A DNA stretch of 64,000 bases from Scilla litardierei (taxonomy: Eukaryota; Streptophyta; Magnoliopsida; Asparagales; Asparagaceae): the NCBI GenBank assembly GCA_030789695.1, contig CM061141.1, positions 279,069,871 to 279,133,870 on the forward strand. Direction: 5' to 3'. Both the position numbers and the translations under genes were made by a program. Within the stretch, counting starts at the first letter, position 1. Each line of letters begins with the position of its first letter. Positions 1-64,000 of the stretch are shown in pieces. The notes below the pieces were generated by a model. That model was not told where the DNA came from and made no database searches. It worked only from the letters and a program-made list of their open reading frames with translations.

Positions 1-678
1 GGATTATCATAGAATCTAATCCAATAGGTTCACTCTGCCCAAAGACTCATTTGGAGTCTTTGGCTTTCCGTCAGTCGCCTACTAAAGGAAACACAGTCGA
101 CTGGGTGATTTCCAGTCGCCTGTAGATCCTTCTACAGTCGCCTGATATGCACAGCTCAAGTCAACATTTCAATTGACTCAAACTTGATCTTTACGCACAA
201 TCGCCTGTCGATCAGTTTAGAGTCGCCTGTACTCTTACAGACGCCTGGAGATTGGTCATCAGTCGCCGGTATAGCGTAAGTGCAATCTCTGCATCTCTTT
301 GTTGTTTCTCCATCTTATTTAGCAGACGACTAATTAAGGTTTTACAGTCTCCTGGCTAATAGACAGTCGACTGTATTATTGACATCAGTCGCCTGCGTCC
401 TTAACTGGAGAAAGAATGCAACTCTCTGTTTCGATCCATCCCCTGCAGCAGTCGCCTGCTGAAGGATTAACAGGCGCCTGTCCTATTTTCAGTCGACTGT
501 ATCGACTTCATCAGTCGACTGTCCTGGCTCAGAATATAGCCGTTGGATATTTTCTAGCCGTTGATCAGTCGACTATCTTTTGATCTTCAGTCGACTGTTC
601 CTGTCGTTTTTGCCAAGTTTCTAACCGTTACAGAATTGATTCTTTGGCTCTTTTCTTGGGTTTTGGGGCTTGATATCG

Positions 679-716
679 GGTTCCTATATATATGAGGGGT
701 TCCTATATATATGAGT
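679..716 (+). promoter_or_regulatory. Tandem TATA doublet in LTR remnant L1
   Basis: A 19-bp unit containing TTCCTATATATATGAG occurs twice head to tail, giving two TATA boxes 19 bp apart just downstream of the palindrome-rich U3-like segment. Its position matches the single TATA boxes of E1, E4 and E5, so it is probably the core promoter of this LTR. Whether both boxes are used cannot be seen. Confidence 0.5.
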
Positions 717-979
717 GTGATGCCATCTCTTGCTTCTTCTTGATTCTTCTTGATACATTTGAAAATCTCAAGAGATCTATAAGCAACTCTCAAGCTCCCT
801 CATCTCCCTCTATTGAGCATTCATTCCTATTCATGCATTGAAGTCCAGCTTAAGGGAAATCATCCAAGTGCTCTCAGCATATCTCAACACTAGGAGATCC
901 TCTTCCATGCCTTGCATCCATTCATGAGTAAGCATCTCAAGGCATATGTAAGAGTATTTACTTTACTTGGTGTAATTTG

Positions 980-1270
980 TGTCTCTAATTCTCTTTGTGG
1001 GAATTAGAACTTTCTCTCTTTGTGGGAGGTTGTCTCTTTGTGGGACTTAGGATACTCTCTTTGTGGGAGTAACTCTCTTTGTGGGAGTTTAGTGTCCTTG
1101 TGTAGGGCTAACCCTAATTCTCAGAGTGAGAGTTAGTGATTCTCTGTGTGGGAGTCTTGATCCTTATGTAGGATTGGTTGGGTCTTTGTGTAGGACATAA
1201 ATCCTCTTTGTGGGGTATCTCCTTGTGAGATTTGTATTCACTTCTCTGTGTGGGAATATAGTGAATATTG
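980..1270 (+). repeat. Run of small stem-loops with TTTGTG loops
   Basis: At least eight short inverted repeats follow one another, each with a loop close to CTTTGTGGG. Examples are arms TCTAATTC (984-991) and GAATTAGA (1001-1008), then TACTC/GAGTA, AACTC/GAGTT, GATCC/GGATT and ATCTC/GAGAT. The stems differ in sequence while the loop word is kept. The run lies downstream of the TATA doublet and would be transcribed as R/U5 leader RNA. The same design recurs in L2, E1, E4 and E5. Confidence 0.6.
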
Positions 1271-1472
1271 GTGTGGCTGGATGTACCCAAGTTTGGGGAA
1301 CCAGGGTAAAACTGTGTGTTTGCGTTTGGATTGATTGTGCCTTTTAATTCCTCTTGCATTTATAATTACGCATTTGCAAGTTTAATTTTAATTGGACAAT
1401 TTTATTACCATTACACTATTCACCCCCTCTAGTGTGTGTTGTTAGTATTGCAAGGGTAAGACGATCCTTACA

Positions 1473-1864
1473 GAAACGACTGATGACATTTTACTGTTGT
1501 GTGTCGATATATGCAATTTGTATATCCATGGCACATGCATCGTAGAAGCGGAGTGCACAAGTAGAAGAACCACAATAACCAAAGTTCTATCATCTGTCAT
1601 TCAGACTCGGTCACAAAGGGCATCAACATCAACATCAACAGGCTAAAATTTTTTTAATTAATAATAATAAAAACATGTAACTGTAGAAAGATTAATTTTC
1701 AAAGATGAATTTGACGAATATCATTAAAGAGTATGAATTTCTTCATTCTTTTTACCGTACTTTTCCTTTATATAAAATACGTAAATATTTACAACACTTT
1801 TACAGCACTTCTCCTATTTCATACTAAATATTTTGAAGTGCAGATGAAAAGGTATTGTGCTCAG
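1473..1864. other. Unassigned AT-rich spacer
   Basis: About 390 bp without a recognisable coding region, terminal repeat or PBS. It contains a short triplet run (ATCAACATCAACATCAAC near 1623) and A/T-rich stretches. It lies between the end of LTR remnant L1 and the first exon-like module of the degenerate locus, and may be an intron or flank of that locus. Confidence 0.4.
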
Positions 1865-2932
1865 GCGTTAGGATCGGGGTCACAGACCCCCCAGACTACC
1901 CACGCTTTAGGACAAGTATGCATATTTTGTATTTTTAGTATGTCTATATAATGTGGACCTTTTAATTTGTTGGATAACTAATTGATAATATTCTTAAAAC
2001 ATTTTTAGGCACTGCAGGACATGACTCCCCTGGGGCATCCCCCGCCCTTTGGGATAGGTACACATATTTTGTAGTTTCAGTATGTCTGTATCGTGTGGAC
2101 ATTTTAATATGTTAGATGACTAATTGCTAAAATTCATGAAACATTTTCCAGCACTGCCGTACATGACTTCACTGCGTCACATACCCCCTTCCCCCCAATG
2201 GGACATGTACACATATTTCTATTTTAAATGTCTTTTATGTTGGATAACTAAATAAATTTTTAATTTTCTTATGTCGTAGGGATGCATGTGACATAAAGGA
2301 TATATCGCATTATACTCTCGGGACATACTTGTCAGGCCACCGCCACGTCTCAGACTATCCCCTCGCAGGTCCCAGTACAGACGGTTGAGAGGGTGATGTC
2401 TTACCACCTAAAGCTAGGCTAGAACATGAAAATAGGTGGCATCCAGACATTTTACAATCTCAGATGGACATTAATGAGTTTTTGAAAAACATTGCCTTGC
2501 CATCGATGACTGCGGTCAAAGATGAGTGCTTTAGACGACATTGTATGGAAACATATTTATTTCCATCGAAATTATGCCTTTAGTATTTTTTTGTTTTTCG
2601 CAGGCACATCGCCTCCACTAAGGAGGGATGAGGTGGTATGCGGATCTTGGTATAGGTTCCTTACGCTAGGCAACGGGTCGTCATGCAATGGCACCACGTG
2701 GCTGTCATTAGATCGTGGTGTGTAAAATTTAATGGTTTCCTAGCTACCCAAGACAAAAGGTCAGAACTCTACAACCTTTGCCTCCTATGGAAGATGCAAA
2801 GGTTCAAGTCCATGGGCACCTGTTGGCATCAGATCAACGTAAGTATACTACATTTTAATTTTATATTTTTAATATGTATTTATTATTTTAATGTGTTTTT
2901 ATCTGTCGCAGAGGCATTACACCCTGGATCAC
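1865..2932 (+). pseudogene. Degenerate multi-exon locus, left part, with tandem exon-intron modules
   Basis: I do not recognise the gene. Three similar modules of about 145 bp follow each other: exon-like blocks 1865-1915, 2009-2057 and 2152-2206. Each is proline-rich when translated. Each is followed by a T-rich intron-like stretch starting GTATGCATAT or GTACACATAT and ending in TAG, CAG or TAG. Further exon-like blocks follow at about 2280-2590 and 2604-2835 and just before 2932, separated by T-rich sequence ending in CAG. Several frames carry stops, so it looks decayed. The block at 2911-2932 reads on after the E0 insertion at 36174 in one frame. A host gene, a transposase remnant or a sequence captured by a mobile element are all possible. 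Confidence 0.4.
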
Positions 2933-4795
2933 TGATTGCCCGTGAACTAACACCTAGAACTCACCTAGCAATGGCACGAACATGAAGTGCTAAATGTATC
3001 CCAAAAGCGAATCTCCGGTACTTTATGCAAGCGTACGGTGTCAAGTAATAGTATAAAAGATATCGATCCCACATGGAAGGCAGAAATGTTATTGTCTTGG
3101 GTTATTTTTAAATCTCAGAATGTAGGTAGAAGTCGGCTTCGAAAGATTGTTTGTTAGGATTGTGAACAATTAATAAAGACTAGAGCTTCAGGACTCACCA
3201 CTAAGATCGTCAGACATCGATGCTTGGTTAAGACTCTTACGTTGCATTGGTTTTATAGGGATTGTCACATCCAAGATGTGGAATTCATGGTTCTAAGCAC
3301 CATGAATCTAGCATATCGCATTACCCTGTAGGCGCATACGACACGTGCATTAAGAATCGACAATATTCATGCCACTCTTGTGGATGGAATGATCTCAGCT
3401 TATGCCACTCTTGTGGGTTAGAGCTTCGATGTATTTTGGTGGCTCTCATTGATGCAATGGCGGTAGCCGTCAATTAGTAATATAGTTCGTCAGTGGATCC
3501 CATCAAAACACGAGCCGGGCATGGTCACGAGTCCCAATTGAATCCACTAACTCCCTAATTAAGCCAATAGGATACTCCTTTAACCAATCGATTCCACCGA
3601 CCGTGGGCACGATCTCAGTACGAGTTCTCCTACAAACTTTGTAAGATCAACCAAAATACTTCCCGTTTATTCCAACACAACCTAAAAATTCTAACTTTGC
3701 ATCTCAATCCTAAAATCCATGGGCTAATCCATTAGCCCTAGATAGAACTAGTCACGCATCATAGAAATAACAACAAAAGATTCAATAAATGCAATAGAAT
3801 TCATCATGGCAATAGAAAACATCAAAATCAATAAAGAGTGTAGAGAATTGTTACCAACGCATCATAGAGCAATAGCAAACCAAAGAGAATTAAGAAGATA
3901 AGATTCCTTGCACGAAATAGCAATAAAAATCCAAGCTTAATTTGCTTCATACAAAATAGGGACGACACAAACTCTCAAAAACTAATTAAAACTAAACTAA
4001 GATTTTATCTAAAGTTCAACTCTGAAAATAAAGCTAAAAACGTCCTTAAATACATATGGTAACAATCCCAAAAAATCTCAGAAAATCAGGACACTTGGGC
4101 CCACAAACTAGACTGGTCGCGTCGCGCGACTCGGCCGAGTAGCGGAGCCTGCTCAATCGAGTCAGCTACAGGCTCCGCATGCTGCTGCTTCTGCGTCTGG
4201 CTGATACGGGCTACTCGGTCAAGTAGCCCCTCCTACTCGGTCGAGCTACAGTTGATCAAAACTTCCTCCAAAATGCTGTTCTGTTTCTTTTCGACTCGGG
4301 TCGAGTAGGTAAGCTGCTCGGTCGACTTGATATGCGGCTCGGTCGAGTTGGGATGCCTTAGAGAGAAGATCAAAATCTTCATCTATTTGGTGCGACTCGG
4401 TTCGAGTCAGATGTCTACTCGGTCGAGTAGGTATGGGTTGTTTCCTGTGTGATTTCTATGTGTCAGCTCGGCCAAGAAACTGATGCTACTCGGTTGAGTC
4501 ACCTGGGAAACTGATCTCAACTTTGCCATTTCTCGTTCTCTTCTCCTCCTCTCCTCCGATCTTCTTCCATTCATTGGCGAACCCTCATGGAGCCTTGCCA
4601 ATGACGTCTCGGACTTGTCGGATGTGTCCATGTCCCAAAATAGCTCCAATTCGCTCCAAAACCCCCGAAAATCCAAAAAGCTATACAAAACTCGAATATG
4701 GCATTAGAATCATGATAATGTATAAAAATATGGAGTTTGGAGGTGAATATGACATGAAATGATGCGAATAAAACATGTAAAATATGGACACATCA
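2933..4795 (-). repeat. E0 3' LTR
   Basis: 1,863-bp copy of the E0 terminal repeat. It matches 34319-36168 along its whole length with scattered substitutions and small indels, so E0 is clearly older than E1. The segment 4108-4505 holds many short inverted repeats built on CTACTCGGTCGAGTAG-like words, which also occur inside the element at 9955-10410. Confidence 0.9.
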
Positions 4796-4810
4796 AAATC
4801 CCCCAAGCTT
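4796..4810 (-). promoter_or_regulatory. E0 polypurine tract
   Basis: On the minus strand AAGCTTGGGGGATTT lies directly against the start of the 3' LTR, where second-strand priming occurs in LTR elements. Similar AGCTTGGGG words recur upstream on the same strand near 5330, 6212, 6461 and 10421. Confidence 0.8.
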
Positions 4811-6547
4811 ACCTCTTACTCGTCCTTGAGAAAGACGAATACGAGGCTCACCGGGCGATAAAAATAAGAAATAGAAATAGAATGGAAGATGGAGGGAGGG
4901 GAGTGCTAGAGTATTCAGTCAGATCTCAAGCCATAGCGACATATCACAATACTTTGAAAGTAGATCACATGCTAATAAGAATTTCATTTCTCAGCTAAAC
5001 ATATTACGTGCAAGCACTTAAGAACAAAGGAAGGGATTCTCTAAATTCATGCAATCAACTCATATCCACATCATGCAATTCATAAAGTTTATCATAAACA
5101 TGTTGGCGATGCACTTTTCAATCAATAGAGATAAATGAAGCATATAAGAGTCATACCAAGCATGCATCAGAGAATAGAATAATGATCGTGGCATTTATAT
5201 ATTCATATCAAATCATGAAAAATCTCCATAGCTAATATATTTCGCAAAGTCTGAGCATTATCAAATATCCCCAAATGTGCACAACTCCACTCTAATGGCG
5301 TACTCACTCGTATAATCAAATGGATTCACCCCCCAAGCTTAGCTTGAGGCATCGCATCTAAGGATAAAGGAATTTTTGTGGCTTTTTCCCAAGTATTTGT
5401 GTAGCTTCAAATATCAAGATATAGTAAATATTTTTTTGTAGGAGCAATAGGATATACATATATTTTGGCTCCTTTTGGCTTTTTGGGGCTTTCTGGGGCT
5501 TTTTGAAGCTAACTTTTTCTTTTGGGATTTTTGGGAATAGGATGCCGTATATGTAGCTGCAGAGTGGTGAACCCAAGTGACATGTAGAGAATAATAAGAT
5601 ATGTGGAGAAGTAAATAATATAATCACTCGGTTCACTCATAAGATATGCCCAATGGTTCTATAAGATAATACTACAACTAAACTCATAAGAAAGCACATA
5701 TATTTTCATCCTTTTAACGAATAATGAAGTCATGCGGTAAGGCACACAATAATAGCAGGCATGCAATAGAAGGTGAAAAAGATAACAAGGCAGATGCTAC
5801 AAATATTCTAAAGATGCATGAATCTCGGTGCATATCCAACATAGGCATACTAAATACTACTGCATACATTCAGTTTCAATTCATTTCATGCATTCATATA
5901 AAGAGATCGTCAACAGAATATATGCAAGCTTATGAATAGTTAGAACTGAAATACTCTAAGTAGCATGGCAAAAGTAATAGCATTGTTTTAGCTGCTAAGG
6001 CTAAGAGAGATATCATCATTCGGAATATATCTAGCAAAAGGGGAAAGAAAGGCGGAGAAAATAAAATTTAAGCATGCATGCAAGCATACCAAACATGGAG
6101 AATATGATGCTAAAAGTTAAAACGGTAAAAAAGTGATGAAAAATAAAAATAAAAAGGGTGTAAAATGGAAGAAAATGAAAAGAATGAAAAATAAAAGCAA
6201 TAGCGCTCATCCCCCAAGCTAAACACAACAGTGTTCTCACTGTTGAGAACACGCTGATAAGAAGGAAAAATGAGGCTAGGGGGTGGTGGATAACAGTAAA
6301 ATAATAAATGCGAAACTATGCAAATAATAAAAGAAAAAGTGCATGTTCTAATGCCTAATATGCAAAATTATGAACAGGCAGGCAGAGGATGCAAATGACG
6401 ACATGATGCATGTGTAAATGCAAAATGAAGGAATGTATGCAGTGGTGCAAAAATGTCATCCCCTAAGCTACACAAGGTCAGGGCCCCGAAGAGACAGATG
6501 GGAACAAAAATAAATAAGGGGTGACAGGAGCAAAAATAGTGTAGAGA
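4811..6547 (-). other. E0 3' untranslated region
   Basis: About 1.7 kb of AT-rich sequence between the third ORF and the PPT. No convincing coding region is visible on either strand; the short open frames have no recognisable domain. It carries extra PPT-like purine tracts on the minus strand near 5330, 6212 and 6461. Confidence 0.6.
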
Positions 6548-8974
6548 TCAAGCAGCGGCATTACCCTCTGGAGGTGATGATGGGTTTGACTGTTGGGGGC
6601 CAAAGATAGGAACATCGGCCATTGAGGGTAAAGGCTCGACAGATGTGTCGGCCAGTAAGGAAACAGAAGAACCAATAGGCTCAGACAAAGGTGCAACAGC
6701 TGGAGTGTCGACAGGTGTGAGAACGTGTGTGTCGACAAGGGAAGTCTCCAGTTGCAGTGCAACTGACTCAACTGAAGAAGTGACAGGCCCTGCAGAAGCC
6801 TGAGAGTGAGGCACATTGAGCGGTGCAAGAGGGATAGAAGGGACATGGTCTGGCTTGGGAGGAGGGGCTGGTGCAAGTATGACAGTGGGTGCACGCTGAT
6901 GCCTAAGAATGTCAAGAATGGCTGTGAGGTCCCGCTCCATGGACTACTGAAAAGTGGAGAGCGAGGTCGCGAGGGTGTCAAAGGCACCCCTCAGGGTGAC
7001 AATCTTGGTCTCCATCGTAGAAAGACGTGCGTCCGTGGTGCGGGAGCTAAGGGGCAGGCATGAACTGCTAGAGACCACCATCGTAGAGTGCCCACGGGCA
7101 GGTGATACCTGGGGTGTGAAATGAAAGTCAGGGGAGGGTAGTCTAGCAGGAATCTCGGAGGAGGAAGATGTGCGTAGAATGGATCCGAGATCTGGTGCAG
7201 AGACAGAAGCAACATCAGCATCAGAAATAGGAGATGTCGTGGCAACAGAAGTGGTGGCAGACACCATGACACTCTCAGAAAAAACTGATGATGCTGGTAC
7301 AGAAGTGGTGCCAGGAAGAGAGACTGTGGACCCTAAAGTGGTAGGAAGGGCAGTGAGGAGGTCCACATGTGCGAAAAGAGTGCTGGCAGCAACGGGCTCC
7401 GAGATAGGTGAATCGGTAGCTCAGGAGCGAAAGAACTGGCTGGCTCCAAAGGGGTGGAAGAAGTGAAATCGGGAGCGGCTGAAACAACTGTGCCCTTGGG
7501 TCCGGGCACGGCAGAGACAGAGGTAGTGACCTCTGGGGCAGAGGTGTGGACAGTCCCCGGGATCTTTACGGTAGTGGTGGGAGCAGAGGTGGTGGTAGGA
7601 GCACTGACAGAAGTGGAAACAGAAGTGCTCACTGGTGGAGGTGGGTATGCAGGGTGGACTGGTTGTGCTGCCACGAGGGCAGAAATGTCAGGCTTATCCT
7701 CGTTAGAACTGAGCACCCAGTCTTCGATGTCGTCGGTGACTGGTGCTCCGAGTGGCTCGAGGACGTGGGTAGAGGGATAGGAAAAATGCAGGGAGTGAGC
7801 CAGTCAAGCATGACTGGGGTGACATGGGTGAGGTCGAGGCGGGGCAAGTAGAGGTACTGCTCGTGGTGGGCACTGAGAGGTAAATCCAGTGACGATCATC
7901 GTGTGGCCTGATGATGGACATGCGGGTAAGCACATCCATCGTCAGGCATGTAGGCCTGTTGGGGGTCGCCAGACGTGCAGGAAGGTCGAGGCTGATCATC
8001 TGCGCAAAAATGGTGAAAAATCTGCCGTAGCAGATATCGGTGGCAGCATGGGTGGTCTGAAGGAGACGGTGACCCAGCCAGTGTGCTGCATCGCAGAGTA
8101 GGAAAGGGTGGAGGGTGCCGTCAGGCTGGAAGCACAGAAGTTAAGTCATCCCCATAAGATGGGAAAGCTCAGGTAGGGAGAGTGTCCCAACCTCTGGCCT
8201 AGAAAAGAGAGTGGTGGCAAGGTGGCGCTGTGCATAACAGAACAGGGGTGGACGATACAAGAGGATTTTGCCCTGCTATGGCGATATCCTCGCAGACCTG
8301 TGATGCGATGTCAAAACTTCTCGGCATCGAATGCGGTGGGTTATAAGTCTGGGGAGAAGGCGAGGGTGCGATCAGGGATGGCGGGAAAGTGGAAGTGGGC
8401 ATGGATCATGGCATGCGTGACCACTACGTCGTGGTCAAGCAGCCGAAGGTAATGCCATCACCCGCTGGGATGACGACAACAGAGCTCAATGCCTCAAGTG
8501 TGAGGCATGTGTAGATGCGGGCATGAATAGCGAGGAGGTGGTCAAAACTAAGACCTGGTAAAGCCTGTGGACACCATGCAGGATTCCAAGGTGCTGGAAG
8601 GTGGGGATGTGGGTGAAGCGGGTGGGGACGATGGTACGGTGGGACATGGCGACGAAACGCTTGCGGTGAGCGTCGTCCCTGAAGACGATGTCATACGTCC
8701 TCAGGGTGGGTGGTGGTGGAACTATACGGGGTGGAGGAGCGGTGGTGGGGATGGTTGGAGCAGTGGTGTATGTGGTATATGGGGCCTCTATGGCTAGAGG
8801 CACGAGTGTAGTGGATCGTGATGAGTCGGACGAGGACGACGAATCGTCCAAGTACGGCTCGGGTGTGGGGGAAGGAGAATTCCGTGGGCGTCGTGCAGGC
8901 CAGGAAGAGGAGGGACTAAAGGTGGCCTTCCTCTTCACCGGCTGAAGCTTCATTGGCATAAGGCGAGGAGGCAT
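6548..8974 (-). pseudogene. Athila-type third ORF (env-position protein), broken
   Basis: This lies between protease and 3' LTR, where Athila elements carry a third ORF of debated envelope-like function. It starts at 8974 with a basic, serine/proline-rich N-terminus, followed by a segment around YDIVFRDDAHRKRFVAMSHR that resembles the conserved Athila ORF1 region. The main frame is open at 8974-8486, 7999-7703, 7366-6944 and 6940-6548. A stop at 8486 and at least two frameshifts (the frame shifts near 8402-8199 and 7716-7333) break it, and a single stop at 6944-6946 separates the last two blocks. The C-terminal half is rich in T, S, P and A. No clear membrane segment is visible, so an envelope role is not supported by the sequence alone. 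Confidence 0.65.
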
Positions 8975-9588
8975 AATGTAAGAGTGGCAAACTACAATGG
9001 TATGATAATAAAAATAAGGTGTGGAAGGAGTATACCCGCACCGAGCGTAGCTGCGAAAGCAAAGGTGGGATGCACGTGCGAAGCCTCGACTCCAAGCTAT
9101 CCCCCAGGCTGATCCAAACCCAGCTCCTCGGCTCCTCGAAGAGGCTCTAAGTGTACCTACAATAAGAAATGAAAATAGGATTATGCATTTGCGAAAATTA
9201 TTCGGGTTTGAAGTTAAAAAAATCGAAAGAATTAGGGTTGGGTGTGATTCGGATATGGGGGAGATGGGAGAGAAGAGATGACGAAGACGGAGGACGGGGT
9301 GGGGGCTACTCGGCCTGAGTACAGGGTGTGCTCGGGCGGTTGCTCGAGCGGCTCAGCTCCGGCGAGTTACCGAAGCAATGGGAGGGATGGGGGTTGGGAA
9401 AAAGAGAGGGGGAATTGAGGGGTAGAGAGTAGGAGGGGAGGAGGGGGCGGCTGAAGCATCGCCAGCGCTGGCCAGTGCTGGCGGCACTGCTCCGGTTCAT
9501 CGCCGGAGCAATGGGGGCAGAGGGGGTAGAGAGATAGCGAGGTAGAGAGAGACCAAGAGAGATGGAGAGAGAGAGTGAGAGAGTGAGA

Positions 9589-9657
<69 letters not shown>

Positions 9658-9954
9658 TGTGTGAAGGGGGCGGACCGAGTGTGACGGCACCGGCGGTGCT
9701 CGAGCAGAGGGAGAGGCAGCGGTGGTGGTCCGATTGAGTAGAGGGTTAGGGCTAGGGGAAGCTCGGGATTAGGGGGCTGATTTCGATTTGGATTAGGATG
9801 GCCCAAGTCGGGTCGAATTAAACAGGATAAATCAATCGGTTTGAATGTGGGCACGACTGATTAAGCCGCTGCTCGGGCTGAGCAGCGATAGCTTCTCTGT
9901 CGAGCGGAAAAGAATATAAAAATATAAGAATTTAAGTTTAGAAAATTTTCCCTA
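8975..9954 (-). other. E0 internal noncoding segment with GA microsatellite
   Basis: No protein domain is seen. The minus-strand open frame over 9306-9854 encodes mostly serine-leucine repeats and is only the translation of the microsatellite. The segment also holds a CCCCCAGGCT word near 9101 resembling the PPT-like tracts. Confidence 0.55.
9563..9661. repeat. (GA)n microsatellite
   Basis: Nearly uninterrupted GA dinucleotide run, with a few GTGA interruptions at its left end and a short GT run at its right end. Confidence 0.95.
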
Positions 9955-10410
9955 GTACTCGACCGAGCTGCTTACTCAACTCGGTCGAGCTGAATTAAAA
10001 CAGAGTATTGTTTTCAGCTCTGTTTTGCTCTCCCTGCAGCTCGGCCAAGTAGGGTAGCTACTCGGTCGAGTCCATTAAGCTTTCCAGAGGGTCCTTTTAG
10101 CACTTTTGGGACTCTCTCTGCAGCTCGAACGAGTAGGGTAGCTACTCGGCCAGGTCGAATTAGAAATAGAGTGCTCTTTTTTGACCTTTTTGAACTCTGT
10201 CTGTAGCTCGACCGAGTAGGATGCTACTCGGTCGAGTCGTAATTAATATCCAGAGCCACTTTTTGCCAGCTTTCTGCAGCTCTTATTGTAGCTCGACCGA
10301 GTAAGGGGCTACTCGGTCGAGTCGTAATTAGCTTCCAGAGAGTGTTTTGTCTTCTTTCTCCAGTTCCATGTAGCTCGGCCGAGTAGGGTAGCTACTCGGC
10401 CGAGTTACCT
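9955..10410. repeat. E0 internal array of CTCGGTCGAG inverted repeats
   Basis: About six units, each a short inverted repeat such as arms AGCTCGGCCGAGTAG and CTACTCGGCCGAGTT around a 3-6 base centre, spaced roughly 70-90 bp apart with CTGTAGCTC or CTGCAGCTC leads. The same words occur in both E0 LTRs (4108-4505 and 35488-35880). The array sits upstream, in E0 orientation, of the third ORF. Confidence 0.8.
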
Positions 10411-10745
10411 GTAACTCCTCCCCCAAGCTTGTATTTCTCTAAGGTGCTCTTCCCTCGGTTCCTTCTCCTTCTTTTCATCGTTTCACGTGCTCTCCTCATT
10501 GTTTAACCTGTAGAAGGGGGAACTCATCAAATTTTTATGGTTTTTTATTTTCTTTGAATTAAAAACGTATTTATTTTGTTTTTGAATAAGAAAAGAAAAA
10601 TAAAAACAAAAACAAAAACTAAGGGAAAGAAAGGCGGTTTGCCGCCCGATAAGCGCCTGTTTTAAGTCGTAAGCTCGACTCCCTCAAGATTTTCAACGAA
10701 TGATGTTGGGCGCATATGAAATACGCCCTTCATGCTTCCCGATAA

Positions 10746-11068
10746 TCACATGTGGCAGTATTTGGTGTGCCTCTCATGTCGGCCCTCAGTAGCCAAGGAG
10801 ATAGTAGCATCCGGTTCTTGATGGCGCAAGTGTATGTCCAGGGGCTCCTCGTCAAGGACTCGTAGATAGGCGGCCATCGCTTTGTTGTATACGACGCCCT
10901 TGTTATTGTCCAAGCTCATCTTCATAGGACCCTTGGAAATCTCCTCCATGGTATGTTCATGAGTAGCTTCTTCCTCCAAGAGATCAAGGTAATTAGCGTC
11001 TTTCGGCGGTGGGCGTTCCCACATAGGCTTTTGCAATCGGAATTGGACATCAATATTTCCCACATTCA
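10746..11068 (-). pseudogene. E0 region downstream of protease, cut off by E1
   Basis: Minus-strand reading of about 107 codons that continues the protease frame from 31866 across the E1 target site. It contains an FRLQK motif typical of the segment following Athila protease, then an acidic stretch (DLLEEEATHEHTMEEI) and ends at a stop near 10744. In complete Athila pol, reverse transcriptase would follow; here only noncoding sequence follows, so pol is deleted. The five bases ATTCA at its edge (11064-11068) are the E1 target duplication. Confidence 0.7.
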
Positions 11069-11494
11069 TGTTGAATATTGGACTCCCCGGATTTGGTTTT
11101 GATGATGAGCAAACATAAATAATCCATGAACTAACAATTTGTGAGCGCAGTATTGGAGATCGTCGCCAAATTCACGAGAACAATCAAAGCGACATCTCAA
11201 GACTTCTCAAAGCTCGTATTCATGCCTAAAGCTTTGTTGAAGCTCTTGCGCCGTTTTGGAAGTCATGAAGATTTAATCGAAGCTTTCGAAGACCGTTCTT
11301 TAAGGTTTATTTATAGTCTTTTAAGCTTCGATCTATAGAATGTTAAGCCTTGAGTATATCTTACGTTTCTATCTTCATAACGCTCATGTCGTAGCTCTAG
11401 GATCTTAGTACAAGTTCATTCCAACTTCCTCGAAGCGTCGCGCTTCGATTCGGACTTGTTTGTGCATGTTAGTTGGTACAAGAAGAAGTACTGA

Positions 11495-12009
11495 CCGACT
11501 AGATGGTGATCTAGTCGGTCAGCAGAGCTTCTTGGACCGACTAGTTTGATTCCTTAATTTCTTGTTCAGTACTGTTTACAGTTAGTCGGTCTACGTTGAC
11601 TCACCGACCGACTAGTTTGTGAACTAGTCGGTCAGTGATGCTTCTTTGACCGACTAGTTGTGACTTACTGTTCATACTAAATTTCTCCTAAGCTACTGTT
11701 TATCGTTAGTCGGTCTAAGAACGTTTGGTGATCGACTAGTTGACAATCTAGTCGGTCAACTTTTGTTCTTGGACCGACTAAGTCAATTTGTATTCAGACT
11801 ATTTCATTTTGCCTCTTAGTCGGTCTACGTTCACTGACTGACCGACTAGTTGTGAAACTAGTCGGTCAGAAAGTCTTCTTGGACCGACTAGATTTCTAGG
11901 TCTGAATTTCTATCTCTTCTCAGTTCCTCTCTTAGTCGGTCCATGTTGATTGACTGACCGACTAGTTGATGAACCAGTCGGTCAGTGGTTGTTCTTTGAC
12001 CGACTAGTT
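11495..12009 (+). repeat. E1 U3 array of GACCGACTAG fold-backs
   Basis: Five units at about 115-bp spacing. Each core is GACCGACTAG, 6-8 bases, then CTAGTCGGTC, flanked at 20-25 bp by a second pair, TTAGTCGGTC on the left and GACCGACTAA/G on the right. Sequence between inner and outer arms is partly complementary, so each unit can fold into an imperfect hairpin of about 70 bases. The same array is in the 3' LTR (30537-31051), in E5 (58143-58670), and inside E1 before the third ORF (18498-18890). Confidence 0.9.
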
Positions 12010-12060
12010 TCCTCAGATTACTATCCGTTGGAAATTGACCTAACTTGTTTTTATGGGACC

Positions 12061-12070
12061 CTATAAATAC
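12061..12070 (+). promoter_or_regulatory. E1 TATA box
   Basis: CTATAAATAC directly after GGGACC, about 50 bp beyond the last fold-back. Conserved at 31105-31114 in the 3' LTR and 58713-58722 in E5. Transcription should start roughly 25-35 bp downstream. Confidence 0.75.
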
Positions 12071-12823
12071 GAACCTAGGTCATTTCTATCTAGGTTAGAG
12101 CTGCCATTAAGAGATTCATTGAGATAGAAAGAGATAGCCATTCTCACTCATTTCCAAAGCTCTCTTCCTCACAAGAAACCCATTCTCTCACATTCTAGAT
12201 CTAGAATCCATCTTGAGAGAAGCTTGTTCTTGGTGAGCCCTTCAAGCTCTAGCTTGAATCAAGTCTCCAAATCTCTCCTAGGCACCCATTGCTGGTCATT
12301 TCCTTGGTGCTAGGTCTTGGTGACTTCATCTTCCTCAAATCCTTCCTTTCACCTATTGGGTAAGAAAAACTCAAGGTATATGATTTTGTGGTAAAATTGT
12401 TTATTTCATTATAAACTCATTTATATTTCTTGTTGATTCTCTCGGTTGTGAGAGAAGGTTGTGATCCCAGGTTGTGGGATTCACTATTGCCGTTGCATGT
12501 ATGATTTGATCTTGTGAAGGTTTTTCACAAGATATTCATAGTGGAAATCTTGGGTTAGGGTTTCTAACCTAAGTATCCGGAGGGGATCCGGGTGGTTGGG
12601 ACGTAGGATCACCGGGAACAAGTCGGGGAGACTTGGGTGGATCCGAACCCATTAACATCATTTGTTAGCATTGTTAATTTTGTTGTTGTCATTCAATTTA
12701 AGCTTCCGCAAATTGATTTGGTAGTTGTTTGCACTATAATTTGGAATTATACTCCTTGTTATTTTTAAAGTACTATTCACCCCCCCTCTAGTACTTGTGC
12801 AGTAGCTTGTAGGGCATTACATT

Positions 12824-12836
12824 TGGTATCAAAGCC
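12824..12836 (+). promoter_or_regulatory. E1 primer-binding site
   Basis: TGGTATCAAAGCC two bases after the LTR end. It differs by one base from TGGTATCAGAGC, the usual copia PBS complementary to the 3' end of initiator tRNA-Met. Confidence 0.85.
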
Positions 12837-12848
12837 AGATATTTAGCT

Positions 12849-15089
12849 ATGTCTGCCAACGACAACAAGACCGTGTGTCCACCTTCCAACTATGACACCT
12901 TCAGGAACCGTGAAGGAGCATCTTCGGTGATGGAAGGACATTCCTCTATGAGGCCTCCATTGTTCAACGGTACCAACTACGGGTACTGGAAATGCCGGAT
13001 GGAAACCTTCCTCCGGAGTGCATCCTTATGGAGGACTACAATGAAGGAATACATCGAGCCCGAAGAAGAAGACTTTGAGAAATGGACTACCGCGGAGGTC
13101 GCCGCGGAGGTAAGCAATGCCAAGGCAATGAACGCCTTGCAATGCGCATTAGAGCCCGAGGACTTCAATAAGATATGCACATGTAAGAGTGCATATCAAA
13201 TTTGGAACTCCCTCCTCATTCTTCATGAAGGGACGAGTAGGGTAAGAGACTCTAAACTCGTAGTCGTAAACAAAGATTACGAAATGTTTCATATGCAACA
13301 GGGTGAGAAGATGAAGGAATATTACGCTCGCTTCGTTGACATAATAAACGAGTTAGAGGCCCTCGGCAAGTCCTACACTCAAAAGGAGAAGTGCTCAAAG
13401 CTTATCGAAGGACTTCCTTCTTCTTGGGAGAAACGTACCCTCGCCATCGAGGAAGGTAATGACATGAATAAGTATACCGTAGTTCAATTGATGGGTACTT
13501 TGATGTCATACGAGGTATGCAAAGATAGCAAGGTGAAGTTACAAGAAAAGATGAAGTCCTATTTGAACCAAGACGTGCCTAAGAAAAAGGCAATTGCATT
13601 CAAGGCGGCTTCATCCACCTCTACCGATGATGAGGACTCGGAAGAAGAAATGGACATGGAATCCGTTGCACTCATGGCAAAGAAGTTCAATCGCTTCTTC
13701 CGAAAGGGTAACTTCAAACAAAAATCTAAATTTACTTCTACTAACGCCTCTCCACCTTTGTGCTTTAAATGTAATAAGCCAGGACACATCAAAGCGGATT
13801 GTCCTCAAAACAAGCAAAAGGAGAAGTGGAAGGCGCCGAAGTTCGACAAGTCGAAGAAGTACAAAAAGGGGTACAAAAAGGGACTTGTCGGAGCAACATT
13901 CACCGACTCCGAGGATTCCTCAAGCGGAGAGTCGGACGATGAGAAAGTGGAGCAAGCGCACATGTGCTTCATGGCAAGAGAGGAGCATGATCAAGGATCT
14001 TCCTCCTCCGATGATAGAGACGACGAAGGCGATGAGGTAACTATGGATGATCTTAGAGATGCTAACTCTCATTTATGGTCTAAATACACTAAATTAGTAA
14101 ATAGATATACTAAAGTAAAAGATGACCTAGCTAGCATTCAAACCTCGCCTAAGACTATCATCACCAACAACGACACCGTTGTTGAAGAGTTAAGAAATGA
14201 GATTGTTAATCTCAAATCTAAACTTGAACATGTTAGCATTGATGATCCGGAAGAACATAGGATAGCGGATTTAACTTCTCAAAACTCGACTTTGAGTATT
14301 GAGAACGAGAATCTTAAATCTCGTGTTTATGTGCTCACATCGCAAGTATCCACTTTAGATACTTCTTTTCGTTCTCTCACCGAGAAATATGAGAACACAT
14401 TAGGCCGAATCAATGAATTCAATAAGGGTAAGGGCCATTTGGATAATATCCTAAGTGTCTTACTCCCGGCCAAAAACCATGTTGGTTTGGGGTATACTTT
14501 GGGAAAGTCATCCAAGTCGGTCACTACTTTTGTTAGGCCAACTTCCGGTGACTCTACGAGTGGTAGCAAACACTCTATTGGTAGTTCAACTACCAATGGT
14601 GCTTCCACCTCGTCCACACCCTCTTTCGGAAAGAAACCCACTTTGGGTGGACCTCCAAAGAAGGGGCATGCTTATATGTACACCAATACCATGCCACGTA
14701 GGAACACACGTCCTACTCCACCGTCTCACACATATGATGATTTTTATGCAACACATTCTCGGGCACATGCACACCATGTGAGACACCCTCACGCACGTGT
14801 TCCCACACATGCATATGTTCACCCACCTCATCATATGAATAATTCTCGTCGTGCACCATTCCATCATGTTCCTTATGCCTATCCACGACATGCATCACGT
14901 AGAAACCAACAACGCATGCATGCACCCAATAGGATGATGGCTCCCAAAATTTTCACTATTTGGAGCCCAAAGGACACAAGCATGGATGAAAAACAAGTAT
15001 ATATGAATGCTTATTTTTCGGATGTTGTGCATAGTAGAAATTATGTGGGGAAGTCTAAGTCCAATTGGACTTGGCTTCCAAAGGTCTAA
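12849..15089 (+). CDS. gag: E1 Gag (746 codons)
   Basis: Structural protein forming the cytoplasmic virus-like particle of the retrotransposon. It starts at the first ATG 12 bp past the PBS. The N-terminal 250 residues are the copia-type gag fold, with the motif FNGTNYGYWKCRMETFL near residues 39-55. A CCHC zinc knuckle (CFKCNKPGHIKADC) begins near residue 305, followed by a lysine-rich stretch and an acidic serine-rich stretch. Residues about 430-530 are heptad-like and could form a coiled coil. Residues about 630-705 are unusually rich in His and Arg. The protein ends in NWTWLPK just before the pol junction. It is long compared with ordinary copia gags, as expected for Sireviruses. The E5 protein (59502-61751) is a close homologue. 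Confidence 0.93.
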   Translation: MSANDNKTVCPPSNYDTFRNREGASSVMEGHSSMRPPLFNGTNYGYWKCRMETFLRSASLWRTTMKEYIEPEEEDFEKWTTAEVAAEVSNAKAMNALQCALEPEDFNKICTCKSAYQIWNSLLILHEGTSRVRDSKLVVVNKDYEMFHMQQGEKMKEYYARFVDIINELEALGKSYTQKEKCSKLIEGLPSSWEKRTLAIEEGNDMNKYTVVQLMGTLMSYEVCKDSKVKLQEKMKSYLNQDVPKKKAIAFKAASSTSTDDEDSEEEMDMESVALMAKKFNRFFRKGNFKQKSKFTSTNASPPLCFKCNKPGHIKADCPQNKQKEKWKAPKFDKSKKYKKGYKKGLVGATFTDSEDSSSGESDDEKVEQAHMCFMAREEHDQGSSSSDDRDDEGDEVTMDDLRDANSHLWSKYTKLVNRYTKVKDDLASIQTSPKTIITNNDTVVEELRNEIVNLKSKLEHVSIDDPEEHRIADLTSQNSTLSIENENLKSRVYVLTSQVSTLDTSFRSLTEKYENTLGRINEFNKGKGHLDNILSVLLPAKNHVGLGYTLGKSSKSVTTFVRPTSGDSTSGSKHSIGSSTTNGASTSSTPSFGKKPTLGGPPKKGHAYMYTNTMPRRNTRPTPPSHTYDDFYATHSRAHAHHVRHPHARVPTHAYVHPPHHMNNSRRAPFHHVPYAYPRHASRRNQQRMHAPNRMMAPKIFTIWSPKDTSMDEKQVYMNAYFSDVVHSRNYVGKSKSNWTWLPKV

Positions 15090-15143
15090 CTTTTGAGGAC
15101 CCAATGACCTTGGGTACCATGATATGAAATTTTCTATCTTTAG
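15084..15143 (+). other. E1 gag-pol junction cassette (stop-rich, intron-like)
   Basis: Gag and pol are in the same frame but separated by a 60-bp stretch with four in-frame stops (TAA 15087, TGA 15105, TGA 15120, TAG 15141). It starts GT and ends TTTAG, so it has the outline of a minimal intron, and removing it would join gag to pol in frame. In E5 the matching stretch keeps GT and AG but is 59 bp, and only the first stop lies in the pol frame. Splicing, readthrough or separate initiation cannot be told apart from the sequence. Confidence 0.45.
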
Positions 15144-18100
15144 GTACTCAAGGAAAAGAAAAAGAAAAGGAGCAACAAATTTAAATTTAGCTCCAAAGGG
15201 AATTGGATACTCGATAGCGGGTGTTCAAAACACATGACGGGTGACGCTCAATTGCTCTCCGGAGTGGTTCCCATTGCAAATGGAAATCGCGTCGTATTTG
15301 GAGGCAACGAGAGCGGAACAATCGTCGGTGTTGGTAAAGTGGGTGACCCTTCTAAACCCTTAATTAGTGATGTTTATCTAGTTGATGGTTTAAATCATAA
15401 TCTTATTTCAATAAGCCAACTTTACGACAAAGGTTACAAAGTTAGCTTTGCGAAAGGATTGTGTCATATTTCAAATGATAATAATAAATTATTATTTTCC
15501 GGCACACGCCATAAAGATATTTATATTTTGGATCTTCCTAAGTCATATGAACAATGTCTCGTTGCCAACACAAGTGAACAACACTTATGGCATCGACGTT
15601 TTGGACATGTGAACTTTGGAACACTTTATAAGCTTTCGAAATTAAATTCCATTAAAGGTTTTCCGAAACTCGTTTTTGAAAAGAAAAGTTTTTGTGATTC
15701 TTGTCAACGTGGCAAGCTTCCTAAATATTCATTTAAACCTAAGAAAAGCATTTCTACGAAACGGCCACTAGAGCTATTGCATCTAGATTTATTTGGGCCA
15801 ACTAGAGTTGCTTCCTTAGGAAATGCAAGATATGGACTAGTCATCGTTGATGATTATTCAAGATTTACATGGGTATTTTTCTTATGTAATAAAAATGAAG
15901 CTTTTGAAAACTTCACAATATTTGTGAAGAAAGTACAAAATCTCATCGGAACCACCATTGTCACTATTCGTAGTGATCATGGGGGTGAATTTGAGAATGA
16001 GTCTTTCTCAAATTTTTGTGATGATCTTGGAATTACTCACACGTTTTCTTTCCCTCGCGCACCTCCTCAAAATGGTGTTGTTGAGAGGAAGAATAGAACG
16101 CTTGTGGAGTGTGCTCGCACTATGCTCGAAGATAGTCAACTTGGTTATCAATTTTGGGCGGAAGCGGTACACACCGCTTGTTATGTGTTTAATAGAATAC
16201 TTTTGAGGCCCGGCACCAAACAAACTTGCTATGAATTGTTGTTTGGTAGATTGCCTCAAGTTAAACATTTTCGTGTTTTCGGCGCAAAATGTTTTATTAA
16301 AAACACATATGATAATTTGGACAAGTTTGATCCGAGATCGGATGAGGGGATATTTGTTGGGTATTCCTCACATAGCAAAGCCTACCGGATATACAACAAA
16401 AGATCCTCTACGATCGAGGAATCACTTCATGTCTCTTTTAATGAGAATTTTACTAATTCTAGAATTTCAAATGATAATGATTCTATGGATGTTTTATGTG
16501 ATTCGTTTGAAAATTCTAAGTCTATTGATTCAATTGATTCTATTGATACTAACCTGACTAATGAAGTTGTTGAGAATGTGCCTAGTGATCAAGGTATTCC
16601 CAAGCGGCTTCATACCGTTCGCGATCATCCCCATGAGCAAGTCATTGGCAATATTCATGATAGTGTCAAGACGAGATCGCAAGTCCACCACTTCGCCAAT
16701 AGTGCCTTTACCTCATCAATAGAGCCAAAGAATATAGTTGAAGCTTGCGAAGATGGTGCTTGGATCCTTGCCATGGAGGAGGAACTCATTCAATTCGAGA
16801 GGAATGAGGTATGGGAGCTTGTTCCTTTGCCATCGAAGAACCACACCGTCATAGGGACAAAGTGGATCTTCAAGAACAAAACCGACGAAAACCAAGTCGT
16901 CGTCCGGAACAAAGCTCGGTTAGTTGCTCAAGGCTATCGCCAAGAGGAAGGTATCGATTTCGAAGAATCCTTCGCTCCGGTAGCTAGATTAGAATCAATT
17001 AGACTTTTATTGTCTTATGCATGCCATAAAAATTTTAAATTATTTCAAATGGATGTTAAAAGTGCATTTTTAAACGGAGATGTTGTTGAGGAAGTTTACG
17101 TTTCTCAACCTCCGGGCTTCATAAATGAAAAATTTCCAAATCATGTTTTTAAACTAAAGAAAGCTCTTTATGGTTTGAGAAAATCTCCTCGAGCTTGGTA
17201 TGATCGCCTAAACAATTTTCTTTTGGATTTGAATTTTAAAATGGGCGAAGCCGATTCTACACTTTTTGTTAAGCATGCGAATAATGATATTTTATTAGTT
17301 CAAATTTATGTTGATGATATCATTTTCGGTGCTACTAACTTCACTCTTTGCGAAGAGTTTTCTAATGTTATGAAGGAACAATTTGAGATGAGCCACATGG
17401 GCGAACTCAAATATTTCTTAGGTCTCCAAATTCGCCAATTGAACGATGCAATCTTCATCCACCAAACGAAGTATACGGTGGAGTTGCTTAAGCGATTTGG
17501 AATGGAGAGTGCTTCCGGGAAAAAGACTCCAATGAGCACGACTACGCATCTTGACAAGGATACGGGCGGTAAGGATGTAGACATTCGTCTATATCGAGGT
17601 ATGATAGGTAGTTTACTCTATCTTACCGCAAGTAGGCCCGATATTATGTTTGCCGTATGCATATGTGCTCGTTATCAGTCTCAACCTAAGGAGTCTCACT
17701 TAGTAGCGGTAAAACGTATTTTCCGTTATCTAAGTTATACACTTGATTTTGGATTACTTTATCCAAAATCTAGCACGTATGAGTTAGTCTCATACAGTGA
17801 TGCCGATTATGCGGGATACAAATCCGACAGGAAAAGTACTAGTGGCACTTGCCATTTTCTAGGAAATTCTCTTGTCTCTTGGTTTTCCAAGAAGCAAAAT
17901 TCCGTATCACTTTCAACCACCGAGGCGGAATATATTGCCGCCGGTGCCGCTTGTGCCCAGGTTCTTTGGATGAGACACACTTTGAAGGATTTTGGTATTC
18001 ACTGTGATACTAGCCCTATCATGGTGGATAACCAAAGTGCTATCTGTCTTTCAAAGAATCCGGTGCACCATTCCCGATCAAAACACATAGATGTCCGACA

Positions 18101-18257
18101 CCACTTTTTAGATGATCATGTTGCTAAAAAAGACATCATTTTAGTGTACGTTGAAACCCAAAAGCTAATCGCCGATATTTTCACGAAACCCCTAAAGGAG
18201 GACTCCTTTGTGCGGTTGCGTCGAGAATTGGGGATTATGGGTGAATCCGAGATATAG
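15144..18257 (+). CDS. pol: E1 Pol: protease, integrase, reverse transcriptase, RNase H
   Basis: Replication polyprotein of a Ty1/copia element. The frame is open from 15144; its first ATG is at 15234, inside the protease, so translation probably depends on joining to gag. The protease active site DSG is at 15213-15221. Counting residues from 15234: an HHCC zinc region (HLWHRRFGH, then CDSCQRGKL) at about 117-162; an integrase core with [15 protein letters not shown] and VERKN carrying the D, D and E residues at about 184-290; reverse transcriptase from about 510, with YVDD at 692; RNase H from about 855 (SYSDADYAG) with STTEAEY. No stop or frameshift is seen, so it looks intact, apart from the unusual junction upstream. 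Confidence 0.93.
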
Positions 18258-18497
18258 GATTCATATTTCATTCAATTATCTTGCATGCTATTAGATTTCG
18301 CGATATTTCGTTCATGCTAGATTTATTGAATTTTTGGGATTTTATGTGATATGTTTGAATTTGTGCTCGAATTCGTATTTGAATGTCGTATTTAAGATTT
18401 CGACGTTTTATGGGGTAATTTAGATGACTAATGAGAGTGTTAGGATGTTTCATCCAAGTGGTTTGTGAAGAGAAATCATTTATCAATTTTTGGACTC
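18258..18497 (+). other. Spacer after E1 pol
   Basis: AT-rich noncoding spacer between the pol stop codon and the internal fold-back array. No domain or regulatory site recognised. Confidence 0.5.
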
Positions 18498-18890
18498 TTC
18501 TAGTCGGTTTCAGTTCATTAGTCAACCGACTAGATGCTCATCTAGTCGGTCAGCTAGTGAACTCAGACCGACTAGTTCAAGCTTTTATCTAACCTTTGTC
18601 ATTTTCTTTCTTTAGTCGGTCACAGTACACTTACCGACTGACTAGATTGAAAACTAGTCGGTCAGTGAGTATACTGCGACCGACTAACTCTAGCCCTAAA
18701 AATTTCTGTTTGCCTCTGTTTCGACTTAGTCGGTTCAAGCTCATTGACCGACCGACTAGATCGTAATCTAGTCGGTCAGTGCTTGAACTGTGACCGACTA
18801 AGTGTGTTAGGGCAAACGTGTCTTTTTGCTTCCAGACCGACTTAACTCTATTTTTATCCGACTAAACTTCATTTTAGTCGGTCTTCATCT
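18498..18890 (+). repeat. E1 internal fold-back array before the third ORF
   Basis: Three complete units with the same inner and outer words as the LTR array (CTAGTCGGTC and GACCGACTAG) but longer pairing. In the unit at about 18614-18687 the arms are about 34 bases with only about six mismatches around an 8-base centre. A fourth, weaker unit follows at about 18835-18890. The array lies between pol and the leader of the third ORF, reproducing the LTR layout of array followed by promoter-like sequence. Confidence 0.85.
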
Positions 18891-18955
18891 CCTCTCCAGC
18901 CCGATAAACCCAAAAACCCCTCTCGAGACCCTTCGACTTCCGTCGATCTCCGGCC

Positions 18956-19409
18956 ATCTTCCGATCATCTGCCGCCGCCGATCACCCTCCCCTAGGTATA
19001 TCTCCTCCTCCTAGGTTGTTTTCCTACTCTAGGGTTTGATCTTGGCCGATTTCATCCTCTAGGGTTCTAGGGTTTCGAATTACTTTCTTAGGTTTTTGGA
19101 GCTTGTTTGTTTTCAGTTCTAGGGTTTGTATTAGGTTTCTTGATCTAGTCCCGTCGCTTTCTTGTTCTCATCGTACCACGATCTTCCGATCATCTGCCGC
19201 CGCCGATCACCCTCCCCTAGGTATATCTCCTCCTCCTAGGTTGTTTTCCTACTCTAGGGTTTGATCTTGGCCGATTTCATCCTCTAGGGTTCTAGGGTTT
19301 CGAATTACTTTCTTAGGTTTTTGGAGCTTGTTTGTTTTCAGTTCTAGGGTTTGTATTAGGTTTCTTGATCTAGTCCCCGTCGCTTTCTTGTTCTCATCGT
19401 ACCACGATC
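18956..19409 (+). repeat. 225-bp tandem duplication in the third-ORF leader
   Basis: The segment 18956-19180 is repeated as 19181-19409, nearly base for base apart from a C inserted near 19378 and a few bases at the end. The second copy ends exactly at the ATG of the third ORF (19410). Each copy is rich in pyrimidine runs and CTAGGGTTT words typical of plant 5' leaders, and contains CTAGGTATAT and TTTTCAG, which could act as splice sites. Confidence 0.85.
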
Positions 19410-19674
19410 ATGGCAAAGACGAGGATCCCTATCACTTCATCTGGGGCTTCCCCCATGACTGTAGAGCCTTCTAACCCTAGGAATCCGTCTAAGCCCAAGC
19501 GTCGTGCTAAATCTACCCAAGCTTCTCCGTCTTCGCCTCCTCTGAAGAAGCAGAGGACGGCGACGGTCAAACCCCGAAAATATAAGTCTAAAAAGCCCAT
19601 ACTCCACACTCCCTCTACTCCTCCTGATTCCGATACTGAGTTTATCCCTGAGGATGACTCTGGCCATAGGGAAC
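19410..19674 (+). pseudogene. E1 third ORF, N-terminal part (cut by E2)
   Basis: Starts at ATG 19410 right after the duplicated leader. The 88 codons before the E2 insertion encode a basic, proline/serine-rich stretch with two lysine/arginine clusters (KPKRRAK and LKKQR) that look like nuclear localisation signals, then an acidic stretch. The frame runs into the E2 LTR and stops at 19715. The original continuation is at 27765-29153: the last 31 bases before E2 are repeated after it and the frame matches. Function unknown; see the C-terminal part. Confidence 0.8.
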
Positions 19675-22495
19675 TGTCACGCCCCGCTTCCCAAAAACGT
19701 GGAGGCGAAGCGTGAGAAGGTCCGCTCAGACTTGAAGCTACAAAGCCGCAAGTCCGATAAGCGTCAATCACTTTAAACTGCAGGTCCTTGCAACGCGAAA
19801 CGAAACAAAGATAATAATAACGAAAGAGACAAAAAGAACATCTCAGAATATCCATAATAATAAATCTCAACAACGCAGAAAAGCCACCAGGCTACAAATA
19901 AAAGAGTCTAAAAAGAGGCCTAGCATGGCCAACAAAAGTACGAAAACAAGGAAAAGGTGCAAGCACCGACATCTAACAGCAACCTAAAGCAAAGCAAGTA
20001 AAATCAGTCTCTAAGACTGGTCTCCGGTGTCCTCGAACTCCTCAACGAACGTAGGCTCGGGCTCAACGTCAGCAAACACCTCGTCCTCAGCAACCGTCTC
20101 TGGCTCAGGGTCTAACATGTGGCACCCAAAAGAGCAAGGGGCACATGTCAGCAAGTCTGGAAGACTTGTGCAAGTGAAACTGAAAGGTGGTAAAAGTAAA
20201 GCAACCTAGCAGTTCTAGCATGATGCAATGACATGGCAGTTTAAAGAAATGAGTGCAACAAGTAGGGTAAAGTAAAGTAAAGTACGAGCATGGCATGACA
20301 TTCACAAGACAAGTACAAGACAAGAAAAGTAAGCACCTCGTGCACAGAGATTCCGTCTTTTGGCTAGAGTGGCTGCGCGGGCCAACTCCTAAGCTCAAGC
20401 GAACGTTTATCCCTACCCCTCCACGTGTGTCGAGCCAGGGCCTTACCCCCGAACGGTAATGCTCGCTTCTGGACCACGAGCCAGGAAGTGTGTAAACAAG
20501 TATGGCGTAGGGGTGCACCTAGCCCGGGACAAGCAAGTACAAGTATGTAGCGTGTGCTACGAATGCAACATTCAATGCATGGATGACATGACATGGCAGT
20601 TAAAGTAAAGCGTACAGGTAAGGAAAGTAAACGTGACAGTTTAGCATGCATGAACAACAATTTTAAGGGGTTGGATCTAGCTTCGTTGTCAAGCTAGATC
20701 ATTTAGGTGACGGATCTAGTTTCGTTGTCAAACTAGATCAAGTAGGCGTCTAGCCAGCTATCATTTCACTGACTAGTCTCTTTTACGCTAAAAGCAAGTA
20801 AGTGGCCTAAAAACATGGCCCTACACAAAGTTGGCAAGTTTCACTTGCCTGCAACTATCACGTCAAGAAAACACCGTCCAACGAGTCCAAAGTCACGATT
20901 CCTACGTGCACAAGTCCACCGGCCTACATCCGTTTTATTAATCTTGATTAGTGGATTCTAAACATTTAAAATACTTTAAAATACTGATTTTAGTCTTGAT
21001 TAGCATGCAATTGGGTTGGGGGTCCTAGGGGTGGCAAAACGTTACCTCAACACGACGCGAAAGCTACACCGGCGTCGGGTAGCGACGCCGGGGGTTGGAA
21101 TAAGAGAACGCGCTCCAAGTCCTGTTTCCAAAATAGATTCCTCGCTGGAAAATCAGAGAAAATATCCCGGGCGACGATTCCAAATTCCAAAGCTCGTACG
21201 TGCGACGACGGGCTACGACGTGCGACGACGTCGTACGCGGCAAGTCGTCGAAGAGAACGTACCAAAGTGGGGCCCACAGTAGTCCTAGGGACCTTTGGGG
21301 AACCCACAATAACTCCGGAGAACTTGGGGGGCCCACGGAGGCAAGCGGTGCGACGGATGCGGGGTTGCGACAAGTGGCCGTCGGTCGTACAGCTTCGGTG
21401 CGGGGATCTCCTTCGGTCAGACACTAGGGAACGGCTGTTGCAACGTTTGGGGGTCGGTCACGGCCTTGGTGCGGTCGTTTCCCTCGGTCAGACACGGTGG
21501 AGGCCTCGGTCAGGCGCTTGGGTGCGGGGTTGCAGCGTTGCAGCGATCGGGCGCTCGGTCACAGCGGGCGGGGCCTTCGGTCGGGCACGGAGCGGAGCGG
21601 GGCGACAGAGCGGGCGACAAGCGGGTCGGTGCGGTGCGGAGGGTCGGGCGGTTCTCTCGGTCTGACCGAGAGGCCCTATCGGTCAAGCGGGGGAACGAAG
21701 CGGCGGGGTTGGTGCTGCGGTGCGGAGCGACGAGAAAGCGGGCGGGGCGAGCCGGTCAGAGCGGGTGGATGCGGGGGATTTCCTCGGTCGTGCGGGGTGC
21801 TGAACGTCGCAACGTTGCGACGATTCGTCGCAACGTCCAAGATGACTTTGGAAGAGGCTAGGGCTAATTTCTTTGGAAAAATAGGACTTGCTAGGGGTTG
21901 CTTATATAGTATAGGGGGGGTTGACTTGGTCTAGGGCTAAATCTAATAGGATTAGAATTCAAAAAGATTTGAAATTTGAATTTAAACTTCTCCAACCCAA
22001 TCTAGGATTTGACCTGGTCCAAATGAGCTGGAAATTGGCTCAAAAATTCCTTAAAACGTTTAAAACTCAAATAAATTTTATTTGGCCGAAATTAATTGAA
22101 AAATAAATTATTAAAAATAATATAAAACTTGTAAAAATTATAAAAGTGGTCAAATAAACTCCAAAAATTATAAAATAAATATCGTGGTGTTCGTGGCGAC
22201 GAATGTGAGCTAACTAAGAAGACGGATCTCAAATTCGACGTCGGACGACGAAACTAAAAATAGAAACGTCTCCCGTCAAAAGTGAAAATCGTCACGTCTC
22301 ATCGAGTGAGTTTAAATTGTGGGAAAACGACTCGAGAAGTGTCGTTTCAAGGTAGTGCCACTATTTAATACTCTCAGAGACGTTCGCAACGGCATATCAC
22401 ACAAGAGTGTTCACAATCAAATAAAGTCTAAAATAAACACGTGTACGGCCAAAAGCACGTGCACGAACAACGCACAACGAAAAGTGGTCGTTACA
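19675..22495 (-). repeat. E2 3' LTR (complete)
   Basis: 2,821 bp. A GC-rich CG-dense part (about 21050-21840) has many TCGGTC words and a 25-bp near-perfect palindrome at 21812-21836 (12-bp arms). On the minus strand a TATA box of the form CTATATAAGC lies near 21905. The right end TTACA abuts a minus-strand PPT (22496-22510, AAGGTGGGGAGGA within it). Confidence 0.9.
20674..20739. repeat. Pair of covarying hairpins in the E2 LTR
   Basis: Two hairpins 39 bp apart share the loop CGTTGTC. Their stems are GATCTAGCTT (20674-20683) with its complement (20691-20700), and GATCTAGTTT (20713-20722) with its complement (20730-20739). The one stem difference is compensated on the other arm. The pair is repeated at 26040-26105 in the other LTR. 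Confidence 0.8.
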
Positions 22496-23784
22496 TCCTC
22501 CCCACCTTAGAATAAAGTCCGTCCTCGGACTTTCTAATATAACTAGTCGCTCTAGTAACTACCCCAATCAAGCCATATAATAATTTAACCAGGTTTATTC
22601 ATTTCAAGTGCTTATATATGCACTAGATAGTCAAACGTTAATACCACTAACACGTGTATATATACATTCACATACGTCGTATACTTATACCTATTATTAT
22701 TATCACACCTAGACTACATATAGTTTCACCAGCACATTGCTTCAACCATTATAAGTATCCCCTAATTACCTACAGCCTCTTAAGTACTTCTACTCTAAAT
22801 CTCACAGGCATCCTTAGTATGGTATAGCTACCCACACACCAAACTATAACTACTAACATACAAACAACTTCACACATCATGAATAACTCCGAATATATAT
22901 AACACTCAATAAGCAACCATTAATATACCATGGAGGGTACGCTCATTCAAGCCAACATATGCGGAATTTGAAAACCGTTCGTACTTCAAAAGTTGAAATC
23001 CTCGTTTGGAAGAAATATTTGGAGATCGATAAGACGTGTTGTTTCAAAATAGGTTTGGGTCGAATATTCATAATAAGAGAAAATGGTCCATTGGTTTTAA
23101 AGAATCATTAAAAGAGGAAGTAAAATCATTTACACGAATATTGAAGGCGTAGTTTAGAAAATATTATACGGCGGTAATTTAATATAATGTTTGCGAAAGT
23201 CAAAGAAGGAAATCAAGTAACGGAAGAATTTAAACTCATGTTAAATGCCTTCAAAACTTTTAGGTCATGGAAAATTTTAAAATAATCAATATTGAAGCTG
23301 CTTTTCAAGGGAACCAGGGTTTGCAAAAATTCAAAACTGGTTTACACAAAATGCTTGCAGAAGATTCAAAATTTTGCAACGGAGAGTTTCAAAAATTGAT
23401 GACGATAGTCATGAGCGATCTCGGGAATCGGGGCAAGGGAAACAGTCAGATGTTCAAAACATACATACACCTAGGATATGAATCAGGGGGATCTACGGGG
23501 AAACTCCTACGGTCGCCCAACTGAAGCTTAGGACTTGGCGCTTGGTCTTTCTAAAGGAGCTAGGCGATAATGGAATGCGCTCAGCTCGGTCCATAATCGA
23601 TGAACCCAAACGAACGACTAAAGGAATTCTAGAAGTCTGGTATGGTCAGGGGTAGGCAAGGACCACTAAAGTAACTCCTATGACGATTAAATCGATTCCC
23701 AGCAAGGACTCTAATTACCAGCCTAACAGTCAACCTTATTTGCAAACAATCATATGCAAGCATAATTTAACAAGTCAGGACTAA
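22496..23784 (-). other. E2 internal region downstream of gag
   Basis: About 1.3 kb between the end of gag and the 3' LTR where pol would be expected. No reverse transcriptase, RNase H or integrase motif is seen in any frame. The PPT is at its left edge. The short plus-strand open frame 23267-23524 has no recognised domain. Confidence 0.6.
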
Positions 23785-24894
23785 CTAAGGGAAGAAACAA
23801 CTAGATCGAGAGTTACCTGCGATAACCTCATCCACAGTCTCGCCCTCCACTGCCGTCATCAGGTAAGCCTGCCTCCTCGGCTGCACGGCCTGCTGAAAGG
23901 CCTGCCTCTGCGGAGGAAGAGGCGCTCCACGACCTGCAGGTGCAGGTGCTCTCTGTTGCAACGGCTGTGCGGCAACAGGATCCTTCCAAGGTATCTTAGA
24001 GCTCGGGCAGTCCTTCACAGCATGAGTAGGATCTCCACAAACTAGGCACTGTCCCAACATCTTCCTACACTGATCCTTGAAATGCCCGGTCTTGCCACAG
24101 AAATGGCAAGTCTTCACAATAGGCCCACCTGGCCTCTTGAACTGCACTGGCTGGGTAGGCTTGACCCCAGGCCTAGACGGCTCCATAGGCCTCTTCCCAG
24201 CTCCAGAAATCAGTCCTCTCTTCTGCTTTGCAATCTTCTCCTGTCTCCGAGCAGCTACCAGCAACTTCTGATACGACTCCATGTCCGACGTAGACACCAG
24301 ACTCTGCAAGTCTAGAGAAAGACCCTGCAGAAACTTCTGAGCCTTCTCCTCAGCATCCTCTACCATCTTTGGCGCGAAGCGGCTCAATCTAGTAAATTCC
24401 TGGTGGTACTGGTCCACCGTCAGACTCCCTTGCTTCAGCTCAATGAAGCGCTGCACCATCTCCCTCCTAGCAGCCTTCGGAAAGTACTCCTCATCGAATC
24501 TAGACTTGAAAGTAGCCCAAGGTATAGGGCTCACCAACAACTCCTCCTCGGCATCCCACCAATTTCGGGCATTATCCTTCAGCTGCCTCTTCACCAGATC
24601 AACCCATCCAGCCGGGTTGACCTTCGACATCTTCAGATTATCCTCGGTGTTCCTGATCCACTCCTCTGCAGCCAACGGTCCTTCAGATCCATCAAAGTAC
24701 GTCGGGCCCAGCTCCCGGAACTGCTTCGCTCCTGGCTCATGGCGAGGAGCACTCTGAGTGTTCTGGAGCATGCCCTGCTGTACCTGCATCATCTGATGCA
24801 TCATCCTCATGATCTCAGCATTGGTGGGCTCTCTATCAGGTACCTCAGCACGATTGGGCCCACTGCCAGATCGGGTCTGTCGTCGTCCAGCCAT
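23785..24894 (-). CDS. gag: E2 Gag (369 codons)
   Basis: Ty3/gypsy Gag of the kind found in plant chromoviruses. The N-terminal part is glutamine/methionine-rich. The retrotransposon gag domain spans residues about 75-215, including FDGSEGPLAAEEWI and the WWDAEEEL and FIELKQGSLTVDQYHQEFTRL motifs. Two zinc knuckles follow (CHFCGKTGHFKDQC and CLVCGDPTHAVKDC, residues about 272-305), then a proline/glutamine-rich linker. The frame ends a few residues after TVDEVIAG, where a chromovirus protease would begin, so the protein is cut off at the Gag-protease border. No internal stop is present. Confidence 0.9.
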   Translation of the reverse strand: MAGRRQTRSGSGPNRAEVPDREPTNAEIMRMMHQMMQVQQGMLQNTQSAPRHEPGAKQFRELGPTYFDGSEGPLAAEEWIRNTEDNLKMSKVNPAGWVDLVKRQLKDNARNWWDAEEELLVSPIPWATFKSRFDEEYFPKAARREMVQRFIELKQGSLTVDQYHQEFTRLSRFAPKMVEDAEEKAQKFLQGLSLDLQSLVSTSDMESYQKLLVAARRQEKIAKQKRGLISGAGKRPMEPSRPGVKPTQPVQFKRPGGPIVKTCHFCGKTGHFKDQCRKMLGQCLVCGDPTHAVKDCPSSKIPWKDPVAAQPLQQRAPAPAGRGAPLPPQRQAFQQAVQPRRQAYLMTAVEGETVDEVIAGNSRSSCFFP

Positions 24895-25042
24895 CTAATG
24901 ACGTGGAAAACGAGCAAACAAATTAGACTCAAAGCTTAATGACTTGGATGTTGCAATTTATTTAATGGATATTCCGTTTATTATCGTTGTTCCGTTAGTT
25001 CGCAATTGCAAGACTGGACCTGCATGGGCCACCAACAAAACC

Positions 25043-27734
25043 TGTCACGCCCCGCTTCCCAAAAACGTGGAGGCGAAGCGTGAGAAGGTCGCTCAGACTT
25101 GAAGCTACAAAGCCGCAAGTCCGATAAGCGTCAATCACTTTAAACTGCAGGTCCTTGCAACGCGAAACGAAACAAAGATAATAATAACGAAAGAGACAAA
25201 AAGAACATCTCAGAATATCCATAATAATAAATCTCAACAACGCAGAAAAGCCACCAGGCTACAAATAAAAGAGTCTAAAAAGAGGCCTAGCATGGCCAAC
25301 AAAAGTACGAAAACAAGGAAAAGGTGCAAGCACCGACATCTAACAGCAACCTAAAGCAAAGCAAGTAAAATCAGTCTCTAGACTGGTCTCCGGTGTCCTC
25401 GAACTCCTCAACGAACGTAGGCTCGGGCTCAACGTCAGCAAACACCTCGTCCTCAGCAACCGTCTCTGGCTCAGGGTCTAACATGTGGCACCCAAAAGAG
25501 TAAGGGGCACATGTCAGCAAGTCTGGAAGACTTGTGCAAGTGAAACTGAAAGGTGGTAAAAGTAAAGCAACCTAGCAGTTCTAGCATGATGCAATGACAT
25601 GGCAGTTTAAAGAAATGAGTGCAACAAGTAGGGTAAAGTAAAGTAAAGTACGAGCATGGCATGACATTCACAAGACAAGTACAAGACAAGAAAAGTAAGC
25701 ACCTCGTGCACAGAGATTCCGTCTTTTGGCTAGAGTGGCTGCGCGTGCCAACTCCTAAGCTCAAGCGAACGTTTATCCCTACCCCTCCACGTGTGTCGAG
25801 CCAGGGCCTTACCCCCGAACGGTAATGCTCGCTTCTGGACCACGAGCCAGGAAGTGTGTAAACAAGTATGGCGTAGGGGTGCACCTAGCCCGGGACAAGC
25901 AAGTACAAGTATGTAGCGTGTGCTACGAATGCAACATTCAATGCATGGATGACATGACATGGCAGTTAAAGTAAAGCGTACAGGTAAGGAAAGTAAACGT
26001 GACAGTTTAGCATGCATGAACAACAATTTTAAGGGGTTGGATCTAGCTTCGTTGTCAAGCTAGATCATTTAGGTGACGGATCTAGTTTCGTTGTCAAACT
26101 AGATCAAGTAGGCGTCTAGCCAGCTATCATTTCACTGACTAGTCTCTTTTACGCTAAAAGCAAGTAAGTGGCCTAAAAACATGGCCATACACAAAAGTTG
26201 GCAAGTTTCACTTGCCTGCAACTATCACGTCAAGAAAACACCGTCCAACGAGTCCAAAGTCACGATTCCTACGTGCACAAGTCCACCGGCCTACATCCGT
26301 TTTATTAATCTTGATTAGTGGATTCTAAAACATTTAAAATACTTTAAAATACTGATTTTTAGTCTTGATTAGCATGCAATTGGGTTGGGGGTCCTAGGGG
26401 TGCAAAACGTTACCTCAACACGACGCGAAAGCTACACCGGCGTCGGGTAGCGACGCCGGGGGTTGGAATAAGAGAACGCGCTCCAAGTCCTGTTTCCAAA
26501 ATAGATTCCTCGCTGGAAAATCAGAGAAAATATCCCGGGCGACGATTCCAAATTCCAAAGCTCGTACGTGCGACGACGGCTACGACGTGCGACGACGTCG
26601 GTACGCGGCAAGTCGTCGAAGAGAACGTACCAAAGTGGGGCCCACAGTAGTCCTAGGGACCTTTGGGGAACCCACAATAACTCCGGAGAACTTGGGGGGC
26701 CCACGGAGGCAAGCGGTGCGACGGATGCGGGGTTGCGACAAGTGGCCGTCGGTCGTACAGCTTCGGTGCGGGGATCTCCTTCGGTCAGACACTAGGGAAC
26801 GGCTGTTGCAACGTTTGGGGGTCGGTCACGGCCTTGGTGCGGTCGTTTCCCTCGGTCAGACACGGTGGAGGCCTCGGTCAGGCGCTTGGGTGCGGGGGTT
26901 GCAGCGTTGCAGCGATCGGGCGCTCGGTCACAGCGGGCGGGGCCTTCGGTCGGGCACGGAGCGGAGCGGGGCGACAGAGCGGGCGACAAGCGGGTCGGTG
27001 CGGTGCGGAGGGTCGGGCGGTTCTCTCGGTCTGACCGAGAGGCCCTATCGGTCAAGCGGGGGAACGAAGCGGCGGGGTTGGCGCTGCGGTGCGGAGCGAC
27101 GAGAAAGCGGACGGGGCGACCGGTCAGAGCGGGTGGATGCGGGGGATTTCCTCGGTCCGTGCGGGGTGCTGAACGTCGCAACGTTGCGACGATTCGTCGC
27201 AACGTCCAAGATGACTTTGGAAGAGGCTAGGGCTAATTTCTTTGGAAAAATAGGACTTGCTAGGGGTTGCTTATATAGTATAGGGGGGGTTGACTTGGTC
27301 TAGGGCTAAATCTAATAGGATTAGAATTCAAAAAGATTTGAAATTTGAATTAAACTTCTCCAACCCAATCTAGGATTTGACCTGGTCCAAATGAGCTGGA
27401 AATTGGCTCAAAAATTCCTTAAAACGTTTAAAACTCAAATAAATTTTATTTGGCCGAAATTAATTGAAAATAAATTATTAAAAATAATATAAAACTTGTA
27501 AAAATTATAAAAGTGGTCAAATAAACTCCAAAAATTATAAAATAAATATCGTGGTGTTCGTGGCGACGAATGTGAGCTAACTAAGAAGACGGATCTCAAA
27601 TTCGACGTCGGACGACGAAACTAAAAATAGAAACGTCTCCCGTCAAAAGTGAAAATCGTCACGTCTCATCGAGTGAGTTTAAATTGTGGGAAAACGACTC
27701 GAGAAGTGTCGTTTCAAGGTAGTGCCACTATTTA
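25043..27734 (-). repeat. E2 5' LTR, outer 126 bp missing
   Basis: Matches 19675-22369 almost base for base, including the hairpin pair (26040-26105), the TCGGTC-rich GC segment, the 25-bp palindrome (27181-27205) and the minus-strand TATA near 27268. It stops within ACTATTTAAT, 126 bp short of the LTR end seen at 22495. The PBS should lie just left of 25043 on the minus strand, but I could not match it to a tRNA with confidence. Confidence 0.88.
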
Positions 27735-27765
27735 ATCCCTGAGGATGACTCTGGCCATAGGGAAC
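27735..27765 (+). repeat. 31-bp duplication of third-ORF sequence flanking E2
   Basis: Identical to 19644-19674. LTR elements normally duplicate about 5 bp. The join to the LTR falls in shared AT/TTTA bases (LTR TTTAAT, target TTTAT), a microhomology junction. Confidence 0.9.
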
Positions 27766-29153
27766 CTACTCCTCCACTTCGTCCTAGGACTCGCCAGCCT
27801 AAGGGAAAGGGCCCAATGCCAGCGGGTGGTGTTGACATATCGTTGTGTCGCGATGACCCTATGTGTCTAGCGGCCTACAACCGTATTGAACACTGCCCGA
27901 TGCTATTGGAGCACTATGTTCAGTTTTCAGATTTCCTTGGCTTAGCTGATCTTCTCTCCTATAGTGGCCTATTGGATTATCTTCGCTATGACCCCAAGGC
28001 GAATCCCAGACCTTATCCTCGCCTGGTCAAATTATTCTATGTCAATCGTGTTCGGGGCCTGTATGATGAGAGTCACTCCATCGAGACTACTGTCTTAGGA
28101 ACTCCTATAGTTCTCACGGCAGATATCTTGGGGGAGATACTTGGTTGTTCGTCGTCTGGTCTCCTTCCGTCGGATATTTCTGTTGATGATATCTCTTCCT
28201 TGGATCAGTCCATTCTTTCTGATATCTTCCATATGATCCCTCCTACCCTCATTGGTGTTCCTTCGAAGTCGTTCAAACCTAATGCATGGGTGCTTAATCT
28301 CATTCTGAAGTCGTGCTTGCTTCCCAAGTACGGCTCATCTTCTCTGCCATCCCAGCCTTTTCTCAAGCTGATTTACGCTCTTTTCTTGGGATGCGAGATT
28401 AATTGGGCTCGCGTTATACTCGATAAGATGGACTCTTTCGAGTGTATTCACAAGACCAATAAATCTGCGCATATCCCTTACCCGTGTCTGTTGACCCTGG
28501 TTTTCCGTCATTTCCGTGTTCCTCTCCCTCCTGACGATGAGCGTCCTTTGGGTCCTCCTCTGAACGCGACGGCCGTTAAGAAATCTCTTGCGGCGCTTCG
28601 TCATGTGCAGAGGTCGACCACATCTGCTTCCCAGGCCACTCCCTCAGCTGTTGCTGCCCCCACTCCTCCTGCTACATTAGATGATGTCGTACGCCTTCTT
28701 CGTCGGCACGAGTCGCGTTTGGCTCGTACCGAGGAGGTCGTCTGCCGTATGGCTCGTATGATGGGCATTGATCTTCCTCCTTCCGTTTCTGAGGCCGAGG
28801 AGATGGACGATGAGGAGATTGATGATCTTGTCACTTCCTTAGCTCGTGGCGATGAGGCCACTGCTGCTGCTGCTGCTACCACTTCTGCTCCTGGAGTTGG
28901 CACCACTTCCGGTGCTCCAGAGCCTTCTGCTTCAGTAGTTCAGCCTTCTGAGGCTGCTGTTGATCCTGTTGACGAGCCTGCTCCTATCTTACCTGCTGTT
29001 ACTCCTGTTGAGACCCCAGCTGTTGAGCCCGTCGTCGTTTCCACACCTGCCCCGACGATCCCGTCTGTTGACACGCCTCTCCTTCCTGCAGAGCCTGAGT
29101 CCACTCTGTCAACTGGACCCACAGAGAATGCAGATCCAGCCACTTCCTCGTGA
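27765..29153 (+). pseudogene. E1 third ORF, C-terminal part (putative plant transposon-type domain)
   Basis: Continues the frame interrupted at 19674. Without E2 the product would be about 550 residues. The central part (about 27860-28600) contains RLVKLFYVNRVRGL, VLGTPIVLTADILGEILG and a hydrophobic FLKLIYALFLG stretch. It resembles the 'putative plant transposon protein' domain found in many plant element-associated proteins; this match is from memory and unverified. A short region around DDVVRLLRRHESRLARTEEV is heptad-like. The tail (from about 28860) is low-complexity alanine/proline/threonine/serine. It occupies the position of the envelope-like ORF of Sireviruses, but I see no signal peptide, and the N-terminus has nuclear-type basic clusters. 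Confidence 0.7.
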
Positions 29154-30098
29154 TCGTCAGTTTCGAGGACTCTCCACTGCTCATTGGATGATATATCTTA
29201 TTGAGAGTATTTTTTTTGGTTAGGATGGAGTTTGGGTGTTCTTTTGATGTATTTTGATATGTTGGTTTGTCGGTGTATGTGTTGTATTTTATTTTGGATG
29301 TTGATGATGGTGTTATGATGATGATGATGTATCTTTTGATGTTTATATCTATGGTATGTTGTATTCGATGTCCTCGATGTGATATCTTTTTGGATGTACT
29401 CCTGATGTTTCTATATATATATACATCGATGTTCACTTTGTTTTTCTTCGTAGTGCACATTAATTCTCATTCAATGTCCATGCTATGTGAAATCGTCGCT
29501 CGACGATTGAAAAACTTGGTTAAATAGATTGAAATTCTATAATTGTATAGAATTGTTTTCCATGCACCAATTTAACCAAGAATATTGAATATTGAAGAGT
29601 ATGTTTCTTTATTCAAGAAACGAATAATTATTTGGTATTTTTGATGATTTTGATTATCGCTTTTTGATAATGGACAATTTGGCACACCTTGATTTGATTT
29701 CATCACTTTTCCCTTGGTGTCAATTAGTTCCATCGTCATTGTCTACGACTCCCGATGTTGAATTTTCCATTTCCTAGTTGTTGTCGTTGTATGCCCCCCA
29801 TTTTTGGGATAATGCCAAAGGGGGAGAGATAATGATAATAAATAGGGCAAATGAAAATTTAACTCAATTTCCATGAATCTAGTTTGATATGTTAGATTCA
29901 GGGGGAGTTAAGATATATATAAGGATTTTCATAATCCTATATTTCAAAAATCGATTCTCTTTATTTATCTTACTCGTCTGATTGATGCAATTCATATATA
30001 TTCATTTTGGAATTAACGTGTCATCAATGCAGGGGGAGTAAGTATTTTTTATTTGAATCATTATTTTTGATTATTATTTATGTTGGTTTGTCATCACC
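29154..30098 (+). other. E1 3' untranslated region with repeated PPT-like tracts
   Basis: AT-rich noncoding region. Purine tracts like the real PPT recur at about 29815-29828 (CCAAAGGGGGAGAG), 29900-29909 and 30031-30039 (CAGGGGGAGT types). Multiple PPT copies are, to my knowledge, a recognised Sirevirus trait. Confidence 0.7.
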
Positions 30099-30112
30099 AA
30101 AAAGGGGGAGAA
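30099..30112 (+). promoter_or_regulatory. E1 polypurine tract
   Basis: AAAAAGGGGGAGAA directly against the 3' LTR start at 30113; primes second-strand synthesis in LTR elements. Confidence 0.9.
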
Positions 30113-31865
30113 TGTTGAATATTGGACTCCCCGGATTTGGTTTTGATGATGAGCAAACGTAAATAATCCATGAACTAACAATTTGTGAGCGCAGTATTGG
30201 AGATCGTCGCCAAATTCACGAGAACAATCAAAGCGACATCTCAAGACTTCTCAAAGCTCGTATTCATGCCTAAAGCTTTATTGAAGCTCTTGCGCCGTTT
30301 TGGAAGTCATGAAGATTTAATCGAAGCTTTCGAAGACCGTTCTTTAAGGTTTATTTATAGTCTTTTAAGCTTCGATCTATAGAATGTTAAGCCTTGAGTA
30401 TATCTTACGTTTCTATCTTCATAACGCTCATGTCGTAGCTCTAGGATCTTAGTACAAGTTCATTCTAACTTCCTCGAAGCGTCGCGCTTCGATTCGGACT
30501 TGTTTGTGCATGTTAGTTGGTACAAGAAGAAGTACTGACCGACTAGATGGTGATGTAGTCGGTCAGCAGAGCTTCTTGGACCGACTAGTTTGATTCCTTA
30601 ATTTCTTGTTCAGTACTGTTTACAGTTAGTCGGTCTACGTTGACTCACCGACCGACTAGTTTGTGAACTAGTCGGTCAGTGATGCTTCTTTGACCGACTA
30701 GTTGTGACTTACTGTTCATACTAAATTTCTCCTAAGCTACTGTTTATCGTTAGTCGGTCTAAGAACGTTTGGTGATCGACTAGTTGACAATCTAGTCGGT
30801 CAACTTTTGTTCTTGGACCGACTAAGTCAATTTGTATTCAGACTATTTCATTTTGCCTCTTAGTCGGTCTACGTTCACTGACTGACCGACTAGTTGTGAA
30901 ACTAGTCGGTCAGAAAGTCTTCTTGGACCGACTAGATTTCTAGGTCTGAATTTCTATCTCTTCTCAGTTCCTCTCTTAGTCGGTCCATGTTGATTGACTG
31001 ACCGACTAGTTGATGAACCAGTCGGTCAGAGGTTGTTCTTTGACCGACTAGTTTCCTCAGATTTCTATCCGTTGGAAATTGACCTAACTTGTTTTTATGG
31101 GACCCTATAAATACGAACCTAGGTCATTTCTATCTAGGTTAGAGCTGCCATTAAGAGATTCATTGAGATAGAAAGAGATAGCCATTCTCACTCATTTCCA
31201 AAGCTCTCTTCCTCACAAGAAACCCATTCTCTCACATTCTAGATCTAGAATCCATCTTGAGAGAAGCTTGTTCTTGGTGAGCCCTTCAAGCTCTAGCTTG
31301 AATCAAGTCTCCAAATCTCTCCTAGGCACCCATTGCTGGTCATTTCCTTGGTGCTAGGTCTTGGTGACTTCATCTTCCTCAAATCCTTCCTTTCACCTAT
31401 TGGGTAAGAAAAACTCAAGGTATATGATTTTGTGGTAAAATTGTTTATTTCATTATAAACTCATTTATATTTCTTGTTGATTCTCTCGGTTGTGAGAGAA
31501 GGTTGTGATCCCGGGTTGTGGGATTCACTATTGCCGTTGCATGTATGATTTGATCTTGTGAAGGTTTTTCACAAGATATTCATAGTGGAAATCTTGGGTT
31601 AGGGTTTCTAACCTAAGTATCCGGAGGGGATCCGGGTGGTTGGGACGTAGGATCACCGGGAACAAGTCGGGGAGACTTGGGTGGATCCGAACCCATTAAC
31701 ATCATTTGTTAGCATTGTTAATTTTGTTGTTTTCATTCAATTTAAGCTTCCGCAAATTGATTTGGTAGTTGTTTGCACTATAATTTGGAATTATACTCCT
31801 TGTTATTTTTAAAGTACTATTCACCCCCCCCTTAGTACTTGTGCAGTAGCTTGTAGGGCATTACA
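30113..31865 (+). repeat. E1 3' LTR
   Basis: 1,753 bp, the same length as the 5' LTR, with about ten substitutions by eye. It contains the fold-back array 30537-31051, TATA at 31105-31114 and the stem-loop string of about 31481-31695. The target duplication ATTCA follows at 31866-31870. Confidence 0.95.
31481..31695 (+). repeat. String of small stem-loops in the E1 R/U5 region
   Basis: Consecutive inverted repeats: 31481-31500 (TTCTCTC/GAGAGAA), 31508-31524 (ATCCC/GGGAT), 31553-31577 (ATCTTGTGAA/TTCACAAGAT), 31594-31616 (TTGGGTTAG/CTAACCTAA), 31619-31637 (ATCCGG/CCGGGT), 31664-31678 (AAGTC/GACTT) and 31679-31694 (GGGT/ACCC). Loops of the first two contain GGTTGT. The equivalent string in the 5' LTR is about 12461-12652. 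It lies downstream of the TATA box and so is in the RNA leader. Confidence 0.7.
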
Positions 31866-33290
31866 ATTCAGAGATAACGTCACCTCGCAGACGTCAATCA
31901 AGACATCGGCCGACGCCATGAATGGACGACCCAAAATGATCTATGAACTACCTTTCTCTGGCATGTCCATAATCACAAAATCTATCGGCACGCATAGCTC
32001 AGTCGGAATTTAAAGGATGATGTCGCGTGAGATGCCTACCAGATATGTAATAGAGTGGTCTGCCAACTGAATGCTCATATCTGTAGGCTTAAGCTCCATC
32101 CCGGTATTTAGCCTCTTAAAGATGGAGAGCGACATCAAACTAATGGTCGCTCCCAAATCAATCAACGCTCTGCTAATAGGGGTACCGCCAACGGAGCACT
32201 GCACCATGAAACTCCTGGGATCCTGGAAATTCTTCGGTAGATGGTTCTTAATAACTGAGGTGCAATTGTCCAATAGCTTCACCTCTTCTTGTTTATGCTT
32301 CCTCGTAATGAGATCCTTTAAGAATTTAGTGTATGTGGAGATTTCCGTGATAGTGTCCATAAAGGGGATGTTCAGTTGTATACCTTTGAGGAGCTCGGAG
32401 AACTTGGCGTATTTATTCCCCATCTTCGCTAGTGCCAACCTTTGGGGATATGGAGGTGGAGGTCGATTTGCTTTGTCTTTGGCGGCATCCTTTGAAATAG
32501 AATTGTTGGAAGTAGTAGTAGCATCTGCCAGTGCCGTAGTGGTGGTAGGCAAGGTAGATGGTGAGGCCTCCCTCTCTACAATAGCATAGGGCTCCTCTGT
32601 ATCCTTTTCCTTGTCATTTTCAGCTGTAGTAGCATCTCCATCTTGAGCATGAGTAGATGGCTTTCGGCTCAAATTGCTAGAAACTGGCACCATGACAGTG
32701 TCGGTAGTCTTTCCTCCTCTCGTGGTAACTGCGACCACTGCATTTTCTTGGGCCCTAAGATTGGGCTCCGACTGAGAGGGAAATCTCCATTGCATCTTCA
32801 TGAATTGGGACATTTGGCCCTCAAGATCATCGATGGAATCATTGATAGACTTGAAACGAGTGGAATTCTCTGCATTTATATTGGATTGCCCACTCATGGA
32901 GGTGTCCAATGTTGCCTCAAGATTGGGCTTTGGATCTGCTGGTGAATATTGTTGTTGTTGACGGTAATTGTACCCGGGTGGTCTGTAAGGCCTAGATGGC
33001 CTAAACCCATATTGTTGCAGAGGCGCCCCTTGTTGCTAAGGAGGTGGTGGAGGTCTCTGCTGCTGAGAAGGTTGCAGTCCTCTATTCAGATTGCCATATG
33101 AAAATCTAGGATGATTTCTCACCGCCAGATGTTGCCATTGATTCCTCCCCTCTCCAGCTACAAAGTATACCTGCTCAGCTTGCATGTCTGCTCCATCATA
33201 TGATTCTTTGTTAAGAGCATAACCTTGCTCCGCATAGCCTTCATGTGTGAGATAAGCTGGAGCTCTAGAAGTGGTTGGAATAGAGTCCAA
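31866..33290 (-). pseudogene. E0 gag C-terminal and aspartic protease region
   Basis: Minus-strand frame running from 33290, with a stop at 33036-33038, open again to 32010, then stops at 32010 and near 31957 before the E1 insertion. It contains a glutamine/proline-rich gag tail, an acidic linker, then LIDLGATISLMSLSIFKRL, the protease active-site segment in the Athila style (DLGA), followed by QLADHS. Past 32010 it reads IILGRPFMA, typical of the protease C-terminus, and continues across the E1 target into 11068-10746. Confidence 0.8.
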
Positions 33291-33399
33291 CCTCTGTTCT
33301 ATCCTCGCTACCTGTTTGCAAAGAGTCTCAATATGACTATCAAGATGGGTAGCGATTTTTTACCTCGGGGGCTTTGGTAGATGAGCGTTCGTCGCCCCA

Positions 33400-34170
33400 C
33401 TACTGAGTATTTACAGCCATTTGCTCCAGCAAAGATAAAGCTTCATCGGATGGCTTATATAAGAGAGCTCCTTGAGCGGAGGCGTCTATAATCATCTTTG
33501 TGGTTGGTTGGAGCCCATTGTAGAAGCTTTGAACAAGATCCCACTCCACGACTCCATAGTGCGGGCATTGATGCTGTAAGTCTTTAAATATTTCCCAAGC
33601 CTTGTACAATGACTCGTGAGGAAGCTGCTTACAATTTGAGATCGCTCCCCGAATCCTCACCATTTTGGACGGTGGATAGAATTTGTTCACGAAGGGGGTG
33701 GCCAACTGCTCCCAAGTCGTGAAGGTATTAGAAGGATTCGCTTGCAACCAACAGGAGGCCTTGTCCCTCAGAGTGAATGGGAATAGCCTGAGCTTGATAG
33801 CATCTTCACTCGCGTCCTTGGCATGGAATGTATTGCACTTGGACAAGAACGAGTCGATATGGTGGGTTAGGTTTTCATGAGGATGCCCGTGAAAGGGGTC
33901 CTTCTGCATGAGATTTATCAACCCAGTCTTCAGCTCGAAACTACCTGCTGCCAGCTACGGTCTCAAGATGGAAAAAGTTCCAGTAAAGTTTGGCTTAATA
34001 AATTCCAGGATGGACCCCTTGCGTGGAGGATAAGTATTTCCTTCTGCCATTGAATCTATAGTAGTATGACTCCTTTTCTCTGCTCTGATCCTTCTTGTAG
34101 TCTTTTCGATCTCGGTGTCAAATAATAATTCTTTGTCAATACTCCCAAGGCAAGTGTTCATGCACAACAA
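33400..34170 (-). pseudogene. gag: E0 Gag, broken
   Basis: Athila-type Gag. The frame is open from 34170, has one in-frame stop at 33955-33957, and runs on to a stop at 33400. A frameshift lies between here and 33290. The gag domain is clear in 33921-33400: LINLMQKDPFHGHPHE-like start, then RLFPFTLRDKASCWL, SLYKAWEIFKDLQHQCPHYG and FYNGL, which are hallmarks of Athila/Tat gag. About 260 residues are readable. With two stops and a frameshift it cannot give a complete Gag. Confidence 0.85.
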
Positions 34171-34294
34171 GAACCCAGAGAAATACCGTCAGTAGCAAAG
34201 TAATAAAAGAATAAAAAGTATGGAAAGATAAGAGATGATAAGATTTTCTAACAAATTCGTCAATAGAAAAATAATCCAAGTAACACCGTTACCT

Positions 34295-34312
34295 TCCCAG
34301 CCAACGGTGCCA
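34295..34312 (-). promoter_or_regulatory. E0 primer-binding site (tRNA-Asp type)
   Basis: Minus-strand TGGCACCGTTGGCTGGGA lies 6 bp inside the 5' LTR end. It is close to TGGCGCCGTTGCCGGGGA, the tRNA-Asp complement used by Athila/Tat elements; the differences are consistent with decay. Confidence 0.8.
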
Positions 34313-34318
34313 AAAACT

Positions 34319-36168
34319 TGATCGCCCGTGAACTAACACCTAAAACTCACTTAGCACTGGTACGAACACCAAGTGCTAAATATATCCCAAATGTGATCCC
34401 CGGCACTTTATGCAAGCGTACGGTGTCAAGTAATAGTATAAAAGATATCGATCCCACAAGGTAGGTAGAGATGTTATTGTCTTGGGTTATTTTTAAATCT
34501 CAGAATGTAGGTAGCAGTTGGTTTCGAAAGATTGTTTGTTTGGATTGTAAACAATTAATAAAGACTAGGGCTTCAGGACTCACCATTAGGATCGTCGGAC
34601 ATCGATGCTTGGTTAAGACTCTTACGTTGCATTGGTTTTATAGGGATTGTCGCATCCAAGATGTGGAATTCATGGTTCTAAGCACCATGAATCTAACGTA
34701 TCGCATTAACCGGTAGGTGCACATGACACGTGCATTAAGAATCGACAATATTCACGCCACTCGTGGATGGAATGATCTCGGCTCACACCACTCTCGTGGG
34801 TTAGAGCTTCGATGTATTTTGGTGGCTCTCATTGATGCAATGGCGGTAGCCGTCAATTAGTAATATAGTTCGTCGGTGGATCCCATCAAAACACGAGCCG
34901 GGCATGGTCACAAGTCCCAATTGAATCCACTAACTCCCTAATTAAGCTTATATGATACTCCTTAAGCCAATCGATTCCACCGATCGTGGACACGATCTTA
35001 GTACGAGTTCCCTACAAACTTTGCAACATCAACCAAAATACTTCCCGTTTATTCCAGCACAACTTAAAAACACTAACTTTGCATCTTAATCCTAAAATCT
35101 ATGGGCTAATCCATTAGCCCTAAATAGAACTACTCACGCATCATAGAAATAACAACAAAAGATTCAATAGATGCAATAGAATTCATCATGGCAATAAAAA
35201 CATCAAAATCAATAAAGGGTGTAGAGAATTGTTACCAACGCATCATAGAGCAATAGCAAACCAAAGAGAATTAAGAACACAAGATCCTTGCGCGAAATAG
35301 CAATAAAAATCCAAGCTTTGCTTCATACAAAATAGCTACGGCACAAACTCTCAAAACCCTAATTAAAACTAAACTAAGAGTTTCTCTAAAGTTCCTCTCT
35401 GAAAATAAAGCTAAAACGTCCTTAAACACATATGGTAACCATCCCAAAAAATCTCAGAAAATCTGGGCACTTGGGCCCACAAACTAGACTGGTCGCGTCA
35501 CGCAACTCGGCTGAGTATCGGAGCCTGCTCAGTCGAGTCAGCTAAGGCTCTGCTTGCTGCTGCTTCTGCATCTGGCTGATACTGCTACTCGGTCGAGTAG
35601 CCCCCCTACTCGGTCAAGCAACAGTAGATCAAAACTTCCTCCAAAATGCTGCTATGTTTCTTTTCGACTCGGGTTGAGTAGGTGAGCTGCTCGGTCGAGT
35701 TGCTATGCTGCTCGGTTGAGGTGTGATGCCTTGGAGAGAAGCTCAAAATCTTCAGCTGTTTGGTGCGACTCGGGTCGAGTCGGATGTCTACTTGGTCGAG
35801 TAGGTCTGGGCTATTTCCTATATGATTTCTGCATGTCAGCTCGGCCGAGTAGCTAATGCTACTCGATCGAGTCACTTGGGAAATTGATCTCAACTTTGCC
35901 ATTTCTCGTTCTCTTCTCCTCCTCTCCTCCGATCTTCTTTCATTCCTCGACGAACTCTAATGGAGCCTTGCCAATGATGACTCGGACGTGCCGAATGTGT
36001 CCATGTCCCAAAATAGCTCCAATTCGCTCCAAAACTCCTGAAAATCCAAAAAGCTATACAAAACTCGAATATGGGGTTAGAAGCGCGATAATGTATGAAA
36101 ATATGGAGTTTGGAGGCGAATATGACATTAAATGATGTGAATAAAACATTTAAAATATGGACACATCA
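34319..36168 (-). repeat. E0 5' LTR
   Basis: 1,850 bp, partner of 2933-4795. Inverted repeats with the CTACTCGGTCGAGTAG core lie at 35488-35880. Flanked on the right by the target duplication ATCAC (36169-36173). Confidence 0.9.
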
Positions 36169-37030
36169 ATCACAACACAAACGCCTGAGTCTACTTCCTT
36201 AAGAAGATCCAGAAGACACTTGTCCAATAGCGCAATGAATTGACAACGAAGTACTGTCACACATACCCAGAGGACGATGAGCAGTATTTTTATCTGGACA
36301 ACTGTGCCGCTCCCTTGCAGTTCTTGGGATATTGTTTTGTTTGGGAGTCTGCTGAATGGAAGGAATATTTCATATGTGTTAATTTAATATATTTTATATA
36401 TGTGTTTAGCTGACATACTTTAAATTTTCACAGAAAATTTCGGAAATTTCCTTCGACAACCGGCATGCTCCTCGAAGCTATGAGTATCATGCCAGCTCCA
36501 AGAGTTTCAGGCAACATGTATACGAGTTGGACCTTACGGTAAAATGTTTTAATTAAAATTGTAACATATATTATGTTATGATAGAATATTTGTCTAACTT
36601 ATTTATTTTTTGTTTTAGGGCCGCCTGGTTATCGAGCCATTGGTGGAGCAGACCCTTAGTCAGGCCCATCCAAAGTACAGTTATGCCAAGTAGTTGGCTA
36701 TGAATCGGGCGCTGACGGTAAGTAAAAAATTATGTTTACAACATATTATGCCATTTTAATGCATATAAGATATATATTTTTTCTATTCATTTCAGGAGAC
36801 GGTCGACCATATGTTGGACGAGATGAGGGCACAGTCCCAAGTAAGCTTGAGTGTCATGGCACAGCTTAGTAGGATGGCTGAGGACGCGATCCTTGCGAGG
36901 ACACTTGGAGGGAGGAGGAATAATCGATACTGGATGAGAGGAGTAGAGTCGCGAACTACGTGGACACAGTCAATTCTTACTCAGTACAACATGAGAATAC
37001 CACACTGGCTCCTCCGTCCATCGATGTTAT
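36169..37030 (+). pseudogene. Degenerate multi-exon locus, right part
   Basis: Continuation of 1865-2932 after the E0 insertion. Exon-like blocks at about 36174-36369, 36433-36539, 36620-36718 and 36797-37030 are separated by short T-rich stretches of intron type ending in CAG or TTTAG. One frame of the first block reads YPEDDEQYFYLDNCAAPLQF after an earlier stop; the last reads MLDEMRAQSQVSLSVMAQLS. I do not recognise the family. The block runs without a clear border into chromovirus gag near 37030-37050. Confidence 0.4.
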
Positions 37031-37039
37031 GAGAGGCCT

Positions 37040-37985
37040 CGAGGAGATAATAGAACTGAAGGCGACCATGACAGTTAACTATAGAGGAATACGACGTTGA
37101 GTTTTCTAAGCTCAGCATCTATGTATTTTAATGCATGATAGTTAACTATACAGTACATATATATTTGCCAATGAATTGGTATTCCAGGTTTGCCAAGGAC
37201 ATGGTGTCCACCCCTCTGACTCGGGCCAAGAGATTTCAGCAAGGCCTGGACATCATCATCCATGACAAGCTGGTTGGGTTCAAATTAAAAACCCATGCTG
37301 ACTTACTCTCTATAGCTCGAGAGTACGAGTATGTACACTGGGATCGGGAACAAGAGCGACATGCGGTGGCTCCTCCGTGATGACCACCACCTTCTACAGT
37401 AGCTTCCGTAGGGTCCAGTCGTCAGCAATCTGCTCTTGCCAGGCAGTTACATCGACCCATCCAGCAGATTCGGTTCAAGAGGTTGCCACCGCAGCAGCAT
37501 CAACGATGCCCTGCCACAATCTAACATTACTGCAACAAGCCTGGTCACATCAAGCCAGAATGCAGGTTGTTCCTAAATTTGTGTCTCATCTGTGGGGCTA
37601 AGGACCATACTGCCAAAGAATTTCCATGGAGGGGACAAAGGCCTACAACCCTAGCTCCGACATTTGCACCAGTTACTACTCAGCTGGGGTCACTCAGCGT
37701 GGACCCTCACTTCCACCTCAACGAAAGGTATTTCAACAGGCGAGATTGCAGGTTCCACCTCCCAGGCACCAGACATTCACTATGACCGTTGCAGAGGCCG
37801 ACGCTACTGAACAGGTTATCACATGTACGACTTATTATTTTCAATATTTAATTCTATTCTACGCTCTAGTCACTGTATGCTTAGATATAGTGTCTATTAC
37901 CTTAGGTAATGTACTAGTATCTAGCAGACCTGCCCTTGCATTAGTCGACTCGGAAGCTTTCTACAGTTTCATGTCGAGATGATTC
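37040..37985 (+). pseudogene. E6 Gag and protease remnant
   Basis: Gag C-terminal half: a TMTV...EEYDVEFSKLS segment at 37067-37124, disrupted by a 7-bp insertion (AACTATA) and then by about 60 bp of AT-rich sequence before RFAKDMVSTPLTRAKRFQQGLD (from about 37190). A zinc-knuckle region follows near 37530-37620 in shifted frames (CLICGAKDHTAKE). The protease site near 37950 reads LVDSEAFYSF where DSGATHSF is usual, so the catalytic glycine is replaced. Not functional. Confidence 0.8.
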
Positions 37986-38184
37986 GTCGACCAATATAAA
38001 GTTCTTGAGTCACCCCTTACCTCCTATTGTGATGTCAACATGGGTAATGGAGTGTTGAGGACGGCTAGCGGGAATTTCTATTGCCCTGTAGTGATATGCA
38101 GGCGAGAGCTTTATGCGGACTTCCTGATCATCGAGATGCCGAGTTTCAAAGCTGTCTTTGGGATGGATTGGTTAGGAACATGAA

Positions 38185-39693
38185 ATGCCTACTAATTTGA
38201 AGTTTGAGTTTGTCAGAGGGAGCAAGTCAGAAGAGTCGATCGAGTTCAAAGCCAGACCGATGGATGCAGTGGTAACTACCATGGATGCTGAGTTGGAGAA
38301 ACCAGAGGTTGTACGAGAATTTATGGATGTGTTTCCGAACGAACTTACAGGTTTGCCCCAGATCATAATATTGAATCTTCAATTGACTTAGTGCCAAGAG
38401 CCCAAACCATATCAAAGAAACCTTATCATATAGCACCATCAGAATTAGAGGAAGTATGAATCCAGCTGGATGATCTGCTACAGAAGGGATGGATACAATC
38501 TAGTGTGTCATGTTGGGGTGCCCCAGTACTGCTGGTGAAGAAGAAGGACGGGGTGCGACGCATGTGCATTGACTACGGAGAGCTCAACAAGGTTACGATG
38601 AAGAACAAGTACCCTCTTCCCCGTATTGACGATCTGTTTGATCAACTTGGTGGGTCCAATGTCTATTCGAAGTTGGATCTCAGAATTGGATGCCACCAAG
38701 TGAAGGTTAGGAAGGAGAAAGTGCCCAAGATTGCATTCTGGACTAGGTACGGACAGTATGAATTCTTAGTGATGTTGTTTTGTGTAACGAATGTGTCGGC
38801 AGTGTTTATAAGTCTTATGAACCTAGTGTTATACGAGTATCTAGACAAATTCGTGATGGTGTATATTGATGATATTTTGATATACTCGAAGAACAAACAG
38901 GAGCATGCAGAGCATTTGAGAAAGGTTCTGGGACCTTAAGGCGACATCAACTATATGCCAAGCTCAGTAAATATGAATTTTGGCTAAGCAAGGTGGCTTT
39001 CCTGGGATACATGGTGTCCGAAGAAGGGATTTATGTGGATCTGGAGAAGGTATCAGCAGTTCAAAAGTGGCCAATTTATAAGTCGGTGCATAATATTCGA
39101 AGCTTCTTGGGACTAGCTGGATACTATCGGAGGTTCATTGAGGACTTCTCGAAGATCGTGGAGCCAATGACGTTGTTGATGAGAAAGGATATTATGTTTG
39201 TTTGGTACATGGCTTGCAACGATGCATTTGATGAGCTGAAGAGGAGGTTGATTACGGCACCGATAATGATCATTCCAAATCAGATGGGAGGATTTAAAGC
39301 ATTCTGCGATGCATCCATCAAGGGCCTCAGCAGTGTACTACACCAATATGGCCGAGTCGTGGCGTATACGTCCAGGAAACTGAAGACCCATAAGAAGAAC
39401 TACACCACTCATGACCTTTAGTTGGCGACAATCATTTTGCCTTAAAGATCTAGAGGCACTTCTTGTTGGGGGATTGGGTGAAGGTGTTTACAGACCACAA
39501 GAGTCTAAAATATCATTTCACACAGAAGGAGTTGAACATGCGGCAGCGTCGATGGGTAGAGCTTGTGGCAGACTATAACATTGACCTTCACTACCACACT
39601 AGAAAGGTCAATGTTATGCCTGATGCACTGAGTCATCTTCCAGCAGTAATGATTATTACAAGTCAGTGGAGGCTCCATCAAGAGATCAAGTAG
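38185..39693 (+). pseudogene. E6 reverse transcriptase and RNase H remnant
   Basis: Gypsy reverse transcriptase with [43 protein letters not shown] and the catalytic [11 protein letters not shown] (about 38860-38893). Frame breaks occur near 38391-38505, 38937 and 39420. RNase H follows, with [20 protein letters not shown] and the connection motif ending [10 protein letters not shown]. Core motifs remain readable but the frame is interrupted at least four times. Confidence 0.88.
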
Positions 39694-41170
39694 ATGGGGA
39701 TAAAAGTGATAACACCAGAGATGACTACTTCTCTAATGAATCTTCAGATACAGTCCACCTTGGTAGACAGGATCAAGGCTGCACAGAAGGAGATATGAAG
39801 GTACAGAAGATCAGGGAGTTGGTGATGGCTAGACATCGACCAGAGTTCACGATACATACAGACGGATCTTTGAGATTTGGCAATAGGCTTTGCATACCTT
39901 CTGGAGATGTCAGATAGGAGCTATTAAAGAAAGCTCATAATTTGCCATAGTCCATTCATCTGGGCGGTACTAAGATGTATCAGGACCTAAAGCAACGCTA
40001 TTGGTCGTACGGAATGAAGAGCAGTGTTGCACGAAGTGTGGCCAAGTGTTTAGTGTGACAGTAGGTAAATACTGAGCACCAATAAGTTGCGGGCTTATTA
40101 TAGCCACTGCCCATTCCTGAGTGGAAATGGTAGAATATCACGATGGACTTCGTGACTGTCCTACCTCGGGGCAAGAAGCAGAACGATGCTACTTGGCTAA
40201 TTATGAATCGATTGACAAATTTCGCACACTTCATCCCTTTCAGAGTTGGTAAATCTATAGATGTTCTTGCCAAGAGGTACATGGAAGAGATTGTGAGACT
40301 GCACGGAGTACTTGTGAGCATTGTTTTGGACAAAGATACCCGGTTCACATCGCATTTCTGGAAAAGCTTACAAAAGAATTTGGGCACTCATCTCAATTTA
40401 AGCACTGCTTATCACCCCCAAACAAATGGATATTCTGAGCGTACCATTCAAATTTTTGAGGACATGCTGTGTGGGCATGTATGTTAGATTTCAAGGGGTC
40501 GTAGGATGATCACCTACACCTCATGAAATTTTTATACAATAATAGTCATCAGGCGAGCATTGGGATGGCGCCATTTGCGGTGTTATATGGAATGAAGTTT
40601 CATTCGCCCTTGAGCTGGGACGACGTTGGGGATCGAGAAATGATGGGACCTGAAATGATAGTAGAAACAGTTGTCGTAGTGTAGACGATCAGAGAAAAAC
40701 TACAGTTGGCTCAAGACAAGTACAATTATTAGGCAGATTCAAAACGAAGACTTCTAGATTTTCAACCAGGAGACCAGGTCTTTTTGAAGATATCACTGAA
40801 TCGGGGATTGATTCGTTTTGGTCGGCGAGAAAAACTTAGTCCATGTTACATCGGAACTTTCGATGTGCTTGAACAAGTGGGAGAAGTGGCATACAAAATT
40901 ACGCAGCCTCCATCCTTAGGAGTGCATAATGTATTCCACATATCCCAGCTATGCAAATATGTGGGAGATCCAGCGCATATGGTGGATCATTCAGAGATTT
41001 CAGTACGTCCAGATTTGACGTACGAGCAGCAGCCAATTGAAATTATTAATCGACATCAAAAGAATTTAAGGAACAAGACTGTCAACTTGGTGAAGGTATT
41101 GTGACATAGTAATGCATCAGGCGAGTCTACTTGGAAACAAGATGAAAAGATGATGGAGAAATACCCCTAT
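39694..41170 (+). pseudogene. E6 integrase with chromodomain-like end
   Basis: The HHCC region is decayed (39920-40100, several stops). The core at 40143-40487 keeps MDFVTVLPRG, VLDKDTRFTSHFW and TAYHPQTNGYSERT, including D, D and E. The C-terminal part (40784-41104) contains the GVHNVFHISQL motif and ends in a NRHQKNLRNKTVNLVKVL stretch, which resembles the CR-type chromodomain of plant chromoviruses. A stop at 41102 interrupts the last motif, which continues as STWKQDEKMMEKYPYL. Confidence 0.85.
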
Positions 41171-41215
41171 CTTTTGATGGGTCTTAATTCTTTCAATTCT
41201 GAGGATGAAATTTAT

Positions 41216-41230
41216 TGTAAGGGGAGAGGA
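41216..41230 (+). promoter_or_regulatory. E6 polypurine tract
   Basis: TGTAAGGGGAGAGGA directly before the LTR start TGTAATGACTC at 41231. Confidence 0.85.
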
Positions 41231-41345
41231 TGTAATGACTCAAAATAAAAAAAGGTCACATGTCATGTCCCCCCACTGTCCCCCACTATCTCTCTATCTC
41301 TTTAATTAAACCCCTCACCCACTCCCCTTTATTTAAATCCTATTA

Positions 41346-41401
<56 letters not shown>

Positions 41402-43435
41402 CTTCTCACCGACAGCCCCCCCTCCATTTCTCAGTCCCCTTTCTTTCTCTTGCTCTTTTGCTCTCTCGCAGGCGGCGATCAATCGAACAACCGACAACGC
41501 CCCGAATTCGTCGATCGCCATTAATTTTGAGCCATATATTTTCAGATCTACTCTCTTCTTCAATTTCCTACAAAAACTGTCAGTATACTCTAAATTTTCT
41601 AAAGATTTAATTCGGTTTTCTTCAGATTTTGGAGTTGATTCTTGTAGAAATTCCTTGGATATGTGCTGATGATTTCGGTTCTTTGATTTCTTTGGTTCAT
41701 CAGCAATTTTATGATAGATCCTATCTTCCTCATGCTTCAATTTAATTTCAGTTTCATTATACGTAAATCTTGAGATGAATCATTGGTTAAATTGTGCAAA
41801 AAATGGATTTTTATTAAAGATTGCTAGGGAAAGAATGATATTGGGAAATATCGTTTTAGGTTTTGTTTTCCTTGATTTGTTGTTGTGGGGTTGGTTTCCT
41901 TCCTACTTGGCTTGTGGTCTAGGGTGTTTATGATGGTTGTTTCTGGGGTTCTGCTGGCTGTTTTGGGTCTGCGCTGGCTGTTTTTGGGCTCTGCTTATTG
42001 TTTTTGGATTTGGCTTGTTTTGTTGTTGCTGTTTTGGGTTCATGTGTGGGTTATTTGGGATTTGAGGCTTCCCTACTTCGCTGTCTTTGGTCTCTGGTCC
42101 TGGTGACTTGATGCTCAGACCACAGTCCTTGTGGGCCTTGACATGGCTCGGGTTCCCCCACAACGTGATGAAAAACTCAAATCTGATCCCTCTGACCGAA
42201 ATTGTTAGAAGTGCAAAAGATTACAGATTTCAATTTCTATTTTAAAAATAAATGTTGTTATATCCCTTGTTCAGTTGTGCTTCTGTAAGAGTAATTTTCT
42301 TTTAATGAATGTTAGTTTAAAACTAAAATTTAAAAAAAAATATTCCTTCTGGAAAATTGTTCTATGCATGCAGAGCTAGAAAGTTTAATGGTATGTCTAA
42401 ATTGCGTAGTCCAGGGGATGTTACTCTTGATGACACTGATTATGAATAGCTTGTATATGGAAATTAAGAATTGACTCATGATATGTTTTGGTTGCTACTA
42501 CATGTGCGTAAATCCGATTTATTGCCCGTTAATCCCCCTTAATTACGTAGTTTAAAAATAATAGTAAACTTAGATAACTTCTGATAGGCATCACTATACT
42601 TGAAATGATGTTTTTAGCATGCAAACTAGAGACTACTGAAAATCTAGACACATCTCCCGATATGAACATAGCACATGAATACTAACGAAACAACTTCACA
42701 TGACTCACGGGGGGGTTTGGAAAAACTTATAATTGAGAGAGTGCGAGAGTGATTGGAGTCCTTCTTTTAGCCTGTATCTGAGAGGATTTCCGGCTATATA
42801 TCCTGAGTCTCAATCACAGTTGACTTCTAGACTAGACCTAGGGTAGCGCCCCACGGTCCAAGATGGTTTTCGGGTTGCACATTGTGATCTCCGTTATAAG
42901 TGGCGATTTAGATTTAGTCAACTTTAATAGTACAACTTTATAGTAATTTGATGACATTGAAATAAGCATAACATGCTACATTTTTGTATGTACCATTTAT
43001 ACATGTTCTCCACTATACTTCTTTGTTTATGCACCATGATTATTATTGTTGCTTGGTTAGATATAATCTACTCTATTGAGCAATGGTACCACTCCTGTTG
43101 TTGCCACTAGGTGATGAATAGGAAAACACGGAGGCACCTGAGTACGAGAAGTCGGAGGTTCCGATTCTCGACACTGGGTTTTGAGGGCCAATTGATAGTG
43201 AGTGTTCTTGATAGTTTCATTTCCATGTATTTACGTTTCAGCTTTAGAGTGAGATTGTTCTTTTATTTTTCTTGTACCGAACTTTTTAAACCTCATATGA
43301 AGGTCATGAAATGGAAAGAGTATTTTAATTCTGTTAATTTTTGCTCTGCTCCACATTGTTTTCAGCTTTTCACTGGTAACTACAGGACCTGCATAAATTG
43401 TACAAAAGTGACTGCACCCGGAACGGGGCGTTACA
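41231..43435 (+). repeat. E6 3' LTR
   Basis: 2,205 bp, TGTAATG...GTTACA, following a PPT. It contains a (CT)n run at 41350-41397. The short open frames inside (for example 41885-42106, 43111-43569) have no recognisable domain and are not called. Confidence 0.82.
41350..41397. repeat. (CT)n microsatellite
   Basis: Uninterrupted CT run of about 24 units inside the E6 LTR. Confidence 0.95.
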
Positions 43436-44050
43436 CCTACTACAGTCGACTGTCCTGCCATAATTACCCTCGCATTTACCTGCTTTTATATCCGTTGATA
43501 GGGGCTTATTGGTCATTTTCTAGAACCCAATTATGTGCCTGTATATTGGGGTTCGATGACCCGTTTTAGCAAGAATTAATTGAGCCATATTTTGTAGAAA
43601 ATATAGATGAAAAAGAAGATGAAAAAGAGAGAAAAATTCTAAATTCATAGCCTCACACATACAGGTTGTGATCATCTTCTAAGGCTAAAAGGAGGTAAAA
43701 AGTGTAAGTTGTAATCTTTATTCTTTCTTCTCTCTTTGTGAGAGGTGGTGTCTCTTTTGTGAGACATGTTGTCCAATGCATTGGACGCGTTGTTCCATTT
43801 GAAACGTGTGTCTCATTTGAGACGTCTTATAATCCCGAAGTATAATGGATTAGATCCTATTGAGAACGTGTGCTGGATGAACCCAAATTGGGAAACCGGT
43901 GTAAATCATGTCTCTTTGTGATTGTGATTTGTGCTTGCCTTGTGATTTTGCTACGGCATTTAATTTGAGTATTACAAGTTATTTTATTTGATTAGGTTAT
44001 ATTTGGGTAATTCCATTTTATAATCTAGGTAGATTATTAAACGAAATTTT
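43436..44050 (+). repeat. LTR remnant L2, Sirevirus-like (internal fragment)
   Basis: Begins with a CAGTCGACTG palindrome near 43443. A stem-loop string lies at about 43731-43830: CTCTC/GAGAG, TGTCTC (43749-43754) with GAGACA (43761-43766), GTCCA/TGGAC, GTCTC/GAGAC. It then shows the GGATGAACCCAAATTGGGAAACC motif region, similar in order to LTR remnant L1. It lacks the C-rich end and TTACA, so both ends are missing. E4 begins immediately to its right. Confidence 0.6.
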
Positions 44051-45564
44051 TGTTGAGTATTGGACTTCTCCCTACTTGGTGTTAATGATGAGAAAACATA
44101 AATACTTGTTACTAATCCCCTATTTGCAGTTAATCCATTGCCTAGGCATATCTTGAAGATCAATTAGCAATGGATGACATCAAAGATCAATGAAAGAAAG
44201 AGAAACGAATTGGATAATCAAAAATTGTGATTGAAGCTCCTAAAAGACTTCAATCTCATACGTTGGATAGAAGAGAGAGTTCTACAAATGTAATCTTCTT
44301 TTTCTCTTCTAGTATGTAGCTTAGAAGTAGAACTATGTTGGAGCACATACACATCTTCATTTCAGCCTTAGGATATTATTATATCAACTTTTCTTAGACT
44401 CCAATTCATTTCTATCAAGAATGTGCATGTTATGATTTCAACAGTCGATTGCAGAACGATTTTCAGTCACCAGTCTTAAAACAATCGACTGTGTTTTGTT
44501 CTACAGTCGCTTGTTATGCATATACTTAATCAATTGATTTTTGGGCTTTATAAGCTTTAAATCTATCAGACGACTGCTGTACATTTCACAGGCGCAGACA
44601 GTAGACTGTGATTTGTTAATCAGTCGCATGTGTATCTTCAGCCCAAGATCATACTCTGTTTGATCTGGCCAGTCGACTGATGTTGTATTTACAGTCGCCT
44701 GTCTAAGGACCAGTCGACTGTAAATGCTTCAACAGTCGATTGTCCATGATTCCTCTGCAGAACTTGCTCTCTGGAATATTTCTTATTCTAGTGCCAGCCA
44801 ACTGATGTTGTATTTACAGTCGACTGTCCAGTGGCACAGTCGACTGTCAATGCTTCAACAGTCGTCTGTCTTTGAGCTTTACTATAGACTCAACTCTCTG
44901 GAAAATGTCAGGGTTTTTGACAGTCGCATGTAGAAAGAATTACAATCGCCTGTTGGATTTACAGTCGACTGTCTTCTCTTCGTCAGTCGCATGTTCTGTA
45001 TTTCCAGACGTTTCTGAGACTTTCACAACTTACCCAAATTGCGGCCAGTCGCCTATAGAAGGAATTACAGTTGCATGTTGGATTAACAGTCGAATGTCTT
45101 CTCTTCATCAGTCGACTGTCCATGTGGTAAGTTACCGTTTGAATACTCACCTACCCTCTGACATAGTGCAGCAATCGACTGAGTTTTGTTCAACAGTCGA
45201 CTGTCGCGTGTGCAAATTCTATTTGTTGAGCTTTTCTCCACGGATTTCACAGGGGCTTTTGGGAATTTTGTTTGAGGGTTTTGAGAAAACTATAAAGCCA
45301 GCCTCTACTGTTCCATTGAGAGGTTACTCACTTGAGATTCATTTTGCTCAAATATTCAAGCTTTCAATCTTCCAAGATCAAAGCTCTCAAAATCTTAAAT
45401 CCCTAGAATTCCTATCTTTCATCTCTTGCTCTCCAACCTAGAACCAAAGAGAAATCTTCTAGGCATTTGGTACAGTCAAGAGAAAGGGCTTTTCTCCCTT
45501 CAAGAGAGTCATTCAACACACAACACACTCTCTTTCAAGTTCTACTTCAAGGCAAAGGTGATTG
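44051..45564 (+). repeat. E4 5' LTR, first part
   Basis: U3-like part with about twenty CAGTCGACTG-type words (44440-45210). A TATA box CTATAAAGCC lies at 45290-45299. It stops at GATTG (45560-45564), which is the E3 target duplication, and resumes at 55220. The open frame 44872-45441 has no recognisable domain. Confidence 0.82.
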
Positions 45565-46850
45565 TGTAGGAGAATATGTGCCCATAAGGCAATTTATCCA
45601 GATAAACGTCTTGTTCATACAGTATATGGTACGTATTATTCTAAGTATAATAAAATCGTTCGTATTAATATACTTAGATAATATCCATAGACTTATTGTT
45701 AGGTCCTTATGTATCTAGATGAGATCTCGATTATGAGTAAGTAAGCGACCGAATAAATAAACATAAGTCTTAAACGGTTCATGGTTATAGATGTGTCGAG
45801 AACTGCATATCGACACATCGGATAGACCATTGTGTCTTGGTCTTACCTTAGGGTAATGATGATCTCATAGTCATTCGACTTGGTGAAGTCAGAGACGAGA
45901 CACAGGTGCTCATTAGAAAATGAGTTCCCTGAACGGCCACATGAGAGTTATTAAATGGTTGACTTTAACTGAACTGTCTTTAATAACTCTAGGGTGATGA
46001 TAGGTTAGCTGGTCCTTAAGACCTGAAGTGATTTTGTACGAACCTGTGAGCGAACCGTGTAGCTTAGACCTATGATCTAGCTTCGAGGCTTGGCCTGCTG
46101 AAAGATCTTAGGTTGAGCTGCACCCGAAGCTCTCGAGGCGAGTAGATGACTAAGATGGGATTCGTCACTTCCGTTAAAGGGAAGTCATTGTTACAGGCTC
46201 AGTACGGTCTTTATGTTAATCCTCGCCCGGGGTGCGTTGTAAGAAGTACAACGCGTATACTATAAAGACCGCAGTATACTGACCAATGTTGTCTAATAGG
46301 GTTGACAGTAAACCATACCCTAGGCTAACAAGAACACAGTCTTGACGAAGGGACTACAACTAATGAATTTCATCACTGACACAGCCAATGTAAACCCCAT
46401 GATACTTTTGTCAAAGGGTCGATCACGTTATGATGATTCTGAAACAGGGACGACAGCTACTGCTTGTAGTGACCGTCGTCTAGGGGTTCCGAGCCCCAAC
46501 CTGTAGTAAGGTCAGGCTGTATGGTCTCACACCGAGTAGTGTTCGTGTCTTAGTAATAGGAAGATTAATTGAGAGAAAATCATTTGATGATATTCACAAG
46601 TCAAGTAGTGAAAGTTAGTCGCAATAGCAATGGGGACAAACGTTGCATTTGATGCAAAATATGATTAAACGTGTCGTAAATTGGTTACGACAAATTTAGT
46701 AGGAACAAACTTGTTGGAAAGGGTTACCTGGATGACGGGATCGTCCCGGTCTAAACACAGGTTCAAACCGTGTCCAAATCGGAGCTCAAACGAGTCCGGA
46801 AACGCAAAAACGGTCCAAGGAGCAGTGGGTGAGACCCACTGGGCTACAAG

Positions 46851-47704
46851 TCAACATGGCCACCGGGCCAGCCCGGCCCGGCCCGAAGCCCGCCGGGCTT
46901 GGCCGGGCCACGGGCCGGCCTGGCCCGGCCTGATTTAAAGGCCGGGCCGGCCCGGCCCGGCCCGGGGGGGGGGGAGGAAACCCCCCAGGCCCGGCCCGCG
47001 GCCCGCGGCCCGGCGGGCTGCGGGCCAAGCGGGCCGGGCCCGGGCCGACCCGGTTTTTAATTATAAAAAAATTAAAAATTTTAAAATTTTTTTAAAAATC
47101 TGTAAAAATCATATTAACTCATTATAAATTTTTTTAAGAGTAGTATAATATTTTATATGTCTTATATATTTTTTTAAAAAATTTAAATACTTGTTATCTA
47201 ATGATTTCTTATTTGGAACAGAGAATTATAGAGAAATTTGAGAGTAGAGAATTTTAGATTTGTGAAGATATTGGTATGAATGGGTGGGGTATTTATAGGA
47301 TTTCTTAAGCCCAAAAAGACCAAAATAACCCTCCAATATGACCGTTTTATGGCTGTTGGGGCTGTTTTTTGGTCATTTTGGTCAAAATTGACCAAAATAC
47401 CCCCCCCCCCAATTTAGCTGTTTATAGCTGTTGGGGGGTATTTTGGTCAAAATGACCAAACCCCCCCCAACAGCCATAATATGGATGTTGGGCATGGGGG
47501 CGGGCCGGGCGGGCCGGCCCGGCCCGGCTTCCGGGCCGAGTCGGCCCGGCCCGGCGGGTCGCGGGCATGGAAAATGCCCGGCCCGCCGGGCGGGCCGGGC
47601 CTGGTCAACGGCCCGGCCCACGTTGACCGGGCCAGGCCGGACCGGCCCGAAACCCGGGCCGGGCGGGCCGGGCTTCGGGCCGGCGGGCCATTTGGCCACC
47701 TTGA
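46851..47704. mobile_element. hAT-type MITE (Dart/nDart-like), 854 bp
   Basis: Present in the 5' LTR of E3 and absent from the 3' LTR, where the empty site GCTACAAG is intact (54110-54117). The insertion is flanked by an 8-bp duplication GCTACAAG (46843-46850 and 47705-47712), the hAT size. The ends are imperfect inverted repeats: left TCAACATGGCCACCGGGCC; right, read inward, TCAAGGTGGCCAAATGGCCC. The right end resembles the rice nDart terminus as I recall it (TAGAGGTGGCCAAACGGGC). About 190 bp at the left end and 210 bp at the right are dense GGCCC/CCGGG repeats around an AT-rich core. There is no transposase, so it is non-autonomous. Confidence 0.85.
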
Positions 47705-47734
47705 GCTACAAGGCCCATAGACAAGGGAAAACGG

Positions 47735-47905
47735 GCGCAGCCCGCTGACTGCAGCGGGTGTACGCCCGCTGCACGGCGGGCGCAGCCCGCTGCACGGCGG
47801 GCGCAGCCCGCTGCAGCAGCGGGCACGGCCCGCTGGCTGCAGCGGGCAGGCGGCCCGCCCTTGCTCCCTTGGGCAGGCGCCCGCGTGCCTAGCGGGCGCG
47901 CCCGC
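47735..47905. repeat. GC-rich GCCCGCTG minisatellite
   Basis: Irregular repeats of GCGGGCGCAGCCCGCTGCA-like units in the E3 5' LTR. The matching stretch in the 3' LTR (about 54135-54260) has fewer and diverged units, so the array has changed since insertion. Confidence 0.75.
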
Positions 47906-48846
47906 AACTTAAGTCAAATTTAGGGTTTTTGAAACCCCAAATGACGGCTACGGATTTTGACATTTTGCTAAACTTTGAGCAATTGTTTGAGGGGTCAAAC
48001 GAAGTCGAAATTCGTCACCGTCGGTTCCTACGCGTTCACCATTCGAAGCTTTTCGAATTGATATCTTGTTTGGTGTCTGAAGTTTAATGTGCAAGGAGAA
48101 TTAATTAGTTAAAGTTTGCTTTTGTGAAAAGCTCACTTTAATTTGAAATTAAGCCAAATTGGCTTAATTGAATTTTCCCTCTTGCGGAATGTCCCACATT
48201 GCTCGCAACGAGAGAGTGAGTGCCGACTCCCTATATAAATAGGGGTGCACTCTCCTCGTTGAAAAACACACCAAGCCATCGATCGAGTAGCTCCAGATTT
48301 TTAGATCAAGCTCGATCGGCGACTAAATTCTCTCTCTCTCTTCCTGTTCTCCGGAGTAGTCCTAGCAAGACTACGAAGGGGGTTTGGATTCTTGATCCGG
48401 ACGTCTAAGACGCGGGTTCTTCTCAAGTGAAACTTTCTACCGCGTGTGATCGGCTCGGAGGCGAAAGTCAGCTCGGGCGGATCGGTGCGAGGGTGCGAGG
48501 CGGCTCAGGCGGTTCGAGTCAAAGCGGCTCGGGTACGAGGAGCTTCTGAAGACGGTGCGGTACATCTTGCCTGCTCCAGAGCCAAGATTCCGGGTATGTG
48601 GTTAAGTAATTTGTAGTGTAGATTTAATTAGTCGCTTTAGAGTAGATCCCTCTTGGGATGGTCAGATCCACCCCAAGTTGGCATAGATCGGGCTGGGTTC
48701 TGGCTCCCCAGAGCCTGGCTAAATAGTTTACCCAGTCTGGAAATTTTTGAATTTCTGTTTTCCGCTGCGCATTCGCGCCTCTGTGATCCGTCCGACTTAG
48801 GACGGACACAGATCCGAGCTCTGGGGGTCCGCCTAAACCCCAACAG

Positions 48847-48858
48847 TGGTATCAGAGC
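48847..48858 (+). promoter_or_regulatory. E3 primer-binding site
   Basis: TGGTATCAGAGC, one base after the LTR end: the standard complement of the initiator tRNA-Met 3' end. Confidence 0.92.
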
Positions 48859-50756
48859 CACGGTTATGCATGTTGATCTTTTAAGCGGTTTTAAATCTTT
48901 AAAATTGCTGAAGTTTTTTAAACATAAAAACTATTTTTTTAAATAGTTTTAAAAAATTATTTTGTGTTTAAAAATTGTTTTTACAAACACGGAAATTTTG
49001 GGACTATTTATTTTATGCGATAAATTTTTAAATAGGTCACCAATGTTTAAATAACTTATAAATTTTTTTTCAGATATAAAATTTTTTTTGGGTATTTAAT
49101 GTTTATGTACCTTTATAGAAAAAATTTATCTTTGAAATTTAAATTTTCTTTAGTTACATAAAAGTTAGAAATCTTTAAAAACTTTGTTTAAAAGCTTCTA
49201 AAACGATTTCTAAAAGATTTTAAAAGAGTTTTAAAATTGTCTTAAAAATATGTAAATAATAGAAATACTTTATTTTCATGAGATGAAACATATACTAGTT
49301 TCTTTTTACATAGATATTTCTAAAATTATTTATGTGATATTTTATTTTTAGAAATATGATTAAAAATCTTTTAAAGCCTAGGTTTAAAATTATTTGATAA
49401 TTTTATATGCCCTGGTTTTATGCGATGAAATTCCTTTTATGGCTTTAAATTTTAATTGTTTAATTTTAATTGTTAAAATTTAGATTTGCATGTTTTTATT
49501 ATGTAGATAATCTAAACTTGCAAATACTCATGTATGTCACATAATGAAACTTTATTTATGTTGATAAATTAGTTTGTTTTAATGGACATGAGAACCTTAT
49601 TAGGTTAGCCATTAAATGTTTAAAAAATTTATGAGATGAAATTTTATAAACTAGTGACATATTATATTTGACAAAACAAAACAACATCAAAACCTAATAC
49701 CAGATTAGGGTAGTCCCTTTGTTTGTAAATCATTTCTAATAAATCGTTTAATTGATGATTTTCACAAGAGACTAATTTTGATAATGTTGAATTGTTTTAT
49801 AAAATCCAAATTAGATTGGGGTAGCACGTTGAACGAATAGACCTTATAGTTGATAAGGACATAATAAAAATTGTTCAACCAATCTATAAAATTTCGAATT
49901 TTAGGATCCACTAGTTGATAAGGATTAACTAGTCTTCTTAATTAAAAGCCATTTAGTTGTTTGGAAAACATAGAAATGATGAAAACTCCTTCAATGGATC
50001 ATGATGTCGGTCAATGTGCTTGGCTAAGTTTCTGGACCAACCTAGCTAGACTGGGTAACAAGTGGTCCTGGCTTAGTCAATTCCCTGGCCGCGTCCGCTG
50101 GACCGCAAGGAGTCGACTCATGACTGTGTAAGTCCATCGACTATACCTAAGTCAATACGATAATAATCTTGTTCAAGATAAATCGTAGCCCTCCTTGTTT
50201 TAGGAGTTGGCAACTGTAAGAAACATGTTACGGCTGTTGAGCTACACTCAAGCCGTGATATGTCAATCTTATAGGAACCGATTTCTTGATTGACATCTTG
50301 ACCTGACTGAAACCGTTGTCTGATCCTTCGAGCATCGGCGTATGTCTAACCAAGACTGTAGTCTATGTCCTGACCCAAACTGACGTGTCGTGCCTACACC
50401 GAGCGGCGGGGCAAGTCAGGCTAGACATGAAAACAAGGGACCGACTAGGCTAGCCATTGTGATCCGGTTGAGCACACTCATGATCACAAATGACTAGGGG
50501 TAAAAATTGATAGGGAATCATAGCTAATATGATTGACGATGAGTTCGTCTACCGACTGCAGAGTCGGAAAACTTGTTGAGATACACTCAAGGTTGTCAGA
50601 CTCAGGGTAGTCGGATCCCTCTCTCACAAATGTTATTTTATAATAAATTGTTTATTATTATGGCTTTAATAAATTTAGTGGGAGAATATAGTTTTATAAA
50701 AACCATTAAAACTATATTTAGAACATATACTGACTAAAGTATCTATAAAATGCAGA
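48859..50756 (+). other. E3 long untranslated leader
   Basis: About 1.9 kb of AT-rich sequence between PBS and gag. No coding region is seen. It may hold packaging signals, as expected between PBS and gag, but none can be identified by eye. Confidence 0.5.
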
Positions 50757-51590
50757 ATGGATTTGGGACTTAGATATATGGTTGAGAAGAATGTGCTGGA
50801 TGGTACGAACTACAAAGACTGGCTTAGGAACATCAAGTTGGTCCTTTCCCTAGCCGGAATAGGATACGTACTGTTCGAGGACGCTCCGGATAAGCCCGAA
50901 GAAGATTCAACCTTCGAGGAAAAGGAAGCCTACAAATTGTACCAGAGGGATGCAGAGAAGGCCAGGTGCCTTACTCTGGCTTCGATGACCAACGAGTTGC
51001 AGAGGAAGCATGAACATATGGATGTTCAAAGCATGCTCCTCAACGCACAAGAGTTGTACGGCAAGCGATCTCAAGCTGCCAAGTTCGAAGCCACCAGCAA
51101 CCTCTGGGGCACCAAGATGGGGACGAAATCTGTACAGGATCATGTTATCAAGATGATCGGGTATGTGGAGGATGCCGTCCAGTTAGGATTTGTCTTGGAC
51201 AATGAGATGTCCACAGACATTATCCTAAAGTCTTTGACTCCTGAGTTTAAGCCCTTTATCACTGGTTTTATAATGAACAGCCTTGAGATGGATCTTCCTG
51301 GTCTCCTCAACATGCTTAGGCAATTTGAGGAGATTGAGAAGAAGCCGACTGCACTGGTTGTTGGCTCTGCTTCTTCCGACCAGCCGAAAGGCAATGGTAA
51401 GAAGAGGCAGGTCCCGTAACCTGCGAAGGCAAAGAAAGGGGAGAAAAAGACTAAAGGGGCCCCGTTGAAATCTGAGTGCTTCCATTGCCAAAAGATTGGC
51501 CACTGGAAGAGGAACTGTAAGATCTATCTTGCAGAGAAGAAGAAGGGGCATACGGATGCCTCTACGTCATGTACAAATTCAATTCATTAA
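50757..51590 (+). pseudogene. gag: E3 Gag, one in-frame stop before the zinc knuckle
   Basis: Copia-type Gag. The 220-codon frame 50757-51419 includes VLDGTNYKDWLRNIKLVL (residues about 14-31), the UBN2-like gag fold, and ends with a lysine-rich segment. Directly after the TAA (51417-51419) the same frame continues through a CCHC knuckle (CFHCQKIGHWKRNC, about 51478-51519) and stops near 51590. The family normally has the knuckle in the same protein, so this stop either truncates Gag or is read through. No pol follows. Whether it is functional depends on the knuckle being dispensable or supplied by partners. Confidence 0.8.
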
Positions 51591-52817
51591 GACGTAATTA
51601 TTTCCAATCATTTAGTATGAGATACTAAAACACATCTGTGTATTGTATACAGGTGGCTGATGAGAATCGGAGATTGGGTGAAGTGCGGAGGACGGTCGGC
51701 AATTGAGCAATCGTTGCTGCTAGGGCCGTTCAAACGACTTCAGGAGACATGATCAAAAAGAAGATGATACTATTTTAGTTTAAATAAATTGTATCATTTC
51801 TTTTAAGTTGAAAACAATGATTGAGTGTTCTACACTCAAAGTTTATTTGGATAAACAAATTACGGTTCATCTTAATGAATCCGTTGTTTTATGAATGTCT
51901 CAGAAATTACGTCTGATGTTGAGTTAAAATTTTATTAGCTTAAAATTTCTGCGATTGTGGCTTATCTGAGATGGTTGCGAAATTCTCGAATGATGATGCG
52001 AAGCTTCGAAAAATGTTGATTTTTGAGCTAACTTGATGTTATAGTCTATTGGTAGTTAAGTATAAGTTCCAGGGACGTATTGATTGTGTGCGATCACAAT
52101 TATACGGATATTAAGATTAATTCTTAATAAACCGCATTTAGTTATTAAAGTGTTAATATTAAATGTTGGTTAAGGGAAAGGTACAGTGTAGGACGTTTTG
52201 ATTGAGCGAGTCAATGTCAAGATTCCTTAAATCGATCTTGACTTGACTCATTCGTCAAACCGAAGCTGACACTAGTACATTCCATCTAAAGCACTTATCT
52301 AATGGTTATATCTTCGTGTGTATATATATATATATAATCTAAATATGATTTAGATATAATATTGAAGTATTTAACCAGGTAATTCTCAAAGTCAGTGGGA
52401 GCCAGCTAGTATACTTGGTTCCGGTCTTTCGGACTAAGTAAAAGGATTTCCACCTAAAATAAATCATCTATATAGAACATTGAATCAAAATTGTTTTGAT
52501 TTAATCGAATATATAGAGATTCAGGGTGTCACGTATGTACTTGACATATTGACACAAGAAAAGTGGAATGAGCTGAGACTGACTCATAGTTTATAATGTT
52601 AGACCCTACATGCTAATTGTTAGCTATACATAGATAGGAAAAATTGATCCAGATCATTTTTCCGAAGGATCAACCCTGTGCGATCAAGAGATGTAATTTT
52701 TAATCCATTAAAATTAGTTGTAGATACTCGTTAGTAAACCACTCTTAGGTTTGTCATATAAATGTCAATGTGACTGATATGCTATAACGGTATGAGATAC
52801 CGAGATAAATAGCCTAA
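51591..52817 (+). other. E3 3' untranslated region
   Basis: AT-rich; no domain in any frame. Contains a short (TA)n run near 52320. Confidence 0.5.
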
Positions 52818-52831
52818 GTGCAAGTGGGAGA
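52818..52831 (+). promoter_or_regulatory. E3 polypurine tract
   Basis: AGTGCAAGTGGGAGA-type purine-rich tract directly before the 3' LTR start TGTAGGAG at 52832. Confidence 0.75.
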
Positions 52832-55214
52832 TGTAGGAGAATATGTGCCCATAAGGCAATTTATCCAGATATACGCCTTGTTCATACAGTATATGGTACG
52901 TATTATTCAAAGTATAATAAAATCGTTCGTATTAATATACTTAGATAATATCCATAGACTTATTGTTAGGTCCTTATGTATCTAGATGAGATATCGATTA
53001 TGAGTAAGTAAGAGACCGAATAAATAAACATAAGTCTTAAACGGTTCATTGTCATATATGTGTCGAGAACTGGATATCGACACATCAGATAGACCATTGT
53101 GTCTTGGTCTTACCTTAGGGTAATGATGATCTCATAGTCATTCGACTTGCTGAAGTCAGAGACGAGACACAGGTGCTCATTAGAGAATGAGTTCACTGAA
53201 CGACCACATGAGAGTTATTAAATGGTTGACTTTAACTGAACTGTCTTTAATAACTCTAGGGTGATGATAGGTTAGCTGGTCCTTAAGACCTGAAGTGATT
53301 TTGTACAAACCTGTGAGCGAACCGTGTAGCTTAGACCTATGATCTAGCTTCGAGGCTTGGCCTGCTGAAAGATCTTAGGTTGAGCTGCACCCGAAGCTCT
53401 CGAGGCGAGTAGATGACTAAGATGGGATTCGTCACTTCCGTTAAAGGGAAGTCAGTGTTACAGGCTCAGTACGGTCTTTATGTTAATCCTCGGTGGGGGT
53501 GCGTTGTAATAAGTACAACGCGTATACTATAAAGACCGACGTATACTGACCAATGTTGTCTAATAGGGTTGACAGTAAACCATACCCTAGGCCAACAAGA
53601 ACACAGTCTTGACGAAGGGACTACAACTAATGAATTTCATCACTGACACAGCCAATGTAATCCCCATGATACTTTTGTCAAAGGGTCGATCACGTTATGA
53701 TGATTCTGAAACAGGGACGACAGCTACTGCTCGTAGTGACCGTCGTCTAGGGGTTCCGAGCCCCAACCTGTAGTAAGGTCAGGTTGTAGGGTCTCACAAC
53801 AAGTAGTGTTCATGTCTTAGTAATAGGAAGATTAATTGAGAGAAAATCATTTGATGATATTCACAAGTCAAGTTGTGAAAGTTAGTCGCAATAGCAATAG
53901 GGACAAACGTTGCATTTGATGCAAACTATGATTAAACGTGTCGTAAATTGGTTACGACAAATTTAGTAGGAACACACTTGTTGGAAAGGGTTACCTGGAT
54001 GACGGGATCGTCCCGGTCTAAACACAGGTTCAAACCGTGTCCAAATCGGAGCTCAAACGAGTCCGGAAACGCAAAAACGGTCCAAGGAGCAGTGGGTGAG
54101 ACCCACTGGGCTACAAGGCCCATAGACAAGGGCAAACGGGCGCAGCCCGCTGACTGCAGCGGGTGTACGCCCGCTGCACAGCGGGCGCAGCCCGCTGCAG
54201 CCGCCGGCATAGCCCGCTGCAGCAGCGGGCGGGCGGCCCGCCCTTGCTCCCTTGGGCGGGCGCGCCCGCAACTTAAGTCAAATTTAGGGTTTTTGAAACC
54301 CCAAATGACGGCTACGGATTTTGACATTTTGCTAAACTTTGAGCAATTGCTTGAGGGGTCAAACGAAGTCGAAATTCGTCACCGTCGGTTCCTACGCGTT
54401 CACCGTTCGAAGCTTTTCGAATTGATAGCTTGTTTGGTGTCTGAAGTTTAATGTGCAAGGAGAATTAATTAGTTAAAGTTTGCTTTTGTGAAAAGCTCAC
54501 TTTAATTTGAAATTAAGCCAAATTGGCTTAATTGAATTTTTCCCTCTTGCGGAATGTCCCACATTGCTCGCAACGAGAGAGTGAGTGCCGACTCCCTATA
54601 TAAATAGGGGTGCACTCTCCTCGTTGAAAAACACACCAAGCCATCGATCGAGTAGCTCCAGATTTTTAGATCAAGCTCGATCGGCGACTAAATTCTCTCT
54701 CTCTCTCTCTTCCTGTTCTCCGGAGTAGTCCTAGTAAGACTACGAAGGGGGTTTGGATTCTTGATCCGGACGTCTAAGATGCAGGTTCTTCTCAAGTGAA
54801 ACTTTCTACCGCGTGTGATCGGCTCGGAGGCGAAAGTCAGCTCGGGCGGATCGGTTCGAGGTTGCGAGGCGGCTCAGGCGGTTCGAGTCAAAGAGGCTCG
54901 GGTACGAGGAGCTTCTGAAGACGGTGCGGTACATCTTGCCTGCTCCAGGGCCAAGATTCCGGGTATGTGGTTAAGTAATTTGTAGTGTAGATTTAATTAG
55001 TCGCTTTAGAGTAGATCCATCTTGGGGTGGTCAGATCCACCCCAAGTTGGCATAGATCGGGCTGGATTCTGGCTCCCCAGAGCCTGGCTAAATTGTTTAG
55101 CCAGTCTGGAAATTTTTGAATTTCCGTTTTCCACTGCGCATTCGCGCCTCTGTGGTCCGTCCGACTTAGGACGGACACAGATCCGAGCTCTGGGGGTCTG
55201 CCTAAACCCCAACA
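52832..55214 (+). repeat. E3 3' LTR
   Basis: 2,383 bp, no MITE. TATA box CTATATAAAT at 54596-54605. Followed by the target duplication GATTG (55215-55219). Confidence 0.92.
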
Positions 55215-55219
55215 GATTG

Positions 55220-55637
55220 TAAGTGTTGTTTATTTCATATTTCATAACTTTTGTTATTTGATTTACTCTCGAGTTGTGAGAGTGGTTTCCTTGCTTCCAA
55301 GTTGTGGTAGTCAAGAACAATCGAGTGTACTTCGGATTCACTTGTAGGGTTGCTACAAGTGGGTTTTAAGGAAACCTCAAGTTAGGGTTCTAACTTGAGT
55401 ATCCGGTGGTATCCGGGTGGAAGAGACGTAGGATTACCGGGAACAAGTCGAAAATTGACTTGGGTAATCCGAACCCTTGAAACATTACTACGTTTGCATT
55501 GTTTCATTTTAGGGTTAATTTTCATTCCGTACTTTATTGTTGGTTAGGAATTTAATTTGGTGTAACTATCACTTTAAACTGTATAAACACTATTCAACCC
55601 CCCTTCTAGTGTTTTCCTCATAGCCAGGGACCTTACA
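55220..55637 (+). repeat. E4 5' LTR, second part, with stem-loop string
   Basis: Rest of the LTR cut by E3. Successive inverted repeats are 55265-55283 (ACTCTC/GAGAGT), 55339-55361 (CACTTGTAG/CTACAAGTG), 55376-55399 (CTCAAGTTAG/CTAACTTGAG) and 55445-55461 (AAGTC/GACTT). They lie in the same order as those of E1 but with different stem bases. The end has the C-rich motif and CCTTACA. Confidence 0.8.
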
Positions 55638-55639
55638 AT

Positions 55640-55651
55640 TGGTATCAGACC
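55640..55651 (+). promoter_or_regulatory. E4 primer-binding site
   Basis: TGGTATCAGACC, two bases after the LTR end. One change from the initiator tRNA-Met complement. Confidence 0.8.
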
Positions 55652-55665
55652 GCTCGTATATAGCT

Positions 55666-56744
55666 ATGGCATCCACCACCACCAACGTTCCTCCACCGAC
55701 TTCGTACAACCATCACGACCGTGATGGAGCATCCACCGTCTTCGAAGGACAATCAACGGTTCATCCTCCACATTTTAATGGCACGAATTTTGGCTATTGG
55801 AAATGCCGGATGGAGACGTTTCTGAGGAGTGCTTCTCTTTGGAGAACCCTCCATAAGGAATACGTCGAACCCTTCGAAGAGGATTATGACAAATGGACGC
55901 CTTCCAAGAAGTCCGCCGAAGTCAACAACGCCAAGGCAATGAACGCTCTTCATTTTGCGTTGGACCCAGATGAGGTCAATAAGATATGCATGTGTAAGAG
56001 TGCATATCAAATTCGGACCATCTAGTCGTTACCCATGAGGGAACGAATAAGGTAAAACTTTCTAAACTATATGTTACTGTGCAAAATTTCGATATGTTTC
56101 ACATGTAGGACAATGAGAGCATAGTAACGATGTACAGACGTTTTACCGACATCACCAATGAACTGGGAACGAAGAGCTATCACCATTGAGGATGTCAACG
56201 ACATGAAGAATTACACAGTCGTAAATCTCATCGGCACCCTCATGTCTAACGAAGTAAAATGGAAGAACCGATTAAAGATTCGAGCTATGATGAACCCTTC
56301 AGAGGTCAAGAAGAAAGCATTAGCATTCAAAGCTAATTCGTCATCCTCCGATAGCGAAGAATCAGAAAATGAGATGGACTTGGAGGAGATGGCTCAAATG
56401 GCGAAGAAGTTCCAACGCTTCTTTCGGTAAGGTAAATTTCCCTCTAAGAATAAATTTGATTCTACTAATAACACTTTCTCTCTTTGTTTTAAGTGTAATA
56501 AGCCAGGGCACATCAAGAAGGATTGCCCGATGTTCCGAAACAAAGAGAAGTGGAAGGCTCCAAAGTACCACAAGTCCGACAAGTACAAGAAAGATAAGTA
56601 GAAAGGACTTGTCGGTACGTTCGATGATTCAAGTGGAGACTCATCAAGAGAATCCGATGATGAGCAGGGTGAAAGTGCCCACGTGTGTTTCATGGCCTGA
56701 GAAGATTCACTCTCCGATGAGAGTGATTTCGACATCGATGGGAG
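55666..56744 (+). pseudogene. gag: E4 Gag, broken
   Basis: Homologous to the E1 and E5 Gag. ATG at 55666, then FNGTNFGYWKCRMETFLRSASLWR as in E1. A small deletion near 56015 shifts the frame to a stop at 56023-56025. A stop occurs near 56107, and an internal deletion near 56160 removes the segment that reads YTQKEKCSKLIEG in E1. The knuckle CFKCNKPGHIKKDC is at about 56487-56528, with further stops at about 56429, 56601 and 56698. Similarity ends near 56744. Confidence 0.85.
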
Positions 56745-57719
56745 GTTCTGTAAGTTCTTTTTATCAAAGCAAACACATTAGCATCTCCAGGCCCAGGGCT
56801 CTCAGTTTCGTTTTGTTTAAAAAGGAAATACGTTGTAAAAGAAGTATAATTTATTAATAATAATAATAAACAAACCTGTTAATATCTTAAAAAACTAATC
56901 TAATTTGTTTCAAATCCTAACTAAATCCTATGAATATATCTCTCAAATCCCAACTGACCCCACCCCTCTCTACCCACTTCTCCTCTCTCTCCACTCCACG
57001 CACGTACAAGTACCCTTATTAATAAATAAACCCAGATGAAACAAACCCAGGCTACGACTTTAGTACTGCCCTCATCCTTTCTATATAACATAACCTAAGG
57101 TCTATTGTTTTTCCCCAAGCTGTCAGCGCCCTACCCATTTTTAATATAGCCCTACATGAAAACAACCTAGGCTAATTCTTTAACAGCCTGTAGCCCCCAC
57201 TATTTAATAAATTAACCTAAGACTAGAAGCCTCACGTGCTGCACCCTACACCTCCTTATTATAAAACCTAGGGTTGCTTCTTTCTCCAACCCTACATCAA
57301 CTTGCAGCCACCCCTACCTCATTTCTTCACGCAACATCGCCCGAGCATCTTCACCTTCTTCCTCCTTCCTCCTACTCGCGGCCACCACCAACCCGAGCCT
57401 CTCTGGCCATCTACATCACTCAAACCCGCCTGCTCACATCCCACATCTCACGGTAAACCGCAGCAACCCCTTAGGCCGGCCTCCTCCCCCAACCAAACCC
57501 GCGACCAACCTCCTCCCTGTGGATTCGAGCTTCTTCCTCCTCTTCACGCCTAAACAACCCACGGCCTCCTCCTCCTCTTCTCCTCTCCCCAGATCCGCAA
57601 CTCCCCAACTTTATTCTTCACGCAACAACGCCAGCCTCCTCTCCGAGCAACCCCACTCGCGGAGGCCGCAACCACCGTTCATCTCCCCTCGCTCTACCTT
57701 CCTCTTTGCGAGAAGCCCC
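56745..57719. other. Unassigned 975-bp segment between E4 and E5
   Basis: The left half is AT-rich with ATAATAATAATAA runs; the right half is C/T-rich. Plus-strand short frames (57274-57456, 57519-57725) are proline/serine-rich low-complexity readings without a domain. The composition resembles the U3-to-leader stretch of a plant LTR, or a gene promoter and 5' leader. No terminal repeats were found. Confidence 0.4.
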
Positions 57720-59474
57720 TGTTGAGTATTGGACTCCCTGGATTTGGTTTTGGATGATGAGCAAACATAAATAATTCATGAACTAACAATTTGTGAGCAC
57801 AGTTATGGAGATCGTCGCCAAATTCACGAGAACACTCAAAGCGACATCTCAAGACTTCTCAAAGCTCGTATTCAATGCCTAAAGCTTCGTTGAAGCTTTT
57901 GGACCATTTTGGAAGTCATGAAAATTTGATCGAAGCTCTCGAAGACCGTTCCTTAAGGTTTTATTTATAGTCTTTTAGTTTCGATCTATAGAATGTTAAG
58001 CCTTGAGTTTATCTTACATTTCTAACTTCATAACGCTCATATCTTAGCTCTAGGATCTTAGTAGAAGTCCATTCTAACTTCCTCGAAGCATCGCGCTTCG
58101 ATTCGGACTTTTTGTGCATGTTAGTTGGTTCAAGAAGAAGAACTGACCGACTATATGGTGATCTAGTCGGTCGGCAAAGCTTCTTGGACCGACTAGATTC
58201 AGTTAGTCTTTTCATGCTCAGTACTGTTTACAGTTAGTCGGTCTACGTTGACTCATCGATCGACTAGTTTGTGAACTAGTCGGTCAGTGATGCTTCTTTG
58301 ACCGACTAGTTGAGCATTACTGTTCATGCCAATTTTCTCCTAAGCTACTGTTTATCGTTAGTCGGTCTAAGAACGTTTGGCGACCGACTAGTTGATGATC
58401 TAGTCGGTCAGCATTTGTTCTTGGACCGACTAAATCAATTTGTATTCAGACTAATAGTTTTTGACTCTTAGTCGGTCTGAGTTCACTGACCGACCGACTA
58501 GTTGTGAAACTAGTCGGTCAGACAGTCTTCTTGGACCGACTAGATTTCTAGGTCTAAAATTCAATCTGTTCATTGTTCATCACTTAGTCGGTCCATGTTG
58601 TTTGACCGACCGACTAGTTGATGAACTAGTCGGTCAGTGATTGTTCTTTGACCGACTAACTGCTTCAGATTTCTATCCGTTGGGATTTGACCTAGCTCGT
58701 TTTTATGGGACCCTATAAATACGAAGCTTGGTCATTTCTCTCTAGGTTAGAGCTGCCATTAAGAGATTCATTGAGATTGAAAGAGTTAGAGATTCTCACT
58801 CATTTCCAAAGCTCTCTCCCTCACAAGAAATCCATTCTCTCACTTTCTAGATCTAGAATCCATCTTGAGAGAAGTTTGTTCTTGGTGAGCCATTCAAGCT
58901 CTAGCTTGATTCAAGTCTCCTAATCACTCCTAGGCACCCATTACTGCTCATTTCAGTGGTGCTAGGTCTTGGTGACTTCTCCTTCCTCAAATCCCTCCTT
59001 GACCTATTTGGTAAGAAAACTCAAGGTATAGGAATTTGTGGTAAGATTGTTTATTTCATATATAAACTGATTTTCATTGCTATTGATTCTCTCAGTTGTG
59101 AGAGAAGGTTGTGATCCTGGGTTGTGGGATTCACTATTGCCATTGCATGTATGATTTGATCTTGTGAAGGTTTTTCACAAGATATCATAGTGGAAATCTT
59201 GGGTTAGGGTTTCTAACCTAAGTATCCGGAGGGGATCCGGGTGGTTGGGACGTAGCATCACCGAAACAAGTCGGGGAGACTTGGGTGGATCCGAACCCAG
59301 TAATATCAATTGTTAGCATTGTTAATTTTGTTGTTGTCATCAATTTAAGCTTCCGCAAATTGATTTGGTAGTTGTTTGCACGATAATTAGGAATTATACT
59401 CCTCGTTATTTTTAAAGTACTATTCACCCCCCCCCCCCCTCTAGTACTTGTGCAGTAGCTTGTAGGGCATTACA
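57720..59474 (+). repeat. E5 5' LTR
   Basis: 1,755 bp, TGTTGAGTATT...CATTACA. Fold-back array at 58143-58670, TATA at 58713-58722, stem-loop string at about 59085-59300, and a run of 13 C near 59427. PBS TGGTATCAAAGCC follows at 59477-59489. Confidence 0.9.
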
Positions 59475-59476
59475 TT

Positions 59477-59489
59477 TGGTATCAAAGCC
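59477..59489 (+). promoter_or_regulatory. E5 primer-binding site
   Basis: TGGTATCAAAGCC, identical to the E1 PBS, including its one difference from the usual copia PBS. Confidence 0.85.
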
Positions 59490-59501
59490 AGATACTTAGA
59501 T

Positions 59502-61751
59502 ATGTCTGCCAACGACAACAAGACCGTGCGTCCACCTTCTGACTATGGCACCTTCAGGAACCGTGAAGGAGCATCTTCGGTGATGGAAGGACATTCCTCA
59601 ATGAGGCCTCCATTCTTCAACGGTACCAACTATGGGTACTGGAAATGCCGGATGGAAACTTTCCTCCGGAGTGCATCTCTATGGAGGACCACGATGAAGG
59701 AATACGTCGAGCCCGCCGAAGAAGACTTTGAGAAATGGACTCCCGCGGAGGTCGCCGCGGAGGTAAGCAATGCCAAGGCAATGAACGCCTTGCAATGTGC
59801 TTTGGAGCCCGAGGATTTCAACAAGATATGCACATGTAAGAGTGCATATCAAATTTGGAACTCCCTCCTCATACTACATGAAGGGACAAGTAGGGTAAGA
59901 GACTCTAAACTCGTTGTTGTTAACAAAGATTACGAGATATTTCATATGCAACAGGGGGAGAAGATGAAGGAGTATTATGCTTGCTTCGTCGATATCATAA
60001 ACGAGTTGGAAGCTCTCGGTAAAACCTACACCCAAAAGGAGAAGTGTTCGAAACTTATCGATGGACTTCCTTCTAGTTGGGAAAAGCGTACCTTCGCCAT
60101 CGAGGAAGGTAATGATATGAATAAGTACACCGTAGTTCAATTAATGGGTACTTTAATGTCATACGAGGTATGCAAGGATAGCAAGTTGAAGTTGCAGGAA
60201 AAGATGAAGTCCTACCTAAAGCAAGACGAGCCAAAGAAGAAGGATATTTCTTTCAAGGACGCTCCATCCACATCCACATCAACCGATGATGAAGACTCGG
60301 AAAACGAGTTGGACTTGGAGTCCATGGCACTCATGGCCAAGAAGTTCAACCGTTTCTTCCGAAAAGGTAACTATAAGAACAAAGCTAAATTTGGTTATTC
60401 TAACGCCTCCTCCTCTCCTTTGTGTTTCAAGTGCAATAAGCCAGGACACATGAAAGCGGAGTGTCCTCTAAATAAGCAAAAGGAGAAGTGGAAGGCGCCG
60501 AAATTCGATAAGTCCAAGAAGTACAAAAAGGGGTACAAAAAGGGACTTGTCGGAACAACATTCACCGACTCCGAGGATTCCTCAAGCGGAGAGTCGGACG
60601 ATGAGAAAGTGGAGCAAACGCACATATGCTTCATGGCGAGAGAGGAGCATGATCAAGGATCCTCCTCTTCCGATGATAGCGACAACGAAGGCGATGAGGT
60701 AACTATGGATGACCTTAGGAATGCTAATTCTCAATTATGGTCTAAATACACTAAATTAGTAAATAGATATACTAAGGTAAAAGATGACCTAGCTAGCATT
60801 CAAACCTCGCCTAAGACTATCATCACCAACAACGACACCGTTGTTGAAGAGTTAAGAAATGAGATTGTTAATATCAAATCTAAACTTAAACATGTTAGTG
60901 TTGAGGATTCGGAAGAACATAGGATAGCGGATTTGACTTCTCAAAACTCAACTTTGAGTATTGAGAATGAAAATCTCAAGTCTCGTGTTTATGTGCTGAC
61001 ATCGCAAATATCCACTTTGGGTGCTTCGATGCATTCTCTCACCGAGAAATATGAGTGCACGATAGGCCGAATTAATAAATTCAATAAGGGTAAAGACCAT
61101 TTGGATAACATCCTAAATGATTTACTTCCGGGCAATCACCACATTGGCTTGGGGTATAAGATAGGGAGTTCATCCAAATCGGCCACTACTTTTGTTAGGC
61201 CTACTTCCGATGCCTCACCGAGTGGGAGCAAACACTCTATTGGTAGTTCATCTACCAATGGTGCTTCCACTTCGCACACACCCTCTTTTGGAAAGAAACC
61301 CACTTTGGGTGAACCTCCAAAGAAGGGTCATGCCTACATGTACACAAATACCATGCCACGTAGGAACACACGTCCTACTCCACCGGCTCACACATATGAT
61401 GATTTTTATGCAACACATTCACGGGCACATGCACACCATGTGAGACACCCTCACGCACGTGTTCCCTCACATGCATACGTTCACCCACAACATCATATGA
61501 ATAATTATCCGCATGCAACATTCCATCATGTTCCTTATGCCTATCCACGACATGCATCACGTAGAAACCAACAACGCATGCATGCACCCAATAGGATGAG
61601 GGCTCCCAAGATTTTCACTATTTGGAGCCCAAAGGACACAAGCATGGATGAAAAACAAGTTTATATGAATGCTTATTTTTCGAATGTTGTGCATAGTAGA
61701 AATTATGTGGGGAAGTCTAAGTCCAATTGGACTTGGCTTCCAAAGGTCTAA
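59502..61751 (+). CDS. gag: E5 Gag (749 codons)
   Basis: Intact homologue of E1 Gag, 12 bp after the PBS. The N-terminal gag fold starts with FFNGTNYGYWKCRMETFL. A CCHC knuckle (CFKCNKPGHMKAEC) lies near residue 307, followed by lysine-rich and acidic/serine-rich stretches, a heptad-like stretch (about 435-535), and a His/Arg-rich segment (about 630-705). It ends NWTWLPKV before TAA 61749-61751. It differs from E1 at scattered residues and by small indels, while the frame stays open, which suggests that its divergence from E1 happened under constraint. Confidence 0.92.
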   Translation: MSANDNKTVRPPSDYGTFRNREGASSVMEGHSSMRPPFFNGTNYGYWKCRMETFLRSASLWRTTMKEYVEPAEEDFEKWTPAEVAAEVSNAKAMNALQCALEPEDFNKICTCKSAYQIWNSLLILHEGTSRVRDSKLVVVNKDYEIFHMQQGEKMKEYYACFVDIINELEALGKTYTQKEKCSKLIDGLPSSWEKRTFAIEEGNDMNKYTVVQLMGTLMSYEVCKDSKLKLQEKMKSYLKQDEPKKKDISFKDAPSTSTSTDDEDSENELDLESMALMAKKFNRFFRKGNYKNKAKFGYSNASSSPLCFKCNKPGHMKAECPLNKQKEKWKAPKFDKSKKYKKGYKKGLVGTTFTDSEDSSSGESDDEKVEQTHICFMAREEHDQGSSSSDDSDNEGDEVTMDDLRNANSQLWSKYTKLVNRYTKVKDDLASIQTSPKTIITNNDTVVEELRNEIVNIKSKLKHVSVEDSEEHRIADLTSQNSTLSIENENLKSRVYVLTSQISTLGASMHSLTEKYECTIGRINKFNKGKDHLDNILNDLLPGNHHIGLGYKIGSSSKSATTFVRPTSDASPSGSKHSIGSSSTNGASTSHTPSFGKKPTLGEPPKKGHAYMYTNTMPRRNTRPTPPAHTYDDFYATHSRAHAHHVRHPHARVPSHAYVHPQHHMNNYPHATFHHVPYAYPRHASRRNQQRMHAPNRMRAPKIFTIWSPKDTSMDEKQVYMNAYFSNVVHSRNYVGKSKSNWTWLPKV

Positions 61752-63743
61752 TCTTTTGGACCCAATGACCTTGGGTACCATGATACGACATTTCATATCT
61801 ATAGGTACTCAAGAAAAAAGGAACGGAGCAACAAATTTAAATTTAGCTCCAAGAGAAATTGGATACTCGATAGCGGGTGTTCAAAACACATGACGAGTGA
61901 CGCTCAATTGCTCTCCGGAGTGGTTCCCATTGTAAATGGAAACCGCGTCGTATTTGGAGGCAACGAGAGCGAAACCATCATAGGTGTTGGTAAAGTGGGT
62001 AATCTTTCTAAACCCATTATATGTGATGTTTACCTTGTTAAAGGATTAAACCACAATCTTATTTCAATAAGTCAACTTTGTGACAAAGGTTACAAAGTTA
62101 ACTTTGCGAAAGGAATGTGCCATATTTTAAGAAAAGATAATAATGAATTATTGTTTTCCGGCACACGACATAAGGATATATATATCTTAGATCTTCCAAG
62201 ATCACATGAACAATGTCTAATTGCCAACACAAGTGAACAACACTTATGGCATTGACGTTTTGGTCATGTGAACTTTGGAACACTTTTTAAGCTTTCCAAG
62301 TTAAATTCTATTAGAGGCTTTCCTAAGCTTGTCTTTCAAAAGAAAAGCTTTTGTGACTCGTGTCAACGAGGCAAGCTTCCAAAATCTTCATTTAAACCAA
62401 AGAAAAGCATTTCTTCTAAGCGGCCTCTAGAGCTATTACATCTAGATTTATTTGGGCCAACTAGAGTTGCTTCATTAGGTAATGCTAGATATGGACTTGT
62501 CATCGTTGATGACTTTTCTAGGTTTACTTGGGTATTTTCATTGTGTAATAAAAATGAAGCTTTTGAAAACTTCACAATTTTTGTTACGAAAGTACAAAAT
62601 CTCATTGGAACCACCATTGTCACTATTCGTAGTGATCATGGAGGGGAATTTGAGAATGAGTCTTTTGAGACATTTTGTGATGAAGTTGGTATTAAACACA
62701 CCTTCTCTTTCCCTTGTGTACCTCCGCAAAATGGTGTAGTTGAGAGAAAGAATAGGACGCTAGTGGAGTGTGCTCGCACTATGCTTGATGATAGCCAACT
62801 TGGCCATCAATTTTGGGCGAAAGCGGTATATACCGCTTGCTATGTGTTTAATAGAATACTTTTGAGGCCCGGCACTAAACAAACTTGTTATGAATTGTTG
62901 TTTTGTAGGTTGCCTCAAGTTAAACATTTTCGTGTTTTTGGTTCGAAATGTTTTATTAAGAACACGTATGGTAGTTTGGACAAATTCGATCCAAGATCCG
63001 ATGAGGGGATTTTTGTTGGATATTCTTCGCGTAGCAAAGCCTACCGGATATTCAACAAACGAACCTCAACGATCGAGGAGTCGCTTCATGTCTCATTTAA
63101 TGAAGGATTTGTTCCAACTAGAATTACTAATGATGATGACTCTATGGATGTCTTATGTGATTCAATTGGTAATTCTAACTCTAATGATTCTATTGATTCT
63201 ATTGAGACTAACCCGTCTAATGAAGTTGTTGAGAATGTTCCTAGTGATCAAGGTATTCCCAAACGGCTTCATACCGTTCGTGACCATCCTCATGAGCAAG
63301 TCATTGGCAATATCCATGATAGTGTCAAGACGAGATCGCAAGTGAACTACTTCGCTCATTGTGCCTTTGCCTCCTCGATAGAGCCAAAGAATGTTAATGA
63401 AGCATGCGAAGATAGCGCTTGGATCTTAGCCATGGAGGAGGAACTCATTCAATTCGAGAGGAATGAAGTTTGGGAGCTTGTTCCATTGCCATCGAAGAAC
63501 CACACCGTCATAGGGACAAAGTGGATCTTCAAGAACAAAACCGACGAAAACCAAGTCGTTGTCCGGAACAAAGCTCGGTTAGTTGCTCAAGGCTACCGTC
63601 AAGAGGAAGGTATTGATTTCGAAGAATCCTTCGCTCCGGTAGCTAGATTAGAATCAATTAGATTATTATTGTCTTTTGCATGCCATAAGGATTTTAAATT
63701 ATTTCAAATGGATGTTAAAAGTACATTTTTAAACGGAGATGTC
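61752..63743 (+). pseudogene. pol: E5 Pol, one nonsense codon, 3' end in gap
   Basis: In the gag frame, open from the codon after the gag TAA to 62252. The protease DSG is at 61869-61877; the first ATG is at 61890. A TGA at 62253-62255 replaces the arginine codon of HLWHRRFGH in the integrase zinc region. The frame is then open through CDSCQRGKL, the integrase core ([15 protein letters not shown]) and into reverse transcriptase ([20 protein letters not shown]) until the gap. The single stop would abolish a full Pol. Confidence 0.85.
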
Positions 63744-64000
63744 NNNNNNNNNNNNNNNNNNNNNNNNNNNNNNNNNNNNNNNNNNNNNNNNNNNNNNNNN
63801 NNNNNNNNNNNNNNNNNNNNNNNNNNNNNNNNNNNNNNNNNNNNNNNNNNNNNNNNNNNNNNNNNNNNNNNNNNNNNNNNNNNNNNNNNNNNNNNNNNNN
63901 NNNNNNNNNNNNNNNNNNNNNNNNNNNNNNNNNNNNNNNNNNNNNNNNNNNNNNNNNNNNNNNNNNNNNNNNNNNNNNNNNNNNNNNNNNNNNNNNNNNN
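63744..64000. other. Assembly gap (N)
   Basis: All N from 63744 to the end of the window, starting inside the E5 reverse transcriptase. Confidence 1.

Follow-up and report, generated by a model that had tools for sequence, protein, structure and literature searches.

Several long terminal repeats (LTRs) of Sirevirus-like retrotransposons in the window, by which we mean the whole 64,000-nucleotide stretch of DNA, carry a row of small inverted repeats. Are these repeats an RNA structure that selection has kept in the leader of the elements' transcripts, and what might such a structure do?

Host elements and the hairpin string

Nested plant LTR retrotransposons fill the window. Between the LTRs of the element that we call E1 lie a pol frame and gag, with domain matches to Retrotran_gag_2, zf-CCHC and RVT_2, and 24 nt lie between the end of the 5' LTR and the gag ATG (12849).

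11068-12824 and 30112-31868: LTRs of E1, 1757 bp long, with 99.4% mutual identity
12849-15089, + strand: gag of E1, copia-type, with one CCHC knuckle
57720-59477: LTR of E5, a relative of E1 at about 91% identity

E4 represents a third lineage, and its 5' LTR is split just before its GTAAG by another LTR element (45565-55214), an insertion flanked by GATTG target copies at 45560-45564 and 55215-55219. The end of L1, near 1471, has a C-rich signal. L2 occupies about 43300-44046; by eye, the start of E4 appears to cut it, and positions 44047-55636 consist of nested insertions, with E4 apparently inserted in L2. Nested in E1 is a second LTR element (19674-27736) with 2.7 kb LTRs that are 99.3% identical, and a downstream E1 frame of 476 aa (27723-29153), in the place of a third Sirevirus gene, matches PF20167, a putative plant transposon protein.

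Passages of PMC2829016 describe the repeated motifs, polypurine-tract (PPT) repeat, TATA box, LTR junction and C-rich signal of Sireviruses. E1 combines a copia-type gag with CCHC and a large LTR. The primer binding sites of E1 (TATCAAAGC) and E4 (TATCAGACC) each differ by one mismatch from the Sirevirus sequence TATCAGAGC, and the junction between LTR and primer binding site, CA/ATTGG in Sireviruses, is CA/ATTGG in E4 and CA/TTTGG in E1. By eye, E1 has a Sirevirus-type PPT: AGGGGGAG precedes the 3' LTR and CTCCCC follows just within the LTR, which makes an inverted repeat round the PPT/LTR junction, and another GGGGGAG lies upstream, so that the polypurine tract is present more than once. Palindromic CGG/CCG motifs (9 CGGTC and 10 GACCG) fall at positions 224-931 of the E1 3' LTR, with TATA near 995, and the C-rich integrase signal lies near the LTR end in E1, E5, E4 and L1. 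The string itself is distinct from the near-identical palindromes found upstream of TATA in Sirevirus U3, because it lies downstream of TATA and its stems differ from one another.

The initial annotation had placed seven consecutive small inverted repeats in E1, the same order of elements in E4, and further hairpins in L1 and L2. The stems that it quoted are present where it put them, in six or seven units by our count; E4 has the hairpin order of E1 over 55263-55478 with altered stems, and L1 (984-1304) and L2 (43727-43900) also carry hairpins. To that reading we add a shared loop word, a GTAAG upstream, an ACGUA/GAA internal loop and an inverted repeat round the C-rich signal. The row is found in E1, its close copy E5, E4, L1 and L2, with about 5 to 13 hairpins per element.

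31481-31695, + strand: full string in the E1 3' LTR, six or seven units
31481-31500, + strand: hp1, stem TTCTCTC/GAGAGAA, GUUGU in the loop
31505-31528, + strand: hp2, stem GTGA-TCCC/GGGA-T-TCAC with a bulged T, GUUGU in the loop
31553-31577, + strand: hp3, stem ATCTTGTGAA/TTCACAAGAT, loop GGUUU
31593-31617, + strand: hp4, stem CTTGGGTTAG/CTAACCTAAG, loop GGUUU
about 31618-31638, + strand: hp5, stem CCGG/CCGG, identical in E1, E5 and E4
31641-31695, + strand: P6, terminal stem-loop with the ACGUA/GAA internal loop and an inner hairpin
12437-12651, + strand: string copy in the E1 5' LTR
59087-59299, + strand: string copy in E5, one P6 pair broken
55263-55478, + strand: string of E4, hairpin order as in E1, stems changed
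984-1268, + strand: string of L1, 13 hairpins, repeated U.G pairs
1277-1304, + strand: terminal stem-loop of L1, AUGUA/GAA internal loop
43727-43823, + strand: string of L2, loops including UUUGU, UUUUGU and AUUU
43872-43900, + strand: terminal stem-loop of L2, AUGAA/AAA variant
31812-31840, + strand: P7 of E1, inverted repeat AAGTACTA/TAGTACTT round the C-rich integrase signal
12768-12796, 59415-59449, 55585-55614 and 1413-1435: the enclosed C-rich signal in the other copies

The outer stem of hp2 reads CTTG/CAAG in E4 and has the bulged T there too. The terminal stem-loop closes the string with ACGUA/GAA in E1, E5 and E4 and with the variants listed above in L1 and L2. Scanning the window for ACGUA/GAA gave + strand matches in L1 and both E1 copies only, and one A/T-rich match on the - strand; E5 and E4 fall below the scan threshold because of one mismatch each, and both were read by eye. 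P7, an 8-bp inverted repeat with the C-rich signal in its loop, reads AAACACTA/TAGTGTTT in E4, shows a double change in two pairs when E1 and E4 are compared, and has a shorter stem in L1. Passages of PMC2829016 describe the polyC-rich Sirevirus integrase signal as a linear motif, whereas here it is contained in P7, inside an inverted-repeat loop.

The six string copies hold 25 UUGUG words (TTGTG in the DNA), of which 16 cap stems of at least 5 bp: 7 of 9 in L1, both in L2, 2 of 4 in each E1 LTR, 2 of 4 in E5 and 1 of 2 in E4, the E1 and E5 copies being non-independent. Elsewhere the word caps a stem in 2 of 85 cases on the + strand and 3 of 64 on the - strand; inside the strings the - strand has none in three, and 12 copia-bearing contigs from bacterial records have 4 in 175 over both strands. 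The 13 L1 loops comprise UUUGU (six), UGUGU (four), UAUGU, CUUGU and a 3-nt loop (one each), and 12 of them fit NNUGU. In both E1 and E4, the loops of hp1 and hp2 contain GUUGU, the ends of which may pair, and those of hp3 and hp4 contain GGUUU, GGUU or GGUUG.

Paired changes, conservation and strand

We counted non-overlapping hairpins with stems of at least 5 pairs (at least 2 G-C, at most 2 G.U) and loops of 4-7, and compared each string with 600 random windows of equal length. On the + strand, L1 has 12 such hairpins, a number that none of the 600 windows reaches; the 3' and 5' copies of E1 have 6 each (reached by 5 and 6 windows), E5 has 6 (10 windows), L2 has 5 (9 windows) and E4 has 5 (19 windows). 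The corresponding minus-strand counts are 5 for L1, 7 for each E1 copy, 6 for E5, 6 for L2 and 4 for E4, so that a clear strand difference is seen for L1 only. Local folding, with pairs at most 36 nt apart, gives 13 hairpins in L1 plus the terminal one.

Folding z-scores on the + strand are good, not extreme: -4.57 and -2.39 for pieces of L1, -4.26 and -1.85 for pieces of E1, -5.40 and -1.95 for pieces of E4, and -4.27 for L2. The E1 piece at -1.85 (31612-31704) is matched by 10 of 200 shuffles. By z alone the string is not singled out, its + strand windows ranking between 24th and 288th of 848, behind the U3 palindromes. Competing pairings are predicted for the part from hp4 to P6 in both E1 copies and E5: hp4 and P6 as drawn are absent from the local folds of E1 3' and E5 and from the folds of E1 5' and E5, and the non-local fold of E1 3' does show both.

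The comparison between E1 and E4 carries the case for conserved pairing. When the two E1 copies, E5 and E4 were aligned by sequence only, an alignment that puts hp3 one base out of register, 95.0% of cells pair. Six pairs are changed on both sides. Shuffles give 1.5, with none of 500 reaching six, and sliding the partner gives 0-3; further pair types are no more numerous than one might expect (50 of 500 shuffles reach the observed number). A model in which the two arms change independently predicts 2.2 double changes (p 0.023), and 47 of 58 pairs are kept against 40.6 expected (p 0.035, with two gapped pairs dropped). Anchoring the helices on their loops raises the counts: 66 of 68 E1 pairs are also paired in E4, 14 of them through a double change, two of which are the P7 pairs. 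Of the two pairs lost in E4, one is changed on one side and the other on both, and two further pairs are present in one lineage only. This loop-anchored count was made by hand, takes in P7, which lies outside the string, and was fitted to the structure, so the sequence-only count is the conservative one.

Decoys with free offsets agree for the set as a whole: over seven helices, with substitutions drawn from the fitted arms, 48 of 49 pairs are formed against 37.9 in decoys, and none of 3000 decoys reaches that number. Taken singly, four of the seven helices are not unusual in this test, the fraction of decoys that reach the observed value being 0.11 for hp1, 0.61 for the outer stem of hp2, 0.89 for P6a and 0.27 for P6b. 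For each of the six helices tested, pairing between arms is better within E1 or E4 than across the two, though by a narrow margin for P6 and for the outer stem; for hp3, the values are -12.3 and -15.1 within lineages versus -5.4 and -4.6 across. The earlier proposal that pairing is kept while sequence changes is supported, with 6 paired changes against 1.5-2.2 expected, in a single comparison of two lineages. Shuffling arms within L1 gives a weak result (56 pairs against 49.8, reached by 268 of 10,000), as expected from inner stems that are alike, and L1 is therefore left out as evidence of covariation.

Constraint on the sequence points the same way. Between the E1 3' LTR and E5, the string is identical at 208 of 213 positions (97.7%) and the other four LTR segments jointly at 1405 of 1535 (91.5%; Fisher p 0.00085, with gap columns, 2 and 17, set aside). 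It is the best conserved of the five segments, the next being the one directly after it (163 of 172). Inverted repeats that arise through local mutation or template switching and have no function are nonetheless a possible source of such rows, and L1 units 1053-1071 and 1072-1088 are near copies, so local duplication does occur. Against this explanation stand the hairpin order kept between E1 and E4 with compensated changes and the conservation of the string between E1 and E5, which exceeds that of the remaining LTR; we hold it to be extremely improbable.

Whether RNA is what has been kept depends on the strand. L1 (940-1330) folds at -137.0 kcal/mol on the + strand and at -71.4 kcal/mol on the - strand, and in a fixed register round its 15 TGTG words, not every one of which lies in a hairpin, stem positions hold 15 G.U against 1 A.C. 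RNA is thus favoured there. The difference in folding energy is smaller in E1, E5, E4 and L2; by z-score the - strand does better in E1 and L2, and in sliding windows it also does so in E1, E5, E4 and one of two L2 windows. It is therefore L1 only that indicates the strand, and with it RNA as the thing kept.

These strand results bear on a reading of the repeats as palindromes that act in DNA, by binding protein or as a source of small RNAs, in the manner of the Sirevirus U3 repeated motifs. Palindromes abound in Sirevirus LTRs (passages of PMC2829016), and both strands fold in E1 and L2, with the minus-strand advantage just described. Action as DNA nevertheless leaves out the strand bias of L1, where U.G pairs become A.C mismatches on the opposite strand, and the string lies downstream of TATA with stems that are not copies of one word. 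We regard this reading as very unlikely. A selected RNA structure in the leader, as the initial annotation had proposed, is highly probable: the paired changes between E1 and E4 and the constraint between E1 and E5 uphold selection on the structure, and the choice of the + strand is the part indicated by L1.

Leader signals and possible function

The string had also been assigned to the transcribed part of the LTR. This is supported for E1, L1 and E4, in which a TATA box lies upstream, 375 nt (31106), 280 nt (704) and about 316 nt (45291, insertion excluded) from the string, respectively; a scan for TATA[AT]A found none for L2. A GTAAG, a candidate 5' splice site, precedes four of the five strings, by 46 nt in E5, 44 nt in E4, 36 nt in L1 and 23 nt in L2.

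31106-31111, + strand: TATA box of E1, TATAAA in CTATAAATA
59041-59045, + strand: GTAAG of E5, candidate 5' splice site; others at 55219 (E4), 948 (L1) and 43704 (L2)

E1 has GTAAAA at the matching place, and its nearest GTAAG is 77 nt away (31404; 12360 in the 5' LTR). The chance of a GTAAG 20-50 nt upstream of a random site is 0.027, for a range chosen after seeing the data, and the splice-donor scores use a consensus sequence.

These positions would suit control of splicing, in which the string, at the start of a leader intron that begins at GTAAG, keeps part of the RNA unspliced. The sequence after GTAAG is T-rich (39-57%), and if transcription is taken to start 30 nt past TATA, no ATG comes before GTAAG in E1 (269 nt) or E5 (268 nt), nor in E4 over the 244 nt up to the insertion. 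The departure of E1 from GTAAG, the post hoc range, and the three ATGs in L1 and four in L2 before GTAAG weigh on the other side; the candidate acceptors near the LTR end are CAG or TAG words. Splicing control is, on balance, quite unlikely.

The length of the E1 leader, about 760 nt from the assumed start with only three upstream ATGs, could instead suggest that the string governs translation of gag through internal entry, shunting or a brake. The upstream open reading frames have 2-6 codons, and the E4 string is without an ATG; ribosome shunting, considered for the short E1 frames, was dropped for the latter reason. We give translation control a very low probability.

The sequence after the strings is also T-rich (40-46% T), and the loop word resembles a plant poly(A) upstream element. 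By showing UUUGU(G) many times over, the loops could act as a far upstream element and favour 3'-end formation in the 3' LTR; according to passages of PMC10082929, UUUGUA recurs in the far upstream elements of plants. The loops of the string are not UUUGUA itself, however, and those of E1 and E4 are GUUGU or GGUUU. No need for hairpins is known in far upstream elements, so poly(A) control leaves the covarying stems unexplained, and it seems unlikely.

The initial annotation had named packaging, translation and avoidance of silencing as possible functions. In maize, small RNAs are reported to accumulate over the hairpin regions of Copia elements (passages of PMC10760457), and avoidance of silencing therefore fits badly. 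The reading that we prefer, tentatively, is a multivalent protein-binding signal in the leader, most likely for recognition by Gag and packaging. The string would be a cis-acting RNA element in the transcribed R/U5 of Sirevirus LTRs, in which short hairpins display recurring loops, commonly (U/G)UUGU or UGUGU with a closing G after it, and the row precedes the stem-loop with the ACGUA/GAA internal loop. We infer that the element's own Gag might recognise its genomic RNA multivalently, its CCHC knuckle binding the exposed U/G loops, and that the row could serve as a signal for packaging, perhaps dimerisation. The putative 5' splice site just upstream would then keep the signal off spliced RNA. 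With only 24 nt from LTR to gag ATG in E1, a leader signal must sit in R/U5 or in gag. A uniform loop read by Gag is at odds with the GGUUU, GGUU and GGUUG loops of hp3 and hp4, with the AUUU of later L2 loops and with the wide variation in hairpin number.

A more specific form of the Gag-binding signal would be a retrovirus-like switch: the LTR leader would hold a conserved splice donor and, directly after it, a multivalent array of hairpins with UUGU loops for Gag to read, only unspliced RNA would be packaged, and the array would gain and lose hairpins under constraint on its loops rather than its stems. We consider this combination unlikely.

Known systems and wider searches

Retroviral packaging signals comprise several leader hairpins with exposed short motifs, near a splice donor. 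The string shares the leader position, the multiple hairpins with short exposed motifs and a candidate donor nearby, but it belongs to R/U5, ahead of the primer binding site, and Gag binding is putative here. The terminal stem-loop recalls another known motif, the bulged-G (loop E, sarcin-ricin) internal loop, in its GUA opposite GAA in E1, E4, E5 and L1; the likeness is one of sequence, the stem-loop has one extra pyrimidine, and L2 departs. Among LTR retrotransposons, Ty1 is copia-type. Structures for packaging and dimerisation lie at the 5' end of Ty1 RNA, according to passages of PMC5454406. This leader (TIPIRT) gives a precedent for a structured 5' end in the RNA of an LTR retrotransposon; it is built of a pseudoknot and two kissing hairpins, whereas here hairpins with shared loops, about 5 to 13 in number, stand in a row. 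Within the same genus, the repeated motifs of Sirevirus U3 and the inverted repeat at the PPT are likewise palindromic non-coding sequence, but they are placed before TATA or at the PPT itself (passages of PMC2829016), whereas the string lies downstream of TATA.

The word "hairpin" has no occurrence in the main text of PMC2829016, and the parts of that source that we cite describe no R/U5 string. Among the matches listed from the open-licence literature, there was no hairpin string in Sirevirus R/U5 and no Sirevirus packaging or leader RNA element, and Rfam gave no match in the whole window at the gathering score. Viral contigs scanned with the LTR motif, the degenerate reverse transcriptase (RT) pattern and the P6 pattern gave none for each. 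With the RT piece, 12 stretches in viral contigs matched the pattern and 33 stretches were found in genome contigs, with none confirmed in either set. The degenerate RT pattern did find 12 contigs in bacterial records (L001-L012; Streptomyces, Labilibacter, Solirubrobacter and others) with 34-49% GC, and the copia RT in them is probably eukaryote contamination. Neither the hairpin string nor the C-rich LTR signal was found on either strand of these 12 contigs, apart from one dissimilar C-run match in L011, and an ACGUA/GAA scan of their RT strand gave none. In three of them (L003, L005 and L007) we looked at a junction resembling that of the primer binding site. The junction in L007 (position 7102), CA/ATTGGTATCAGAGC, is Sirevirus-like, and the preceding 750 nt hold no UUGUG string or C-rich signal; this Sirevirus-type junction without the string would count against the generality of the string.

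Sireviruses account for a large share of some plant genomes, 21% of maize B73 according to passages of PMC10760457. Given a compact, repeated and covarying element that has a loop word, packaging or RNA processing of plant retrotransposons would become directly testable, and the hairpin string would be a landmark for the annotation of R/U5. Citrus LTR primers listed in PMC7876178 include GACGTAGGCTAAAAGCCGAACCA and carry a stem-loop of like form, GACGTAGG...GCCGAACCA. The terminal stem-loop may therefore extend beyond Sireviruses and be common to many plant LTRs.
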